64,000 nucleotides of DNA, taken from Sphaerotilus uruguayifluvii. GTDB lineage: Bacteria > Pseudomonadota > Gammaproteobacteria > Burkholderiales > Burkholderiaceae_C. Location: the NCBI RefSeq assembly GCF_013294065.1, contig NZ_JABSNM010000003.1, forward strand, positions 97,351 through 161,350, read 5' to 3'. Every line of letters begins with the position of its first letter. Positions within the stretch are counted from its first letter, which is position 1. Shown in pieces: positions 1 through 64,000 of the stretch. The notes under the pieces were generated by a model, which saw only the letters and a program-made list of their open reading frames with translations, was not told where the DNA came from and made no database searches. Both the position numbers and the translations under genes were made by a program.

Positions 1-355
1 TCGACGTGGCCGGGCTGCTCGGTGCGGCTCATGCCGCGATCGGCGCCGCGGGGTGAACGTCTTGCGGTGACACATGCGACGCTCTAAGTGTTCTTTCGGG
101 GGGGTGCTCATGTCACGCGACAGAATGAGCACCCCCCCCCCAGCGTCTCGACGTGGCCGGGCTGCTCGGTGCGGCTCATGCCGCGATCGGCGCCGCGGGG
201 TGAACGTCTTGCGGTGACACATGCGACGCTCTAAGTGTTCTTTTTGGGGGGTGCTCATGTCACGCGAAAGGAGAGCACCCCCCCAGCGTCTCGACGTGGC
301 CGGGCTGCTCGGTGCGGTTCATGCCGCGATCGGCGCCGCGGGGCGGGGCGTCTTG
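1..355. repeat. Tandem ~145-bp repeat, 2 full copies plus a partial third
   Basis: Units start at 1, 148 and 291, and each opens with TCGACGTGGCCGGGCTGCTC. The first two are almost identical over their whole length. The third keeps about 55-65 bases before diverging into the 3' end of the gene at 319-672. Each full unit carries that gene's last codons, a short spacer and a G/C-rich inverted repeat (98-111 with 125-138; 246-256 with 273-283). The pattern suggests duplication of a gene 3' end together with its downstream hairpin. The array may continue beyond the left edge. Confidence 0.85.
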
Positions 356-672
356 TGGTGATCGGCGGCCCACTCCCCCAGGTCATCGGCGATGCCTGCC
401 GCAGCGCATGCGGCCGACGCAGCCAGGCGAATCAGGGTGCCGCGGTCGGTGGCGGAGAACAGGGGCATGCCGTCTTCCGTCTCCCGCTCGATCTCGTCGC
501 GCTCGATCATCTGCACCAGGAGGCCGGCGCCTGCGATCAGATCGCGGATCTTGCCCAGCGCGTCGAGAACCGGACCAGCCGGCAGCGATCGCACGCCGCC
601 AGGCTCGACCAGGCGGACAGGGGCAAAAGCCGGTCCCGCCATGCGGGCCGATTCGGTACGTGAATGATTCAT
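319..672 (-). CDS. Hypothetical protein of the integrative element, 117 aa
   Basis: No family recognised. The ATG at 672 has a good ribosome binding site (AAGGAA about 7 bases upstream). The protein has a short Pro/Arg-rich start, a predicted helical middle (around VLDALGKIRDLIAGAGLLVQ), an acidic stretch and an Ala-rich helix. It looks like the small helical cytoplasmic proteins common on Burkholderiales genomic islands. It is the last of three same-strand small genes and its final codons lie inside the tandem repeat at 291-355, so the repeat units to the left are copies of its 3' end. Function unknown; probably real because of the ribosome binding site and operon position. Confidence 0.55.
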   Translation of the reverse strand: MNHSRTESARMAGPAFAPVRLVEPGGVRSLPAGPVLDALGKIRDLIAGAGLLVQMIERDEIERETEDGMPLFSATDRGTLIRLAASAACAAAGIADDLGEWAADHHKTPRPAAPIAA

Positions 673-768
673 GTCGGTTCCTTTTGACGCGGCGCAGCCA
701 TGCCGCGGCGTAGCCCTCGACAGGTCGGGGCCGGGTGATGCGGTTGAAGGCCAGGGGCCGGATGCGAG

Positions 769-852
769 TCAGGCGGGCGCGCTGGCGCTGGTGGCGGCCC
801 GGATGTCGCGCCGGTCCCAGCGCCACGGGCCAAGGGCGCGCGTCGCGCTCAT
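769..852 (-). CDS. Possible 27-aa micro-ORF overlapping the upstream stop codon
   Basis: An ATG at 852 overlaps the TGA of the gene at 849-1166 (ATGA), and the frame stays open for 27 codons of Arg/Ala/Ser-rich sequence. It fills part of an otherwise unexplained 176-bp gap before the next gene. A competing longer frame, starting at 859 and running into the next gene, contains a stretch reading RPLAFNRITRPRPVEGYAAA that also looks protein-like. Which frame, if either, is used cannot be decided from this sequence. Confidence 0.2.
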   Translation of the reverse strand: MSATRALGPWRWDRRDIRAATSASAPA

Positions 853-1166
853 GCTGCACCCCCGTGGCGCAGCACCTCGGAGCGGATGAACCGTTCTTCC
901 TCAGTGGCAGTCGTCACCCCCGTGTCGCCGGCCAGCTTGCGCCCGAAGTCGCAGCGCCAGGACAGCAGCGCCAGCGCATCGGACAGAACGCACGTCAAGG
1001 CGGTAGGTTCGAGCGTGTCGCGCACCAGCTCGCGCAGCGCGTCGGCGTCTCGCTCCAGGTCGGAGAACAGCAGCGCCAGCGCAGCCAGCGTGCCGGCCGG
1101 TGCGGTGTCATCGGCGCATGCCGCAGCGCCAGCCGGCACAGGGCTGGTGATCTTGTCGGGGTGCAT
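849..1166 (-). CDS. Hypothetical protein of the integrative element, 105 aa
   Basis: No family recognised. Start chosen at the ATG at 1166, preceded by GGGAGGG about 8 bases upstream; an upstream extension would overlap the preceding gene. The N-terminus is disordered and Pro/Ala-rich. It is followed by an amphipathic acidic helix (LFSDLERDADALRELVRDTL) and a second helix with WRCDFGRKL. There are no catalytic motifs or membrane segments. Its start is 2 bases past the stop of the gene at 1169-1399, so the two are probably translated together. Likely a cytoplasmic accessory protein of the element. Confidence 0.5.
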   Translation of the reverse strand: MHPDKITSPVPAGAAACADDTAPAGTLAALALLFSDLERDADALRELVRDTLEPTALTCVLSDALALLSWRCDFGRKLAGDTGVTTATEEERFIRSEVLRHGGAA

Positions 1167-1168
1167 GC

Positions 1169-1399
1169 TCAGGCCCTCCCGCAGACGGCCAGGCGGTCGG
1201 ATGCGACCAGCTCGGCAGCCTTGGCGCGCAGCTCGGCGCGGCACAGGGCAGCACGGGCCGCCGCACGCTGGCGGGCCACGCTCAGGGCGAAGGCGCGGAC
1301 CTGCTCACGGGCAGGCAGGCAGAAGGGGATGAAGCGGGCGGCACTGGCGCAGATGTGCGCAGCCGCCGTGCCGATGTGATCGGCCGGGGTCGTGGTCAT
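1169..1399 (-). CDS. Hypothetical protein of the integrative element, 76 aa
   Basis: No family recognised. The ATG at 1399 has a GGAG about 9-12 bases upstream. The protein is almost entirely helical and rich in Ala and Arg, with several cysteines that do not form a recognisable metal site. It is the first gene of a short leftward operon with the genes at 849-1166 and 319-672. Its promoter must lie in the repeat-rich region to its right; a 10-bp inverted repeat (1465-1474 with 1520-1529) sits about 65-130 bases upstream of the start and could be an operator. Confidence 0.45.
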   Translation of the reverse strand: MTTTPADHIGTAAAHICASAARFIPFCLPAREQVRAFALSVARQRAAARAALCRAELRAKAAELVASDRLAVCGRA

Positions 1400-1464
1400 G
1401 CTCTCGGCTCCGTTGTGAGCTTGAGGAACCCACACGCGACCCTTTCCACGGGGTAGCGGGTGGA

Positions 1465-1529
1465 CTGGCGGATGTTGGAAACACGGACAACGTCGTGCCG
1501 CACGCCTTGCGAACGTGCGCATCCGCCAG
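1465..1529. repeat. Perfect 10-bp inverted repeat upstream of the small-gene operon
   Basis: CTGGCGGATG at 1465-1474 is the exact reverse complement of CATCCGCCAG at 1520-1529, with 45 bases between. It lies upstream of the leftward small-gene operon, so it could be a pair of half sites for a regulator or a folded leader. No T-tract follows it. Function is inferred from position only. Confidence 0.4.
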
Positions 1530-1696
1530 CCCGAAACGCGAAGTATCCGGGCATGACAAAGCCGCACTTCGGGGCGGCATCCGCGTTGTCTTAGGTGTTT
1601 CCAGCACCTTTTTTCAGACTAGCACAGAAGTTCGCATGCGTGCGCGTTAGTTCGCATCAAGCCCGCGAACAGGTCACGATGCTGTGCGCTCTTGAC

Positions 1697-2130
1697 CGGC
1701 CGGGCCTGCCGGTCCCGTGGCGCCACCGCAGCTAGGCTGACGCACCCGGCGCACCGCCCGGCCACCAGCACCAGGAGGCAGGCCCTCGACCTCGACCAGC
1801 TCGGCGCCGGCCGGCCAGCAGCGCCAGCGCCTCGACGTGCTCGCGGCCGGGCCTGCCGGCCCCGTGGTGCTGCCGCAGCCAGGCTGACGCAACCCGGCTC
1901 GATCGGCGCCGGCCGGCAGCAGGCGAGCGCCTCGACGTGCCCACGGCCGGGCCTGCCGGCTCCGTGGTGCAGCCGCGGCCAGCGCACCACCGGGCACGAT
2001 CAGCGCCCCTGCGGTCCGCTGCTGGCGCTGGGCGCCGGCCACCACAGCACCAGGAGGCAGGCCCTCGACCTCGACCAGCCCGGCACCGGCCCGGCCAGCA
2101 GCGCCAGCGCCTCGACGTGCCCGCGGCCGG
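1697..2130. repeat. Imperfect dispersed repeats, three to four units
   Basis: A core GGCCGGGCCTGCCGG followed by a CCGTGG-like end occurs at about 1698-1720, 1845-1867 and 1945-1967, with a truncated copy at 2125-2130. CGCCTCGACGTGC precedes the later copies, at 1828, 1928 and 2108. A separate segment (CACCAGGAGGCAGGCCCTCG and following bases) is duplicated near 1769 and 2049. The spacings differ (about 147, 100 and 180 bp), so this is a decayed mosaic and not a clean tandem array. Confidence 0.6.
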
Positions 2131-2403
2131 GGAGGGGCGTAAGGCCACCTGCTCGCGCACTGTTCGCCAGCACCCGCAGAAGTGCGCCAGGAGGCGAGGC
2201 CGGACCGATCCAGAGAACTGCCCGTTATCAGTATCACCCCCTTAGGAAAAGGTCCATGAACAGCGGATGACCGGGGGCCGAATTACCCGCGGTGGAGGCG
2301 GCCAGGAGGACCCGGCCTCCCCCCGGGTGGCGACTGGTGCGACTCGGTCGGCCACCGATGCGACAGAAGAGAAGAAGGAAGGTGTCCTGTCCTCTCTCCT
2401 TCC

Positions 2404-2464
2404 TGTTCCCACCTGTTCCCGATCTGTTCCCGCTGCCTCCCCCCTTTGTTCCCGATCTGTTCCC
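2404..2464. repeat. Five TGTTCCC heptamers phased to the DNA helix
   Basis: TGTTCCC starts at 2404, 2414, 2425, 2447 and 2458, giving spacings of 10, 11, 22 and 11 bp. All copies therefore fall on the same face of the helix. Several are extended to GATCTGTTCCC. A less G+C-rich patch follows at about 2490-2530. This arrangement resembles iterons or a multi-site operator of an element-encoded DNA-binding protein. The sites lie downstream of the integrase gene, inside the element. Confidence 0.5.
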
Positions 2465-2860
2465 GGTGCGCTTCCTGCCCGTCAAGGGCGGCCTATGTCA
2501 TTGATTCCATTGGGAAATCATCCCGTCGCAACCACTGCCCCGGGATGTTGTTCCCGATGCCGAGTGCAGTTCGCGGGGGAAATTCGCCTGCTTTTCCTCT
2601 TGGCGCACCCCTTCAGCCCGGCCAGATGCCGCGCGCAGACAATCCCGCCGCCGCCTTCCCCGGCGGCCAGCAGCACACGCCCACAGGCCGGCCGACCTGC
2701 CCAGACCCAGCCCACACGACACGCCCAGCACTGCCCCCGCTGTCCTGTCCAGATGGACGAAGCCCGGCACGGGGCCGGGCTGGTGGCATGCACAAGGGGC
2801 TGCAGGTCGGACCGTCGGCGCACGACAGCCAGGCCAGCACCAGGAGGAAGGGCGGCCCGA

Positions 2861-4141
2861 TCAGGCGGCCCGGAACGGGATCACCTCGGCACCTCGCCGC
2901 AGCGTGTCCAGGTAGTCGGCCCATGCCTGCATCATCTGCCGGCGCTGCTTGAGGTACTGCGCCCGGTCATAGGCCGACCCAAGCGGCCCGCTCTTGGCGT
3001 GCGCCAACTGCGCCTCTATCCACTGCGGATCAATGCCCGGCAGGTTCTCCACGATGATCGTCCGGGCCAGCGCCCGGAACCCGTGTGCCGTCATCTCGTC
3101 CGAGCCATAGCCCAGCCGTCGAAGTGCACTGTTCAAGGTGTTCTCGCTGATCGGCAAACTCCCGGTGCGCAGGCTCGGGAAGCAGTAGACCCCCTCACCT
3201 GTCAGGGGCCGCAGCTCCTGCAGCAGCTCCACAGCCTGACGCGCCAACGGGACCAGGTGATCCGCCCCCCTCGCCTTCTGCTGCTTGGTGCGCTTCATCT
3301 CAGCAGACGGGATCGCCCACATTCCCGCCGACAGGTCCAAGTCTTCCCAGCGCATCCGCCGCACGTTCCCCGGGCGCTGGAAGGTCAGGGCCGCGACCTT
3401 CAAGGCCACCACCACCCACGGCATGCCGTCATAGCCGTCGATTGCCCGCAGCAGCTCGCCCACCTTCACAGGGTCGGTGATCGCCGCGTAATGCGTGGAA
3501 ACAGGCGCCACCAGGGCGCCACGCAGATCGGCTGACGGATCACGCTCGGCGTGCCCCGTGGCCACGGCATACCGACAGACCAAGCCGAAGGTCTGCTTGA
3601 CCCTCAGCGCCGAGTAGCCTGCCCCGCGTGCCTCCACCCTGCGCAGCACCTGCAGCAGCACGGGGGCAGTGATCTCGGGAAAGGTCATTCGCCCCAGCCA
3701 CGGGAACAGGTCGCGTTCCAACTGCAGGCGGGACCGTCGGGCATATGTGGTGCTGACCTTCGGTTCATGGACCAGCGCCAGCCATTCCAGCGCCACGGCA
3801 GCGAACGATCCCGGCAGAGGCTTGCCCGCAGCCTCCAGGGCGGCCAGCTCCTGCCGCTGCTGCTGCTCGGCCTTCTCTTCCTTGCGTGCTTCGCTCGGGT
3901 CGATCCCCTGAGCCAGTAGCGCCCGCGCTTCCTCTCGTCGTGCCCGTGCCATCGCCAGCGACACCTCAGGGTACACGCCGAGGCTGATCCGCTTTTCCTT
4001 GCCCCCGTGCCGGTACTTCAGGCGCCACCACTTCGCCCCGTTCGGTCGGATCTCCAGGTATAGCCCGCCACCATCGGCCACCTTTCGGGGGCGATCTCCG
4101 GGGGCAGCTTTGCGGATTGCAAGGTCAGTCAGGGCAGACAT
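2861..4141 (-). CDS. P4-type tyrosine-recombinase integrase
   Basis: Site-specific recombinase that integrates and excises the element at the adjacent tRNA gene. The 426-aa protein has the three parts of P4-type integrases: an N-terminal DUF4102-like domain (residues 1-95, with DGGGLYLEIRPNGAKWW), a core-binding SAM-like domain (about 110-215) and a catalytic domain. Catalytic residues are visible: Arg256 (TFQRPGN), Lys283, His353 and Arg356 (HGFR), His381 (LAHA) and nucleophile Tyr391 (AYDRAQYL). The C-terminus QMMQAWADYLD is characteristic of the family. The ATG at 4141 is chosen because the family starts at this point; an in-frame extension reaches 4210. Gene and tRNA lie 170 bp apart on the same strand, the classic arrangement for integration into a tRNA 3' end. 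The protein looks intact and functional. Confidence 0.95.
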   Translation of the reverse strand: MSALTDLAIRKAAPGDRPRKVADGGGLYLEIRPNGAKWWRLKYRHGGKEKRISLGVYPEVSLAMARARREEARALLAQGIDPSEARKEEKAEQQQRQELAALEAAGKPLPGSFAAVALEWLALVHEPKVSTTYARRSRLQLERDLFPWLGRMTFPEITAPVLLQVLRRVEARGAGYSALRVKQTFGLVCRYAVATGHAERDPSADLRGALVAPVSTHYAAITDPVKVGELLRAIDGYDGMPWVVVALKVAALTFQRPGNVRRMRWEDLDLSAGMWAIPSAEMKRTKQQKARGADHLVPLARQAVELLQELRPLTGEGVYCFPSLRTGSLPISENTLNSALRRLGYGSDEMTAHGFRALARTIIVENLPGIDPQWIEAQLAHAKSGPLGSAYDRAQYLKQRRQMMQAWADYLDTLRRGAEVIPFRAA

Positions 4142-4240
4142 GGGGGGGCAACTCTCAGACAGGGGCAACAGGTTGCCCCCGATGTTGCCCCTTCCGTTTC
4201 CCGGCTTCAAGCGGACAAGGGCGAAGCCAAGCGGACAAAC

Positions 4241-4276
4241 AAAAAGCCCTAGATCGTTGATTTTCTAGGGCTTTTT
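4241..4276. terminator. Bidirectional rho-independent terminator between tRNA-Arg and integrase
   Basis: AAAAAGCCCTAG (4241-4252) pairs with CTAGGGCTTTTT (4265-4276), giving a stem flanked by A and T tracts that can work on both strands. It lies just beyond the 3' end of the leftward tRNA-Arg gene and should terminate its transcript before the integrase region. Confidence 0.8.
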
Positions 4277-4307
4277 GAACGAATGCGGGCAACTGCGAAT
4301 GGGGCTC

Positions 4308-4382
4308 TGGTCCCCCCGACAGGAATCGAACCTGTATCTGGCGCTTAGGAGGCGCCCGTTCTATCCATTGAACTACGGGGAG
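4308..4382 (-). tRNA. tRNA-Arg (anticodon CCT)
   Basis: A complete cloverleaf can be folded on the minus strand. The 7-bp acceptor stem CTCCCCG pairs with CGGGGGG, including one G-U pair. The D arm has stem GTTC/GAAC. The anticodon arm is GGCGC-CTCCTAA-GCGCC with CCT at positions 34-36, and the T arm has the loop TTCGATT. The CCA end is encoded (4308-4310). Length is 75 nt. It reads AGG codons. Its 3' end faces the integrase, so it is the likely attachment target; the gene itself is intact at this junction. Confidence 0.95.
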
Positions 4383-4438
4383 AGCCGCTCCCGGGGTGCC
4401 CGAGAGACCGCGATTGTAGCCCGAAGGGACGGAGCCGG

Positions 4439-5527
4439 TCAGAAGCGCCGGGCCAGCGCCAGCTCGACCTGGGTCTGGCTGCTCGAGAAGCGCGAGGCGG
4501 TGCGCACGCCGTAGAGCATCGGCACCTCGCCGACCAGCCGGTGGTCGGCATGGCGCAGCTGCAGCGAGACGCGCGTGTCCGGGCCGAGGTCGCGCGACAG
4601 GCGCGCCGCCAGCGTGACGACACGTCCCACCGGCGTGCGGGTCGCGCCCGGGCCGTCGTCGATGCCGGGACGGCGCCAGCGCTGCAGGTCGGCGCCAGCG
4701 GAGAGCTGCCACGGCCCCTGGCGGCCATGCAGCGCCACGCCGAGATGGGCGAAGCGTGCGTCGTAGTTCGTCTCGCGCCGCGGATCGGTCTTCAGCAGCG
4801 ACGCGGGCACGCTGATGATCAGCGGATAGGCGCAGTCGGGCCCCGGGCGGGCGATCAGGCGGGTGGTGCCGAATTCGAGCTCGTGCGAGCAGCCGCCGAT
4901 CGTGGCCGCGCCGCCCAGGCCGCTGTTGGACACCGTGCTGCGGCCCAGGCCGGCCACCGCGGTGACCGCCACGCCCGGCCACGGCGTGCCGCCCTGGCCC
5001 AGCAGGTCGAGCTGCCACTGGCGGTCGCGCGGACGCTCGACGTCGAAGCGCGTGAGCTGCGCGTTCAGGCCGCTGACCTTCAGGCTGCCGCGGGTCGTCT
5101 GCGACAGCCGGTCGGCCCGATGGCCCCAGGCGCTGGCCTGGACGGCCCAGCGCAGCGGTGCGGCCTCGGGCGAGGCCGCGTCCGCCTCGTCAGGCGTCGA
5201 CTGCCAGCGCAGCGAGCCTTCCCAGCCGCGCAGCCGGTGCAGGTCGCCGCCGTCATGCAGCGTCATGCCGCCCAGTCCGAGTCCGAGCCGCCACGGCCCG
5301 GCCTGGCCGCTCAGCGCCAGACGGTCCTGGTCGGCGGCCTCGCGCTCGCTGCCCGCCAGGCGGCCGAGCGCACGGGTGAAGTCATGCCCGAGCTCGACCT
5401 GCCAGCGCACGCCGGCCGCCGGCGGCTCGTCGATCAGCGGCAGCGTGTCGAGCGGCAGCGCCAGCACCGGCGCGGCGGCCAGCGCCAGGGTCGCCGGCAG
5501 CAGCGCCGGCCGCAGACGGGCGGACAT
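4439..5527 (-). CDS. Predicted secreted outer-membrane beta-barrel protein, 362 aa
   Basis: No named family recognised. It has a Sec signal peptide (about residues 1-23, ending VLALP), then alternating beta-strand patterns with aromatic girdle residues throughout (for example WRLGLGLGGMTL and WQLSAGADLQRW). It ends in Arg-Arg-Phe, and the terminal Phe is the usual signal for BAM-mediated outer-membrane assembly. It starts 6 bases after the lipoprotein gene at 5534-7120, so the two form an operon and probably a complex or exported pair at the outer membrane. Channel, receptor and structural roles are all possible. Confidence 0.6.
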   Translation of the reverse strand: MSARLRPALLPATLALAAAPVLALPLDTLPLIDEPPAAGVRWQVELGHDFTRALGRLAGSEREAADQDRLALSGQAGPWRLGLGLGGMTLHDGGDLHRLRGWEGSLRWQSTPDEADAASPEAAPLRWAVQASAWGHRADRLSQTTRGSLKVSGLNAQLTRFDVERPRDRQWQLDLLGQGGTPWPGVAVTAVAGLGRSTVSNSGLGGAATIGGCSHELEFGTTRLIARPGPDCAYPLIISVPASLLKTDPRRETNYDARFAHLGVALHGRQGPWQLSAGADLQRWRRPGIDDGPGATRTPVGRVVTLAARLSRDLGPDTRVSLQLRHADHRLVGEVPMLYGVRTASRFSSSQTQVELALARRF

Positions 5528-5533
5528 CGCGGA

Positions 5534-7120
5534 TCAGAAGGTCACGCGGCCCTGGATCGACACGCCGCCGACTTCGGCGGCGGTGACGGTGCTGCCCGGC
5601 GTGCGCACCGTGATGCGCGAGACGCCCAGGCGGGTGCCGTCGGCCTGGCGCAGGTCGGCGCCCGTGCCGACCATGCGCACCCGGAAGGTGCCGGTCTCGG
5701 TCAGCACGCGGTCGATCAGCGTGGTGTTGTCGGGGAAGCGCTTGCGCAGGCCGGCGGCGAGCTTCTGCAGGTCGATGCCGACGCCATCCGAGCACGAGCA
5801 CAGGATGTTCGAGCTCAGGTCCGCGAACGGCGTCGCGCCGGTGCCGATCTCGATGCCCGCGCCGGTCTTCATGTAGAGGTGCAGCCCGGCATCGCTCTCG
5901 ATCTGCGCGCGCACCCGATCGGTCTCGTCGCGCAGCAGCGTCACGCCGGACAGCCGGGCCTGCAGGATGCCGCCGGTGGTGGTGTTCTCGATCTCGATGC
6001 CCAGCGTCAGGCCGGCGCCCTTCTTCGGGATCGCCAGCCGGGTGGCGTCGATCGGCAGCTTGACGTAGTCCAGCGTCGCCAGCGTCTGGCCCGACAGCGT
6101 CAGGCCGGACTGGAACTGCGCCAGCGTCGCGGTCGTCAGCTGGCCGGAGACCGGGGCGATCTGCACCTGATCACCGGTGACGAAGACATACTGCGCGGCC
6201 GTCAGCGCGCTGGTGTCGGCCAGCCGGGTGCGCGCGACAGAGACCTGGGTGCTGTCCTTCAGGTCGACCTGGGAGATCAGCGTGCGCACCGCGTTGCTGC
6301 TGATCAGGTCACGCGCAGCGCTCAGCGAGGCCGCCGACCGGGTCTGCTGCGCGATCGCGGCCAGACCCTGCGCCGCCAGCTGGGCGGCATTGGCCAGCGC
6401 GGTCTCGTCGAGCGTGTCACGGCCCTTGTTGCCCTCGCGCAGGCCGCCCAGCGCCGCGGCCTGCACCAGCGCCTGCAGGCCGCTGTCGCTGGCGAAGACC
6501 GACGCGCCGCTGCCACGCACCTGTTCGGCCACCGCGGCGACGGCGCCACGGAAGGCCGCAGCCGGATTGCCGCCGGTGTCGGCGCTCAGCTCGGCGATGT
6601 CGACGAGGATCTTGGCGATGGCCGCGGCCGTCGTCGCGCGGGCGCTGTCCTTGGTCGGATCGAAGGTCGCGACATCGACGCCCGACAGGCCCAGCCGCTC
6701 CAGCACCGTCTGGAACTCGGCATCGGACAGGCCGCTGACGACCTTCATCGTCGTGAACGGCGAGACCACCATGCTGCCGGCAGCGGCGATGAACTGCCCC
6801 GGCGGCGCCTTCAGCGTCGTCAGGTCGTAGCCCGTGCCGGCGACCGAGGCGAGCCGGCCGCTGCAGGCGGCGGAGAACGCGTAGGCGCCGAGGCTGTCGG
6901 TGACGGCGCTGAGCTCGCCGCCGTCGAGCGCGCCGTTGCCGTTGTCGTCGCAGAACACCGTCGCGCCGACGACCAGGTCATCGACCAGCACGCCGCTGGA
7001 GGCCGAGGCCGCAGGCGTGGTCGGCGTGGTCGGGCTGCTGGTGCTGTCACCGCTGCCTCCGCAGGCGCTCAGACCGAAGGCAAGGACAAGGGAGGCGGGA
7101 AGAAGGCGCAGGGCATGCAT
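5534..7120 (-). CDS. Predicted outer-membrane lipoprotein with an N-terminal SdrD-B-like segment
   Basis: 528-aa lipoprotein: a signal peptide with lipobox LSAC (lipidated Cys20), then a Ser/Thr/Pro linker. A short calcium-type segment follows (FCDDNGNGALDGGELSAVTD, around residues 57-76), typical of SdrD-B or carboxypeptidase-regulatory-like domains in bacterial surface proteins. The long middle is helical and Ala-rich, and the last ~200 residues look beta-rich. A CSCSD cluster near residue 425 may form a disulfide. The ATG at 7120 has AGGAG 9 bases upstream. It is followed after 6 bases by the barrel gene at 4439-5527. Function unknown; probably surface-exposed. Confidence 0.65.
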   Translation of the reverse strand: MHALRLLPASLVLAFGLSACGGSGDSTSSPTTPTTPAASASSGVLVDDLVVGATVFCDDNGNGALDGGELSAVTDSLGAYAFSAACSGRLASVAGTGYDLTTLKAPPGQFIAAAGSMVVSPFTTMKVVSGLSDAEFQTVLERLGLSGVDVATFDPTKDSARATTAAAIAKILVDIAELSADTGGNPAAAFRGAVAAVAEQVRGSGASVFASDSGLQALVQAAALGGLREGNKGRDTLDETALANAAQLAAQGLAAIAQQTRSAASLSAARDLISSNAVRTLISQVDLKDSTQVSVARTRLADTSALTAAQYVFVTGDQVQIAPVSGQLTTATLAQFQSGLTLSGQTLATLDYVKLPIDATRLAIPKKGAGLTLGIEIENTTTGGILQARLSGVTLLRDETDRVRAQIESDAGLHLYMKTGAGIEIGTGATPFADLSSNILCSCSDGVGIDLQKLAAGLRKRFPDNTTLIDRVLTETGTFRVRMVGTGADLRQADGTRLGVSRITVRTPGSTVTAAEVGGVSIQGRVTF

Positions 7121-7244
7121 GGGGGGACTCCTGGGAACGGCTCGGGCGATCGTATCGACGCCCCCGTTGCCAGAAATGCCGGGAAAGGCGAGCGATCGTC
7201 CGCCAATTCCCTCTGCAGCCGCCCGATCCGGCAGATCCGGCAGA

Positions 7245-7264
7245 TCCGACGCGATCGCGTCGGA
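7245..7264. promoter_or_regulatory. Perfect 20-bp palindrome upstream of the lipoprotein gene
   Basis: TCCGACGCGATCGCGTCGGA is exactly self-complementary. It sits in the 160-bp gap between the end of the diguanylate cyclase gene and the lipoprotein start, 125 bases before the lipoprotein ATG, next to a GGCAGATCC duplication at 7230-7247. It could be a dimeric operator for the lipoprotein-barrel operon or a terminator stem for the cyclase gene, but no T-tract follows on the minus strand. Confidence 0.4.
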
Positions 7265-7280
7265 CTCGGTCCGGGCCCGG

Positions 7281-8696
7281 TCAGGTCGGAGCCGAAACCG
7301 TGCAGACCCGGTCGCGCCCGGTCTGCTTGGCCTGGTAGAGCGCGCTGTCGGCGCGGCGCAGCAGGCCGAGCTCGTCATGGTCGCGAGCCGGATCGAAGGC
7401 GGCCACGCCGAAGCTGGCCGTCACATGCGCGGCCACCGGCGAGGCCGCATGCGGCAGCCGGCGCTGGTGCAGCAGCTCGATCATGCGCTCGACCAGCGCG
7501 GTGGCGCCCTCCAGGCCGGTGCCGTGCAGCAGCACCGCGAACTCCTCGCCGCCGTAGCGGGCGACCAGGTCGTCCTGGCGGGTGAAGACCGACTTCAGCA
7601 GCAGCGCGAACTGACGCAGGCAGTCGTCGCCGGCGGCGTGGCCGTAGTGGTCGTTGTAGGCCTTGAACGCGTCGATGTCGCCCATCACCAGCACCAGCGG
7701 CTCGCCGAGCAGGCGGGCCTGCGCCACCGCCTCGCGCAGGCGATCGTCGAACATGCGCCGGTTCGCCAGCGTGGTCAGCGCGTCGGTGGTGGCCAGGTGG
7801 CGCAGCCGGTTGCGGTCCTCGTGCAGGTCGGTCTCGTCGGACAGGCTCAGCAGCACGCCTGCGCTCATCGGCGCGATCTGCACCTGCAGGTAGCGCAGCC
7901 GCCCGTCGGCGGCCGGCAGCACGCGCGTGATCCGGCCGACCTGCCCGGTGACCATGACCTGGCGGCATTCGGCCTCGGCGTGCAGCAGCCGCCAGTCCGG
8001 CAGCACCCGGTGCACCAGCCGGCCGGTCACCTGCTCGCGCTCGACCTCGAACAGCTCGGCCAGGCGCGGATTGGCCATCAGCACCAGCCAGCCGCCGTCG
8101 TCCTCGCTCGCACCGTCGCCGGGCTCGACGCGGCGCAGCGCCAGCAGCGCGTCGCCGCTGGCGTCGACCACGTCGGCGTAGAGCTCGTGGCGCATCTGCA
8201 GCGGCCGGCCGTAGACCAGCACCCAGTCGCCGCCGTCGGTCGGCGCCAGCGGCAGCACCAGCCGCTCCCAGGTGAAGACCGGCTGGCTGCGCTCGGCCAC
8301 ATGCACCGCGTAGACCGGCTGGTTGCTGGCCAGCGCCTCGAGCTGCAGATCGCGGAACAGCGCCGCACGCTCCGGACCGAGCTCGGACAGGCGCCCGCCG
8401 GTGCGGTCGACGCCGGTGTGGCGGCAGATCTCGCTGCCGTAGTGGCCGTAGACGAAGTCGTCGGGCAGCGGATCGCCCGGCAGCGGCGGCTCGCGGCGCA
8501 GCAGCATCAGCCGGCCATGCAGCCGGTGCCACAGGCCGTCGGCGAAGGCGGACAGCGGCGCCCGGCCCTGCGGGTCACGGCCCTGCGTCCAGCGACGGCA
8601 CAGCGCGACGATCTCCGGGTTGTCCACCCTCGCCTCGATGCCTTCGCGGATCACCTGATGCCAGCTGCCGCTGCCGGCCTGGACGCCCTCGACCAT
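7281..8696 (-). CDS. Diguanylate cyclase with PAS domains (PAS-GGDEF)
   Basis: Makes the second messenger c-di-GMP from two GTP. In the 471-aa protein, residues ~60-170 resemble a PAS_5 domain (VYGHYGSEICRHTG ... WERLVLPLAP). A second PAS-like segment lies around 190-290, and the GGDEF domain from about 300 to the end. The active-site signature is GGEEF at 382-386, an accepted active variant. The inhibitory I-site RxxD (RQDD, 373-376) is spaced exactly five residues before it, so product inhibition is expected. There is no membrane segment or signal peptide, so it senses a cytoplasmic cue. It probably affects the motility/attachment switch in a species that also has pili and flagella here, but its partner is not shown by context. 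Confidence 0.93.
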   Translation of the reverse strand: MVEGVQAGSGSWHQVIREGIEARVDNPEIVALCRRWTQGRDPQGRAPLSAFADGLWHRLHGRLMLLRREPPLPGDPLPDDFVYGHYGSEICRHTGVDRTGGRLSELGPERAALFRDLQLEALASNQPVYAVHVAERSQPVFTWERLVLPLAPTDGGDWVLVYGRPLQMRHELYADVVDASGDALLALRRVEPGDGASEDDGGWLVLMANPRLAELFEVEREQVTGRLVHRVLPDWRLLHAEAECRQVMVTGQVGRITRVLPAADGRLRYLQVQIAPMSAGVLLSLSDETDLHEDRNRLRHLATTDALTTLANRRMFDDRLREAVAQARLLGEPLVLVMGDIDAFKAYNDHYGHAAGDDCLRQFALLLKSVFTRQDDLVARYGGEEFAVLLHGTGLEGATALVERMIELLHQRRLPHAASPVAAHVTASFGVAAFDPARDHDELGLLRRADSALYQAKQTGRDRVCTVSAPT

Positions 8697-8812
8697 CCCT
8701 TGTGCCCGTTACCTCTCCGGCGATCGCCCGGACCGCCTGCACTGTTGCTCAACCGGAGCCGATTCTGACCGATCCGCGATGTCGGTCTTTTTTCACGAAT
8801 GATACCGGCGAC

Positions 8813-9862
8813 TCACGCGAAGGTCGCCGACAGGTCGGTCGTCGAGCGGCGCCCGATCTCGTCGTGATGCTGCGCCAGCCACTGCCAGGCGCGCTGTCGG
8901 CCGAGATCGCGCAGGTGGGTCAGGAAAGGCCGGTGCGCGATCATCCGCGACTCGCCCGGCAGCGCCGCCAGCGCCTGCCGCTCGTCGATCAGGTGCAGCC
9001 GCAGGCTGCGCAGGCGGCGGGCCAGCGGGCCGGCGCCCCAGCCGGTGCCCGCGCACGCGTCATGCCGGGCCTGGCCCAGCAGCTGCGCCTCGCGCTGGAA
9101 GGCGGCGCCGAAGGCGATGTCGAGCGAGCGCTCGCGAATGCCGGCGGCGCTGTCGGGCATGTCGGCGAAGCGCAACGGCATCAGCATGACGATCAGCAGG
9201 TCGGCGCCGACCGGGCCGTGCTCGACCAGCGGCCACAGCGGCGGATTGGCGCTGAAGCCGCCGTCCCAGTGCGGCAGTCCGTCGATCATGACGGTGCGGT
9301 GCAGCGTCGGCAGGCAGGCCGAGGCCAGCGCCACCTCCACCGACAGGCCGGGGTTGTCGAACAGCCGCAGCCGGCCGGTGTCGGCCCGGGTGGTGGCGAT
9401 GAACAGGCGCGGGGCCTCGTCCCGGCGCAGCCGCTCGAAGTCGATCCGCTCCAGCAGCAGGTCGCGCAGCGGATTCAGGTCGAGCGGATTGATCTGCTGC
9501 GGCGCGAACAGCCAGCGGCTCCACTGCATCGCCAGGCGCACGCCGCCGTGCAGGCTGGGCCGGCGCTCGTCGCCGACGACGAACCAGTGGGTGGGCAGCA
9601 GCTCGCCGAGCCGGCCCCAGAAGGCGTCGAGCGCCTCGCGCGCCCCGTCGGCGCCGCCGCGCAGCCAGCCGTCGGCCAGCACCAGCGCGTTCATCGCGCC
9701 GGCGCTGGCGCCGCTGATCGCCTGCGGCGAGAAGCGGCCGCTCTCGAGCAGCGCATCGAGCACGCCCCAGGCGTAGGCGCCGTGCGCGCCGCCGCCCTGC
9801 AGCGCCAGGCTCAGCGGCAGCGGCTCACGGGCGCGCCGGCGCAGCAAGGGAAGGGAGAACAT
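8813..9862 (-). CDS. Patatin-like phospholipase
   Basis: Acyl hydrolase of the patatin (RssA/ExoU-like) family using a Ser-Asp dyad. The oxyanion-hole motif GGGAHG is at residues 23-28, the nucleophile motif GASAG at 51-55 (Ser53), and the catalytic Asp in the DGG motif at 200-202. There is no signal peptide; the basic start MFSLPLLRRRAREPL suggests a cytoplasmic or membrane-surface location. The 349-aa length is usual for the bacterial family. It stands alone, with a 63-bp gap to the OmpA-type gene upstream. Lipid remodelling is likely; the substrate is unknown. Confidence 0.92.
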   Translation of the reverse strand: MFSLPLLRRRAREPLPLSLALQGGGAHGAYAWGVLDALLESGRFSPQAISGASAGAMNALVLADGWLRGGADGAREALDAFWGRLGELLPTHWFVVGDERRPSLHGGVRLAMQWSRWLFAPQQINPLDLNPLRDLLLERIDFERLRRDEAPRLFIATTRADTGRLRLFDNPGLSVEVALASACLPTLHRTVMIDGLPHWDGGFSANPPLWPLVEHGPVGADLLIVMLMPLRFADMPDSAAGIRERSLDIAFGAAFQREAQLLGQARHDACAGTGWGAGPLARRLRSLRLHLIDERQALAALPGESRMIAHRPFLTHLRDLGRQRAWQWLAQHHDEIGRRSTTDLSATFA

Positions 9863-9925
9863 CGCGGGCGGGCTGCGCGGGCAGCCAAGTCATGCTGCAC
9901 CGCAGTATGCCCGCGCGATCCGGAC

Positions 9926-10960
9926 TCAGCGTGGCACGCCGGTGATGTCCACCTCGACGCGGCGGTTCGGCTGCAGGCAGGCCCGCAGCGCCGCCGGGCT
10001 CTTCTGGCCGCACTCGACCACCGGCTGCTCGCTGCCGCGGCCCGTGGCGATCATCGACACCGCGACGCCGCGGCCGGCCAGGTAGGCGCGGATCGCCTCG
10101 GCGCGGTCCTGCGAGAGCTTGCGGTTGTAGGCCTCGCCGCCGAGCCGGTCGGTGTGGCCGATCAGCTCGAGGCGGTCGATGCGCGCATAGACCTTGTCCA
10201 GGCGCACCGCCAGCTGGTCGAGCTGGGCGCGGCCGCCCGGCAGCAGGTCGTCGATGCCGCGGCGGTCGAAGCCGAACAGCACGCTGGCGCTCAGCACGAT
10301 GCGCTCGTTGACCACCGGCGGGGGCACCGGCGGGGCCGGCGGCGCAGGCGGAGCCGGCGGTGCGGGCGGCGGATCGACCGGGCACTGCTCGGCCGCGCGC
10401 ACCGCATCGCCGACCTGGTCCTCGGCGATCTGGATGTAGGGCTTGGCATGACGCCAGCCGAGCTGGTTGTGCTCGTTGCCGGCATGCACCAGCTCGACCT
10501 CGGCGCAGGCGGCGAGCTGCTGCGCGCAGGCCCAGCCGCGGTGCTCGCGCAGCGCGCCCAGCCGGGTCCACAGGTCCTCGCGCAGCCGCGCCGCGCCGTT
10601 GACCAGCGGCGTCTGGCGCGACGGATCGGCCTCGGCGCCGGCCACGCCGCCACCGGCCAGCCAGCCGGTGATGCGGCGCGACTCGCGCAGCGCCTCGGCC
10701 GGGAAGGCCGAGCGGTCGTTGCGGGTGTATTCGTGGAAGCTGACGTCGAGCCAGCACTGCGCCTTGGCCAGCGGATGGCTGCGCAGCGGGTGGCGGCCGG
10801 TGGCGTTCAGGTCGGCGATGGCCTGCTGCTGCGCGCGGTAGGCGGCATGGTCGGCGGCGAGCTCGCCGTCGGTGGCGGCATCGGCGCGGGCGGCCACGGG
10901 CGCGAGCATCAGCAGCGACGCCGCCGCCAGCGTGGAGAGGGAAACGCGGAGATTCTTCAT
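9926..10960 (-). CDS. OmpA-family peptidoglycan-binding protein
   Basis: 344-aa periplasmic/outer-membrane protein: a signal peptide (cut after about residue 27, ARADA), a ~180-residue helical region specific to this family, then a Pro-Ala spacer (PPAPPAPPAPPAPPVPPP). The C-terminal OmpA domain carries the peptidoglycan-binding pattern, including LELIGHTDRLGGEAYNRKLS and QPNRRVEVDI. It is the last gene of the three-gene surface operon and starts 6 bases after the stop of the large outer-membrane protein. It probably tethers the partner proteins to the cell wall. Cysteines in the middle region are paired in number and may form disulfides. Confidence 0.88.
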   Translation of the reverse strand: MKNLRVSLSTLAAASLLMLAPVAARADAATDGELAADHAAYRAQQQAIADLNATGRHPLRSHPLAKAQCWLDVSFHEYTRNDRSAFPAEALRESRRITGWLAGGGVAGAEADPSRQTPLVNGAARLREDLWTRLGALREHRGWACAQQLAACAEVELVHAGNEHNQLGWRHAKPYIQIAEDQVGDAVRAAEQCPVDPPPAPPAPPAPPAPPVPPPVVNERIVLSASVLFGFDRRGIDDLLPGGRAQLDQLAVRLDKVYARIDRLELIGHTDRLGGEAYNRKLSQDRAEAIRAYLAGRGVAVSMIATGRGSEQPVVECGQKSPAALRACLQPNRRVEVDITGVPR

Positions 10961-10966
10961 GATGGG

Positions 10967-13900
10967 TCAGCGCGGCAGCGCGCGGTTCACGACCGGGTCG
11001 GCCCCGGCAAACAGGTCGGCGTCGAACTTGAAGCGCAGCCGCAGGTAGGCACCGCGTGCGGTGTAGTCGCTCGAGAGATCGCGGTCGCTGAAGCCGCTGG
11101 CGTTGTACCCGGCCGACAGCCACAGGTTGGACTGCACCAGATAGCCCACCTCGACGCCGACCGAACGCTGCCAGGCCCCGCCCGGCTGCCCGGCCGCGTG
11201 GCCGCGCATCAGGCTCAGCTGCAGTCCCAGGTCCCAGCGCTCGGTGAGGTCGCGGATCAGCCGCCCGCCCACCAGCCAGGCGCGGTAGCTGTCCTGAACG
11301 CCGCCATCGGTGGAGGGGAAGCGCTCGACCACCGTCTTGCCCGCCAGCCGCCCCGAGGCCCACCAGGCCCGCGCGGGATGCACGTTGGCCTGCACCGCGC
11401 CGACATGCACCCGGCGCCACTCGTCCGTGGCGTTGATGTTGTCCTCGACCTTGTATTCGTACTTGCCCAGCACGTCGATGCGGTTGTGGTCGACCGGGCG
11501 CCAGGCCAGGCCGACCTGGAAGCGGTCCTGCCAGCCGTTGGCCCGCGCGCCGTGGTTGTCGGTCGCCAGGTAGTAGTTGCGCGCCAGCGCGGTCCAGTCG
11601 CGGTCGAGGCGGCGCACCGCGGTCAGCGTCGTCAGCCAGCTGTCCTGGGCCGTCAGCGTGCCCGCCGTGGTCGACGAGGGGGTGCTGCTGCTCGCGGCTT
11701 CCAGCCGGCGCCATTCCAGCCGGCCCGAGGCCTTCCACCACTCGCTGGCGGTCCAGTCGGCGCCGACGGTGGCGGCGGTGGCGTTCTGGCCGGTGCCGTC
11801 GAGGATGCGCAGCCGCTCCAGGCCTGTCGTCATCGCCAGACCCTCCTTCAGCTGCCAGACGTTGCGCACGCCGGTGGCCAGCTGCGAGGCCCGGCCGTCG
11901 CTGGCGTCGCGCAGGCGGTACTCGCTGAAGACCTCGCCGCCGTCCATGTAGCGTCCGTCGATGCCCAGCGCGATCGCCTGGCCGCGGCTCGTGCCGCTGT
12001 CGAGCGCGTAGCGCGAGGACAGGCCGGCCTGGTGCTCGGCGCGGGCATAGAGCCGCGCGCGCTCCGCCAGCTGGTAGCTCGCCGCCAGCTCGACGCGGTG
12101 GCGGTCCTGGCCGTCGACCGAAGCCTCGGCCAGACCGCGCAGCGTCCAGCGATCGCCGGCCCGCCAGGTCGCGCCGACGAAGGCGGTCGTGGTGTCGAGA
12201 TCGTCGACCGTGCCCGGCGCGGCGCCGGTGCTGCTGGCCAGCGCACCGTTGACGTTCAGCAGCGAGGTGCTGCCCGAGCCGCTGAAGCCGCCGTCGGCGC
12301 CCGGCGTGTAGTAGCTGCCGGCCGACGGATTGGCCGCCAGGCTGGCGAGCGCGCCGCGCAGGCGGCCGCGCTCCTCGATGCGGCGCAGGCCGACGCCGAC
12401 GGTCAGCGCCGGGCTCAGCCGGTAGTCGGCGCCGACGGTGGCGCCGCCGGCGCGGGCGCCGGTGTCGGTGTCGCGGTCGCGGCGCAGGTCGGTCTTCAGC
12501 GTCCAGCGCTCGCCGGCTTTCCAGGCGGCCGAGGCGCCGACCTGCTCGCTGCCGGGCTGCACGCCGGCGGCGGTGTTGGCGAAGGACGCGCCGGTGCGCG
12601 CCGCGCGCAGCCGCGCCTCGAGCTGCTCGTCGCGGTGCAGGAGCTCGACGCGCGCAGCGCGTCCGGTCGCGGTGCCGCTGTCGGGCAGCACCGGCGCGCC
12701 CACCAGCGAGGTGCCGACCGCGCTCAGCGAGGCCTCGGTCTGCGCCGCCTCGACGACCAGCTCGGTGGCCGCGCCCAGCTTCACGCCCGCATGCACGCTG
12801 GCGAGCCGGAAGCGCGCCTGCGGATTGCGGTCCTCGACGATCGCGCCGCCCAGGCTGGCGCGCTCGCCGAGGTTGATCTGGCCGTCGGCGCCGGCCAGCC
12901 AGAAGGCGTCGCCGCCCTGGTCGACCTCGTAGCTGACGCGCAGGTGGATCGGGTTGCCGTCGGCGTCCTGGCTCGGGATCGGGCGCGTCAGCAGGATGCG
13001 GCCGCTGAAGGGCTCGAAGCTGTAGTCGACCAGCCGCACCAGCGTCGTCACCGACAGCACGGTGTTCAGGTTGTTGCGGTCGCGCACGATCAGCTGGATC
13101 TGCTCGCTGTTCTCGAGCGCCTGCGTGCCGCTGACCGCGAACGGGCCGCTGGTGCCGTTGGCGGCGATCTCCTCGGTGGCATGGCGCAGCGTGTCGCGGC
13201 TGGCGAAGACGTTGACGAAGCCGTCGGCGCTCTCGCGGTGCAGCTTCACGCCGGTCATCGCGCGCTGGTAGCTGCCGAGCTGGCGCAGCCGGGTGCCGGC
13301 GACCACGCCGCCGCCGGCCGCGGCGACGACACCCTCGCCGGAGGCGAAGTCGCCGAACATCGCGAAGCTGCGGCCCTCGTCGACGCGCACGTACAGCCGC
13401 GAGGAGCTGCGCGCCTCGAAGCCCTTGACGCTGGCGTCGCCGTAGACCGGATAGAACTCCTCCGGCCGGATGTCGCCGAGCAGGCGCGCGCGCGTGTCCT
13501 TGTCGGAGTCGTAGGCCAGCGTCAGCAGCCGGTCGCCGCGGATCTTGCCCTTCAGGAACAGCGCCGCGCGGGCCGCGGCCTGGCCGCGGCCGCTGTCGAA
13601 GCCGCGGCTCCAGCTGCGCAGCTCGGCCTCGAAACCGTCGTCGACGCGCGCCGGCGAGATCGCGCCGTCGTAGCGCCGCGAGGTGCGGCCGATGACGCCC
13701 TCGATCAGGCCGGCGGCGATCATCTCGCGCACGTCCGGCTCGAAGCCGATCGTGCCGGCCACCTCGGCCTCGCCGGCGGTCAGGCGCAGCGCGACATCGC
13801 CGGGCTGCGCCGGCGCGATCAGGCTGAAGCTCGCCACGCCGTCGTTCACGCGCAGCTGCGTGCCGGGCACCGCCCGGTCGGCGTCGCGGCGGCCCGCGCC

Positions 13901-14371
13901 GCCCTCCTCGGTCGAGGCGCCGGGCAGCAGCAGCCGCGCGCCGCCCTTGAGCTCGATCGTCACCAGCACCGGCCGGCGCATCGGCAGGCCGTCGCGGTCG
14001 AAGACCTGCACGGTCACCTGCACCGGCGTGACGCCGTCGGCCGGGGCCCCGGCCCCTCTCACCTCGACCGACAGCCGGCCGACCTCCGCATTGGCGGCGT
14101 AGGCACCGTCGAGCAGGATGCGCGGTGCGCCGGCCGGCTCGGGCAGCGTGAACAGCGGCCGGTAGCGGCCGGGCTCGTCGCCGAGCGGGCGCACCGGATC
14201 GGAATCGACCTGGGCGCGGGCCACGCCGCCCAGGGCCAGGCCGGCGGCCAGCACGGGCAGCGCCCGCCGCACGGCCGCGTTCAGCGGCGACAGGTTCAGG
14301 GACATCGTCGGGAATCGGTTCGGTCGGACCGCCTGCTCGGGGCGGGTCTTCGGCAGCGGCAGGCGGCTCAT
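10967..14371 (-). CDS. Giant outer-membrane protein with N-terminal Ig-like domain
   Basis: 1134 aa. The ATG at 14371 overlaps the stop of the DUF11 gene (ATGA) and has GAGGAGGG 8 bases upstream, so it is preferred to the internal ATG at 14305, although the signal peptide proper starts there (ALPVLAAGLALGGVARAQ). About residues 90-200 look like an invasin/Ig-like beta-sandwich (VTVQVFDRDGLPMRRPVLVT). The remainder is a long series of amphipathic beta strands with repeated W and R/D/E residues, as in large porin-like barrels. No TonB-box or plug domain is evident. Its neighbours suggest it anchors or exports the DUF11 repeat protein, with the OmpA-type protein linking to peptidoglycan. Confidence 0.7.
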   Translation of the reverse strand: MSRLPLPKTRPEQAVRPNRFPTMSLNLSPLNAAVRRALPVLAAGLALGGVARAQVDSDPVRPLGDEPGRYRPLFTLPEPAGAPRILLDGAYAANAEVGRLSVEVRGAGAPADGVTPVQVTVQVFDRDGLPMRRPVLVTIELKGGARLLLPGASTEEGGAGRRDADRAVPGTQLRVNDGVASFSLIAPAQPGDVALRLTAGEAEVAGTIGFEPDVREMIAAGLIEGVIGRTSRRYDGAISPARVDDGFEAELRSWSRGFDSGRGQAAARAALFLKGKIRGDRLLTLAYDSDKDTRARLLGDIRPEEFYPVYGDASVKGFEARSSSRLYVRVDEGRSFAMFGDFASGEGVVAAAGGGVVAGTRLRQLGSYQRAMTGVKLHRESADGFVNVFASRDTLRHATEEIAANGTSGPFAVSGTQALENSEQIQLIVRDRNNLNTVLSVTTLVRLVDYSFEPFSGRILLTRPIPSQDADGNPIHLRVSYEVDQGGDAFWLAGADGQINLGERASLGGAIVEDRNPQARFRLASVHAGVKLGAATELVVEAAQTEASLSAVGTSLVGAPVLPDSGTATGRAARVELLHRDEQLEARLRAARTGASFANTAAGVQPGSEQVGASAAWKAGERWTLKTDLRRDRDTDTGARAGGATVGADYRLSPALTVGVGLRRIEERGRLRGALASLAANPSAGSYYTPGADGGFSGSGSTSLLNVNGALASSTGAAPGTVDDLDTTTAFVGATWRAGDRWTLRGLAEASVDGQDRHRVELAASYQLAERARLYARAEHQAGLSSRYALDSGTSRGQAIALGIDGRYMDGGEVFSEYRLRDASDGRASQLATGVRNVWQLKEGLAMTTGLERLRILDGTGQNATAATVGADWTASEWWKASGRLEWRRLEAASSSTPSSTTAGTLTAQDSWLTTLTAVRRLDRDWTALARNYYLATDNHGARANGWQDRFQVGLAWRPVDHNRIDVLGKYEYKVEDNINATDEWRRVHVGAVQANVHPARAWWASGRLAGKTVVERFPSTDGGVQDSYRAWLVGGRLIRDLTERWDLGLQLSLMRGHAAGQPGGAWQRSVGVEVGYLVQSNLWLSAGYNASGFSDRDLSSDYTARGAYLRLRFKFDADLFAGADPVVNRALPR

Positions 14372-17300
14372 CGCGTGCCCTCCTCGAGCGCCGGCACGGT
14401 CGCGCCGGAGGAGGCCGGGTTGCGCGAGACCGGCTCGCGCAGCGTCTCGGTGGTCTCGGTGCGGGCGCCGGCCGGGCCGGCGCTGCCCGCCGCCTGGCGC
14501 GGCTTGACCGCGCCGGGCTCGCCCTGGCCGGCGGCCGTGCCGCGCTGGCGCGCGCTGTCGGTGGCCTGCGCCGGCGCGGTGACCGGCCGGCCATCGAACT
14601 TCAGCACCCGGCCGCCCTTCTTCTCGGTGTCGAGCGACTGCGTCTCGCCGCGGGCGCGCCGGGCCTTGACCTGCTCGAGCACGGTGTTGGAGCAGCTGCC
14701 CTCGATGAAGTCGGCACGGTGCAGTTCGCCGTTCTTCAGGTCGAGGAAGAGGCTCGCGGCATCGCCGGCATTGCGGTTCGAGCTGGTGGTCAGCCGGCTG
14801 CCGCGCGGCAGCGTCGAGCCGTCGACCACCATCACCGCGGTGCGCGGCGCCAGGCCGCAGACGCTGTACTTGCCCTCGACATCGCTGATCAGCGAGGTGC
14901 CGTCGCTCAGGTAGAAGCGCACGCCCGGAATGCCCGGCTCCTCGGGCCCCTGCACATGGTCATGGTTGCAGTCGACGAAGACGCGGCCGACCACGCAGGC
15001 CTCGGCGCCGAACACGCCGCCGGTCACCCGGACGCGGAACTGGCTGACGTTCGAGCACAGGCCGTCGCTGGCGGCCGAGCAGTTCGCGCCCGGCGTGCCG
15101 GTGGCCTGGGCGCGGTTGATGCCGGTGCCCTGCTGTGCGCCGACGCCGATGCGCACCCGGTAGCTCAGCGTGTGGCTGCCGCCCGCGGCCAGCGCGCCGA
15201 CCTGGAAGCGCAGCACCGGCCCCGGCAGACCGCCCGGATCGGCGATCGTGCGGCCGTCGACCATCGCGGTGCCGGCGATGTAGCGGAAGCCCGCCGGCAG
15301 CGTGTCGATGATCTCGACCGCCGGCAGCGTCGCGCCGCCGCTGTCGGTGCGGCGCACCGTGATGCTGTAGCGCACCGAGTCGCCGATCTCCGCCTGCGTG
15401 CGGTCGCCGGTCTTGATGACCAGCAGGCCGGTGCCGGCCGACGGATCGAGCGGAATGTGGTTGTTGATGATGTCCGGGCCGTTGACCGGGTCGAGGCGGA
15501 CCGAGAGGTAGTAGGCGGTCGACTCGCTGCCGCTCGGCGGCGCGGCCTGCGCCTGCACGGTGCAGACGCCGCCGGCGGCGCCGTTGGTGCAGCCGGTCGG
15601 CGGCACCAGCGTGCCGGCCTGCGCCGGGATCGAGCCGCTGGCGGCGTAGCCCGCGGTCGGCGTGACACGCAGCTGGTAGGCGGCGGCGCCAGGACAGCCC
15701 GCCGGCGGCGGGTTGATCAGCAGGAAGCTGTAGGCACCGGCCAGCGCGCCGCTGCCGGAGGTGGTGACCTGGTTCGTGCCGCCGATCAGGCAGCCGCCCG
15801 GCACCGCCTGGCCGCCGGCGTCGAGCAGCTCGACCGCCACGCCGCCGAGCGCGGCCCGGCTGCTGCTGTCGTAGACGACGCCCGCCGGGTCCAGCGGCAG
15901 ACTCTGGTTGATGCGGGTGGTGCCGGCCGACACCGCCACGCCGCTGATCACGCCGGAGGCGACGACGCCGGTCGAGGCGTCCGCGCTCGGGTCGTTGCCG
16001 CCGGCCGGATCCTTCGAGATCGGCCGGCCGTAGTACGAACCGGTGGCCGGGTCTCGGAAGCGGATGGTGTAGCTGCCGGCGGTCAGCCCCTGCACGCGGT
16101 AGTCGCCGCTGGCGTCGGTCGTCGCGGTCGCGACCTGCGTGCCGGAGGCGTCGATCACCTCCACCCGCAGGCCGGCGACGCCGCGCTCGCCGCTGCCCTG
16201 CGCGCGGTCATGGTCGGCGTCGAGCCAGGCCCGGCCGCTGACCGAACCGACACGCTGCACCGGCGTCGGATCCTGGTAGCTGTTGTTCGACTGCAGGCGG
16301 CTCGAGACCTCGCCGCCGCCGCTGATCGACACCCGGTTGACCGGGGCCGCGCTGCCGCCGCACAGGCCGGAGGCATCCGGCGTCGCGCAGGCCTCGGCCG
16401 AGACGATGACGTCGAGCGTGATCGCCGGCGCCTCGCTGCCGGCGGCCAGCACCTGGCTGGAGGTGCAGCTGGCGACGCCGGCGCCGATGCGGGTGGCGCT
16501 GCAGTCCCAGCCGGCGCCGGTCGGCACCGACGCGACCGTCATGCCGGCCGGCAGCGTGTCGACGACCGTGTAGCTCGCGCTGGTGGCCGAGCCGGTCGAG
16601 GCATTGCGCGCGACGATGGTGTAACGGCCGCCCTGGCCCTCGACGAGGGTCGCCGGCGCATGCGACTTCGACACCGTCAGGTCCGGCTCGCCGGCGATGT
16701 CGACGACGACGGTGGCGGTGTCGCAGGCCGCCGGCACGCTGGCCGGCAGCGTGCACAGGCGGTAGGTCACGGTGTAGCGGCCCGCGGCGGTGCCCGACGG
16801 CACGACCAGCCGGCCCGAGGCGTCGATCGACGCGCCGCCCAGGCCGCCGGCATCGACCAGCGCGACGCTGCGCGCGCCCTCGGCCACCGGGCTGCCGCCC
16901 AGCGTGTCGTTGCCGGTCAGCACCACGGTCGAGCCGGTCGGCGGCACGGTGACCGTGCCGTCGTCGACCGCGTCGATCACCGGCACGCTCGCCAGCGCGC
17001 TGTTGTTCGCGCCGTTGACGTCGTTGCTCGCGCCGGTGCTTGCCGGCACGTTCAGCACGCCGCTGGCCGGCGCGGTCATCGTGATGCCGCAGCGGATCGC
17101 GCTGCCCGCGGCCAGGCTGGCCAGCGGCAGCGTGACCGGGCTGCCATCGACGCTGCAGCCGGACGTCGTGACGCCGGCGCCGCCGGTGCAGGTGGCCTGC
17201 AGCGCCGCGTCCGGGCCGGCGTTGGTGCAGGTCAGCGTGCCGGTGACGGTCGCGCCGGGAGAGGCCGCGCTCGGCAGGCCGCCGATCGTCACCGACAGGT

Positions 17301-19719
17301 CGGCCGAGGTCGCGGTGGCCGTGACCGTCAGCGTCGCGGTATCGCACGAGGCCGCGTCGAGCGCCGGCGCGCAGACCCGGTAGGTCACGGTGCAGCTGCC
17401 GCTGGCCGGCACGTCATAGGTCGCGGTGCCGGCGGTCGAGACCGAGGCGTTGGCGCAGCTGCCGCCGGTGCGGGTGAAGGTGCTGCCGTCCGGGAACTGG
17501 TCGTTGGCGTCGAGCCGGCTGGTCTGGCCGCCCAGGCCGCCCCGGCGCGCCTCGACGTCGTCGACCGCGTCGATCAAGGTCGCGGGCGCCTGCGTGGTGT
17601 TGTTCGACGCGACGCTGTCGTTGCTCGCGCCGGTCGTGCCGGTGAAGACGAGCGCGGTGGTCGGCTCGTCGCTGCCGCCCTGCGTGCCCGGCGCGGTGTA
17701 CGAGAAGGTGCAGGTGATCGCGGCGCCTGCAGCCAGCGTCGCCGCCCCGGCCGGGCTGCACGACAGGCCCGAGATCGTGCCGGTCGAGACGCTCGGCGCG
17801 CACAGCGGCGCCTGCGCGGTGGCGCCACCGGCGGCGTTGGTGCAGGTCAGCGTCAGGCCGGAATAGGTCTGGCCCGGCGCGACCACCTTCGGCAGGCCGG
17901 AGAACACCGGCGAGAGGTCGGCCTCGCGCAGCGGGACCTGCGCGGTCGTGGTGTTGTTGGACGCGACCGCGTCGTTGCTGGCGCCGGTCGTGCCGGTGAG
18001 CGTCACCGACGAGGCCGTGCCCGCCGGCGGCGCGGTGTAGTCGAAGGTGCAGACGATGGACGCCGCCGCGGCCACCGTCGCCGGCACCGCCGGCGTGCAG
18101 ACGGTCGACGCGATCGTGCCGACCGACGCGGTGGGCACGCAGGTGGCCGCGCTGGCAGTGGCGCTGCCGGCGGCGTTGGTGCAGGTCAGCGTCAGGCCGG
18201 AATAGGTCCGGCCGCCCTCGAACAGCGTCGGCAGGCCCGAGAAGGCCGGCGAGAGATCGGCCGCGGTCACGACGATGGTCGCGATCGCGGTGTCGCAGAC
18301 CGCCGGCGTCAGCGCCGGGTTGGCGCAGATCTGGTAGCTGACGCTGTAGCTGCCCGGCGCGGCGCCCGCCGGCACGCTGAACTGGCCGGTCGACGGATCG
18401 AAGCTCGCGCCGGAGGTCGGCGCCCCCAGCGCCGACAGCGTGACGTTCGACAGCGTCGCCGCGCTGCTGCCGTGGGTGTCGTTGGCCAGCACCGACAGCG
18501 ACGCGGCGGTGCCATAGGGCGTGGTCGTGCTCTCGTCGCGCGCGTCGATCAGCGGCGCGGTCGCGGTGGTGACGTTGTTGGCGGTGTTGCCGTCGTTGCT
18601 CGCGCCGGTCGTGCCGGTGAAGGTCACGAAGGTGGTCGGCTCGTCGGTGCCGCCCTGCGTGCCGGGCGCGGTGTAGCTGAAGGTGCAGACGACCGAGCCC
18701 TGCGCGGCCACCGTCGCCGGCGTCGCCGGCGAGCAGCTCACCGCGCCGACCGTGCCGGCCGAGACCGTCGGCACGCAGGTCGTCGCGGTCGCCGCGCTGG
18801 TGCCGGCCGGATTGGAGCAGGTCAGCGTCAGGCCGGCATAGGTCTGGCCCGGCCGGATCGCCGTCGGCAGCCCCGAGAAGGCCGGCACGACGTCGACCCA
18901 GCCGTCGGGCACGCCGACCTGGATGCCGTACTGGCGCGACTCCCAGTAGCCGCCGGCCGCGCTCGACGAGATCTCGACGCCGAAGCTGAAGTCCACCGTC
19001 GACAGCGACGAGGTGTAGTTGGCCGAGACCTCGACGTTGTTGGTCGTCTCGCTCAGCCCGGGATAGAAGACGTAGTAGCCGGCGCCGGAATCGCAGCCGC
19101 CGCCCGCCAGCGGGCCCGAGCACAGCACCGGGCTGTAGGCCAGGCCGCCGTCGAGCGCGACGGTCTGCTCGAGCTGGCTGCCGGGCTGCGGCGCCTGGGT
19201 CGTGCCGTGGAACTCGATGCGCTCGCGGAAACCGGTCGCCGGCGTGCTGAGGTAGCCGCCGTCGGTATCGAGGCTGGTCACGAAGACCGGCGCGGGCACG
19301 GCCTGCGGCGTCGAGGTGCCCGGCGTGACGAAGGTCAGACGGAAGCGCACCTGCGACTTCGCGCCCGGCGTGCTGTTGCCCAGCACCTCGCCGCCGATGT
19401 AGGAGGCGGTGCTGCCGAAGCCGGCGCGCGGCGTGGCCGGCGCGGCGCCATTGCTCGTCGACACCACCGTCATCAGCACGTCGCGCTGCAGCACCGAGGA
19501 ATACGGCGCCGGCACGACATTGCGGAAGCGCCGCGTGCCGTTGGTCAGGCAGCCGTCGGTCGAGCCCTCGCAGACCGAATCGGCCCAGCTGAACAGCACC
19601 GCCGCCCGGGCCGGCAGCGCGCACAGCAGGCCGGCGGCCAGCACCAGCGCGGTGCACCGGAGCGACGGAAAGGATCGGCGCACTCCGGACAGGAGCACGG
19701 ACAGGAGCGCAGCAAGCAT
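14368..19719 (-). CDS. Giant DUF11/SdrD-B repeat surface protein, 1783 aa
   Basis: Secreted modular protein. The Sec signal is at residues ~20-39 (LVLAAGLLCALPARA). An N-terminal beta domain runs to ~275. At least four related ~110-residue modules follow, opening with FSGLP and T-x-x-GLTLTC, near residues 277, 490, 600 and 800; several carry paired cysteines and a TGTTGASND turn. Further on are a DUF11 domain (around DLTVSKSHAPATLVEG), an SdrD-B domain (GSVSGRAWLDADHDRAQGSG), a second DUF11 domain (LLVIKTGDRTQAEIGDSVRY) and another SdrD-B-like unit (ACVVGRVFVDCNHDHVQGPE). The tail is basic and Pro/Thr-rich. This architecture is typical of surface adhesins or appendage scaffolds. It is translationally coupled to the outer-membrane protein downstream. 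Confidence 0.8.
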   Translation of the reverse strand: MLAALLSVLLSGVRRSFPSLRCTALVLAAGLLCALPARAAVLFSWADSVCEGSTDGCLTNGTRRFRNVVPAPYSSVLQRDVLMTVVSTSNGAAPATPRAGFGSTASYIGGEVLGNSTPGAKSQVRFRLTFVTPGTSTPQAVPAPVFVTSLDTDGGYLSTPATGFRERIEFHGTTQAPQPGSQLEQTVALDGGLAYSPVLCSGPLAGGGCDSGAGYYVFYPGLSETTNNVEVSANYTSSLSTVDFSFGVEISSSAAGGYWESRQYGIQVGVPDGWVDVVPAFSGLPTAIRPGQTYAGLTLTCSNPAGTSAATATTCVPTVSAGTVGAVSCSPATPATVAAQGSVVCTFSYTAPGTQGGTDEPTTFVTFTGTTGASNDGNTANNVTTATAPLIDARDESTTTPYGTAASLSVLANDTHGSSAATLSNVTLSALGAPTSGASFDPSTGQFSVPAGAAPGSYSVSYQICANPALTPAVCDTAIATIVVTAADLSPAFSGLPTLFEGGRTYSGLTLTCTNAAGSATASAATCVPTASVGTIASTVCTPAVPATVAAAASIVCTFDYTAPPAGTASSVTLTGTTGASNDAVASNNTTTAQVPLREADLSPVFSGLPKVVAPGQTYSGLTLTCTNAAGGATAQAPLCAPSVSTGTISGLSCSPAGAATLAAGAAITCTFSYTAPGTQGGSDEPTTALVFTGTTGASNDSVASNNTTQAPATLIDAVDDVEARRGGLGGQTSRLDANDQFPDGSTFTRTGGSCANASVSTAGTATYDVPASGSCTVTYRVCAPALDAASCDTATLTVTATATSADLSVTIGGLPSAASPGATVTGTLTCTNAGPDAALQATCTGGAGVTTSGCSVDGSPVTLPLASLAAGSAIRCGITMTAPASGVLNVPASTGASNDVNGANNSALASVPVIDAVDDGTVTVPPTGSTVVLTGNDTLGGSPVAEGARSVALVDAGGLGGASIDASGRLVVPSGTAAGRYTVTYRLCTLPASVPAACDTATVVVDIAGEPDLTVSKSHAPATLVEGQGGRYTIVARNASTGSATSASYTVVDTLPAGMTVASVPTGAGWDCSATRIGAGVASCTSSQVLAAGSEAPAITLDVIVSAEACATPDASGLCGGSAAPVNRVSISGGGEVSSRLQSNNSYQDPTPVQRVGSVSGRAWLDADHDRAQGSGERGVAGLRVEVIDASGTQVATATTDASGDYRVQGLTAGSYTIRFRDPATGSYYGRPISKDPAGGNDPSADASTGVVASGVISGVAVSAGTTRINQSLPLDPAGVVYDSSSRAALGGVAVELLDAGGQAVPGGCLIGGTNQVTTSGSGALAGAYSFLLINPPPAGCPGAAAYQLRVTPTAGYAASGSIPAQAGTLVPPTGCTNGAAGGVCTVQAQAAPPSGSESTAYYLSVRLDPVNGPDIINNHIPLDPSAGTGLLVIKTGDRTQAEIGDSVRYSITVRRTDSGGATLPAVEIIDTLPAGFRYIAGTAMVDGRTIADPGGLPGPVLRFQVGALAAGGSHTLSYRVRIGVGAQQGTGINRAQATGTPGANCSAASDGLCSNVSQFRVRVTGGVFGAEACVVGRVFVDCNHDHVQGPEEPGIPGVRFYLSDGTSLISDVEGKYSVCGLAPRTAVMVVDGSTLPRGSRLTTSSNRNAGDAASLFLDLKNGELHRADFIEGSCSNTVLEQVKARRARGETQSLDTEKKGGRVLKFDGRPVTAPAQATDSARQRGTAAGQGEPGAVKPRQAAGSAGPAGARTETTETLREPVSRNPASSGATVPALEEGTR

Positions 19720-20229
19720 GGCTTCGGCCTTGGTTTTCTTTGTTCTCGGTCACTCGGGGCATCCGCCACGCCCGGCATTCCGACCAGGCCGGCAGATCGC
19801 GTGACTGACGCTTCGCGTTCACCGCCATCCCGGGCGGCCTGGAAAAACCCGAGCAGACACGGGCCGCCGCGGCCATCCATCATGGATGTCTCAGCCGGCG
19901 AGCCTGTTGTTCACTGGTTTTCCCTGGGTCGCAAGGCTACCGTCGCCCCGCACGTCGATTGCGTTTCCCCGAAACTTAAGCCGTTATTCTGCTAAGAAAT
20001 TCACGGCCGACCATGACGAATGCACACCAATAAGAAACAGGATGCAACAAAAAATTCAAGGCGATGCAGACCTGAATTCCCGAAGTTTCCGGATCGGGTG
20101 CACCTTCGCCGCCTTGGACACCCCCATTGGGTTGAGCAGTACCAAAGTATCGCGGCGGCATCGTAAAAATCTGCTTTCAGTATCCTGGCCGGATGACCCA
20201 GGGTTTTCCTGATTCCCTGAAAATGGAAA
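19720..20229. other. Intergenic region, promoter side of the DUF11 operon
   Basis: 510 bases without a credible gene. The part around 19960-20230 is visibly less G+C-rich than its surroundings and presumably contains the promoter of the leftward DUF11 operon. On the minus strand TTGAAT and TCTTAT are separated by 18 bases near 20030-20060, a weak sigma-70-like pair. A 61-codon frame at 19976-20161 (minus) has no ribosome binding site and no recognisable features. I see no tRNA, no clear terminator and no riboswitch that I can name. Confidence 0.5.
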
Positions 20230-20694
20230 TCAGTGTTTCAGCGCGGATCCCGGCACCAGATGGGACCATAAGGCGGCGCAGTCCGAATCCGCCGCGTCAT
20301 AGCGCGGCATCGCTGCCGTCACCGCGCTGCCGTCGGCGCGCCGGCCCTCGCGCAGCAGCCGGCACAGGCCGGCCTGGCTGCCGCCGCTGCGGTCGAGCAG
20401 CGCGCGCGGCAGCGTGCTGCCGCCATGGCAGCGCACGCAGCGCGAGGACTGGCCGTCCAGGCCGTGCACGCGGCCCGGCAGGCTCGCCTGCATCGCCCAG
20501 TCGCCCTGCCACAGCGCCCGTCCTTCGGCACGCAGCCGCTCCTGGCGGGCCTGCTCGGTCAGCATCCGGTTGTCCTGGTCGAGGGCCGGCAGGCCGGCCT
20601 CGGGCAGGTCGAGGTGCAGCAGCATCATCAGCAGGGTCACGAGACCGCCCAGCAGCGTGAACAGCAGCAGGCGGCGCAGGTCGGAGGTGTTCAT
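20230..20694 (-). CDS. Small membrane-anchored cytochrome c-like protein
   Basis: 154 aa with one N-terminal membrane helix (residues ~8-26, LLLFTLLGGLVTLLMMLL) and a single haem-attachment motif CVRCH (Cys86, Cys89, His90). A conserved C-terminal segment reads LCRLLREG...MPRYDAADSDCAALW. The ATG at 20694 is preferred over an in-frame extension to 20733. It is a paralogue of the protein at 23338-23841: they share LWQG, the CxxCH, CRLLR and MPRY..A..DCA.LW. The predicted location is periplasmic, with the N-terminus in the membrane. An electron carrier or haem sensor is plausible; no redox partner lies nearby. No clear Met axial ligand can be assigned beyond the conserved MPRY. Confidence 0.7.
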   Translation of the reverse strand: MNTSDLRRLLLFTLLGGLVTLLMMLLHLDLPEAGLPALDQDNRMLTEQARQERLRAEGRALWQGDWAMQASLPGRVHGLDGQSSRCVRCHGGSTLPRALLDRSGGSQAGLCRLLREGRRADGSAVTAAMPRYDAADSDCAALWSHLVPGSALKH

Positions 20695-20913
20695 GGGCGC
20701 AAGGCTCGGGCGGTTGTTCGTGACCGATCGCACGGATCAGCCGATGGCAGGGATGCTCTCAGTCCGCAGCCCGTGCGCCATCCCCCCGGCCGGGTCGCGC
20801 GGCCACACGGGAATCCGGGGCGACACGACCGGGAACGCAGCCGTTCTTCGCCCTCGTTCAGCTCGGGCTGCACACCGCACCGACGGCCTGGGGGCGCCTC
20901 GTAGAATTCCGCG

Positions 20914-23319
<2,406 letters not shown>

Positions 23320-23337
23320 CGCCGGCCAGGCGCCGGC

Positions 23338-23841
23338 TCAGGAGCGCCGGTTGATGTCGCCGGCGCCCAGCACCGCCTGCCACAGCGAGGCGCAGTCGGC
23401 CGCCGCGATCTCGTAGCGCGGCATGCGCGCCGACACCGGGTTGGCGGCCGGATCCAGGCCGGAGCGCAGCAGGCGGCAGAACGCCGCCTCGTCATAGCGC
23501 GAGACCTTGCCGCCACGGCGCGACATCGGCCGCACCAGCCGCGAGGACTCGAGCATCGGGCCGTCGCCCAGCGCGCTGCCGCCCTCGGGCGAAGGCAGCG
23601 CATGGCAGGCCGCGCAGCGCGCCTGCGCCGGCGCCAGGTCGGCGCCCTCGCCGGCCAGCCGCGCCTGCAGCGGCGCGCGGCCCTGCCACAGCGTGCGGCC
23701 CAGCGCCGGATCGGCCGCGGCGGTGGTCACCGAGGTCCGAGCCGACACCGTCAATGTCGCGAGCATGCCGACCCCGGCCGCGATCACCGCCAGCCCGGTC
23801 GCCCCGGCCAGCACCACCCGGGTCATGGTCAGCACCGACAT
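23338..23841 (-). CDS. Small membrane-anchored cytochrome c-like protein (second paralogue)
   Basis: 167 aa: an N-terminal membrane helix (residues ~8-33, including VVLAGATGLAVIAAGVGMLA), a single haem motif CAACH (Cys76, Cys79, His80), then the same C-terminal signature as its paralogue at 20230-20694 (FCRLLRSG ... MPRYEIAAADCASLW). The gene ends 18 bases after uvrD, convergent to it. Monohaem periplasmic c-type proteins of this size usually carry electrons or serve as signalling haem proteins. The family assignment rests on CxxCH and topology only. Confidence 0.7.
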   Translation of the reverse strand: MSVLTMTRVVLAGATGLAVIAAGVGMLATLTVSARTSVTTAAADPALGRTLWQGRAPLQARLAGEGADLAPAQARCAACHALPSPEGGSALGDGPMLESSRLVRPMSRRGGKVSRYDEAAFCRLLRSGLDPAANPVSARMPRYEIAAADCASLWQAVLGAGDINRRS

Positions 23842-24000
23842 CCCGCTCTCTCCGTCATCGTGAACATTGCACGATCGTAGGCCAGCGCGGCCGCCGCGGC
23901 CTTGACCGAAGCGGACAGGAAACGCGATTCATCCCCCTCGTTCCCGGCATGATCGGCCGGGAACGCACCGGTTCTGCACGAGCTCGCGGATCGGGTCGCG

Positions 24001-24291
24001 TCAGCGCGCAGCGTCCGCCGCGCCCTCGGCGCCCTTGACCACCACGCCGTCGCCGCCCGCCGGCGTGCTGCCGCCGCCGACCGCGTCGATCGTCTTCTCG
24101 ATCGCCTTGCCGGTGACCTTGACGCCGGTCGAGACGACCGCGCCGCCGACCGACACCGCCGCGCTGCCCACCGTGATCGCCGCACCGGCCACCGAACCGG
24201 CGACGGCGACGACGCCGCAGCCCGACAGCAGCGTCGTCAGCAGCACGCAGGAGGAAAAGAGAACGGAAAGGGGGCGGGAAGCTTTTTTCAT
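24001..24291 (-). CDS. Small glycine/valine-rich lipoprotein, 96 aa
   Basis: Signal peptide with lipobox LSGC after VLFSSCVLLTTL, so lipidated after export. The mature part is a run of small residues (Gly, Ala, Val, Ser) in blocks such as VAVAGSVAGAAITVGSAAVS, followed by KVTGKAIEKTIDAVG. This resembles short lipoproteins annotated as NF038104-type. The ATG at 24291 is used; it follows a purine-rich AAAAAG-type context on the minus strand. Function unknown; probably a minor envelope component. It is divergent from the PhoX-type gene. Confidence 0.6.
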   Translation of the reverse strand: MKKASRPLSVLFSSCVLLTTLLSGCGVVAVAGSVAGAAITVGSAAVSVGGAVVSTGVKVTGKAIEKTIDAVGGGSTPAGGDGVVVKGAEGAADAAR

Positions 24292-24357
24292 GTCGAGCAC
24301 GATACAGCGGAAGCAGGGGGAGGGATGGTGAGGGAACGCGGCGACGGCGACCAGCGG

Positions 24358-24401
24358 TTGTCACGCGGCCGTCACCACCGGGTCACGGCACTTTCACACG
24401 G
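24358..24401 (+). promoter_or_regulatory. Four-unit Pho box (PhoB-binding direct repeats)
   Basis: GTCAC cores start at 24360, 24371 and 24382, with TTCAC at 24393. That gives four direct repeats at exactly 11 bp, the period and core of the Pho box (CTGTCAT plus 4 bp). It ends 55 bases before the ATG of the PhoX-type phosphatase. In PhoB-activated promoters such repeats replace the -35 element, so phosphate-starvation induction of the gene at 24457-26697 is expected. Confidence 0.75.
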
Positions 24402-24456
24402 GATCGACACGATCGCGCCGTCTGAAACCTTCGTTCACCGGACAGCAAGCCACGCC

Positions 24457-26697
24457 ATGAACAAGCCCGTTGATCTCCGCCTGCCCGCCCCCTTCGTCGA
24501 GAGCGACGACTGCAACACCAGCGCCAACACCCCGTTCGCCTCGGTGCTGGCCGCCCGCATGGGCCGCCGCGGCCTGCTGCGCCGCAGCCTCGGCACCGCC
24601 GGCGGTGCGCTGATGGGATCCCTGGGCCTGAGCGCCTGCGGCGGTGGCGACGACGAGACGCCCGCACCGGCACCGGCACCGGCACCGAGCGGCGCGATCA
24701 CCTCGCTGGCCTTCGCCGCCGTGGGCAAGTCGCTGGCCGACACGATCACCGTGCCGGCGGGCTACACCGCCAGCGTGCTGTACCGCTGCGGCGACCCGCT
24801 GGTGTCGACCGTGGCCGCCGCGAAGAACGACGGCACGGACACCGACTTCGACAAGCGCTCGGGCGACTGCCATGACGGCATCGAATACTTCGGCCTGAAC
24901 ACGGCCGGCACCGGCCCGGACGCCTCGAACAGCGAGCGCGGCCTGCTGGGCATGAACCACGAGTACCAGAACAACCTGTTCCTGCACGCCAGCGGCCCGA
25001 GCGCCAACCCGCGTCCGGCCGCCGAGGTCGACAAGGAGGTGGCGGTGCACGGCCTGTCGATCGTCGAGGTCCGCCGCAGCGGCAGTGCGATCAGCTATGT
25101 CAAGGACTCCGCCTACAACCGCCGCATCACCGCCGCCACCGAGATGCTGATGAGCGGCCCGGCCGCCGGCGACGCGCTGCTGAAGACGAAGTACTCGATC
25201 GATGGCTCGCGCACCCGCGGCACGCAGAACAACTGCGGCACCGGCACGACCCCGTGGGGCACGCTGCTGACCTGCGAGGAGAACTGGATCGGCTACTTCA
25301 CCCGCGCGGCCACCGACGACACCGCCCGCGGCGGCGCGACCGCACGCAGCGTCGTCTCGCTCAAGCGCTACGGCCTGTCGGCCGGCGCGGCCAGCCGCTA
25401 CGGCTGGGAGACCGGCGGCACGGCCGACCTCTACGCGCGCTGGAACGCCAGCCTGATCGGCACCTCGACCGACGGCACGGACGACTACCGCAACATCACC
25501 AACACCTTCGGCTGGATCGTCGAGATCGACCCGTACGCGCCGGCCTCCACGCCGCGCAAGCGCACCGCGATGGGCCGCTTCGCCCACGAGGCCGCCGCCT
25601 ACCTGACCCCGGTGGCGGGCAAGCCGCTGGCCTTCTACATGGGCGACGACTCGCGCGGCGAGTACATCTACAAGTTCGTCTCGGACGCCGCCTGGTCGGC
25701 GGCCGACGCCGTGCCCGCCGACCGCGTGGCCACCGGGGACAAGTACCTGAACGCCGGCAAGCTGTACGTCGCCAAGTTCAACGCCGACGGCACCGGCCAG
25801 TGGCTGCTGCTCGACATCTCGGTCGCCGCGATCAAGAACTACGCCACCTACGCCTTCGCCAACCAGGCCGACGTGATGGTCAACGCCCGCCTGGCCGCCG
25901 ACGCGGTGGGCGCCACGAAGATGGACCGCCCCGAGTGGAGCACCGTCAACCCGGCCACCGACGACATCTACTTCACGCTGACCAACAACACCAACCGCGT
26001 GCTGACCGGCAGCAGCTACCCGCTGGTCGACGCCGCCAACCCGCGCGCCTACAACGACACGGACGGCAACAAGCAGAAGGGCAACGTCAACGGCCACATC
26101 ATCCGTGTCGCCGAGGACAACCGCGACCCGTCGGCCACGAGCTTCAAGTGGGACGTGTTCCTGTTCGGCGCCGAGGCCGATGCCGGCGCGAACATCAACC
26201 TCTCCGGCCTGACGGACGACCAGGACTTCTCGAGCCCGGACGGCATGCGCTTCGCGAAGAGCACCGGCCTGGCCTGGATCGAGACCGACGACGGCGCCTA
26301 CACCGACACCACCAACTGCATGCTGCTCGCGGCGGTAGCCGGTTCGCGTGGCGACGGCGGCCCGGTCACGGTCAACAACACGATGACCGTGACCAGCGGC
26401 ACCACCTCGACGACGAGCTCGCTGGCCGTCAGCACCTGGATGGGCCGCAAGCCCAGCGACACGACGCTCAAGCGCTTCCTGGTCGGCCCGTCGCAGTGCG
26501 AGATCACCGGCATCTGCGAGACGCCGGACGGCAAGGCGCTGTTCGTCAACATCCAGCATCCCGGCGAGGAGACCGCCACCAGCGCGATCGCCGATCCGTC
26601 GAAGTACGGCAGCCACTGGCCGGATGGCGGCACCGCGCGTCCGCGCTCGGCCACCGTCGTCATCACGAAGAACGACGGCGGGCGCATCGGCAGCTGA
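24457..26697 (+). CDS. phoX: PhoX-family alkaline phosphatase (DUF839), Tat-exported
   Basis: Predicted secreted phosphomonoesterase of the PhoX family (calcium/iron-dependent) that releases phosphate from organic esters. The 746-aa protein has a twin-arginine signal (MGRRGLLRRSLGTAGGALMG, from residue 35) ending in LSACGG, which also looks like a lipobox, so it may be a Tat-exported lipoprotein at Cys61. Family features are visible: MNHEYQNN, GSRTRGTQNNCGTGTTPWGT, CEENWIGYF, GWIVEIDPY, KRTAMGRFAHEAA, MGDDSRGEYIYKFVS and NIQHPGE. The ATG at 24457 is chosen because it starts just before the signal peptide; an in-frame extension would cover the Pho box. It is likely PhoB-regulated and stands alone. 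Confidence 0.88.
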   Translation: MNKPVDLRLPAPFVESDDCNTSANTPFASVLAARMGRRGLLRRSLGTAGGALMGSLGLSACGGGDDETPAPAPAPAPSGAITSLAFAAVGKSLADTITVPAGYTASVLYRCGDPLVSTVAAAKNDGTDTDFDKRSGDCHDGIEYFGLNTAGTGPDASNSERGLLGMNHEYQNNLFLHASGPSANPRPAAEVDKEVAVHGLSIVEVRRSGSAISYVKDSAYNRRITAATEMLMSGPAAGDALLKTKYSIDGSRTRGTQNNCGTGTTPWGTLLTCEENWIGYFTRAATDDTARGGATARSVVSLKRYGLSAGAASRYGWETGGTADLYARWNASLIGTSTDGTDDYRNITNTFGWIVEIDPYAPASTPRKRTAMGRFAHEAAAYLTPVAGKPLAFYMGDDSRGEYIYKFVSDAAWSAADAVPADRVATGDKYLNAGKLYVAKFNADGTGQWLLLDISVAAIKNYATYAFANQADVMVNARLAADAVGATKMDRPEWSTVNPATDDIYFTLTNNTNRVLTGSSYPLVDAANPRAYNDTDGNKQKGNVNGHIIRVAEDNRDPSATSFKWDVFLFGAEADAGANINLSGLTDDQDFSSPDGMRFAKSTGLAWIETDDGAYTDTTNCMLLAAVAGSRGDGGPVTVNNTMTVTSGTTSTTSSLAVSTWMGRKPSDTTLKRFLVGPSQCEITGICETPDGKALFVNIQHPGEETATSAIADPSKYGSHWPDGGTARPRSATVVITKNDGGRIGS

Positions 26698-26727
26698 CGA
26701 GGCGCCGCCCGGCCCGGGGCGGCTCAC

Positions 26728-27474
26728 TCAGGGCGGCAGCGTCGACGGCGACACGGCCGTCGACAGCGTCAGCCGCCCCTGCTCCCACTGCAGCCGGAAG
26801 TCCTGCAGGAAGCTGTTGCCGAACAGCACGTAGGGCAGATCGACCTCGACGATGACCGCGTCGACCGCTCGGGCCTGCAGCGGCCCGAGCCGGACCTGCT
26901 CGAGCCGGACCTGGCGGCCGCTGCGCCGACCGGCCGCGGTCTGCACGTCGACCTCGCTGCCCGCGCCGGTGGCGATGCCGAGCCGGCGCGCCAGCGCCGC
27001 CGGCAGCACCATCACGCTCGCGCCGGTGTCGACGACACCGCTGACCGCGCGGCCGTTGATCTCGCCCTCGCTGCGGAAGAGCCGGTCGCTGCCGGCCTCC
27101 AGCACCAGGCGCGCGCCCGGATCGGGCAGCCGCGCCGCAGCCCCCACGCGCACCGGCCGCTCGCCCAGCGGCTGGCCCGGCTGGCCGCTGCCGGCCTCCA
27201 GCACCCAGCCGCGGTCGGCGCTGCGGCGCAGCACCCGGCCGTCGACCACCTCGCCGGCGGCCGCCACCCGGGTGCGCCCGTCGACGATCAGCACCACCCG
27301 GTCGCCCATCGTGCCGGCGACCGACACCGCGGCACCGCTCGACAGCACCCGCGGCGCCGGTGCCGCGGCCGGCTGCGCGTGCAGCAGCCCGCTGCCGCAG
27401 GCCAGCACCGCGGCCAGCACGGACGGCACACCCCGGCTCGGGCCGCGAAACGCACGGAAAAGGCTCGGACTCAT
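26728..27474 (-). CDS. Retropepsin-like aspartic protease, secreted
   Basis: 248 aa with an N-terminal signal (LAAVLACGSGLLHAQ) and an N-terminal beta region. A clan AA aspartic-protease domain follows, with a single active-site motif VVDTGAS (Asp149), hydrophobic VMVLPAAL after it, and a second conserved block VLFGNSFLQDFRLQW near the C-terminus. Family members of this type (TIGR02281-like) dimerise to form one active site. It probably cleaves or binds periplasmic proteins; its substrate is unknown. The gene converges on phoX (30-bp gap) and diverges from the pilus operon. Confidence 0.85.
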   Translation of the reverse strand: MSPSLFRAFRGPSRGVPSVLAAVLACGSGLLHAQPAAAPAPRVLSSGAAVSVAGTMGDRVVLIVDGRTRVAAAGEVVDGRVLRRSADRGWVLEAGSGQPGQPLGERPVRVGAAARLPDPGARLVLEAGSDRLFRSEGEINGRAVSGVVDTGASVMVLPAALARRLGIATGAGSEVDVQTAAGRRSGRQVRLEQVRLGPLQARAVDAVIVEVDLPYVLFGNSFLQDFRLQWEQGRLTLSTAVSPSTLPP

Positions 27475-27652
27475 CGACGACACGACCACATCACGGAGGA
27501 CACGCCGCGCAGGCTAAGGGCCGCTCCGGAGGCGCGCCGCCCCGATAAGCCGGCGTACCTCGCCGTTGATCGCGCTCAGGTTCCGGCGCGCGCAGCCGCT
27601 AAGACAGGTTCGACGCCCCCGCGTCCGATGCCCTGCCCGAAAGGTTGCGCCC

Positions 27653-28102
27653 GTGAGATCCGAACCGACTTCCCGCGCCCCCGGCCCCCTGGCCGGGCGC
27701 GGCTTCACGCTCGTCGAGATGATGATCGTGACCGTGGTGATCGGCATCATCGCCGCCTTCGCCTACCCGAGCTACCGCCAGCATGTGCAGCGCAGCCAGG
27801 CGGTGGCGGCCACCCGCGCGCTGGCCGACGCGCGCGCGGCGATGGAGCAGTTCTACCTGAACGGCGGCAGCTACGTCGGCGGGCCGTGCAACACCGCGAC
27901 GACGGTCGAGAGCTTCACGGTGAAGTGCGTCGCCGCGCCGACGATCTCGTCCTACACCATCAGCGCCACCGGCAGCGGCGTCACCGCCGGCTTCGTCTAC
28001 ACCATCGACCACCACGGCCGCGAGCGCAGCACCGCGCTGCCCGCCGACTGGGGCACGACCCCGGCCTCGTGCTGGGTGCTCAAGCCCGGGAGGTCCTGCT
28101 GA
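27653..28102 (+). CDS. pilE: Type IV pilin (PilE-like)
   Basis: 149-aa prepilin. The start is taken as GTG at 27653 (AAAGG about 10 bases upstream). The 17-residue leader ends at Gly and is followed by [20 protein letters not shown], the class IVa prepilin motif cut and N-methylated by PilD; Glu5 of the mature protein is present. The C-terminal globular part has three cysteines (CNTAT, VKCVA, SCWV) and a final RSC, consistent with a D-region disulfide. It is the first gene of a tightly packed operon with fimT, pilV, pilW, pilX and pilY1 (stop/start overlap TGATG with fimT). It is either the major pilin or a minor PilE; position alone suggests minor. Confidence 0.88.
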
Positions 28103-28710
28103 TGCGGCCCGGCCGGCGACCCGGCGACGGCGGCGTGCGCGGCTTCACGCTGGTGGAGCTGCTGGTCACGCTGGGCGTGCTGGCGCTGGTGATGATGGCC
28201 GCGACGCCGCCGCTGGCGACCTGGGCGGCCAACGCGCGGGTGCGCGGCGCGGCCGAGCGGCTGGGCAACGACCTGCGGCTGACGCAGTCGGAGGCGCTGC
28301 GGCGCAGCCGCCAGACCGCGCTGGTGCTGACCGCCGCGACCCCGGACCTCGGCGCGACGCCGTCGGCCAATGCCTCGGCCTGGTACGCGCAGGCCTTGCC
28401 GCAGCTCGCCGGCGAGAGCGCCGACGACAGCTTCTACATTCTCGGCTCGGCCGCGGCGCGCCAGGAGCGCGTCGGCATCACCGGCCCGGCCATCGTCTGC
28501 TTCAACACCGTCGGACGGCCGGTCAGCAACGGCGCGACCGGCCTGGGCGCGAGCTGCACCGCCCCCGCGACGATCGGCGCGCCGATCGTCTACGCGCTCA
28601 GCGCCGCGGGCTCGGACCGGCCGCTGCAGGTGCAGGTCTTCGCCGGCGGGCGCATCCGCGCCTGCGATCCGGCGCGCTCGGCCGCCGCCGGCCAGGCCGA
28701 CGGCTGCTGA
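28102..28710 (+). CDS. fimT: Minor pseudopilin FimT/GspH-type
   Basis: 202-aa prepilin-like protein that primes the type IV pilus fibre together with PilVWX. The leader has a Gly before FTLVELLVTLGVLALVMMAA, with Glu5 present. The GspH/FimT body carries RLGNDLRLTQSEALRRSRQ and a C-terminal domain with cysteines at VCFN, SCTAP and ACDP. The ATG at 28102 overlaps the pilE stop. Some FimT proteins bind DNA in natural transformation via a basic C-terminus; here the C-terminus is only weakly basic, so this role is uncertain. Confidence 0.87.
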   Translation: MRPGRRPGDGGVRGFTLVELLVTLGVLALVMMAATPPLATWAANARVRGAAERLGNDLRLTQSEALRRSRQTALVLTAATPDLGATPSANASAWYAQALPQLAGESADDSFYILGSAAARQERVGITGPAIVCFNTVGRPVSNGATGLGASCTAPATIGAPIVYALSAAGSDRPLQVQVFAGGRIRACDPARSAAAGQADGC

Positions 28711-28726
28711 ACGACGGAAGTCCGCG

Positions 28727-29134
28727 ATGACGACGCCCTCCCGCCTGCCCCCTCGCCCCCGCGGCTTCACGCTGATCGAGGCGCTGATCGCGCTGCTGGT
28801 GCTGTCCTTCGGCGTGCTCGGGCTGGCGGCGCTGCAGGGCCGCGCGATCCAGCGCGCGGTCGACGCCGAGGACCGCAACCGCGCCGCGCTGCTGGCCGAC
28901 CAGATCGTCAGCGAGATGTGGCTGCGCGGCACGACCAGCCTGCCCGCGGCGGTCGTCTCGGCCTGGCAGGCGCGGGTCGCCGACAGCGCCGGCGCCGGCC
29001 TGCCCGGCGCCAGCGGCAGCGTCGGCACGCCCGACACGCTCGGCGTCGTCACCGTGACCATCCGCTGGCGCCCGCCCACCCGCGCCAGCAGCGACGGCGA
29101 TCTCGTCTACCGCACCAAGGTGGTGATCCCGTGA
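28727..29134 (+). CDS. pilV: Minor type IV pilin PilV
   Basis: 135-aa prepilin: leader MTTPSRLPPRPRG, then FTLIEALIALLVLSFGVLGL, the characteristic PilV start including Glu5, and the family segment ALLADQIVSEMWLRG just after the helix. It helps assemble the pilus tip complex with PilW, PilX and PilY1. The start ATG at 28727 follows the fimT stop by 16 bases, with GGAAG upstream. Its stop overlaps the GTG start of pilW. Confidence 0.9.
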   Translation: MTTPSRLPPRPRGFTLIEALIALLVLSFGVLGLAALQGRAIQRAVDAEDRNRAALLADQIVSEMWLRGTTSLPAAVVSAWQARVADSAGAGLPGASGSVGTPDTLGVVTVTIRWRPPTRASSDGDLVYRTKVVIP

Positions 29135-30375
29135 GGCCGCATCGCCGATCCGCCCGCCCGACCCTGCGGGCCCGGCACGGCCGCCGGCTCGCGGCCGCCG
29201 GCATGACGCTGGTCGAGCTGCTGGTGGCGCTGCTGGTGGGCTCCTTCGTGGCGATCGCGGTCGTCGGCGTGCTGGCGGTGGCCGAGAGCGGCAAGCGCCA
29301 GACCCTGGCCGGCAGCGACATGGGCCAGGTCGGCGCCTACGCGATGACCCAGCTCGACCGCATGCTGCGCAGCGCCGGCTCCGGCTACGCCCGCTCGGCC
29401 TCCTACCTGTTCGGCTGCCGGCTGCACGCCGCGCGCGGCGGCACGCAGATCCTGCCGCTGCCCTCGGGCAGCACGCTGCCGGCGCCCTTCGCCTCAGTCA
29501 CGACCGGCAGCAGCGGCGTCTTCCGGCTCGCGCCAGCGGTCATCGCCGCCGGCCAGACCACGCCATCGGCCGCCGGCGGCCGCACCTCGGACGTGCTGCT
29601 GGTGATGAGCGGGCAGAGCGGCCAGGGCGAGGTCGCGCTGCCCTTCTCGACCGACGCGCAGGCCGCGGCGCTGCAGCTCGGCAGCACCGTCGGCCTGAGC
29701 GCCGGCGAGGTGCTGCTGATCGGCGACCAGCAGCCGGCGAGCACCGGCACCGCGCCCTGCCTGATCACGCAGGTCTCGTCGAGCTTCGACGCCAGCAGCG
29801 GCAGCGGCGCGGTCCCGCTGGCCGGCACCTACTACAGCGGCGGCATCGACAGCGCGGTGCTCACCGACTACTCGCCCTCGGCCACCGCCAGCGCGCTGGG
29901 CAACCCCGGCAACGGCAATGCGCCGCAGCTGCTGGCCATCGGCGTCGGAGACGCCGGCACGCTGTACGTGCACGACCTGCTGCAGGCCGCCAGCCCGGCG
30001 CTGCAGGCGCTGGCCGACGGCGTGTTCGTGATGCAGGCGCTCTACGGCGTCGACACCGACGGCGACCGTGTCGTCGACGGCTGGCAGGCGCCGAGCGGCG
30101 ACTACGCGATCAGCGCGCTGATGGACGGCTCGGCCGCAGCCAACGCGCGGCTGCGCACCATCGTCGCGATCCGGCTCGGCCTGGTGCTGCGCGCGAACCG
30201 GCCGGACGAGTCGGCCGATCCGGCGCGCCCGCCCGCGCCCGAGACGCTGACGCTGTTCTCCGATCTGGGCAGCAGCCTGAAGCGCACGCTGACGCTGACG
30301 AAGGCGGAGCGGCTCTACCGCTACCGCACGCTGGAGGCCACCGTGCCGCTGCGCAACCTGCTGATCCTGAAATGA
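29131..30375 (+). CDS. pilW: Minor type IV pilin PilW
   Basis: 414-aa minor pilin. The start is GTG at 29131, overlapping the pilV stop (GTGA). A long basic leader is followed by Gly and MTLVELLVALLVGSFVAIAV, a prepilin helix with Met in place of Phe1, as often seen in PilW. The body contains MTQLDRMLRSAGSGYARS, typical of the family, and ends in the PilW C-terminal domain (LRTIVAIRLGLVLRA). It supports the tip complex with PilX and PilY1. Confidence 0.88.
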   Translation: MRPHRRSARPTLRARHGRRLAAAGMTLVELLVALLVGSFVAIAVVGVLAVAESGKRQTLAGSDMGQVGAYAMTQLDRMLRSAGSGYARSASYLFGCRLHAARGGTQILPLPSGSTLPAPFASVTTGSSGVFRLAPAVIAAGQTTPSAAGGRTSDVLLVMSGQSGQGEVALPFSTDAQAAALQLGSTVGLSAGEVLLIGDQQPASTGTAPCLITQVSSSFDASSGSGAVPLAGTYYSGGIDSAVLTDYSPSATASALGNPGNGNAPQLLAIGVGDAGTLYVHDLLQAASPALQALADGVFVMQALYGVDTDGDRVVDGWQAPSGDYAISALMDGSAAANARLRTIVAIRLGLVLRANRPDESADPARPPAPETLTLFSDLGSSLKRTLTLTKAERLYRYRTLEATVPLRNLLILK

Positions 30376-30968
30376 GCGCCCCGGCCCGCCTCCCGACCCG
30401 GCGCCGGCAGCGCGGCATGGTGCTGCTGTTCACGCTGGTGGCGCTGACCGTGGTGCTGCTGGCCGGGCTGTCGCTGATCCGCGCGCTCGACGTCAGCCTG
30501 CTGCAGGCCGGCAACCTCGGCTACCGCCGCGACCTGGCCAACCAGGCCGACCGCGGCATGGCGCAGGCGGTCGCGCTGATCTCCAGCGGCGCGCTGTCGA
30601 CCGAAAGCGCACGCAACGCCTCGCTCGGCTCGGCCAACTACTCGGCCAGCCGGCTCGCGACCAATGCGCAGGGCATTCCGCTGGTGCTGCTGAGCGACGC
30701 GGCCTTCACCGCCGCCGGCATGAGCGGCGCCGACCTGGTCGACAGCGCCAGCGGCGTGACCGTGCGCTGGGTCATCGACCGCCAGTGCCTGGCCGCCGGC
30801 GACGTGCTCGGCACCGCCTGCGCGCTCGACAGCAGCCTGAGCGAAGCGGCCGCCGACGACCGCTACCGCCTGGTCAGGTCGGAGGTGCGGGCGGTGATGC
30901 GCATCAGCGTGCGCGCGACCGGACCGCGCGGCACGCAGGCCTTCTTCCAGTCCGTCGTCACCCGGTGA
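30372..30968 (+). CDS. pilX: Type IV pilus assembly protein PilX
   Basis: 198 aa, start ATGA-overlapped with pilW and stop overlapped with pilY1. The N-terminus RQRGMVLLFTLVALTVVLLAG is a PilX-type hydrophobic helix whose prepilin motif lacks the canonical Glu5, as is usual in PilX. The middle region has DLANQADRGMAQAVALI, and the C-terminus a PilX domain with two cysteines (RQCLAAG ... TACALD). With PilVW it positions PilY1 at the pilus tip. Confidence 0.88.
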   Translation: MSAPARLPTRRRQRGMVLLFTLVALTVVLLAGLSLIRALDVSLLQAGNLGYRRDLANQADRGMAQAVALISSGALSTESARNASLGSANYSASRLATNAQGIPLVLLSDAAFTAAGMSGADLVDSASGVTVRWVIDRQCLAAGDVLGTACALDSSLSEAAADDRYRLVRSEVRAVMRISVRATGPRGTQAFFQSVVTR

Positions 30969-33900
30969 TGAAGCTCCCCATGAAGCTGCTCCGTATCCTG
31001 CTGCTGGTGCTGCTGATGCCGCTGCTGCTGGCACAGCGGCCGGCCCGCGCGGCCATCGACCTGGCCGACGCGCCGCTGTTCTCCTCGGCCAGCGTGCCGG
31101 GCAACCTGCTGCTGGCGCTGTCGGTCGAATACCCGACCGCCAGCACGCCGGCCTACCTCAACACCAGCGCCTACAGCGCCTCGACCGCCTATGTCGGCTA
31201 CTTCGACCCGGGCAAGTGCTACCGCTACGTCTACAACTCGACCACGCCGGCCGACAGCCACTTCGCGCCCTACAGCCTGACGACCACCCGCACCTGCGTG
31301 TCGACCTCGCTGGTGCCGCTGTGGAGCGGCAACTGGCTGAACTGGGCCTCGACGCAGACGCTCGACGCCTTCCGCTGGGCGCTGACCGGCGGCACGCGCA
31401 AGGTCGACACCGCCGCCCAGACCATCCTGCAGAAGACCCGCCACCCGGGCCTGGGCTATTTCCCCGAGAAGGTCACCGCGGGCACCACCGCCGTCGCCGG
31501 CGCCACGCCCTTCACCTCGGCCGCGGTCGTCACCGCGATCAACGGGCTGGGCGTGGCGATGACGATCAGCACCGATTCGCCGCTGAGCTGCACGTTCACG
31601 CTGAAGACCGACTACTCCAGCTCCATCTCGTGCAGCACCAACGCAGCGACGCTGTCGTGCTCGATGAGCGCCTCCGGCACGTCCTGCAGCGCCAGCGCCG
31701 GCACGCCGCTGCACAGCCTGTCATGCACCCGCAACACCACCAACGGCGGCGTCTCCTACACCTACAGCTGCACCAACACGCAGAGCACGGCCACCAGCTG
31801 CTCGACCGCCTCGCCGCTGCTTTACTCGTCGAGCGCCGCCACCAGCTCGAGCTGCTCTGCCGCACTGGCTGGCGCCGACTACGTCAGCCAGTCCGGCCTG
31901 GGCGGCACGATCGCCAGCCGCACGGCCTACAAGCTCTACATCCAGCCCAAGGTCTGCGACGCCACGGTCGGGCTGGAGAGCAACTGCACGAAGTACGGCA
32001 CCACCGCCAGCCCGATCTACAAGCCCGAGGGCCTGATGCAGCAGTACGCCTCGAAGCTGCGCTACTCGGCCTTCGGCTACCTGAACGACGGCTACTACCG
32101 CGACGGCGGCGTGATGCGCGCGCGCATGAAGTACATCGGCCCGACCCAGCCGGTGCCCGGCTCGAGCGCGATCGGCAACAGCCGGGCCGAGTGGGACAGC
32201 AGCACCGGCATCATGCTGGCCAATCCCGACACCGCCGACACCAGCGCCACCATCGCCTTCGCGCAGGCGCAGACCGGGCTAACGCCGACGCTGCAGTACA
32301 GCGGCGTCATGAACTACCTCAACCGGTTCGGCTCGACCACCGGCGTCTACAAGGGCTACGACCCGGTCAGCGAGCTCTACTACGCCGGGCTGCGCTACTA
32401 CCGCAAGCTCGGCCCGGTGGCCTCGTACAACAGCCTGAGCGGCATCACCACGACCACGGCGCTCAACAACGTGATCGACGGCTTCCCCGTCATCACCAGC
32501 TGGGACGACCCGATCCTCTACAGCTGCCAGAAGAACTTCATCCTGGGCATCGGCGACGTCAACACCTGGAACGACGCCAACCTGCAGGGCAGCACCATCC
32601 GCACCAGCGCCGAGCCGGCGCTGCCCTCCGAGGTCGCCGCCGACACCGAGATCGACGTCAAGAAGGCGACCGACATGGTCGGCCAGCTCGAGGGCTGGGC
32701 GAACCTGGGCAGCTACTCGTCCGGGCGCAACAACAGCTACTTCATGGCCGGTCTGGCCTATCACGCTCACACCGTCGACCTGCGCAGCGACCTGGGCGGC
32801 TCGCAGACGGTCAGCACCTACTGGGTCGACGTGCTCGAGAACCAGTACTACCTGGCGAAGAACCAGTACTGGCTGGCCGCGAAATACGGCGGCTTCGAGG
32901 TGGCCGGCAGCTTCCAGCCCTACGCCAGCAGCAACTCGACCTCGACGATCGCGCAGAACGCCTGGTACACCAGCTCCGACACCGTCGGCTCCAACCCGCG
33001 CCCGGACAACTACTACACCGGCGGCCTGGCCGCGCAGATGATCTCCGGCCTGGGCAAGGCCTTCGCGAAGATCGCGCAGGAGGCCTCGGCCTCGACCTCG
33101 ACCGCCTTCGCCTCGACCTCGCTGAACGAGGCCAGCAGCGGCAACGCCAGCTACGCCGCCAGCTATGACCCGCGCTACTGGACCGGCACGCTTCTGGGCC
33201 TGTCGGTCAGCTATGCCAGCGACGGCACGCCCTCCTCCAGCGAGGTCTGGAACGCGCGCACGCTGCTGGCCTCGACGCTGCCGACGAACCGCAGGATCGT
33301 CACCTGCTGCACCGCCACCGGCGCCGCCCTGCCCTTCCGCAGCGCCAGCCTGGGCGCGGCCGCGCTGTCGAGCCGCACCTACTACGCCTCCTTCGCCGCG
33401 GTCCCCGGGGTCGACACCACCGCGCAGTCGGCGGCGAACTTTCTCGACTACCTGCGCGGCGACCGCACGCGCGAGCAGTCCGCCGGCGGCGTCTACCGCA
33501 CGCGCAACGCGGTGCTGGGCGACATCGTCAACTCCAAGGTCACCGCGACCGGCGCTCCGGCCTCGCCCTACTACGACGCGAGCAATCCCGGCTACAACGC
33601 CTTCCGCCGCAGCTACTCCAGCCGGCGCACCGTCGTCTACGTCGGCGCCAACGACGGCATGCTGCATGCCTTCGACGGCAGCCTGAGCGGCACCACCGCC
33701 GGCACCGAGCTGTTCGCCTACGTGCCCAGCTTCGTCTACGGCGACAGCACCACCGCGTCGACCCGCGGCCTGGCCGCGCTGGGCAACCCGTCCTACGAGC
33801 ACCGCCCCTACGTCGACGCCACGCCGCTGACCTTCGACGTCGACTTCGCCCGCGTCGGCGGCGCTTCGCCCTCGGCGTCCACCTCGGACTGGCGCACGAT

Positions 33901-35023
33901 CCTGATCGGCGGCCTGGGCCGCGGCGGGCGCGGCTACTACGCCATCGACGTGACCCAGCCCGACAGCTGGACCAGCGAGAGCGTCGTCGCCTCCAAGGTG
34001 CTGTGGGAGTACACCGACGCCTCGCTGGGCCACGGCTACGGCGACGCGCGCGTCGTCAAGACCGCCAAGTACGGCTGGACCGTGGTGATCGCCTCCGGCT
34101 ACAACACGCCCGACGGCAGCGCCTCGATCCACCTGCTCAACCCGAAGACCGGCGCGCTCTACGAGAAGATCACGCTCTCGGGCAGCACGCTGGCCGCGCC
34201 CTACGATGTCGCGCATGTCACCGCCTTCATCCCCGACCTGACCGACTACACCGCCACCGCGCTCTATGCCGGCGACCTGCAGGGCAACCTCTGGCGCATC
34301 GACGTCAGCCGCGCCAACGGCAGCTATCCCGCAGCGCTGAAGTTCGCCCGGCTGACCGACGCCTCGGGCACCGGCCAGCCGGTGACCACGCCGGTGCGGG
34401 TGATGATCGAGCCGAACTCCGGCAAGCGCTACCTGCTGGTCGGCACCGGCCGGCTGCTCGCCGACAGCGACATCACCAGCACGCAGACCCAGACGCTCTA
34501 CGCGATCATCGACGGCACCGCGAGCACGATGTACACCGACTCGACGCTGCCCAGCGGCGTGAGCTTTCCGGTGACACGCGCGAAGCTGGCGGCCAACACC
34601 GACCTGCTCTCCGGCATCGGCAGCGCGCCGACGCAGCCGATGGGCTGGTACTTCGACCTGGGCAGCGGCTCGACCGGCGTCGCCGAGCGCGTGACCATCG
34701 CGCCGACCGTCACGCAGGGTCTGGTCGGCGTGGCGCTGAACCAGCCCGGAGGCGATGCCTGCACGCCCTCGGGCACCAGCCGGGTGCTGGCGGTCAGCTT
34801 CGCCGACGGCAGGAGCATGCTCACCGACAGCAGCGGCAACGCGGTCGCGCTGAGTGCCTCCAGCGACGGGCTGGCCTCGGACATCACCTTCAAGAACATC
34901 GGCGGCAAGGTCCGGCTGGTGGCCGGGCGCAGCGGCGGCGGCGTGAGCAACCAGCCCGGCACCTTCGGCCGCGCCGGCACGCTGCGCCGGCTGAACTGGC
35001 GCGAAGTGCCGACGATCAACTGA
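30968..35023 (+). CDS. pilY1: Type IV pilus tip adhesin PilY1
   Basis: 1351 aa: signal peptide (LLRILLLVLLMPLLLAQRPARA), an N-terminal part with family motifs (GNLLLALSVEYPTAS, YVGYFDPGKCYRY, LVPLWSGNWLNWASTQTLD), and a C-terminal beta-propeller from about residue 885 (VVYVGANDGMLHAFDG, then repeated blade motifs such as LFAYVPSF, GHGYGDARVVK and YAGDLQGNLWRIDVS). PilY1 promotes pilus extension and adhesion, often in a calcium-dependent way. An unusual Cys/Ser/Thr-rich insertion lies at about residues 206-301. No von Willebrand A domain is evident, unlike in Pseudomonas. The start ATG overlaps the pilX stop (TGATG). Confidence 0.92.
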   Translation: MKLPMKLLRILLLVLLMPLLLAQRPARAAIDLADAPLFSSASVPGNLLLALSVEYPTASTPAYLNTSAYSASTAYVGYFDPGKCYRYVYNSTTPADSHFAPYSLTTTRTCVSTSLVPLWSGNWLNWASTQTLDAFRWALTGGTRKVDTAAQTILQKTRHPGLGYFPEKVTAGTTAVAGATPFTSAAVVTAINGLGVAMTISTDSPLSCTFTLKTDYSSSISCSTNAATLSCSMSASGTSCSASAGTPLHSLSCTRNTTNGGVSYTYSCTNTQSTATSCSTASPLLYSSSAATSSSCSAALAGADYVSQSGLGGTIASRTAYKLYIQPKVCDATVGLESNCTKYGTTASPIYKPEGLMQQYASKLRYSAFGYLNDGYYRDGGVMRARMKYIGPTQPVPGSSAIGNSRAEWDSSTGIMLANPDTADTSATIAFAQAQTGLTPTLQYSGVMNYLNRFGSTTGVYKGYDPVSELYYAGLRYYRKLGPVASYNSLSGITTTTALNNVIDGFPVITSWDDPILYSCQKNFILGIGDVNTWNDANLQGSTIRTSAEPALPSEVAADTEIDVKKATDMVGQLEGWANLGSYSSGRNNSYFMAGLAYHAHTVDLRSDLGGSQTVSTYWVDVLENQYYLAKNQYWLAAKYGGFEVAGSFQPYASSNSTSTIAQNAWYTSSDTVGSNPRPDNYYTGGLAAQMISGLGKAFAKIAQEASASTSTAFASTSLNEASSGNASYAASYDPRYWTGTLLGLSVSYASDGTPSSSEVWNARTLLASTLPTNRRIVTCCTATGAALPFRSASLGAAALSSRTYYASFAAVPGVDTTAQSAANFLDYLRGDRTREQSAGGVYRTRNAVLGDIVNSKVTATGAPASPYYDASNPGYNAFRRSYSSRRTVVYVGANDGMLHAFDGSLSGTTAGTELFAYVPSFVYGDSTTASTRGLAALGNPSYEHRPYVDATPLTFDVDFARVGGASPSASTSDWRTILIGGLGRGGRGYYAIDVTQPDSWTSESVVASKVLWEYTDASLGHGYGDARVVKTAKYGWTVVIASGYNTPDGSASIHLLNPKTGALYEKITLSGSTLAAPYDVAHVTAFIPDLTDYTATALYAGDLQGNLWRIDVSRANGSYPAALKFARLTDASGTGQPVTTPVRVMIEPNSGKRYLLVGTGRLLADSDITSTQTQTLYAIIDGTASTMYTDSTLPSGVSFPVTRAKLAANTDLLSGIGSAPTQPMGWYFDLGSGSTGVAERVTIAPTVTQGLVGVALNQPGGDACTPSGTSRVLAVSFADGRSMLTDSSGNAVALSASSDGLASDITFKNIGGKVRLVAGRSGGGVSNQPGTFGRAGTLRRLNWREVPTIN

Positions 35024-35027
35024 GCCG

Positions 35028-35606
35028 ATGGCGGCGATGCCCCCGGCACCGATCCTGCTGCTGGGCGCCGGCGTGCTGCTCGCCCACGCGCTGCTGCTGC
35101 AGGCGCTGCAGCCCCCGCCGGTGCGCGCAACCGCGCCGCCGGCCCCCGCGCCCTGGCAGGTGCGCCTGGTGCCGCCCGCCCGGGCGCCGATGCCGCCGAC
35201 CGCGGCCCGGCCAGCGCATGCAGCCGCCGCCCGGCCCGACCCGGCCCGGGGGCGGCCCGGCCCGCCGCCCGACACCCCCGACATCGCCACCGCCACCGAG
35301 GCACGCCCCGACATCGCCGCCCGACCGGTCTCGGCGCCGGACCTCGGCCTGCTCGAGCAGGATCAGGCTCTGGCCGAGCTGCTGCCCAGCGGCCTGCCGA
35401 TGCGGCTGCGGCTGACGATCGACGCCTCGGGGCAGCTCGACAGGCTCGAGGCCCTGCAGATCGACGACGGCGACCGGGCGCTGCTGCCGGCGCTGCAGCG
35501 CATGTTCGCCGCGACCCGCTTCCTGCCGGCACGCCGGGGCGGCCGCGAGATCGCCAGCCAGCTCGACATCGAGCTCCGGCTCGACGCGCTGCCGGCGCCG
35601 CGCTGA
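35028..35606 (+). CDS. Predicted membrane-anchored protein with TonB-like C-terminus
   Basis: 192 aa following pilY1 by 4 bases, so probably the last gene of the pilus operon. The N-terminal membrane helix (ILLLGAGVLLAHALLLQAL) is followed by a long Pro/Ala/Arg-rich spacer (residues ~29-105). The C-terminal ~90-residue alpha/beta domain (LPMRLRLTIDASGQLDRLEA ... FAATRFLPARRGGREIASQL) resembles TonB C-terminal folds. It may span the periplasm and contact pilus or outer-membrane parts. This is a shape-based suggestion, not a firm family match. Confidence 0.55.
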   Translation: MAAMPPAPILLLGAGVLLAHALLLQALQPPPVRATAPPAPAPWQVRLVPPARAPMPPTAARPAHAAAARPDPARGRPGPPPDTPDIATATEARPDIAARPVSAPDLGLLEQDQALAELLPSGLPMRLRLTIDASGQLDRLEALQIDDGDRALLPALQRMFAATRFLPARRGGREIASQLDIELRLDALPAPR

Positions 35607-35613
35607 CGCCGGA

Positions 35614-36090
35614 TCAGGGCCGGCTGCCGCCGTCGCGGTCGGCGCGCTCGTCGGCCCAGTGCAGATGCACCCGCGCCAGCCCCTCGGCGCGCACCTGCAC
35701 CGCGGCCTCGCGGGTGCGGCCCTCGAAGACCGCCGTCATCGTGTAGCGGCCGGCCGGCAGCTTGACGTCGACATACGGCCCGACATCGTCGGCCTTCAGC
35801 CGATCGCGCCCGTCGGGCCCGACGATGCGCAGCGAGGCGCCGGACACGTAGGCCGAGCGCGGCCCCTCGGACATCAGCACGCGCAGGTTGAACTGGCGCA
35901 GCCGGCGGTCGAGCACCATGCGCGACTCGGCACCGTCGCCGCCGCTCTGGAACGAGGTGCCCTGCCAGTCGCGCACGCCGCCGTCGGCCCCCACCTCCGC
36001 CGCGTTCGGCACATCGCCGGACGGGGCGGCCAGCGCAGCCAGCGGCAGCGAGATCAGCAGGGACAGCAGAATCGGACGCAGGAAGGGCAC
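35614..36090 (-). CDS. Secreted protein with carboxypeptidase-regulatory-like fold
   Basis: 158 aa from GTG at 36090, chosen because it opens the signal peptide VPFLRPILLSLLISLPLAALAA; longer in-frame starts would run into the divergent promoter. The mature part is predicted mostly beta, with SLRIVGPDGRDRLKADDVGP and VDVKLPAGRYTMTAVFEGRT, the pattern of carboxypeptidase-regulatory/transthyretin-like domains. No catalytic residues are evident. Probably periplasmic; function unknown. It converges on the pilus operon and is divergent from the metallo-hydrolase gene. Confidence 0.6.
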   Translation of the reverse strand: MPFLRPILLSLLISLPLAALAAPSGDVPNAAEVGADGGVRDWQGTSFQSGGDGAESRMVLDRRLRQFNLRVLMSEGPRSAYVSGASLRIVGPDGRDRLKADDVGPYVDVKLPAGRYTMTAVFEGRTREAAVQVRAEGLARVHLHWADERADRDGGSRP

Positions 36091-36199
36091 GGCACGACGG
36101 GATGATGCGAAAACGCCCAGCTTAGCGCGGGTGACAGCCCGCCGGATGCGGGCGTGGCATGCTGTTTCAATCGTCACCACCCCGCCCGCACGCCCCGCC

Positions 36200-37201
36200 A
36201 TGACGCTTGCCCCCCACACCCACGACCTCGGCCACGGCATCTTCGCGATCGACACCGGCTTCGAGCGCGATCATTTCGATGCTGCCTACCTGATCGTCGA
36301 CGAGGGCCGCGCCGCCTTCGTCGACACCGGCCACAACGCCGCGGTGCCGCGGCTGCTCGCGGCGCTCGACGCGCTCGGCCTGCCGCGCGAGGCCGTCGAC
36401 TGGGTCATCCCGACCCATGTGCATCTGGACCACGCCGGCGGCGCCGGCCTGCTGATGCGCCATCTGCCCGGCGCCCGCGCGCTGATCCATCCGCGCGGCG
36501 CCCGCCACCTGATCAATCCGCTGGCCCTGGTCGAGGGCGCACGGGCGGTCTACGGCGTCGAGGTGGTGCGCCAGACCTACGGCGTGATCGAGCCGATCGA
36601 GGCCGGGCGCGTCGTCGAGAGCCATGACGGCCAGCGCATCCGGCTCGGCTCGCGCGAGCTGCTGCTGATCGACACGCCCGGACATGCGCGCCACCACCAC
36701 TGCGTCTGGGACGAACGCAGCCGCGGCTGGTTCACCGGCGACACCTTCGGCATCAGCTACCGCGAGTTCGACGGCGCGGACGGCGCCTGGATCTTCCCGA
36801 GCACGACGCCGGTGCAGTTCGAGCCCGAGGCGCTGCGCGCGTCGGTGCAGCGCATGCTGGCCCTGCAGCCGCGGTGCCTCTACCCGACCCACTTCGGCCG
36901 GGTCGACGGCGTCGAGCGGCTGGCCGCGCAGTTCCTCGCCACGCTGGATCGCTTCGAGGCCGACGGCCTGGCCCTGCTGGCGCGCCTGCCCGACGACGCG
37001 CCGGCCCGGCTGGCCGCGCTGAAGGAGCAGGTCGCCTCGACGCTGGTCGACTCCGCGCTGGCCGCCGGCTGTCCGGTGAGCGCCGACCGGGCGCGCGAGC
37101 TGCTCGCGCTGGACATCGAGCTCAATGCACAGGGCATGGCGGTCTGGCTCGACCGTCTGGCCCGACCCACAGGATCGGGGGGATCGCGCCGTTCCCAGTG
37201 A
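36200..37201 (+). CDS. Metallo-beta-lactamase-fold hydrolase
   Basis: 333-aa cytoplasmic hydrolase with the zinc motif THVHLDHAGG (His73, His75, Asp77, His78), a third-ligand region around LLIDTPGHARHHH, GDTFG further on, and PTHFGRVDG near residue 232. A helical C-terminal extension follows. It belongs to the broad glyoxalase-II-like group; the substrate (thioester, lactone or other) cannot be deduced. The start ATG at 36200 coincides with the family start. It is monocistronic. Confidence 0.85.
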   Translation: MTLAPHTHDLGHGIFAIDTGFERDHFDAAYLIVDEGRAAFVDTGHNAAVPRLLAALDALGLPREAVDWVIPTHVHLDHAGGAGLLMRHLPGARALIHPRGARHLINPLALVEGARAVYGVEVVRQTYGVIEPIEAGRVVESHDGQRIRLGSRELLLIDTPGHARHHHCVWDERSRGWFTGDTFGISYREFDGADGAWIFPSTTPVQFEPEALRASVQRMLALQPRCLYPTHFGRVDGVERLAAQFLATLDRFEADGLALLARLPDDAPARLAALKEQVASTLVDSALAAGCPVSADRARELLALDIELNAQGMAVWLDRLARPTGSGGSRRSQ

Positions 37202-37486
37202 AACAAATGCATGCAAATGAAACGATGAGGCTTTTCCACATATCGCATTTCGCGCATTTGTGCTCACCTCGGCAGGTACGAATCAGGCTCTTGCTGAAGC
37301 AGGTCTGAAGCCGGGCTGACAAAAGCATTAAACGCCCTTGTGAATCAAGCACTTGAGGTGCGACCAAAGGAATTTTTCGCACTTCCCCCGAACTAGGGGA
37401 TTCCCTCGCCGCGCCCTAGACTGATGTTTCAGCCGGTCACCAGACCGGCATTCCGGTTTCATGGAAGACAACAGCGGGAGAAGCGC

Positions 37487-38566
37487 ATGGGCAGGCTGGA
37501 TCGGGCGCAGGGGCGCAGCCGTTACGAATGGGTCGACTTCGCCAAGGGCTTCTGCATCGTCGCCGTGGTGACGATGTGGATCGTCGGCGAGATGCAGGGC
37601 TACGTCAGCCGGGGCCAGGCGGGCTGGATGGGCTACTTCGCGGTCTTCGCGAAGCCCTTCCGGATGCCGGACTTCTTCCTGATCTCCGGGCTGTTCCTGT
37701 CGCGGGTGATCGACCGGCCCTGGCGCCACTACCTCGACACCAAGGTCGTCCACTACCTGTACTTCTTCGTGCTGTGGACGCTGATCGTCGTGCCCGCGAC
37801 CTGGCTGCTCGGCCACGACACGCCCGCTTCGCTGGGCGAGGGCCTGGGCAGCCTGGCCTGGCATCTGTACGACCCGTTCCAGATGCTGTGGTTCGTGATG
37901 ATGCTGTCGGTCTACTTCGTCGCGACGCGGCTGCTGCGCCGGGTGCCGGCCTGGATCGTGCTGCCCGCCGCGCTGCTGCTGATGCTCTTCCCGCTGAAGA
38001 CCGGCATCTACCACGTCGACCGCTTCGGGGTGTACTTCGGTTTCTTCTATGCCGGCCACATCTTCGCCGAGCGCTTCTTCGCGCTGGCCGACTGGGCCCG
38101 GGCGCACCGGCGGGCCGCCACCGTCGGCGTGATCGTCTGGGCGCTGTTCAACGGCACGCTGATCAAGCTGCAGCTGACCGACAACACGCTGGCCACCACG
38201 GTGCTGGGCTTCCTGGGCATCAGCGCGGTCGTGGTCGTCAGCGCGCTGGTCTGCGAGCAGCGCTGGGCCGCGCCGCTGAAGTTCCTCGGCCGCACCTCGA
38301 TCACCGTCTACCTGGGCTTCTACCTGCCGATGATCGTCCTGGTGCCGATGCTGCGCGCCTCGTCGATCGGCGACCAGCACAGCCTGGTGGGCACGCTGGC
38401 GCTGGTGGGCTGCATCGGCAGCGCGGTGCTGATGGCCGAGATCGCCCGCCGGCTCGGCCTGGGCTTTCTCTACGAGCGTCCGACCTGGGCCCGCCTGGTG
38501 GACACGCCCCCGGCGGGCGACGCCGGCCGGCGCACGACCGGCAATGGCCGCCTCGACCCGGTCTGA
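37487..38566 (+). CDS. Integral membrane acyltransferase (acyltransferase 3 family)
   Basis: 359 aa with about ten membrane helices. It opens with EWVDFAKGFCIVAVVTMWIV, the family start (usually R-x-D-x-x-K-G-x-x-I). Helix 2-3 has MPDFFLISGLFLSRVID, and the C-terminal half has FLGRTSITVYLGFYLPMIVL. Such enzymes transfer acyl groups onto surface glycans or periplasmic glucans. The ATG at 37487 has GGGAG upstream, so the longer in-frame start at 37424 is not used. A 285-bp gap before it is less G+C-rich and holds its promoter. Confidence 0.85.
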   Translation: MGRLDRAQGRSRYEWVDFAKGFCIVAVVTMWIVGEMQGYVSRGQAGWMGYFAVFAKPFRMPDFFLISGLFLSRVIDRPWRHYLDTKVVHYLYFFVLWTLIVVPATWLLGHDTPASLGEGLGSLAWHLYDPFQMLWFVMMLSVYFVATRLLRRVPAWIVLPAALLLMLFPLKTGIYHVDRFGVYFGFFYAGHIFAERFFALADWARAHRRAATVGVIVWALFNGTLIKLQLTDNTLATTVLGFLGISAVVVVSALVCEQRWAAPLKFLGRTSITVYLGFYLPMIVLVPMLRASSIGDQHSLVGTLALVGCIGSAVLMAEIARRLGLGFLYERPTWARLVDTPPAGDAGRRTTGNGRLDPV

Positions 38567-38734
38567 GGCCCGCCATCATCGCATCAGGCCAAGATGCAAC
38601 CCCATGCAAGGCAGTTTTCCCTGACCTCGACTTAAGTTAAGCATTTTTTCACATTACCTGAAGCACATTGGTACGGCACCGGGCCGTTTCACTGCGTCCG
38701 GCGCACCTTTCGATACAACTTCAGGAGTGGAATC

Positions 38735-39100
38735 ATGCAAATCGGATCAGGACATGCGCTGATGCCCGGACAGGGCCTGCGCTGGTGGATGGTGGCAGGC
38801 TTCGCCGCAGCGGCCGCGCTGCTGGCGCCCTCGGCCGACGCCGCGCCTGGCGGACTGCGCGACGGCGGCAGCCGCGCCGAGCACAGCGACGTGCGCCGCC
38901 CCATCTGGGCCCCGCCGGTCCAGGAAAACCGCTTCGACCACCGCGACCTGCGCCGTGTCGGCTGGGATGACGATCATCACGACCACGGCCGCGGCGACCG
39001 CGTCCAGCCGGGTCCGCGCCCGCCGCGGGTGAAGCCGCCGCCGCCGGTCATCGTCGTGCCGCCGTGCCGCCGCGGCGGCCACGGCATCACGCCCTGCTGA
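38735..39100 (+). CDS. Small secreted His/Pro/Arg-rich protein, 121 aa
   Basis: No family recognised. The start ATG has AGGAG about 8 bases upstream. It has a signal peptide (MVAGFAAAAALLAPSADAAPG). The mature part is disordered and polar, with an Asp/His cluster (WDDDHHDHGRGD, around residue 77) that could bind metal, a Pro-rich stretch and two cysteines near the end. Probably periplasmic or secreted. The upstream 168-bp gap contains a less G+C-rich stretch around CTTAAGTTAAG. Confidence 0.5.
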   Translation: MQIGSGHALMPGQGLRWWMVAGFAAAAALLAPSADAAPGGLRDGGSRAEHSDVRRPIWAPPVQENRFDHRDLRRVGWDDDHHDHGRGDRVQPGPRPPRVKPPPPVIVVPPCRRGGHGITPC

Positions 39101-39171
39101 TCCGCCGGCCAGCCGGTCCGCCAGGAGGGCCTTCGCCGACGCGACGACCCTCCGGCGTGGACAATGGCGGG

Positions 39172-40548
39172 GTGAAACCCGCCTTCTCCCCCGAACTGCT
39201 GCTCCCCGCCGGCTCGCTCGCCAAGATGCGCGCCGCCTACGACTTCGGCGCCGACGCCGTCTATGCCGGCCAGCCGCGCTACTCCCTGCGAGCGCGCAAC
39301 AACGAGTTCCGGCTCGAACAGATCGGCCAGGGCATCGCCGAGGCGCATGCCCGGGGCCGCAAGTTCTTCGTCACCAGCAACCTGATCGCGCACAACGACA
39401 AGGTGCGCACCTACCTGCGCGACATCGAGCCGGTCATCGACCTCAAGCCCGACGCGCTGATCATGGCCGACCCCGGCCTGATCATGCAGGTGCGCGAGAA
39501 GTGGCCCGAGGTGCCGATCCACCTCTCGGTGCAGGCCAACACCACCAACTCGGCGACGGTGAAGTTCTGGCAGCGCGCCGGCATCAGCCGCATCATCCTG
39601 TCGCGCGAGCTCAGCCTCGACGAGATCGAATCGATCCGCCAAGACTGCCCGGACATGGAGCTGGAAGTCTTCGTGCACGGCGCGCTGTGCATCGCCTACT
39701 CGGGCCGCTGCCTGCTCTCGGGCTACTTCAACCGCCGCGACCCCAACCAGGGCACCTGCACCAACGCCTGCCGCTGGGACTACAAGACCCACGCCGCGGA
39801 CGACCAGGCCAGCGACGCCGGCGACGCCCAGCCCATGAGGCTGGAGGGCGACTTCGACTTCGCCTCCGCCCAGCAGGAGGCCGAGAGCGCCTTCACCTCG
39901 ACCTGCGGCAGCGGCCCGCGCCACCCGCTGGCCGACCGGGTCTACCTGCTCGAGGAAAAGGAGCGACCGGGCCAGCTGATGCCGATCATGGAAGACGAGC
40001 ACGGCACCTACATCATGAACAGCAAGGACCTGCGTGCGGTCGAGCATGTGGCCCGGCTGGCGAAGATCGGCGTGGACTCGCTGAAGATCGAGGGCCGCAC
40101 CAAGAGCCTCTACTACGTCGCCCGCACCGCGCAGGTCTACCGCCGCGCGATCGACGACGCGGTGGCCGGCCGGCCCTTCAATCCCGAGCTGCTGCTCGAG
40201 CTCGAAGGCCTGGCCAACCGCGGCTACACCGGCGGCCTGCTCGAGCGCCGCCCGAGCCAGGACTACCAGAACTACATCACCGGCCACTCGGTGGCGCACC
40301 GCAGCCAGTTCGTCGGCGAGGTGAGAAGCGTGCGCGAGGACGGCTGGGCCGAGGTCGAGACCAAGAACCGCTTCGCGGTCGGCGACACGCTCGAGGTCAT
40401 CCACCCGTCGGGCAACCGGCGCGTGAAGCTCGAGCGCATGACCAGCCTGGAGGGCGCGCCGGTCGAGGTGGCCTCCGGCAGCCCGGTGCGGGTGTGGGTG
40501 CCGCTGGCCGGCCCGAGCGAAGGTGCGCTGATCGCGCGCATGCTCTGA
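39172..40548 (+). CDS. trhP: tRNA uridine-hydroxylation peptidase-like protein TrhP (U32 family)
   Basis: 458-aa member of the peptidase U32 family (YegQ/TrhP), which with prephenate-derived chemistry forms 5-hydroxyuridine at tRNA position 34 and carries a likely Fe-S cluster. Conserved features: ELLLPAGSLAKMRAAYDFGA at the start, YSLRARNNEF, HLSVQANTTN, EVFVHGALCIAYSGRC, NQGTCTNACRW, YIMNSKDLR, SLKIEGRTKS and the C-terminal barrel-like domain. The start is GTG at 39172, because a preceding ATG is out of frame and the homologous start KPAFSPELLLP lies here. Monocistronic. Confidence 0.88.
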   Translation: MKPAFSPELLLPAGSLAKMRAAYDFGADAVYAGQPRYSLRARNNEFRLEQIGQGIAEAHARGRKFFVTSNLIAHNDKVRTYLRDIEPVIDLKPDALIMADPGLIMQVREKWPEVPIHLSVQANTTNSATVKFWQRAGISRIILSRELSLDEIESIRQDCPDMELEVFVHGALCIAYSGRCLLSGYFNRRDPNQGTCTNACRWDYKTHAADDQASDAGDAQPMRLEGDFDFASAQQEAESAFTSTCGSGPRHPLADRVYLLEEKERPGQLMPIMEDEHGTYIMNSKDLRAVEHVARLAKIGVDSLKIEGRTKSLYYVARTAQVYRRAIDDAVAGRPFNPELLLELEGLANRGYTGGLLERRPSQDYQNYITGHSVAHRSQFVGEVRSVREDGWAEVETKNRFAVGDTLEVIHPSGNRRVKLERMTSLEGAPVEVASGSPVRVWVPLAGPSEGALIARML

Positions 40549-40566
40549 GCCCGGCGGCAGGCGGCG

Positions 40567-40917
40567 TCAGAACCCGCCGTCGTCGCGCTCGCCGGGCGGC
40601 GGCCCCAGCGGATCGACGCCGCCGAAGTCGTCCGGCTCGATGATGCGGTCGGGCAGGATGTCCTGGCCGGACACCGGATCGTTGCCGTCCGCAGTGGCGC
40701 GCTCGCCGGTGCCCACCGCATCGCTGCCGGCGGCCTCCACCTCCGGCCAGAGCCGGTCGGCCAGCAGCTCGCCGTCGGCGGCGTCGGGCAGCAGCGGCTG
40801 TGCGCCCTGCAGATCGCTGCCGCTGTCGGACGAGTCGCTCGGACCCAGCAGGTCCGCGGCCAGATCATCTTCGAAGGCGTCGCCGGGGACGCCGTTGTAC
40901 AGAGGGCTTTCGCTCAT
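40567..40917 (-). CDS. Small acidic hypothetical protein, 116 aa
   Basis: No family recognised. The ATG at 40917 opens MSESPLYNGVPGDAFEDDLA, followed by a strongly acidic, Asp/Glu/Ser/Gly-rich sequence that ends DDGGF, without membrane segments or cysteines. Probably intrinsically disordered and cytoplasmic. It lies immediately after the small gene at 40955-41212 on the same strand, forming a two-gene unit. Function unknown. Confidence 0.5.
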   Translation of the reverse strand: MSESPLYNGVPGDAFEDDLAADLLGPSDSSDSGSDLQGAQPLLPDAADGELLADRLWPEVEAAGSDAVGTGERATADGNDPVSGQDILPDRIIEPDDFGGVDPLGPPPGERDDGGF

Positions 40918-40954
40918 CGGTCTTCTCCGGGGCATGAACGTCGGTGGGGGCGCC

Positions 40955-41212
40955 TCAGCGCGAGCCGGGCACCAGCTGGCGGCGACGTTCGGCATCCAGG
41001 CCCGGCGTGGCACGCAGGTCGGTGTCGACCAGACCGCGCTCCAGATCCTGATGCGCCTGCTTCATCGTCGCCCGGTCGGGCGGCTCGGGACCGGTGACGG
41101 GCGTGCTGCCCTGGTCACGCTCGTGCGGCAGCGGCAGCACCTCCTCGCCAGGCGAGACCGGTGCAGGCCGGGTGGGTCGACGATCGAGCGAGGACGAGCG
41201 GTCTGAGGACAT
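40955..41212 (-). CDS. Small hydrophilic hypothetical protein, 85 aa
   Basis: No family recognised. The ATG at 41212 has AGGAG 10 bases upstream. The sequence is polar throughout (Pro, Arg, Glu, Asp), with a helix near the end (ATMKQAHQDLERGLVDTDLR), and ends in RRRQLVPGSR. It lies 37 bases upstream of the acidic protein at 40567-40917, so the two are probably cotranscribed. It could be a stress-related small protein; nothing specific is recognisable. Confidence 0.5.
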   Translation of the reverse strand: MSSDRSSSLDRRPTRPAPVSPGEEVLPLPHERDQGSTPVTGPEPPDRATMKQAHQDLERGLVDTDLRATPGLDAERRRQLVPGSR

Positions 41213-41391
41213 GGCGGGCAACTCCTGCGAGGTTCGGACGGGCTGAGGCGGCGCCATGGGGCTCGCCGCGTGCGGGGCCTCCACGGTAGGCCCTGCGCCG
41301 CGCGACGGGCGTAGGCGCGGGCATACTGGTCCTGTAGGACGGTCACGGGCCGGCCTGCGTCCTCTCGCCCTGCCCCGCCGCACCTCGATCC

Positions 41392-42474
41392 ATGCCCCGA
41401 CCTGCCCTGCCCGCCCGACTTCGGCGCCTTCCGGCCGCGCTGCTGACCCTGCTGCTGGTGCCGCTGCCGGGCTGTTCCGGCGACAAGGCTCCGCCATCGG
41501 CCGGCGCCCCCGCCCATCACACCGCCGAGGGATTTCGCAACCGCGACGGCAGCACCATCGACAAGTCGCAGTGGGAGGTCTGGCGCTGGCAGCTGAGCCG
41601 CCAAGATCCGCCGCGCCCGCAGCCGCCGCTTCCGGTGGTCGTGCCCGACCTGCAGGCGCCCGAGCCCAACATCACCTGGATCGGCCACTCGACGGTGCTG
41701 GCGCGGCTCGGCGGCCTGGCGGTGCTGACCGACCCGCAGTTCTCCGAGCGTGCCTCGCCGGTGTCCTGGGCCGGGCCGAAGCGGCTCGGCGCGCTGCCGC
41801 TCACCCCCGCGCAGCTGCCGCACATCGACGTGGTGCTGGTCTCGCACAACCACTACGACCACCTCGACGAGGCCTCGGTGCGGGCGCTGGCGGCGCAGCC
41901 GGGCGGCGCGCCGCTGTTCATCGTGCCGCTGAAGCTCAAGGCCTGGTTCGACGACCTGGACCTGGCCGGGCTGCGGGTGGTCGAGCTGGACTGGTGGCAG
42001 TCGCATGTCGAGCGCGGCGTCGAGTTCATGCTGACACCCGCCCGGCACTGGTCCAGCCGCACGCCCTTCGACCGGCAGCGCACGCTCTGGGGCGGATTCG
42101 CGGTGCTGGCGCCGGAGTTCCGGCTGATCTACACCGGAGACACCGGCTATAGCGGCGATTTCGCCGACATCCGCCGGCATCTGGCCCACCGCGGCAGCTT
42201 CGACCTGGCGCTGATTCCGGTGGGCTGCTACGAGCCGCGCGAGTTCATGCGCGCGCAGCACGTCAATCCGACCGACGCGGCGCAGATCCATCTCGACCTG
42301 GGCGCCCGGCGCTCGGTCGGCGTGCACTGGGGCACCTTCGAGGGCCTGTGCGACGAGCCGCTGGACCAGGCGCCGCGCGACCTGGCCGCGGCGCGGCGCC
42401 AGCTCGGCCTGGCCGACGAGGCCTTCACCGTGCTGAAGCACGGCGAGACGCTGCGGCTGCAGGGCGCGCGCTGA
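41392..42474 (+). CDS. Metallo-beta-lactamase-fold lipoprotein (NAPE-PLD/RomA-like)
   Basis: 360 aa. Signal peptide with lipobox LPGC (lipidated Cys28). Metal-binding motifs of the NAPE-phospholipase-D/RomA subgroup: ITWIGHSTVL, SHNHYDHLD (HxHxDH, around residue 155), TPARHWSSRT, YTGDTGYSGDF and VHWGTFEG. It is predicted to sit at the outer membrane facing the periplasm and to hydrolyse lipid or phosphodiester bonds. Substrate unknown. It is followed by a REP-like repeat and then the pxp operon on the other strand. Confidence 0.86.
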   Translation: MPRPALPARLRRLPAALLTLLLVPLPGCSGDKAPPSAGAPAHHTAEGFRNRDGSTIDKSQWEVWRWQLSRQDPPRPQPPLPVVVPDLQAPEPNITWIGHSTVLARLGGLAVLTDPQFSERASPVSWAGPKRLGALPLTPAQLPHIDVVLVSHNHYDHLDEASVRALAAQPGGAPLFIVPLKLKAWFDDLDLAGLRVVELDWWQSHVERGVEFMLTPARHWSSRTPFDRQRTLWGGFAVLAPEFRLIYTGDTGYSGDFADIRRHLAHRGSFDLALIPVGCYEPREFMRAQHVNPTDAAQIHLDLGARRSVGVHWGTFEGLCDEPLDQAPRDLAAARRQLGLADEAFTVLKHGETLRLQGAR

Positions 42475-42488
42475 GTCCAGACACCTCC

Positions 42489-42612
42489 CGTCATGCCCGC
42501 GAAGGCGGGCACCCACGATGGGCCGCGGCTGTGGCTGTTGTGGCTGCTGCGTGCGTGGGTCCTCGCCTTCGCGAGGATGACGGTGGCGGTGGCGATGGCG
42601 GTGGCGACAGCG
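42489..42612. repeat. REP-like inverted repeat plus GGCGGT/GATGGC run
   Basis: The left arm is TCATGCCCGCGAAGGCGGGC followed by ACCCA. The right arm is roughly its mirror (TGGGTCCTCGCCTTCGCGAGGATGACGG), so the whole can fold into a long two-part hairpin. A GTGGCG/GATGGC run (42582-42612) follows. Such elements recur between genes in many betaproteobacteria as REP/BIME-type repeats. It sits between convergent genes (41392-42474 and pxpA), a usual place. Confidence 0.65.
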
Positions 42613-42628
42613 GACCGTTGACGGCGCG

Positions 42629-43393
42629 CTAGAAGGCGCGCACCGCCACGCCAGCGGCTGCCAGACCGGCGCGGATCGCGTCGGCCGCGGCCACCGCGTC
42701 CGGCCCGTCGCCGTGCACGCAGAGGCTGTCGATCGGCGTCGGCAGCCGCTGGCCGTCGATCGCGATGAGCGCGCCGGCCTCGAGCATCGACAGCACATGC
42801 GCTCGGCAGGCCTCGGCGCCGTGGATCATCGCGCCGGGCTGGCGGCGCGGCACCAGCTGGCCGTCGGGCCGGTAGGCGCGGTCGGCAAAGATCTCGTGCG
42901 CCACCGCCAGCCCGGCGCGCTCGCCCGCGCGCGCCAGCGCCGAGCAGGCCGGCGCCAGCAGCACCAGATCGCGGTCGAGCGCGCGCACCGCGCGGGCCAC
43001 CGTGTCGGCCAGCGCCTCGTCCGCGCAGGCCAGATTGCTCAAGGCCCCGTGCGGCTTCACATGGCGCACCCGGCCGCCCTCGGCCGCGGCCAGCGCCTGC
43101 AGCGCGCCGATCTGGTAGATCAGCATCGCCTCCAGCTCGTCCGGCGCCAGGTCCATGCGGCGCCGGCCGAAGCCCTGCAGGTCCGGGAAGGACGGATGCG
43201 CGCCCAGCGCGACGCCGCCGGCCAGCGCCCGGCGCACCGTGCGGCGCATCACCAGCGGATCGCCCGCGTGGAAGCCGCAGGCGATGTTGGCGCTGCTGAC
43301 CCGCGCCAGCATCGCGTCGTCGTCGCCCATCGTCCAGGCGCCGAAGCTCTCGCCGAGGTCGGCATTCAGGTCCACGCAGGCAGGCAGGCTCAT
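42629..43393 (-). CDS. pxpA: 5-oxoprolinase subunit PxpA (LamB/YcsF family)
   Basis: 254-aa subunit of the prokaryotic ATP-dependent 5-oxoprolinase, which with PxpBC opens 5-oxoproline (pyroglutamate) to glutamate. Conserved motifs: DLNADLGESFGAW at the start, SANIACGFHAGDP, GAHPSFPDLQGFGRR, RHVKPHGAL, EIFADRAYRPDGQLVPR and CVHGDGPDA near the end. The ATG at 43393 opens the known N-terminus. It is the last gene of pxpB-pxpC-pxpA (28-bp gap after pxpC). Confidence 0.94.
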   Translation of the reverse strand: MSLPACVDLNADLGESFGAWTMGDDDAMLARVSSANIACGFHAGDPLVMRRTVRRALAGGVALGAHPSFPDLQGFGRRRMDLAPDELEAMLIYQIGALQALAAAEGGRVRHVKPHGALSNLACADEALADTVARAVRALDRDLVLLAPACSALARAGERAGLAVAHEIFADRAYRPDGQLVPRRQPGAMIHGAEACRAHVLSMLEAGALIAIDGQRLPTPIDSLCVHGDGPDAVAAADAIRAGLAAAGVAVRAF

Positions 43394-43421
43394 GGTCGGT
43401 CGGGGCAAGGAAGGAGAAGGT

Positions 43422-44477
43422 TCAGGGCTCGGCGCGCAGCATGCCGGAGATCAGGTTGTCGCGGTAGAGCGCCTGCTCGTCGATGCCGCCGGGCGGACGT
43501 GCTGGCCGCAGCGCCGCGCACCAGGCCAGCCAGCGCACACGCAGCCGAGCCAGGGCCGCACGGGCGCCGGCCCCGTCGACCGCGGCGAAGGTCAGCCGCT
43601 CGCCCGGGCGCGCCTGCGCCAGCCGCGGCAGGTCGGCGCGGATGACGGTGGCGATCTTCGGGTAGCCGCCGACGGTCTGGGCATCGGCCAGCAGCACGAT
43701 CGGCTGGCCGTCGGCCGGCACCTGGATCGCGCCGGGCACCACGCCGTCGGAGACGATGTCGGCCGCCGCCGCATCGACATGCGCCAGCGCCGGACCGGCC
43801 AGGCGCAGGCCCATGCGATCAAGCGCCGGCGTGACCTGCCAGGCACTGGCCAGCAGCCGCGCCCAGGCCCCGGCAGAGAAATGATCCTGCTGCGGACCGG
43901 GCAGCACACGGATCGGCCCGGCCTCCAGCCAGTCCGGCGCGGCCGCTGCGCACCACAGCCGCCGGTCCTGCGGCGCCAGCGCGCCGCAGCCGAAAGCATC
44001 GCCCGGCTGCAGCATGCGCCCGTCCAGCCCGCCCATGCGGGTGCGCAGATGGGTCGAGCGGCTGCCCAGCACCGGCGCGACCTGCACCCCGCCGCTGACC
44101 GCCATCCAGGCGCAGCCCCCGGACAGCGCCGCCAGATCCAGCACCGCGCCCGTCTCCAGCAGCACGCTCTGCCAGGGCGGCAGCGGCTGCACCTGCGCCT
44201 GCGCGTCGGGCGCCCAGGCGGCCGCGCCGCCCGCCACCGCCACCCGCACCGGCCCCTGCACCACCCGCAGCCGCAGCGCCGGGCCGCGCCATTCCAGGCA
44301 GGCCGCCTGCGGCGGGTTGCCGACCAGCGCATTGGCCGCGCCCGCCATCCAGCCGTCCAGCCAGCCCGCCAGCGCCACGCCCTCGTGACGATGCCCGACG
44401 CGGCCGGCGTCCTGCACCGTGCAGCCAGCGCCGCCGCGGACCACCTCGAGGCGGCCGTCGTGCGCGTCCGGTTTCAT
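43422..44477 (-). CDS. pxpC: 5-oxoprolinase subunit PxpC (biotin-dependent carboxyltransferase family)
   Basis: 351-aa AHS2/KipA-type subunit. Motifs include LEVVRGGAGCTVQDAGRVGH at the N-terminus, YPKIATVI and GGCAWMAVSGGVQV. The ATG at 44477 overlaps the pxpB stop (ATGA), so the two are translationally coupled and probably made in equal amounts as the PxpBC heterodimer. It acts in the cytoplasm. The upstream in-frame extension to 44927 is not real because it lies inside pxpB. Confidence 0.93.
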   Translation of the reverse strand: MKPDAHDGRLEVVRGGAGCTVQDAGRVGHRHEGVALAGWLDGWMAGAANALVGNPPQAACLEWRGPALRLRVVQGPVRVAVAGGAAAWAPDAQAQVQPLPPWQSVLLETGAVLDLAALSGGCAWMAVSGGVQVAPVLGSRSTHLRTRMGGLDGRMLQPGDAFGCGALAPQDRRLWCAAAAPDWLEAGPIRVLPGPQQDHFSAGAWARLLASAWQVTPALDRMGLRLAGPALAHVDAAAADIVSDGVVPGAIQVPADGQPIVLLADAQTVGGYPKIATVIRADLPRLAQARPGERLTFAAVDGAGARAALARLRVRWLAWCAALRPARPPGGIDEQALYRDNLISGMLRAEP

Positions 44478-45244
44478 GCGTTCTCCGGCATCAGGAAGTC
44501 CTCGCGCCGCAGCCGCCCGGCGGCCCAGTCGGCCGCCAGCGCCGCATGGGCAGCCGCTTCGACCGGCTGCCAGCTCAGCCGGTCGCCGGCCGCCAGCCAG
44601 GCCGGCGCCTGCGGGTGATCGGCCTCGAACAGCGGCAGCGGCAGATGCCCGACCAGCCACCAGCCGCCCGGGCTGTCCCAGGGATAGACGCCGCACAGGC
44701 CGGCCGCCAGCGCGACCGAGCCCGCCGGCACCCGGGTGCGCGGCGTGGCGCGGCGCGGCAGGTGCAGCGCCTGCGGCAGACCGATCAGGTAGGGAAATCC
44801 GGGCATGAAGCCGATCAGCCCGACCCGCAGCACCGCACGGCACAGGCCGTCGATCACCGCCTCGGGCGGCAGACCCAGGCGCTCGGCCAGCTCGCCCAGG
44901 TCGGGCGCGAAGGCCGGCTCGGCACACAGCGGCAGCCGCCAGTGGCGCCCGGCCGGCAGATCGGCGCCGGGCGCACCGGCCAGCGCCAGCAGTTGCGCGC
45001 CCAGCGCCTCGGCCTCGACCGCCTCGGGCTCGAAATGCACCGTCAGCGAGCGCAGCGTCGGCACCAGATCGACCACGCCGGGCAGCTGCGCCGCGCGCAC
45101 CCGTGCCGCCAGCCGCGCCACCTGCTCGGCCAGCGCCGGATCGAGGCGGCGGCCGAACTCGAGCGTCCAGGCGGCGTCGCCCAGCGGCAGCAGCCGCGGC
45201 GAGGTCATTGCCAGATGGTCTGCGCTGATGTCTTCATGACTCAT
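44474..45244 (-). CDS. pxpB: 5-oxoprolinase subunit PxpB (AHS1/KipI family)
   Basis: 256-aa AHS1-type subunit. Family motifs: LLPLGDAAWTLEFG, VVDLVPTLRSLTVHF, LIGFMPGFPYLIGLP, PRTRVPAGSVALAAG and GVYPWDSPGGWWLVG. The first gene of the operon. The start is uncertain between ATG 45244 and ATG 45208; the family N-terminus MTSPRLLPLG favours 45208, but neither has a strong ribosome binding site. Twenty bases upstream of 45244 lies a diverged copy of the 3' end of acnB, so its transcription start must lie near or within the islet to the right. Confidence 0.9.
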   Translation of the reverse strand: MSHEDISADHLAMTSPRLLPLGDAAWTLEFGRRLDPALAEQVARLAARVRAAQLPGVVDLVPTLRSLTVHFEPEAVEAEALGAQLLALAGAPGADLPAGRHWRLPLCAEPAFAPDLGELAERLGLPPEAVIDGLCRAVLRVGLIGFMPGFPYLIGLPQALHLPRRATPRTRVPAGSVALAAGLCGVYPWDSPGGWWLVGHLPLPLFEADHPQAPAWLAAGDRLSWQPVEAAAHAALAADWAAGRLRREDFLMPENA

Positions 45245-45264
45245 GCCAGCCCCAAATTCAGGTC

Positions 45265-45294
45265 TCAGGCATTCATGCCCTTTGCGTTTTCGAC
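45265..45294. repeat. Diverged copy of the acnB 3' end (attachment-like direct repeat)
   Basis: These 30 bases match the last 30 bases of acnB (47526-47555) at 26 of 30 positions and in the same orientation. Read on the minus strand they encode VENAKGMNA and a stop, against VENAKGVNA and a stop in acnB; three of the four differences are synonymous. A 21-codon remnant frame (ATG 45330) runs into it. Together with the acnB end it forms a direct repeat bounding the nuclease islet. Confidence 0.75.
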
Positions 45295-45364
45295 GGCCGG
45301 CTCAAATCCGAAATACAACATACCGGGCATCAATTCAGAATCCATATCTGACCATGCACTGAAT

Positions 45365-47374
45365 TTATAGTCGCAGGTTATGCCGTGCGTAGGCGTACTC
45401 CTCATAGAAATCTCTTAAAGGGGTGATTAACCGCCTCGTGCGCTGCAGCTCGCTGGAGAATGTCTCGTTGTCGACAGTGTTCTCCAAGAGAAGGAGAAGA
45501 TGAAACACTGAAAGACTCCAGCAACGTGAGTACGGCAATGGAGACTTCAGATAGTCATCCTCTCCGACCGACTGCGCAGCGACCTTGAGCTTCTTGAACC
45601 ATCCCCCCAATTCTTCGAGCTGATCCTGCTTTTGGGGGTCGACGGTTTCAAAGTTTGCTACTGAACCCGCCTTGAGGAATTGCGCCAAGAATAGCCGGTC
45701 GTGAAGACTACCCAGATCACCGCGGGTGATCGATACCTTGAGAACCTCTCGACCAGACAGAAAGACCGGAGCTTCACCACTCTTTGATTTCAACCGAAGG
45801 ACGCCACTTTTTGCCAGCGCCGCATGTCGCGACATGGCCTGCGCTTGGGGGCGAACGATTGCTTGGGCAAGATCGACCAAGGCTGCCAGATCATCACCCG
45901 ACCTCGCCTTGCGCGTGAGCAACTTGCTCTTGAGTTCGATGAAGATCACTGCCTCGTTTGTCTCAATCACGGCATCGCACTCACCGTCGTCGCCGGCTTG
46001 GTCGTAGTCACCACAGAGAACGGTCACCCCTTTCTCGGACAGCTTGTCGCGAACGAACTCCTCGAACATCGATCCCAGTGCTTCACTATCGAAGTTTCCG
46101 CCCTTGGGCCATGCTCGACGACACCAATCCATCGTCGCATTCAATACTGCCCGCGCGCCAATCGACGGCGGTTGCATCACCAAGGCATCCCCGACAGCAA
46201 GAAGTGGCCGAAAAGCCGCATCGACATGCTCGTCTTTTGGGGGAAACGTAAGACTCTGGTTGGCCCCATTCTTGTGGCAGAAGATGTCTCTCAAGAGCGC
46301 GACGGCCGGAACCACGTCAGCATTGACCGCAACGGCAGCGGCGACAGGACGAATCACCGTGAATTCATCGATCATCTTGGCTGTCGCACAGGCGTGCAGC
46401 AGCATCGATGCGAGGGAGTGAACCTGTGATGCCGACGTGCCGGATTTGCTCTTGAGCGACGCGAACGACGGATGCCGCATCATCCAATCGAGAAAACTCT
46501 TTACGTGAGACACCTTGGCCTGTGTGACCAGGAACACTGAGTCGTAGACAGTCGACTGCCGCAGGATGGGAACGACGTCGGCTACGCGTGCAAACATCAG
46601 GTCAAACGATCGCGGAACCAAATCCAGCATTGCCGTGGCGTTGGTCAACAATGCCAACAAATCCGTCAATGCGCGTTGCGGATCGGACGCAGTTGGCTCC
46701 AGGGAAAAGTAGCGGATCCCCAGCTGGTACAGGTAAGCCAGAGGCTGTTGCGGAGTAGCATCAATCTGCACAACATACCCTGGTCGACCGAGATTGAACC
46801 GACCAGTGAAATCACTCCAACGTGGTCGCATTGCGCCCGCTGCCGAGATGGCAAGTGACTGTCCAAGTGACTTTGCAAGCCGATGAATTTCGTCAACAAG
46901 GCGCGACAACTCGGAATCGGGCATGTCTGCACCGCCCGTCGCAGGGAGATCGATTCGGTACCCCTTGTCGCGCAAGATCCTGACCGCATGCGAAAGCGTC
47001 GAGATTCGGGCATTGGTGGAGATGCTCTGGTCGATCGGCATGTGGCTCTTATGCGACGCAGCCAGCCTATCCGCCAAGCCGACTGCGCGAGACCAATCAC
47101 TCTGCGCCGTAGGCGAGTTACCACGCCGGCGAAGCGCCTGCTGGATGCACGCCGCCACGCGCCAGCTACGTTCAATCTCTATACCATCGCACAGATGCCT
47201 GATTCCGAGATCCTCAAGGAACTCGACCGCCGTGCGCAGGGACTGATCACTTTCAACTGGCGTGAAACAGCCTCTAATTTCTTCCAGATAAACCTCCTCG
47301 TCCATGCTTCGTGTGGCATCTGATTCCGACGCAGGGAGGTTATCCACCAGACTGCAGAAGTCGTTGAGGTTCAT
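45365..47374 (-). CDS. Unrecognised protein with a PD-(D/E)XK nuclease-like domain, 669 aa
   Basis: Not recognised as any named family. The N-terminal ~400 residues are mostly helical with no known motif. Residues ~430-520 read like a restriction-endonuclease fold: a leading helix with Glu438/Glu439 (LGSMFEEFVRDKL), a strand (VTVLCGDY), Asp467 in GECDAV, and Glu480-x-Lys482 in VIFIELKSK. The rest is a helical C-terminal region. D...ExK with a leading Glu is the metal site of many defence and repair nucleases. Base composition is visibly less G+C-rich than the neighbours, so transfer is likely. It stands alone between acnB and pxpB and lacks a clear ribosome binding site. Candidate single-gene anti-phage nuclease or islet-maintenance protein; other nuclease roles are possible. 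Confidence 0.6.
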   Translation of the reverse strand: MNLNDFCSLVDNLPASESDATRSMDEEVYLEEIRGCFTPVESDQSLRTAVEFLEDLGIRHLCDGIEIERSWRVAACIQQALRRRGNSPTAQSDWSRAVGLADRLAASHKSHMPIDQSISTNARISTLSHAVRILRDKGYRIDLPATGGADMPDSELSRLVDEIHRLAKSLGQSLAISAAGAMRPRWSDFTGRFNLGRPGYVVQIDATPQQPLAYLYQLGIRYFSLEPTASDPQRALTDLLALLTNATAMLDLVPRSFDLMFARVADVVPILRQSTVYDSVFLVTQAKVSHVKSFLDWMMRHPSFASLKSKSGTSASQVHSLASMLLHACATAKMIDEFTVIRPVAAAVAVNADVVPAVALLRDIFCHKNGANQSLTFPPKDEHVDAAFRPLLAVGDALVMQPPSIGARAVLNATMDWCRRAWPKGGNFDSEALGSMFEEFVRDKLSEKGVTVLCGDYDQAGDDGECDAVIETNEAVIFIELKSKLLTRKARSGDDLAALVDLAQAIVRPQAQAMSRHAALAKSGVLRLKSKSGEAPVFLSGREVLKVSITRGDLGSLHDRLFLAQFLKAGSVANFETVDPQKQDQLEELGGWFKKLKVAAQSVGEDDYLKSPLPYSRCWSLSVFHLLLLLENTVDNETFSSELQRTRRLITPLRDFYEEYAYARHNLRL

Positions 47375-47390
47375 TGGAATTTAGTCTGAT

Positions 47391-47412
47391 CATGAATGCA
47401 TACACATTCATG
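47391..47412. promoter_or_regulatory. 8-bp inverted repeat just upstream of the nuclease-like gene
   Basis: CATGAATG at 47391-47398 and CATTCATG at 47405-47412 are perfect inverted repeats with 6 bases between. They lie 17-38 bases before the start codon at 47374 in a less G+C-rich patch, where an operator or -10 region would be. Autoregulation or induction by a stress regulator is possible; this is position-based inference. Confidence 0.45.
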
Positions 47413-47440
47413 ACCGCACGGTTGCTGATGACAACTCATT

Positions 47441-47477
47441 AAAAAAGCCCACCAAGGTTCCCCCGGCGGGCTTTTTT
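47441..47477. terminator. Bidirectional terminator at the acnB end of the islet
   Basis: AAAAAAGCCCACC (47441-47453) pairs with GGCGGGCTTTTTT (47465-47477), giving A and T tracts on either side. It lies about 50 bases beyond the acnB stop and would end acnB transcription, isolating the islet gene. Confidence 0.85.
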
Positions 47478-47525
47478 CAGGTTTAGGCGATTCGCACCGC
47501 CAAGATCAATCGGCTAGCTGCCGAT

Positions 47526-50117
47526 TCAGGCGTTCACGCCCTTGGCGTTCTCGACATATTCCTCGATCTGGTCGAAGTTCATGTACTTGTAGATCTTGTC
47601 GGCATTCTTGGTGACGACGCCGATCTCGGCCATGTATTCCTCGACGGTCGGGATGCGGCCCAGCTTCGAGCACACCGCGGCCAGCTCGGCCGAGCCCAGG
47701 AACACGTTGGTGTTCTTGCCCAGGCGGTTCGGGAAGTTGCGGGTCGAGGTCGACATGGCGGTCGAGCCTTCCTTGATCTGCGCCTGGTTGCCCATGCACA
47801 GCGAGCAGCCCGGCATTTCCATGCGGGCGCCGGCGCCGCCCAGGGTGGCGTAGTAGCCTTCCTTGGTCAGCTCGGAGGCATCCATCTTGGTCGGCGGGGC
47901 CACCCACAGGCGCACCGGGATGTCCTTCTTGCCCTTCAGGATCTCGCCGGCGGCGCGGAAGTGACCGATGTTGGTCATGCACGAACCGACGAAGACTTCG
48001 TCGATCTGGGTGCCGGTGACTTCGGACATGAACTTAGCGTCGTCCGGGTCGTTCGGGCAGCAGACGATCGGCTCCTTGATGTCGGCCAGATCGATCTCGA
48101 TGACGGCGGCGTACTCGGCGTCGGCATCGGCCTTGAGCAGCTGCGGATCAGCCAGCCAGGCTTCGACCTTCTCGATGCGGCGCGCCAGCGTCTTCGCGTC
48201 GGCGTAGCCGTCGGCGATCATGTTCTTCATCAGGACGATGTTCGAGCGCAGGTACTCGGCGATCGGCTCGGGGTTCAGCTGCACCGTGCAGGCGGCGGCC
48301 GAACGCTCGGCGGCGGCGTCCGACAGCTCGAACGCCTGCTCGACCTTCAGGTTCGGCAGACCTTCGATCTCGAGCACGCGGCCCGAGAAGACGTTCTTCT
48401 TGCCCTTCTTCTCGACGGTCAGCAGACCGGCCTTGATGGCGTACAGCGGGATCGCGTGGACCAGATCGCGCAGCGTGATGCCGGGCTGCATCTCGCCCTT
48501 GAAGCGCACCAGCACCGATTCCGGCATGTCGAGCGGCATCACGCCGGTCGCGGCGCCGAAGGCCACCAGACCCGAACCTGCCGGGAAGCTGATGCCGATC
48601 GGGAAGCGGGTGTGCGAGTCGCCGCCGGTGCCGACGGTGTCGGGCAGCAGCAGGCGGTTCAGCCAAGAGTGGATCACGCCGTCGCCCGGGCGCAGCGCCA
48701 CGCCACCGCGGTTGGCGATGAACTTGGGCAGCTCGCGGTGCATCTTCACGTCCACCGGCTTCGGATAGGCGGCGGTGTGGCAGAAGGACTGCATGACCAG
48801 ATCGGCCGAGAAGCCCAGGCAGGCCAGGTCCTTCAGCTCGTCGCGGGTCATCGGGCCGGTGGTGTCCTGCGAACCCACGGTCGTCATCTTCGGCTCGCAG
48901 TAGGTGCCCGGGCGGATGCCCTGGCCTTCCGGCAGGCCGCAGGCGCGGCCGACCATCTTCTGCGCCAGCGTGAAGCCGGCCGTGCTGGCGGCCGGAGCCT
49001 TGGGCAGACGGAACAGCGTCGAGGCGGGCAGACCCAGCGCTTCGCGGGCCTTGGCGGTCAGCGAGCGGCCGATGATCAGGTTGATGCGGCCGCCGGCGCG
49101 CACTTCGTCCAGCAGCACGTCGCTCTTCAGCGAGAACTCGGCGACGGTCTCGCCACCCTTGGTGATCTTGCCGTCGTACGGCAGCACGTCGATGACGTCA
49201 CCCATTTCCAGCTTGGAAACGTCGACTTCGATCGGCAGCGAGCCGGAGTCTTCCTGCGTGTTGAAGAAGATCGGAGCGATCTTGCCGCCCAGGGTCACGC
49301 CGCCGAAGCGCTTGTTCGGCACGAAGGGAATGTCTTCGCCGGTGGCCCAGATGACCGAGTTGGTCGCCGACTTGCGCGACGAGCCGGTGCCGACCACGTC
49401 GCCGACGTAGGCGACCAGGTTGCCCTTCTTCTTCAGGTCGTCGATGAACTGCATCGGGCCGCGCACGCCGTCCTGCTCCGGCACGAAGGCCGCGCCCGGA
49501 CGGGTGTTCTTCAGCATCGCCAGATAGTGCATCGGGATGTCCGGACGGCTCCAGGCATCCGGGGCCGGCGACAGGTCGTCGGTGTTGGTCTCGCCGGGCA
49601 CCTTGAACACGGTCACGGTGATCGACTTCGGCACTTCCGGACGGCTGGTGAACCACTCGGCGTCGGCCCACGACTGCATCACTTCCTGCGCCTTGGCGTT
49701 GCCCGCCTTGGCCTTGGCGGCGACGTCGTTGAAGTAGTCGAACATCAGCAGGGTCTTCTTCAGACCTTCGGCGGCGATGCCGGCGACTTCCGCGTCGTCG
49801 AGCAGCTCGATCAGCGGGTGCACGTTGTAGCCACCGACCATGGTGCCCAGCAGCTCGGTCGCCTTGGCCTTCGAGACCAGGCCCACCGACAGCTCGCCGT
49901 GCGCGACGGCGGCCAGGAAGCTGGCCTTGACCTTGGCGGCATCGTCCACGCCCGGCGGCACGCGGTGCGTCAGCAGATCGACCAGGAACGCTTCCTCGCC
50001 AGCCGGCGGGTTCTTGATCAGCTCGATCAGTTCGGCGACCTGCTTGGCATCGAGGGCGAGCGGCGGGATGCCGAGGGCGGCGCGTTCGGCGACGTGTTGA
50101 CGATAGGCTTGCAGCAT
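47526..50117 (-). CDS. acnB: Bifunctional aconitate hydratase B
   Basis: 863-aa TCA-cycle enzyme interconverting citrate and isocitrate (also active on 2-methylcitrate in many bacteria). It shows the AcnB order: an N-terminal HEAT-like domain ([20 protein letters not shown]), a swivel domain with [19 protein letters not shown], then the catalytic core with [35 protein letters not shown] and the [4Fe-4S] ligands Cys713 (GSCMTN), Cys771 and Cys774 (PGCSLCMGN). The start ATG at 50117 is the family start. A GTCTTATATAAGAC operator lies 83 bases upstream. The last codons form the direct repeat that bounds the nuclease islet. Confidence 0.97.
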
Positions 50118-50197
50118 GAAGAGCTCCGTGCGGTGTGGCAGTGCCCCGATCGGCTTGCGGGCCGGGCGGCCCTGGGCAGGGGTTAGTCCGGTATTTT

Positions 50198-50215
50198 ATG
50201 TCTTATATAAGACTT
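50198..50215. promoter_or_regulatory. GntR-type palindromic operator upstream of acnB
   Basis: ATGTCTTATATAAGACTT contains the perfect palindrome GTCTTATATAAGAC (50200-50213). The same sequence lies between mdh and gntR at 53167-53184. Its core resembles GntR-family operators (GT-N-TATA-N-AC type). It is placed 81-98 bases before the acnB start codon, where it could overlap the promoter. It is probably bound by the regulator encoded at 53227-54021. Confidence 0.7.
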
Positions 50216-50289
50216 GCCAAGAGGCGGGTGTGTCACGCGAGGTACAGCGGCCGGAGCCGCCGCTGTCACATCCCGGCGCGCCGACCGGA

Positions 50290-50766
50290 TCAGCGCGAGG
50301 CCGGAGCGCCGGCTTCGGCCGACTGCTGCGGCTTCTTCTGGTCCGGATGGACACACTCGTCGACCATGCGCTGGCCGGCCTTGGCGTTCATCAGCATCGA
50401 CTTGTTGGCGATCTGGATCCAGACGACGCCGGTGTGCTTGTCCTCGAGGCGGACCGCGCCGGTGGTGGTCGGCTCCGGCGCCATCGTGTACTGGCGCTTG
50501 TTGAAGTTCAGGTGGAAATAGCCGGGCTTGTCGGCCGGCGACAGGTCGACCTTCTGGCCGAACTCGCACTGCTGCGCACCGACGAGCACGCGGCCGGCGC
50601 TGTCGATCTGCTCCGGGCTCAGGTCGGCCAGCACGGCCGGCGCCGGCGCGGCCTCGGCTGCCGCGGCGGCCTTCTTCTTCGTGACGGCCGAGGCCGGGAC
50701 GGCGGACAGGGCGCAGGCGACGGCGATCAGCGCCAGGGACAGGGTGCGGGTGGCGGAGGTGGTCAT
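50290..50766 (-). CDS. Secreted hypothetical protein, 158 aa
   Basis: No named family recognised. The ATG at 50766 has GGAG 9 bases upstream. It has a signal peptide (LSLALIAVACALSAVPASAV) and a Lys/Ala-rich spacer. A compact domain follows with CEFGQKVDLSP, YFHLNFNKRQYTM, a central TGVVWIQIANKSMLM, and C-terminal CVHPDQKKPQQ. Two cysteines may pair. Probably periplasmic. It lies between acnB and the CitE-like gene, but its reading direction and gap give no strong operon link. Confidence 0.6.
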   Translation of the reverse strand: MTTSATRTLSLALIAVACALSAVPASAVTKKKAAAAAEAAPAPAVLADLSPEQIDSAGRVLVGAQQCEFGQKVDLSPADKPGYFHLNFNKRQYTMAPEPTTTGAVRLEDKHTGVVWIQIANKSMLMNAKAGQRMVDECVHPDQKKPQQSAEAGAPASR

Positions 50767-50880
50767 CGGAAGACTCCGGAAAACAGGAACGAAGGCCGCG
50801 ATTGTGCCCAAGCCCCTGCCGGCCGATCCCCGCTTTACAGACGGGAACGCGACCGATCGTGACAGGTCGCGCGCCTGTCC

Positions 50881-51909
50881 TCAGGCCTGCGCGAAGAAAT
50901 GCCGCTGGATCTCGGCCGGCAGCGGGCCGGTGCGGTGCGCACGCTCGAGCACATGCCAGAAGTAGCGGTAGCTCGCGCGGTCGTGCAGCGTGTCCTGCCC
51001 GTGGTGGCGGTGGCGGATCGGCCCCCAGCCGGCGGCCTGCGCGGCCAGCAGGATCTCAGCGGCCTGGTCGACCTCGGCGCTGGTGGGCGAGAAGGCGTCG
51101 ACGATGGTGCGGATCTGGTCCGGGTGGATGCTCCACATCCGGGTGTAGCCGAGCTGGCGGCAGGCCTTGGTCGCGGCCTCCTCCAGCGCGGAGAGGTGCT
51201 TGAACTCGGTGACGACGCAGTGCGAGGGCACCTTGCCCCAGCAGTGGCAGGCGGCGGCAATCTCCAGCTTGGCGCGCATCACCAGCGGATGCTCGAACTG
51301 GCCCTTGACCGACATGCCGCTCTGCGGGATGGCGCCGCGGTGGTCGGAGACGAAGTCCATCAGGCCGAAGGACAGCGACTCGATGCGCGGATGCGCCGCC
51401 AGCGCCTGCACCTCGCGCAGCGCGCCATGCGTCTCGACCAGCGCATGCACCGGAATCGCCCGCCCGACGCCGTGGCGGGCGATGGCGTCGTCGATCGCGG
51501 CGACCGCGCGCTCGACATCGGCCAGGCCGCGCGGCTTGGGCACCATGATGTAGGCCACGCGCGCGCCGGCACGGGCGACGATGGCGTCGACCATCGCCTC
51601 GAAGGCCGGATGGTCGACGGTCTGCACCCGCGCGCCGACGCGGTCGAAGCGGTTGGCGCCCGAGTCGATCATCTCGGCGATCAGCTGCGCGTGCTCGAGC
51701 TCGCCGCCGACCGGCGCGCCGTCCTCGCCGTCGAGCGTGATGTCGAAGACGGGGCCGAGCTCGGCCTGCATCTCCAGGCTCTTGCGCATGCGCACCTCGA
51801 CGCCGGCGTAGTGGTCGCAGACCGGCAGGTCGGCCGGCAGCAGCTCGCCGGCATCGAACAGCGCGTCGCGCGGATGGACGGAGTGCGGGGCGGTGGACAT
51901 CGTGCTCAT
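50881..51909 (-). CDS. CitE-like HpcH/HpaI aldolase (CoA ester lyase)
   Basis: 342-aa TIM-barrel of the citrate-lyase-beta/malyl-CoA lyase family. The metal and substrate site is visible: ITLDGEDGAPVG, AYIMVPKPRGLADVE, VHALVETHGALREV, SFGLMDFVSD and MWSIHPDQI. Such proteins cleave CoA esters (for example malyl-CoA or methylmalyl-CoA) or act as related aldolases. The start ATG at 51909 is chosen; a second ATG nine bases in is possible. It lies downstream of the mdh terminator within the TCA block, pointing the same way as mdh and acnB, so an accessory role in C4 metabolism is likely. Confidence 0.8.
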   Translation of the reverse strand: MSTMSTAPHSVHPRDALFDAGELLPADLPVCDHYAGVEVRMRKSLEMQAELGPVFDITLDGEDGAPVGGELEHAQLIAEMIDSGANRFDRVGARVQTVDHPAFEAMVDAIVARAGARVAYIMVPKPRGLADVERAVAAIDDAIARHGVGRAIPVHALVETHGALREVQALAAHPRIESLSFGLMDFVSDHRGAIPQSGMSVKGQFEHPLVMRAKLEIAAACHCWGKVPSHCVVTEFKHLSALEEAATKACRQLGYTRMWSIHPDQIRTIVDAFSPTSAEVDQAAEILLAAQAAGWGPIRHRHHGQDTLHDRASYRYFWHVLERAHRTGPLPAEIQRHFFAQA

Positions 51910-51956
51910 GATCGGAATCCGGGGCGTGGAGGTCGGAGGGGAAGACCGGGCAGAAA

Positions 51957-51991
51957 CGGAAAAAGGCCGGCGCTTGTGGCGGCCGGCCTTT
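51957..51991 (-). terminator. Rho-independent terminator downstream of mdh
   Basis: On the minus strand the stem AAAGGCCGGC (read from 51991) pairs with GCCGGCCTTT around a 10-base loop and is followed by a T-rich run (revcomp of 51957-51965). It lies about 80 bases beyond the mdh stop and before the CitE-like gene start. Confidence 0.75.
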
Positions 51992-52070
51992 CATTGTGGA
52001 CCGGCCGGGATCGGCTGGTCCGTGCCGCGCTCCGGTCAGGAACGCGGCGGACACCTGCGCTGGCAGCGCG

Positions 52071-53057
52071 TCAGAGCATGCCCTTGACGGCGTCGGCCTC
52101 GTCGGTCAGTTCCTTCAGGGTGATGGCGATCTTTTCCTGGCTGTAGGCGTCGATCTCCAGGCCCTGGATGATCTTGTAGCCGCCGTCCTTGCACTCGCAC
52201 GGGAAGCCGAAGACGATGCCTTCCGGGATGCCGTAGGAGCCGTCCGACGGGACACCCATCGTGACCCACTCGTCCGAGCCCAGCACCCAGTCGCGGACGT
52301 GGTCGATGGCGGCGTTGGCGGCCGAGGCGGCCGACGACAGGCCGCGGGCCTCGATGATGGCGGCGCCGCGCTTGCCCACCGTCGGCAGGAAGACGTCGTT
52401 GTTCCAGACGGCGTCGTTGACCAGGGCCTTCACGCTGTCACCGTTGGAGGTGCAGAAGCGGTAGTCGGCGTACATGGTCGGCGAGTGGTTGCCCCACACG
52501 ACCAGCTGCTTCAGGCTGGCGACGTCGCGGCCGGTCTTGGCAGCGAGCTGGCTCAGCGCGCGGTTGTGGTCCAGGCGCAGCATGCCGTGGTAGTTGGCCG
52601 GGTTCGTGCGGCCGACCTTCTTGGCGGCGGCGGCGGCGATGTAGGCGTTGGTGTTGCAGGGGTTGCCCACGACCAGCACCTTGACGTCTTCCTTGGCGTT
52701 CTCGGCGATGGCCTTGCCCTGGACCGTGAAGATCGCGCCGTTGGCGGTCAGCAGGTCGGCACGCTCCATGCCCTTCGAGCGGGGACGTGCGCCCACCAGC
52801 AGGCAGACGTCGGCGTCCTTGAAGGCCACGTTCGGATCATCGGTGGCGAACATGCCGGCCAGCAGCGGGAAGGCGCAGTCCTCCAGTTCCATCATCACGC
52901 CCTTGCAGGCGTTCTGGGCCTGCGGCAGGTCCAGCAGCTGCAGGATGACCGGCTGGTCCTTGCCCAGCATCTCGCCCGAGGCGATGCGGAACAGCAGGGA
53001 GTAACCGATCTGGCCGGCGGCGCCGGTGACGGCGACGCGAACGGGGGACTTGCTCAT
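52071..53057 (-). CDS. mdh: Malate dehydrogenase
   Basis: 328-aa NAD-dependent malate dehydrogenase (malate to oxaloacetate) of the MDH type common in betaproteobacteria. It has the dinucleotide fold [20 protein letters not shown] at the N-terminus and [15 protein letters not shown], the mobile loop with its Arg pair. [10 protein letters not shown] and the catalytic block [10 protein letters not shown] follow, then [14 protein letters not shown] (His/Asp relay). The ATG at 53057 is fixed by AGGAG upstream and the family start; the in-frame extension reaches into the operator. It is divergent from gntR with a shared palindromic operator at 53167-53184. Confidence 0.97.
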
Positions 53058-53166
53058 GGGCGAGGCTCCTGGAATTGGGGTGCGGCGAGAGTGCTGCCGG
53101 GGGGTGGGGTCTACTTGAAAAGCACCGCGCAGTCTAGGTGTCGACCCGGACCCTGTCAACGATCTT

Positions 53167-53184
53167 ATGTCTTATATAAGACAT
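53167..53184. promoter_or_regulatory. Perfect 18-bp palindromic operator between mdh and gntR
   Basis: ATGTCTTATATAAGACAT is perfectly self-complementary and matches the site upstream of acnB in its core. It sits 110 bases upstream of mdh and 43 bases upstream of the regulator gene, so one site can control both divergent promoters. It is probably bound by the GntR-type protein itself (autoregulation). Confidence 0.8.
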
Positions 53185-53226
53185 CTTGTAGAACAGCGTT
53201 GCAACCCGACACTCGCTTGTGCTGCA

Positions 53227-54021
53227 ATGCCGGCCATGCCGCAATCCGCCTCTTCATCAATGCCGATGAATGCCCCGCCGGACTCCGCGGGGGACGGCGG
53301 CGCGCCCTCCTTCAGCCCGCTCTACCAGCAGATCAAGGCGCTGATCATGCGCGGCCTGCAGGCCGGCGAGTGGAAGCCGGGCGAGGCGATCCCCAGCGAA
53401 CTCGAGCTGGCCGCGCGCTTTCGCGTCAGCCAGGGCACCGTGCGTAAGGCTATCGACGAACTGGCAGCCGAGAATCTGCTGGTTCGCCGCCAGGGCAAGG
53501 GCACCTTCGTCGCCACCCACAGCGAGCAGAAGATCCAGTATCGATTCCTGCGGCTGCAGCCCGAAGGCGGCGGCGAGCCGGTGCCGATGCAGCGCCAGTT
53601 CCTGGACTGCCGCCGCATTCCCGCGCCGGCCGACGTCGCCCGCGCGCTGGCGCTTCGGGCCGGCGAGATGACGGTGGAGGTCCGTCGCACCCTGTCGCAG
53701 AACGGGCGCCCGATCGTGCTGGACGACATCTGGCTGCCGGCCAGCCTCTTCAAGGGGCTGACGGCGCAGCGCATGGGTGACTACAAGGGGCCCCTGTACG
53801 GCCTGTTCGAGTCCGAGTTCGGCGTCAGGATGATCCGGGCGGAGGAGAAGATCCGGGCCGTGGCGGCGGACGGCGAGGTGGCAGGCGTGCTCGGTGTTGA
53901 CGCGGGAAGCCCCCTGCTCAGCGTCGAGCGGCTGTCGTTCACGTATGGTGACAAGCCCGTGGAACTGCGCAGGGGCTTCTACAACACCTCGACGCATCAC
54001 TATCGCAACGAGCTGAACTGA
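53227..54021 (+). CDS. GntR-family transcriptional regulator with UTRA domain
   Basis: 264-aa HutC-subfamily regulator. The winged-helix DNA-binding domain, about residues 28-98, contains LYQQIKALIMRGLQAGEW and SELELAARFRVSQGTVRKAI; the UTRA ligand-binding domain follows to the end (GRPIVLDDIWLPASLF ... ELRRGFYNTSTHHYRNEL). The start ATG at 53227 is preferred because a longer frame would start inside the operator. It sits directly before sdhC and divergent to mdh. The two palindromic sites near mdh and acnB identify it as a likely TCA-cycle regulator; the effector (perhaps citrate or another acid) is inferred, not shown. Confidence 0.88.
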   Translation: MPAMPQSASSSMPMNAPPDSAGDGGAPSFSPLYQQIKALIMRGLQAGEWKPGEAIPSELELAARFRVSQGTVRKAIDELAAENLLVRRQGKGTFVATHSEQKIQYRFLRLQPEGGGEPVPMQRQFLDCRRIPAPADVARALALRAGEMTVEVRRTLSQNGRPIVLDDIWLPASLFKGLTAQRMGDYKGPLYGLFESEFGVRMIRAEEKIRAVAADGEVAGVLGVDAGSPLLSVERLSFTYGDKPVELRRGFYNTSTHHYRNELN

Positions 54022-54110
54022 AAAGGACGGGTCAGCGTGCCGGCAACGGTGCTTTGCCTGCTGCGTTGCAATAAAATTCCGCGGTTTCTTCGTAATTACA
54101 AAGGCATCTC

Positions 54111-54512
54111 ATGGCAGACACCCTCAAACAGCGGCCAGGCCCGATGCGTCTCATCGACGCGACCCAGTACCGGCTTCCCATCGCGGCGAAGCTGTCGATC
54201 CTCCACCGCGCCAGCGGCATCATCATGTTCGTGCTGCTGCCGTTCATCATCTGGATGTTCGACAAGAGCGTGAGCTCGGAGATCTCCTACGGCGAGTTCG
54301 CCGCGGTGCTGGCCAGCCCGCTGGCCAAGATCGTCGTGCTGGGCCTGATCTGGTCCTACCTGCACCACTTCTGCGCCGGCGTGCGCCACCTGTGGATGGA
54401 CGCCACCCACAGCGTCACCAAGGAGCAGGGCAAGTCCTCGGCCGTCGTCAGCTTCGCGATCAGCCTGCTGCTGACCGTCGCCCTCGGCGCCAAGCTGTTC
54501 GGCCTGTTCTGA
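54111..54512 (+). CDS. sdhC: Succinate dehydrogenase cytochrome b556 subunit
   Basis: 133-aa membrane subunit of complex II, anchoring SdhAB and taking part in ubiquinone reduction. Three membrane helices are visible; helix 2 carries SYLHHFCAGVRHLWMD with the haem-ligand His86, and the quinone-side segment LSILHRASGIIMF is near the start. It is the first gene of sdhCDAB-sdhE-gltA, 89 bases after gntR; the promoter lies in that gap, but I could not pick a clear -35/-10 pair. No GntR palindrome is seen before it. Confidence 0.93.
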   Translation: MADTLKQRPGPMRLIDATQYRLPIAAKLSILHRASGIIMFVLLPFIIWMFDKSVSSEISYGEFAAVLASPLAKIVVLGLIWSYLHHFCAGVRHLWMDATHSVTKEQGKSSAVVSFAISLLLTVALGAKLFGLF

Positions 54513-54553
54513 GCCTGTCTGACCTTTAGAGACGTCGAGAGACGGTTTCCCCC

Positions 54554-54919
54554 ATGTCCAAGAACTACGGTTCCAAGCGCATCGTCACCGGTGCGCACTA
54601 CGGCCTGCGCGACTGGCTCGTGCAGCGTGTCACCGCGGTGCTGATGGCGCTGTTCACCATCGTGCTGCTGGTGCAGGTGCTGTTCGGCGGCCCGCTGGGC
54701 TATGACACCTGGTCGGGCATCTTCGCCCAGCAATGGATGAAGACGCTGACCTTCACCGTCATCATCGCCTTCGCATGGCACGCCTGGGTCGGCGTGCGCG
54801 ACATCTACATGGACTACGTCACCAAGTCGGTCGGCCTGCGCCTGACCCTGCAGGTGGCCACGGTCGTCTGGCTCGTCGGCTGCGCCGGCTGGGCAGTGCA
54901 AGTTCTCTGGAGACTCTGA
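54554..54919 (+). CDS. sdhD: Succinate dehydrogenase membrane anchor subunit
   Basis: 121-aa second anchor subunit of complex II. It begins SKNYGSKRIVTGAHYGLRDW and has three membrane helices: the first VTAVLMALFTIVLLVQVLF, the next around KTLTFTVIIAFAWHAWVGVRD with its conserved His. It forms the quinone site with SdhC. Its stop overlaps the ATG of sdhA (TGATG), so the two are coupled. Confidence 0.93.
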   Translation: MSKNYGSKRIVTGAHYGLRDWLVQRVTAVLMALFTIVLLVQVLFGGPLGYDTWSGIFAQQWMKTLTFTVIIAFAWHAWVGVRDIYMDYVTKSVGLRLTLQVATVVWLVGCAGWAVQVLWRL

Positions 54920-56745
54920 TGGCGTCGATCGCTACTTCCGCCAGCTATTCTGGTTCCCTGCCGCGCCGCAAGTTCGATGTCGTCATCGTCGGTGCAGGCG
55001 GCTCGGGCATGCGCGCCTCGCTGCAGCTCGCGCGCGCCGGCCTGAACGTCGCCGTCCTGACCAAGGTCTTCCCGACCCGCTCGCACACCGTCGCCGCCCA
55101 GGGTGGCGTCGGCGCCTCGCTGGGCAACATGTCGGAAGACAACTGGCACTACCACTTCTACGACACCATCAAGGGCTCGGACTGGCTGGGCGACCAGGAC
55201 GCCATCGAGTTCATGTGCCGTGAAGCGCCGAAGGTCGTCTACGAGCTCGAGCACTTCGGCATGCCGTTCGACCGCAATGCCGACGGCACCATCTACCAGC
55301 GTCCGTTCGGCGGCCACACCGCCAACTACGGCGAGAAGCCCGTCCAGCGCGCCTGCGCCGCCGCCGACCGCACCGGCCACGCGATGCTGCACACGCTGTA
55401 CCAGCAGAACGTCAAGTCGCGCACGCAGTTCTTCGTCGAATGGATGGCGCTGGACCTGATCCGCGACGCCGAAGGCGACGTGGTCGGCGTGACCGCGCTC
55501 GAGATGGAGACCGGCGAGCTGTTCATCTTCGAGGCCAAGAGCGTGCTGCTGGCCACGGGTGGCGCGGGCCGCATCTTCGCTGCATCGACCAACGCCTTCA
55601 TCAACACCGGCGACGGCCTGGGCATGGCCGCGCGCGCCGGCATCCCGCTGCAGGACATGGAGTTCTGGCAGTTCCACCCGACCGGCGTGGCCGGCGCGGG
55701 CGTGCTGCTGACCGAAGGCTGCCGCGGCGAAGGCGCGATCCTGCGCAACGTCAACGGCGAGCGCTTCATGGAGCGCTATGCGCCGACGCTGAAGGATCTG
55801 GCCCCGCGCGACTTCGTCTCGCGCTGCATGGACCAGGAGATCAAGGAAGGTCGCGGCTGCGGTCCCAACAAGGACTACGTCGTGCTCGACATGACCCACC
55901 TGGGCGGCGACACCATCCTGAAGCGCCTGCCCTCTGTGTTCGAGATCGGCCACAACTTCGCCAACGTCGACATCACGAAGGAGCCGATCCCCGTGGTGCC
56001 GACCATCCACTACCAGATGGGTGGCATCCCGACCGGCATCACCGGCCAGGTCGTGACGACGAAGGACAACGTCAACACCATCGTGAACGGCCTGTACGCG
56101 GTGGGCGAATGCTCCTGCGTGTCGGTGCACGGCGCCAACCGCCTGGGCACCAACTCGCTGCTCGACCTGCTGGTGTTCGGCAAGTCGGCCGGCAACCACA
56201 TCATCGAGTCGCTGGCCAAGTCGCCGAAGTCGCACAAGGACCTGCCGAAGGACGCCGCCGACCGCTCGCTGGCCCGCCTGGCCCGCCTGGACGCCAGCAC
56301 CTCGGGCGAGTACGCCCAGGACGTCGCCGGCGACATCCGCTCCGCGATGCAGCAGCACGCCGGCGTGTTCCGCACCCAGAAGACGATGGACGAGGGCGTG
56401 GTCAAGATCAACGCGATCCGCGAGCGCGTGCGCAACATCACGCTCAAGGACAAGTCGAAGGTCTTCAACACCGCCCGCATCGAGGCGCTGGAAGTCGACA
56501 ACCTGATGGAAGCCGCCCAGGCCACGATGACCTCGGCCGCCGCCCGCAAGGAATGCCGTGGCGCGCACACCGTCAAGGACTACGAGCGCGGTGCCGACGA
56601 CAAGGAATTCCCGCTGGGCCGCAACGACAAGGAATGGATGAAGCACACCCTGTGGGACAGTGCCACCAACTCGCTGTCGTACAAGTCCGTCAACCTGAAG
56701 CCGCTGACCGTCGAGTCGGTGCCGCCGAAGGTCCGTACCTTCTAA
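54919..56745 (+). CDS. sdhA: Succinate dehydrogenase flavoprotein subunit
   Basis: 608-aa catalytic subunit oxidising succinate to fumarate. It has the FAD-binding fold FDVVIVGAGGSGMRASLQLA and the covalent-flavin His in TRSHTVAAQGGVGASLGN. Further motifs are MPFDRNADGTIYQRPFGGH and LLATGGAGRIF, and the substrate site EFWQFHPTGVAG and NGERFMERYAP. The C-terminal helical part ends VPPKVRTF. The ATG at 54919 is fixed by coupling to sdhD and the family start; longer in-frame starts lie inside sdhD. Confidence 0.97.
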   Translation: MASIATSASYSGSLPRRKFDVVIVGAGGSGMRASLQLARAGLNVAVLTKVFPTRSHTVAAQGGVGASLGNMSEDNWHYHFYDTIKGSDWLGDQDAIEFMCREAPKVVYELEHFGMPFDRNADGTIYQRPFGGHTANYGEKPVQRACAAADRTGHAMLHTLYQQNVKSRTQFFVEWMALDLIRDAEGDVVGVTALEMETGELFIFEAKSVLLATGGAGRIFAASTNAFINTGDGLGMAARAGIPLQDMEFWQFHPTGVAGAGVLLTEGCRGEGAILRNVNGERFMERYAPTLKDLAPRDFVSRCMDQEIKEGRGCGPNKDYVVLDMTHLGGDTILKRLPSVFEIGHNFANVDITKEPIPVVPTIHYQMGGIPTGITGQVVTTKDNVNTIVNGLYAVGECSCVSVHGANRLGTNSLLDLLVFGKSAGNHIIESLAKSPKSHKDLPKDAADRSLARLARLDASTSGEYAQDVAGDIRSAMQQHAGVFRTQKTMDEGVVKINAIRERVRNITLKDKSKVFNTARIEALEVDNLMEAAQATMTSAAARKECRGAHTVKDYERGADDKEFPLGRNDKEWMKHTLWDSATNSLSYKSVNLKPLTVESVPPKVRTF

Positions 56746-56767
56746 GAAGCGCCCGAGGAGAAACAAC

Positions 56768-57475
56768 ATGGCTCAGAAGCGCACTTTCCAGATCTACCGC
56801 TACGACCCCGACAAGGATGCCAAGCCGTACATGCAGACCATCGAGGTCGAGCTCGACGGCAACGAGCGCATGCTGCTCGACGCCCTGGTCAAGCTGAAGA
56901 AGGTCGACCCGACGCTGTCGTTCCGCCGCTCCTGCCGCGAAGGCGTGTGCGGCTCGGACGCGATGAACATCAACGGCAAGAACGGCCTGGCCTGCCTGAC
57001 CAACATGCGCGACCTGCCGGGCGTGGTGGTCCTGAAGCCCCTGCCGGGCCTGCCGGTCATCCGCGACCTGATCGTGGACATGACGCAGTTCTTCAAGCAG
57101 TACCACTCGATCAAGCCCTACCTGGTCAACGACACGCCGCCGCCCGAGAAGGAGCGTCTGCAGTCGCCCGAGGAGCGCGACGAGCTCAACGGCCTGTATG
57201 AGTGCATCCTCTGCGCGAGCTGCTCGACCAGCTGCCCGAGCTTCTGGTGGAACCCGGACAAGTTCGTCGGCCCGGCCGGCCTGCTGCAGGCCTACCGCTT
57301 CATCGCCGACAGCCGCGACCAGGAAACCGCCGGGCGTCTGGACAACCTGGAAGACCCGTACCGCCTGTTCCGCTGCCACACGATCATGAACTGCGTGGAC
57401 GTGTGCCCGAAGGGTCTGAACCCGACGAAGGCGATCGGCAAGATCAAGGAGCTGATGGTCCGCCGGGCCGTCTGA
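56768..57475 (+). CDS. sdhB: Succinate dehydrogenase iron-sulfur subunit
   Basis: 235-aa subunit passing electrons from SdhA to the quinone site. [2Fe-2S] ligands are in SCREGVCGSDAMNINGKNGL with the fourth Cys just after. The [4Fe-4S] and [3Fe-4S] clusters use CILCASCSTSCPSFWW and CHTIMNCVDVCPKGLNP. Start ATG 22 bases after sdhA with GAGGAG upstream. It ends 82 bases before sdhE, a gap that holds two hairpins. Confidence 0.96.
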   Translation: MAQKRTFQIYRYDPDKDAKPYMQTIEVELDGNERMLLDALVKLKKVDPTLSFRRSCREGVCGSDAMNINGKNGLACLTNMRDLPGVVVLKPLPGLPVIRDLIVDMTQFFKQYHSIKPYLVNDTPPPEKERLQSPEERDELNGLYECILCASCSTSCPSFWWNPDKFVGPAGLLQAYRFIADSRDQETAGRLDNLEDPYRLFRCHTIMNCVDVCPKGLNPTKAIGKIKELMVRRAV

Positions 57476-57488
57476 CCCCCTCGCGCCC

Positions 57489-57525
57489 GCCCGCCGCGGC
57501 GGGCCGGGCCACCACCCCGGCCCGG
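57489..57525 (+). other. Two successive hairpins between sdhB and sdhE
   Basis: GCCCGCCGCGGCGGGC (57489-57504) is a perfect 16-bp palindrome. CCGGGCC (57504-57510) and GGCCCGG (57519-57525) form a second stem around an 8-base loop. No T-tract follows, so these are more likely RNA-stability or attenuation elements that tune sdhE/gltA against sdhCDAB than strong terminators. Confidence 0.5.
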
Positions 57526-57557
57526 CCTGTCGCGGTCAGACCTCTGAAAGAACAGCA

Positions 57558-57827
57558 ATGGACACTCTGCTCGACGAGCGTGCACTCAGCAAGCTGCGCT
57601 GGCGCTGCCGACGCGGCCTGCTGGAGAACGATCTGTTCATCGAGCGGTTCTTCCAGCGCTTCGAATCCACGCTGACGGTGCGTCAGGCCGCGGGTCTCGA
57701 GGCCCTGATGGATCTGGCCGATAACGATCTGCTCGACCTGCTGCTGTGCAGGAAAGAGCCCGAGGGTGACATCGATCGTCCGGAAGTCCGGGAAGTGCTT
57801 GGCATGCTGCGGCAGCGCCCCGACTGA
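57558..57827 (+). CDS. sdhE: Succinate dehydrogenase assembly factor 2 (flavinylation)
   Basis: 89-aa helical protein that promotes covalent attachment of FAD to SdhA. The RGxxE motif (Arg19-Gly20-Leu-Leu-Glu23) is present in [10 protein letters not shown], together with the family C-terminal leucine-rich helix ([16 protein letters not shown]). It follows sdhB after 82 bases and is followed 62 bases later by gltA, forming the usual sdhCDAB-sdhE-gltA order. Confidence 0.92.
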
Positions 57828-57889
57828 AGACCTCTCGCAGACCGGAAACTCCCCACCCCCATACCAACCGACCTACCGAGGAAACAGCC

Positions 57890-59200
57890 ATGACTCCCTC
57901 CGACGTGAAGGCCACACTCTCGTTCTCCGACGGCAGCGCGTCGATGGACCTGCCCATCTACAAGGGCACCATCGGCCCGGACGTCATCGACATCCGCAAG
58001 CTGTACGCGCAGACCGGCAAGTTCACCTACGACCCGGGCTTCCTGTCGACCTCGTCGTGCAACTCGACGATCACCTACATCGACGGCGACAAGGGCGAGC
58101 TGCTGTACCGCGGCTACCCGATCGAGCAGCTGGCGGTCAACTGCGACTACCTCGACACCTGCTATCTGCTGCTGTACGGAGATCTGCCCAACGAGTCCCA
58201 GCGCCAGGACTTCCACGCTCGCGTGACCAACCACACGATGGTCAACGAGCAGATGCAGTTCTTCCTGCGTGGCTTCCGTCGTGACGCGCACCCGATGGCG
58301 ATCATGACCGGCCTGGTCGGTGCCCTGTCGGCCTTCTATCACGACAGCACGGACATCAACAATCCGCAGCACCGCGAGATCGCCGCGATCCGCCTGATCG
58401 CGAAGATGCCGACGCTGGTCGCGATGGCGTACAAGTACTCGGCTGGCCAGCCGTACATGTACCCGAAGAACGACCTGTCGTACGCCGGCAACTTCATGCG
58501 CATGATGTTCGCCACGCCGTGCGAGGACTACAAGGTCAACCCGGTGATCGAGCGCGCGCTCGACCGCATCTTCATCCTGCACGCCGACCACGAGCAAAAC
58601 GCCTCGACCTCGACGGTGCGCCTGTGCGGCTCGTCGGGCACCAACCCGTTCGCGGCGATCGCCGCCGGTGTCGCCTGCCTGTGGGGCCCGGCCCACGGCG
58701 GTGCCAACGAGGCCTGCCTGAACATGCTCGAGGAGATCCAGGCCAACGGCGGCGTCGCCAAGGTCGGCGAGTTCATGGAGAAGGTGAAGGACAAGAACAG
58801 CGGCGTCAAGCTGATGGGCTTCGGTCACCGCGTCTACAAGAACTACGACCCGCGCGCCAAGCTGATGCGCGAGACCTGCCACGAGGTCCTGAACGAGCTC
58901 GGCCTGCAGAACGACCCGCTGTTCAAGCTGGCGATGGAACTCGAGAAGATCGCGCTGGAAGACGACTACTTCGTCGCCCGCAAGCTCTACCCGAACGTCG
59001 ACTTCTACTCGGGCATCGTGCAGCGCGCCATCGGCATCCCGGTGCAGCTGTTCACCGCGATCTTCGCGCTGGCCCGCACGGTCGGCTGGATCGCCCAGCT
59101 CAACGAGATGATCGCCGACCCCGAGTACAAGATCGGCCGTCCGCGCCAGCTCTACGTCGGCGCCGCCCAGCGCGACGTCAAGCCGCTGTCGGAGCGCTGA
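57890..59200 (+). CDS. gltA: Citrate synthase
   Basis: 436-aa type II (hexameric, NADH-sensitive) citrate synthase that condenses acetyl-CoA and oxaloacetate. Catalytic residues are visible: His269 in [10 protein letters not shown], His313 in [10 protein letters not shown] and Asp371 in YPNVDFYSG. The N-terminal domain has [20 protein letters not shown] and [10 protein letters not shown], as in proteobacterial type II enzymes. Start ATG follows GAGGAA. It is the last gene of the TCA operon and is followed by a strong terminator at 59251-59279. Confidence 0.97.
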
Positions 59201-59250
59201 TCCGCGTCCCGCGTCCGGCCGCCGCCTCGGGCGAGGCCGGACTCATGAAA

Positions 59251-59279
59251 GGCTCCCGCTCGGGAGCCTTTTCTTTTTT
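59251..59279 (+). terminator. Rho-independent terminator after gltA
   Basis: GGCTCCC (59251-59257) pairs with GGGAGCC (59262-59268) around GCTC, followed by TTTTCTTTTTT. It ends the sdh-gltA transcript 50 bases after the stop. Confidence 0.9.
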
Positions 59280-59397
59280 CCGGCCGCGTTCGACCGCCAT
59301 TTCGCGGGGGTGAAAGCAGTCACAGGTCAAGGGTAATCCCTTAGAATGCTGCATCGCAGCAAGCGAGTGCTGCAGAACATTCGAGATGGAGACCCCG

Positions 59398-59670
59398 ATG
59401 ACCCTGCAGCAGCTGCAGTACATGAAGCAATGGCACCGCAGCCACCCCCAGGGGCGCGGCATGGAAGCCGCGCTGTGCGATCTGGTGCTGTGCGCCTGGG
59501 TCGGGGGATGGATCCTGCTGCTGGCGCTGGCGGTGCTGGGCGAGTTCCGGCTGATGCCGGTGTCGCTGCTGCTGACGCTGGCGCCGACGATCTATCTGGA
59601 GCTGCGCCGCTCGCTGCACGAGCAGGGCCACCTGCGCTGCGACTGGCTCGACGCGGTCACCGAGCGCTGA
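59398..59670 (+). CDS. Small inner-membrane hypothetical protein, 90 aa
   Basis: No family recognised. The ATG at 59398 has GGAG 7-8 bases upstream, so it is preferred to an in-frame ATG at 59386. Two hydrophobic segments lie around residues 33-47 (WVGGWILLLALAVLG) and 52-67 (LMPVSLLLTLAPTIYL), flanked by polar ends: MTLQQLQYMKQWHRSHPQGR at the start and RCDWLDAVTER at the end. It is predicted as a two-helix inner-membrane protein. A less G+C-rich leader with a TAGAAT-like -10 near 59342 precedes it. Confidence 0.6.
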   Translation: MTLQQLQYMKQWHRSHPQGRGMEAALCDLVLCAWVGGWILLLALAVLGEFRLMPVSLLLTLAPTIYLELRRSLHEQGHLRCDWLDAVTER

Positions 59671-59715
59671 GCTCGCGGCACCGGCCGCGCCCCCGCCCTC
59701 GCAGGCCGGGCCGGC

Positions 59716-61080
59716 TCAGAAGCGGTAGCCGATGCGCAGCCCGCCCCAGTGGCGCCCCTGCACGATGATCGGCGACGAGGCTTCCTTGAGCATCACATGC
59801 TTGCCGCCGCCCATGTCGCGGCGGTAGGTCTGGACCAGGAAAGGCCGCTCGTTGCGTGCCGAGGCCAGCCCGGTGCGGTCGTTGAAGATGCGGCGGTAGC
59901 GGCTGTTGGCGGTGTTCCAGGCGACATCGCCGGGGCGCTGCGGCTGGCAGTAGACGGTGTTGTGCACCGGCACGTAGCCGTTGCGGTCGACGGCGATGCA
60001 GAAGGCGACCTTGTCGCTGCTGCCCAGCACCCGCTCCTGCACCTTCGGGAAGAGCTTCTCGGCCAGCGGCGTGAAGGCCGCCATGAACTGCTCGGGCAGC
60101 GTGCCGGCGACCGGCTGGTAGTGGCCGTCGAACAGCGCCTGCGGGGTGATCTGCCCCTGGCGGATCGCCTGCTCGAGCAGGTCCGCGATCTCCGCGGCGG
60201 CCTGCTGGGCCTGCGCGATCATCGGCGTGTCGCTGGTCTCGATGCCACAGCCGGCCAGCTCGTCGATCAGCGTCTCGGACACCGTCAGGAAGCGGTCGCT
60301 GCAGTCGAGCGCGACATCCAGCCCGTCGAAGGCATGGCTGATCTCGCCGGCGAGCATCTGCGAGCTCTCGCAGACGTACTGGACCGTCTCGGCGCTCTTG
60401 CCGGCCGTCTCGTCGATGCGCCCGACCGAGGCCTCGACCTCGGCGAAGGCCCGGTGGATCGCGCCCTGGTGCGCGCCGTCACCGCCGGTGCGGATCTCGC
60501 GCGAGAAGGACTCGATGCGCCGGTCCAGGTCCGACAGCGTGCTCATGATGGTGCGCGAGGAACTCTCGACCCGTCCGGCCAGGTCCTTGACCGCATCGGC
60601 GACGACGCCGAAGCCGCGGCCGGCCTCGCCGGCGCGCTTGGCCTCGACCGAGGCGTTGAAGGCCACCAGCCGGGTCTGCAGCGCGATCTGGCCGATGTCG
60701 CTGGCGGCCGAGGCGACCTGGCGCAGCACGTCGACGATGCTGGCCACCTCGCCGGCCACCTGTTCGACCTCGGTGCGGGCGCGCACCACGGCATCACGGG
60801 TCTCGCCGGAGGCGGTGCCGATGGCCTGCTGCGACTGCCCGACCTCGCGCAGCCACTCCTCGAGCTGCTGCAGCGAGGCCAGATGCGCTGCCGCATCGCG
60901 CTTGGCGTCCTCGATGACGCCTCGCGCCTCTGCCGCGTCGCGGCCGATGTTCGAGACCTGTGCGGCGATGCGCCGCACGACTCCGGTTTCCGACGAGGCT
61001 GAGGGCATCGCCGGCCCGTCGGAGGAAGGATTCAGCGATCGTTCGGCATCACCGCGCCGACCACGCAACAGGTTCCACAT
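59716..61080 (-). CDS. Soluble methyl-accepting chemotaxis protein with C-terminal sensor domain
   Basis: 454 aa without membrane segments. The signalling hairpin is variant but clear: IALQTRLVAFNASVEAKRAG, then EAGRGFGVVADAVKDLAGRV, the MCP/CheW/CheA contact region. The C-terminal ~150 residues form a Cache- or PAS-like sensor (VAFCIAVDRNGYVPVHNTVY, WNTANSRYRRIFNDRTGLAS, then GGLRIGYRF). It is a cytoplasmic receptor, coupled by position to fliA and flhF, and probably adjusts flagellar motility to an internal signal. The ATG at 61080 has CGGAAG upstream. Confidence 0.87.
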   Translation of the reverse strand: MWNLLRGRRGDAERSLNPSSDGPAMPSASSETGVVRRIAAQVSNIGRDAAEARGVIEDAKRDAAAHLASLQQLEEWLREVGQSQQAIGTASGETRDAVVRARTEVEQVAGEVASIVDVLRQVASAASDIGQIALQTRLVAFNASVEAKRAGEAGRGFGVVADAVKDLAGRVESSSRTIMSTLSDLDRRIESFSREIRTGGDGAHQGAIHRAFAEVEASVGRIDETAGKSAETVQYVCESSQMLAGEISHAFDGLDVALDCSDRFLTVSETLIDELAGCGIETSDTPMIAQAQQAAAEIADLLEQAIRQGQITPQALFDGHYQPVAGTLPEQFMAAFTPLAEKLFPKVQERVLGSSDKVAFCIAVDRNGYVPVHNTVYCQPQRPGDVAWNTANSRYRRIFNDRTGLASARNERPFLVQTYRRDMGGGKHVMLKEASSPIIVQGRHWGGLRIGYRF

Positions 61081-61118
61081 CTCGGACTTCCGGCAAGAGA
61101 ACGACTTCGCCGATGCCC

Positions 61119-61832
61119 TCACCAGGCACGCAGCTTGGCGCGCAGGCGGGCGATCGACTGGCTGTGCAGCTGGCACACCCGCGACTCGGTCACGCCCAGG
61201 ACTGCGGCGATTTCCTTCAGGTTCATGTCGTGCTCGTAGTACATGCTCATCACGTACTGCTCGCGCTCGGGCAGGCCCTTGATCGCCTCGACCAGCGCCT
61301 CGCGCATGCGCCGGTCATTGAGCCGTGCCAGCGGATCGGCGTCGTTGTCGGCGACATGGCGGTCGAGGTAGTCGCTGTCGCCCTCGTCGCCGCTCATGTC
61401 CTCGAGGTAGACCAGCTGCGTGCCGCGGACCCGGTTGAGCAGGTCCTGATAGTCGGGCAGCGACAGGCCCATCTCGGCGGCGATCTCGCTCTCGTGGGGC
61501 GCACGCCCCAGCCGCTGCTCCAGGCGGTGCACCGCGGACTCGATGTCGCGCTGGTGCTTGCGGCTGCTGCGGCTCATCCAGTCGCCGCCGCGCAGCTCGT
61601 CGAGCATCGCGCCGCGGATGCGCTGGGTCGCGAAGGTCTCGAACTGCACGCCCTGCTTGACGTCGAAGCGGCTGAGCGCATCGGTCAGGCCGATCATGCC
61701 GACCTGGATCAGGTCGTCGAGCTCGACGTTCGCCGGCAGCCGGGCGATCATCTGGTGGGCCAGCCGGCGGACCAGCGAACTGTACTGTTCGAGCATGGTC
61801 TTGGCGTCGAGCTGGCCGTTGGAGTTGTACAT
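61119..61832 (-). CDS. fliA: RNA polymerase sigma factor FliA (sigma-28)
   Basis: 237-aa flagellar sigma factor for late genes (flagellin, chemotaxis). Region 2 reads LVRRLAHQMIARLPANVELD followed by DLIQVGMIGL and FETFATQRIRGAMLDELR. Region 3 is RLEQRLGRAPHESEIAAEMG. Region 4 is GLPEREQYVMSMYYEHDMNL and KEIAAVLGVTESRVCQLHSQ. The start at ATG 61832 has CGGAG upstream and gives the usual length; ATG 61850 is an alternative. It follows the FlhG-like gene by 20 bases, in the order flhF-flhG-fliA-MCP. Confidence 0.95.
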   Translation of the reverse strand: MYNSNGQLDAKTMLEQYSSLVRRLAHQMIARLPANVELDDLIQVGMIGLTDALSRFDVKQGVQFETFATQRIRGAMLDELRGGDWMSRSSRKHQRDIESAVHRLEQRLGRAPHESEIAAEMGLSLPDYQDLLNRVRGTQLVYLEDMSGDEGDSDYLDRHVADNDADPLARLNDRRMREALVEAIKGLPEREQYVMSMYYEHDMNLKEIAAVLGVTESRVCQLHSQSIARLRAKLRAW

Positions 61833-61852
61833 CGGTTGGCTCCGGGACATGA

Positions 61853-62683
61853 TCAGACCATCGGCTGCAGGCGTGGAGAGGAGGCAAGCGGACGCGACAC
61901 GCCAGGCGAGGCGACGGGCATGCGCGCGCAAGGAACGAAGCCGGCGCCGGCCTGGACCGCGCCGTCCATGAAGGTGGCGAGCGCCTCGGCGGCGCGCCAC
62001 GACGACGGGCGGGAGGCGACCAGCTCGATGCAGTCGTTCTGCCGTCCGCCGAAGAAGACATCGGCGCAGTGCGCCAGCCGGCCCGGCACATGCCAGGAGG
62101 CCGGCGTGTCGATCTCGGCGCTCATCAGCATGTCGTGCTCGCGCCAGCCCAGCTCGGTGGCGAGCCACTTCAGCGCGCCGTAGGCATGGGTCAGCGCCTC
62201 GGCGCGCTCGCCGCACAGCACCAGCGGCCGCGGGCGGCTCAGGCCGCGCTCGCCGCGGCCGAGCAGCCGCGCCAGCTCGGCCGCGCTGCCATGCAGCAGC
62301 ACCGCCTGCGACAGCGGCGCGGCATCGATCAGCGCATGCAGGAAGCCGGTCGTGCCGCCATGGCGCTCGGCCCAGTGCAGCGGCAGGTCGCGCGCGGCAA
62401 GGTAGGCGATGCGGTCCGAGCGGGTCTCGATGCCGCGCGCCAGGTCGCAGGCCACGCCGTCGCGGGCCCTCGGCGCCCGCTCGGAGGCATCGACCAGCAG
62501 CGTGTACAGGCCCAGGCTCTCGAGCGCGGCGCTCATGCGGCGCAGCAGCTCGTCGCTGACCGGAACGAAGGGATTGGACACCACCGGGACAAAGCGGACG
62601 GCCCGGACCGAGAAGAGCCGGCGCAGGCCGTCGGCCTGATCGGCGGGCTGGGCCTGCTGGCGGAAATCGGTCTGGAAGGCCAT
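61853..62683 (-). CDS. flhG: FlhG-like flagellar number regulator lacking a P-loop
   Basis: 276 aa. FlhG/FleN normally is a MinD-type ATPase that controls FlhF and flagellar number. The activator motif DQAxxLR (residues 15-21, in ADQADGLRRLF) is intact. Downstream, where KGGVGKTT should follow, the sequence reads VVSNPFVPVSDELLRRMSAA, with no Walker A lysine, and no switch motifs can be seen. Position between flhF and fliA supports orthology, but it probably cannot bind ATP in the usual way and may work only as an FlhF activator. The ATG at 62683 has GGAG 9 bases upstream. Confidence 0.7.
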   Translation of the reverse strand: MAFQTDFRQQAQPADQADGLRRLFSVRAVRFVPVVSNPFVPVSDELLRRMSAALESLGLYTLLVDASERAPRARDGVACDLARGIETRSDRIAYLAARDLPLHWAERHGGTTGFLHALIDAAPLSQAVLLHGSAAELARLLGRGERGLSRPRPLVLCGERAEALTHAYGALKWLATELGWREHDMLMSAEIDTPASWHVPGRLAHCADVFFGGRQNDCIELVASRPSSWRAAEALATFMDGAVQAGAGFVPCARMPVASPGVSRPLASSPRLQPMV

Positions 62684-62729
62684 CGGGGAAGCTCCGTCGC
62701 CGTCGTCGTGATCGTCGCTGCGGCCGGGC

Positions 62730-64000
62730 TCAGGCGCCGAGCTCGCGCGAGCCCGCGGCTGCACCGCGTCGGGGGGCCGCGGCCTGCACCGGCGCCGCCG
62801 GCATCGCGGCCACGGGCTGGGCCGCGCCCTGGACCGGGGCCGGCGCGTTCGGACGCGAGAAGATCAGGTCGACATCGCCGGTGTTCAGGCGCCAGGCCTG
62901 GGGGCCGCCGCTGCGCAGCGCGCGGGTGACCAGCGACTGCGCCGACAGGCGATGCCAGTCCTCGGGCACACGCTGGCCGTTCGACACCGCGAGCACCTTC
63001 AGGTGCTGGCGGATCAGCGCGTCGAGCGCCGGGCCGAGCTTGACCGCCTCGTCGAGCTTGGACAGGATGATGCCGCGCGCCTGGCTGGCCGAGTAGGCGC
63101 TGAGCACGTCCTCGATCGTCTCGCCCTGCTGCGCGGCATTGACCACCAGCAGCCGCTTGATGCTGCGGTGCGAGAGCATGTCGAGCAGGTCGCGGGTGCG
63201 CGCGTCGCGCTGCGCCAGGCCAGCGGTGTCGATCAGCACCATTCTCTTGCCCGACAGCAGGTCGAGCAGGTCCTCCAGCGCCGCACGGTCATGCGCGGTG
63301 TGCACCGGCACGCCGAGAATGCGGCCATAGGCGCGCAGCTGCTCGTGCGCGCCGACCCGGTAGGCGTCGAGCGTGATCAGGCCGAGGTTGGCCGCGCCGT
63401 GGCGGGTCGCGAACGAGGTCGCCAGCTTGGCGGTCGAGGTGGTCTTGCCGACGCCGGTCGAGCCGATCATCGCGTAGACGCCGCCCTGGTCCTCGATGTC
63501 GGGCTCGTTCTCGCCGGTCAGCACGTTGCGCTGCAGCACGTCGGCGGCCCAGACCATCTCGTCGGTCACGTCGTCCCCCAGGCTGTCGCAGAGCTTGCGG
63601 ATCAGGCCGGGCGAGAAGCCGGCGTCGAGCAGGCGCATCGTCAGCTGCGAATGGCGCGGGCTGTTGTGCAGCCGGTCCATGAAGGCCATCGTGTTGAAGC
63701 GCTCCTCGATCATGCCCTTCATGGCACGGATCTCGTTGAGCATCTCCGTCGAGGACGGCAGGATCGAGTCGCCCGGATCGACGCCGCGCGGTGCGGCGGC
63801 CATGCGTGCCGGCGCCATCTCGCCGGGCTCGGGCATGTCCAGACGCGGCATGCGGCTGGTGTCGTACAGGTCGCCGTCGGAGGTCGAGAGCTGCTCGTCG
63901 TCGTGCAGGCTCATGACCGGGGGATAGGGGCGCTGCCCGACCGCGGGCAGGGCCTCCTCGCGGTCGCGCAGCTCCTGCTGGCGCATCCAGTCCGCATAGG
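62730..64000 (-). CDS. flhF: Flagellar biosynthesis GTPase FlhF (5' end outside window)
   Basis: SRP-type GTPase that sets the position of polar flagella. The visible part reaches the right edge of the window: the first codons are outside, since the frame stays open to 64000 and the known N-terminal domain is missing. The G domain is complete: GSTGVGKTTSTAKLA (P-loop), LDAYRVGAHEQLRAYG, VLIDTAGLAQRD, LSKLDEAVKLG. A Pro/Ala-rich tail follows (PAPVQGAAQPVAAMPAAP). It is regulated by FlhG, encoded 46 bases downstream. Confidence 0.93.
   Translation of the reverse strand, partial: YADWMRQQELRDREEALPAVGQRPYPPVMSLHDDEQLSTSDGDLYDTSRMPRLDMPEPGEMAPARMAAAPRGVDPGDSILPSSTEMLNEIRAMKGMIEERFNTMAFMDRLHNSPRHSQLTMRLLDAGFSPGLIRKLCDSLGDDVTDEMVWAADVLQRNVLTGENEPDIEDQGGVYAMIGSTGVGKTTSTAKLATSFATRHGAANLGLITLDAYRVGAHEQLRAYGRILGVPVHTAHDRAALEDLLDLLSGKRMVLIDTAGLAQRDARTRDLLDMLSHRSIKRLLVVNAAQQGETIEDVLSAYSASQARGIILSKLDEAVKLGPALDALIRQHLKVLAVSNGQRVPEDWHRLSAQSLVTRALRSGGPQAWRLNTGDVDLIFSRPNAPAPVQGAAQPVAAMPAAPVQAAAPRRGAAAGSRELGA

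Follow-up and report, generated by a model that had tools for sequence, protein, structure and literature searches.

A gene that lies alone between acnB and a pxpB-like gene in Sphaerotilus uruguayifluvii encodes a 669-aa protein with a PD-(D/E)XK-type core, and we consider it probable, if by no means settled, that this horizontally acquired gene is a single-protein, nuclease-based immune system in which the long front part acts as the sensor. The window, i.e. the whole stretch of DNA analysed, has a length of 64,000 nucleotides. The features needed for the argument are as follows, in window positions.

45365-47374, minus strand: 669-aa ORF with an ATG start, from the ORF list and the family alignments; it belongs to no described family. 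By conservation in blocks its parts are a variable front (residues ~1-429), a PD-(D/E)XK-type core (~430-515) and a remainder (516-669).
45830-46087, minus strand: nuclease core, residues 430-515 (E438, D467, E480, K482, K484, Q512), computed from the ORF start.
47526-50117, minus strand: acnB (aconitase B), the upstream flanking core gene, name read from the sequence.
44474-45244, minus strand: pxpB-like gene, the downstream flank, with its start at 45244, name read from the sequence.
47526-47555, minus strand: last 30 nt of the intact acnB, near edge of the islet.
45265-45294, minus strand: diverged second copy of the last 30 nt of acnB (26/30), far edge of the islet.
47441-47477, no strand: terminator-like inverted repeat containing runs of A and T, located between acnB and the 669-aa gene.
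47390-47413, no strand: inverted repeat, two perfect 9-nt arms, TCATGAATG and CATTCATGA, around 6 nt, read directly.

As the earlier note had described, a lone ORF is located in less G+C-rich DNA between housekeeping genes; the ORF list and the G+C profile agree on this. No other convincing gene is listed between the start of pxpB (45244) and the stop of acnB (47526). The G+C content of the 669-aa gene is 0.561, against about 0.63-0.78 in its surroundings and a window mean of 0.706, and its third-position G+C is 0.633 vs 0.919 in acnB and 0.895 in pxpB. The start given in that note, 45265, has to be corrected, as it falls outside the gene and coincides with the second copy of the acnB 3' end, a feature that the note leaves unmentioned. 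The inverted repeat with 9-nt arms is located just upstream of the start codon, after the terminator-like repeat, and it is possible that it represents a putative operator. The letters CATGAATG are common to this inverted repeat and to the acnB-end copy at 45265-45294. The terminator-like repeat was not listed by a consensus terminator scan with a loop limit of 8 nt.

Comparison within the genus demonstrates that the islet is a foreign insertion beside acnB. The 3' half of acnB is present in 12 of the 13 same-genus genomes, own included (the thirteenth, G006, in which it was not found, is 68% complete), and the DNA downstream of acnB was compared in the other 11. In G010 and G005 the acnB and pxpB matches are ~100 and ~130 nt apart, and the site is therefore empty there; the corresponding distance in the window is 2.3 kb. 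The copy of the acnB end at the far edge is identical at 26 of the 30 positions, a value to be compared with at most 19 in 5000 shuffles of the spacer, and three of its four differences are silent in the acnB frame. Empty sites and acnB-end copy together bear out the inserted islet that had been proposed from the window.

The same site holds other DNA in other genomes. G003 has a different islet, placed between acnB and a second, 228-nt acnB 3' end (228/228 identical), which encodes HsdR, a Fic protein, HsdS, a UPF0149/SEC-C protein and HsdM, i.e. a type I restriction-modification system. It spans ~8 kb (L084, about 454-8563, oriented along acnB), and each of the 228-nt acnB ends is followed by terminator-like sequence. 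By eye, the same HsdR and Fic ORFs are seen in G004, where the stretch stops short of the far edge, while a MoxR-type ATPase, a vWA protein and a nucleotidyltransferase-partner protein lie downstream of acnB in G012 (L078), and ~1 kb with one short ORF precedes pxpB in G008. In G001, G002, G007, G009 and G011 the sequence that was taken shows G+C-rich genes and neither an evident islet nor a match to pxpB. An islet is accordingly counted at the acnB site in 4 of 12 same-genus genomes, with the window's own counted and G008 left out. No integrase gene is evident in the window islet or in the G003 islet.

Defence hotspots flanked by core genes are described for Pseudomonas aeruginosa (PMC10250203). 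A family-wide hotspot at the acnB 3' end was considered here and is unproven; the last 75 codons of acnB are matched twice in just 4 of the 200 genomes of the family-level sample, and we therefore do not claim one. The repeated ends bear on a different explanation of the gene, namely that it serves a small acnB-targeted element in mobility or addiction, aiding insertion at the acnB 3' end or killing cells that lose the element. An islet that ends in a second acnB 3' end and holds only the 669-aa gene would suit such a role, as would the different same-genus islet that also lies between two acnB 3' ends. However, the G003 islet with such a repeat carries a type I restriction-modification system in a genome without a family relative, the relatives found elsewhere on plasmids have unrelated surroundings, the islet leaves no room for a partner antitoxin gene, and doubled acnB ends are as scarce in the family sample as stated above. 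We thus regard this explanation as improbable. For the immune reading, the restriction-modification system of G003 is indirect supporting context from the same site.

Judged from its motif and its profile matches, the core of the 669-aa protein is of the PD-(D/E)XK type and is related to YraN/UPF0102 and to the core of GapS1. The residues on which a nuclease-like site had been proposed, E438/E439, D467 and E480-L-K482, sit at the positions given for them. Eleven full-length members were aligned, and Rhizobium phaseoli S3 and Phaeobacter, as well as fragments from Shewanella and from the split Xanthomonas copy, were added later. D467, E480, K482 and Q512 are kept in 13/13 members with an intact core (the eleven, R. 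phaseoli S3 and Phaeobacter; window protein included, broken Shewanella and a second-Xanthomonas near-copy left out), and E438 in 12/13. The D...(D/E)xK motif of the PD-(D/E)XK superfamily is present and kept across relatives, and because of this retention its residues are not a product of chance. The mean per-column identity is 0.34 at residues 430-515, 0.17 in residues 1-130 and 0.21-0.27 elsewhere, and the best-conserved 86-residue stretch, 464-549 (identity 0.36), overlaps the core. A full-length AlphaFold model made without an alignment has a mean pLDDT of 37, too low to give a confident structure.

Two relatives are broken. An IS3-type element interrupts the nuclease core in a member on a Shewanella plasmid (L071, 8001-11329), and the gene is split into two frames on a Xanthomonas plasmid (L005, 4775-6876). 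Such relatives, as well as a promoter scan in which no sigma-70-like promoter was found in the islet region, would be in line with an inert passenger, that is, a decaying insertion without present function. The window copy, however, has a reading frame that is open over its full length and retains all catalytic residues, and the family holds its core while its front diverges, which implies selection rather than decay. We consider an inert passenger very improbable.

Single-protein searches were carried out against Pfam, PADLOC, NCBIfam and PHROGs, and none of these four libraries names the full-length family, in keeping with the earlier note, which had recognised none. Only sub-threshold or weak matches of the window protein were obtained in Pfam, PADLOC and NCBIfam, nearly all within residues 390-514. 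PHROGs has no family for the window protein, and one of 11 members matches a PHROGs family (E 0.0092). When single members were used, the YraN models (best 9e-5), DpnII (2.7e-4), Csx1 (6e-4), CARF-PDDEXK (0.012) and Card1 (0.094) were matched. Against solved structures, the window protein yields nothing beyond two matches to regulators at chance level (E 0.9, residues 70-166), and the sole match of the family profile at E up to 10 is the UPF0102 protein 3fov_A (0.0067). The PD-(D/E)XK-type assignment is supported by the invariant D..ExK residues together with the YraN/UPF0102 and GapS1 profile matches, and more weakly by DpnII and the other single-member matches.

YraN/UPF0102 (PF02021, TIGR00252), a housekeeping family, gives the strongest core match: hhalign aligns it (10 sequences) with our family at 2e-10 over 64 columns, and the matching structure 3fov_A belongs to it. 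The ten relatives used have 125-183 aa and cover only those ~64 columns, whereas the protein here has 669 aa. The window protein matches UPF0102/YraN with E values of 0.0046 (Pfam) and 9e-5 (NCBIfam) and misses both cut-offs (17.7 vs 23.6 bits and 22.5 vs 109 bits, respectively).

GAPS1 is a single-gene defence protein. The GapS1 model (NF047931, 'antiphage_GapS1') is alike in plan, with a front module followed by a D..ExK-like core, and hhalign places four GapS1 relatives against our family at 7e-9 over 251 columns, or at 2e-8 for the core alone; five controls with column-shuffled or reversed GapS1 gave 0.08-0.69. It is also alike in being sporadic, as it exceeds its cut-off in 2 of 249 phylum genomes. 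However, the model has 455 positions vs 669 aa, the window protein scores 11.9 bits against a curated cut-off of 320 (E 0.073), and at E <= 1 the model is matched by 2 of 7 members, with 0.0081 as the best value. Aligned by itself with GapS1, the part that precedes the core keeps the register of the full match, at non-significant values of 0.034, 0.011 and 0.038. Because matches are present and the curated cut-offs are missed, we describe the protein as core kin of GapS1 and YraN and as a member of neither. One publication applies the term defence system protein to GAPS1 (PMC12774648).

Other candidate families were also considered. PDC-M29B and PDC-S01, both PADLOC candidates, match the window protein weakly and in the nuclease region only (E 0.002-0.003). 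PDC-M29B is matched by 4 of 7 members (best 3.4e-4) and, in the window protein, over residues 462-485 only; the PDC-S01 models have 375-452 positions and match the window protein over 412-487 only, although they match both neighbours of the relative in G430 nearly end to end. Membership in PDC-S01 or Csa3 does not hold, as these labels match the nuclease region only or a helix-turn-helix neighbour. Shedu (SduA, PF14082) was rejected as well, with no Pfam SduA_C match at E <= 10 and an hhalign value of 0.21 vs five relatives, i.e. no detectable sequence relation to the 669-aa protein. Related cores in other layouts occur in L014 (G560, 778-2208; 476 aa; hhalign 6e-9 vs the family) and L027 (G490, 541-2712; 723 aa; 3e-8), and the parts before the core of these two proteins are not significant by themselves. 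In titles and the beginnings of abstracts, no description of the 669-aa-protein family or of its acnB landing site was found.

The core alone would equally fit repair or recombination. The YraN/UPF0102 match, being the best one of the core, also favours a DNA-processing nuclease (repair, recombination, plasmid upkeep) that serves mobile elements, with a front that binds DNA or a replication partner and with no immune role. The front, however, is the least conserved part, which is unusual for a housekeeping enzyme, and the window gene has a metabolic gene on either side and no companion, on a contig of 350 kb. The surroundings of the relatives, described below, also bear on this reading, which we hold to be rather unlikely.

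Relatives of the protein are scattered, as had been anticipated in the earlier note. The family occurs in 1 of the 60 nearest genomes, the window's own, and in the order sample in 2 of 300, the second being a nuclease-only match (9.6e-4) with an internal stop; the phylum sample at 1e-9 gives 2 of 398, the own genome and G992. The profile matches at 0.001 in 71 of 369 genomes of the class sample, a count that we reject as a measure of spread, because the matches listed, apart from those of G430 and the own genome, are confined to profile positions 399-570; the core-only matches among those listed are mostly YraN-sized frames.

The window protein matches 13 of 72,556 plasmid records (tblastn), of which 11 are typed conjugative. 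Use of the relatives as tblastn queries added Shewanella, Acinetobacter, Phaeobacter and a second Rhizobium phaseoli plasmid, and two further relative-query plasmid searches added nothing new. The genome samples contributed G430 and G992, and IMG/VR one provirus, L088. With near-identical records counted once, the family is found at 13 distinct places outside the window, of which ten are plasmid-borne, two lie in genomes and one in a provirus. Neither the window protein nor the protein of L088 has a match among 50,697 phage records, and L088 is the one relative found by the viral contig scans. Genome contigs scanned with back-translated patterns gave no relative, one of these scans having two patterns and carrying little weight. 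The family is mobile and sporadic, and it is spread on mobile elements.

A PADLOC scan was carried out on 25 proteins around the relatives. These were chosen by hand, and the neighbour counts therefore lean towards interesting genes. Ten of the 25 match PADLOC at E below 1e-15, and a strong PADLOC neighbour is found within ~10 kb in 7 of 13 contexts, among these hand-chosen proteins. In G992 (L075, 5202-10897) the family gene is upstream of a SIR2-APAZ-type protein followed by a short Argonaute, and the flanking ORFs are presumably transposase genes. The family gene of Rhizobium jaguaris adjoins a Dsr1-like SIR2 protein. Further strong neighbours are HmaC in Bradyrhizobium, BilD in Xanthomonas, a caspase protein in Shewanella, PDC-M30A and PDC-M30B in Methylobacter, and two PDC-S01 proteins in G430, where the family gene is inside what reads as a surface-polysaccharide cluster. 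The PDC-M30A match is to a TcmP-type neighbour (L002, Methylobacter plasmid, 12211-13512) with a GMT-like winged-helix domain, PF22560 (2.4e-10).

Weaker matches are those of a neighbour in the R744/C104 Rhizobium context (PDC-S11, 4e-7) and of a DrmC/ZacB-like neighbour in R. phaseoli S3 (1.5e-5). On the latter plasmid (L095, 9530-20607) the family member adjoins a 1438-aa protein, and other neighbours are taken by us to be a NucS-like nuclease and a phospholipase-D-like protein, all with no more than weak PADLOC matches; these surroundings are possibly a candidate unlisted defence cluster. Alteromonas has an AbiEii-type gene by annotation and two adjacent genes that match nothing in PADLOC. 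Acinetobacter and Phaeobacter showed nothing defence-like; in the former the single scanned neighbour gave no more than a helix-turn-helix match (4e-4), and for the latter the annotation alone was read. The one neighbour scanned in the provirus gave no PADLOC match. In this provirus (L088, 1-2073) the family member is located at the contig edge, and an ORF ~2 kb from it is presumably an endolysin gene.

As an annotation control, six equal-size stretches half a plasmid away were taken for 6 of the 10 plasmid contexts, leaving out Xanthomonas, Acinetobacter, Phaeobacter and the unannotated R. phaseoli S3 record. A defence-linked gene was annotated in 4 of 6 focal vs 1 of 6 control stretches, a difference in the expected direction but with numbers too few for significance. 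The focal matches are AbiEii, CHAT, SIR2 and TIR/caspase, with none in Methylobacter and Rhizobium C104; Hachiman occurs in one control stretch, and the other five have none.

Among the neighbours examined, nearness to defence genes is thus frequent, in about half of the contexts. As to whether homologues fall in defence islands, which the earlier note had asked, the seven contexts with a strong, hand-chosen PADLOC neighbour may point that way, and in three others nothing defence-like appeared among what was looked at. A fixed metabolic neighbourhood, named beforehand as what would speak against the proposal, is not shared among the 13 contexts, and this lack of a shared neighbourhood fits a single-gene unit. 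Some surroundings favour the DNA-processing reading: the gene of Rhizobium sp. C104 is between an integrase gene and repC/repB, and that of Alteromonas is near a Y-family polymerase gene. However, replication genes are not a consistent feature of the contexts, several of which are close to defence genes.

We therefore return to the immune reading. The fast-evolving front of ~430 residues would most likely sense an invasion cue and would hold the nuclease inactive until that cue arrives. The triggered core would then cut DNA, either the invading DNA or all DNA, in the latter case sacrificing the cell to stop the phage. DNA as the substrate, the gating by the front and the sensing are what we infer, and protection would be directed against phages or plasmids.

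Shedu, whose nuclease is of the PD-(D/E)XK type, is alike in plan, in that one protein would combine a sensing part and a nuclease, as we propose here. It offers, by analogy, a working model for the sensing-plus-nuclease plan. According to a review, Shedu senses DNA ends, which relieves the autoinhibition of its nuclease (PMC12904381).

A more specific proposal is offered tentatively, as one that is less likely than not. It is that of an undescribed single-protein immune family whose large and fast-evolving front would exert direct control over a DNase of the YraN/GapS1 type. Its members would travel among proteobacteria by way of conjugative plasmids, of prophages and of islets that lack an integrase and insert at the acnB 3' end, and would sometimes lie beside a SIR2/short-Argonaute system.

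Should the immune reading hold, the gene would represent a one-gene family of immune nucleases that is unnamed at full length in the four libraries searched. It would also provide a compact test object, with one gene, few catalytic residues and thirteen other distinct relatives. The case would further mark the acnB 3' end as a site at which small islets, in part with defence genes, insert in this genus, and it may be mined for others.
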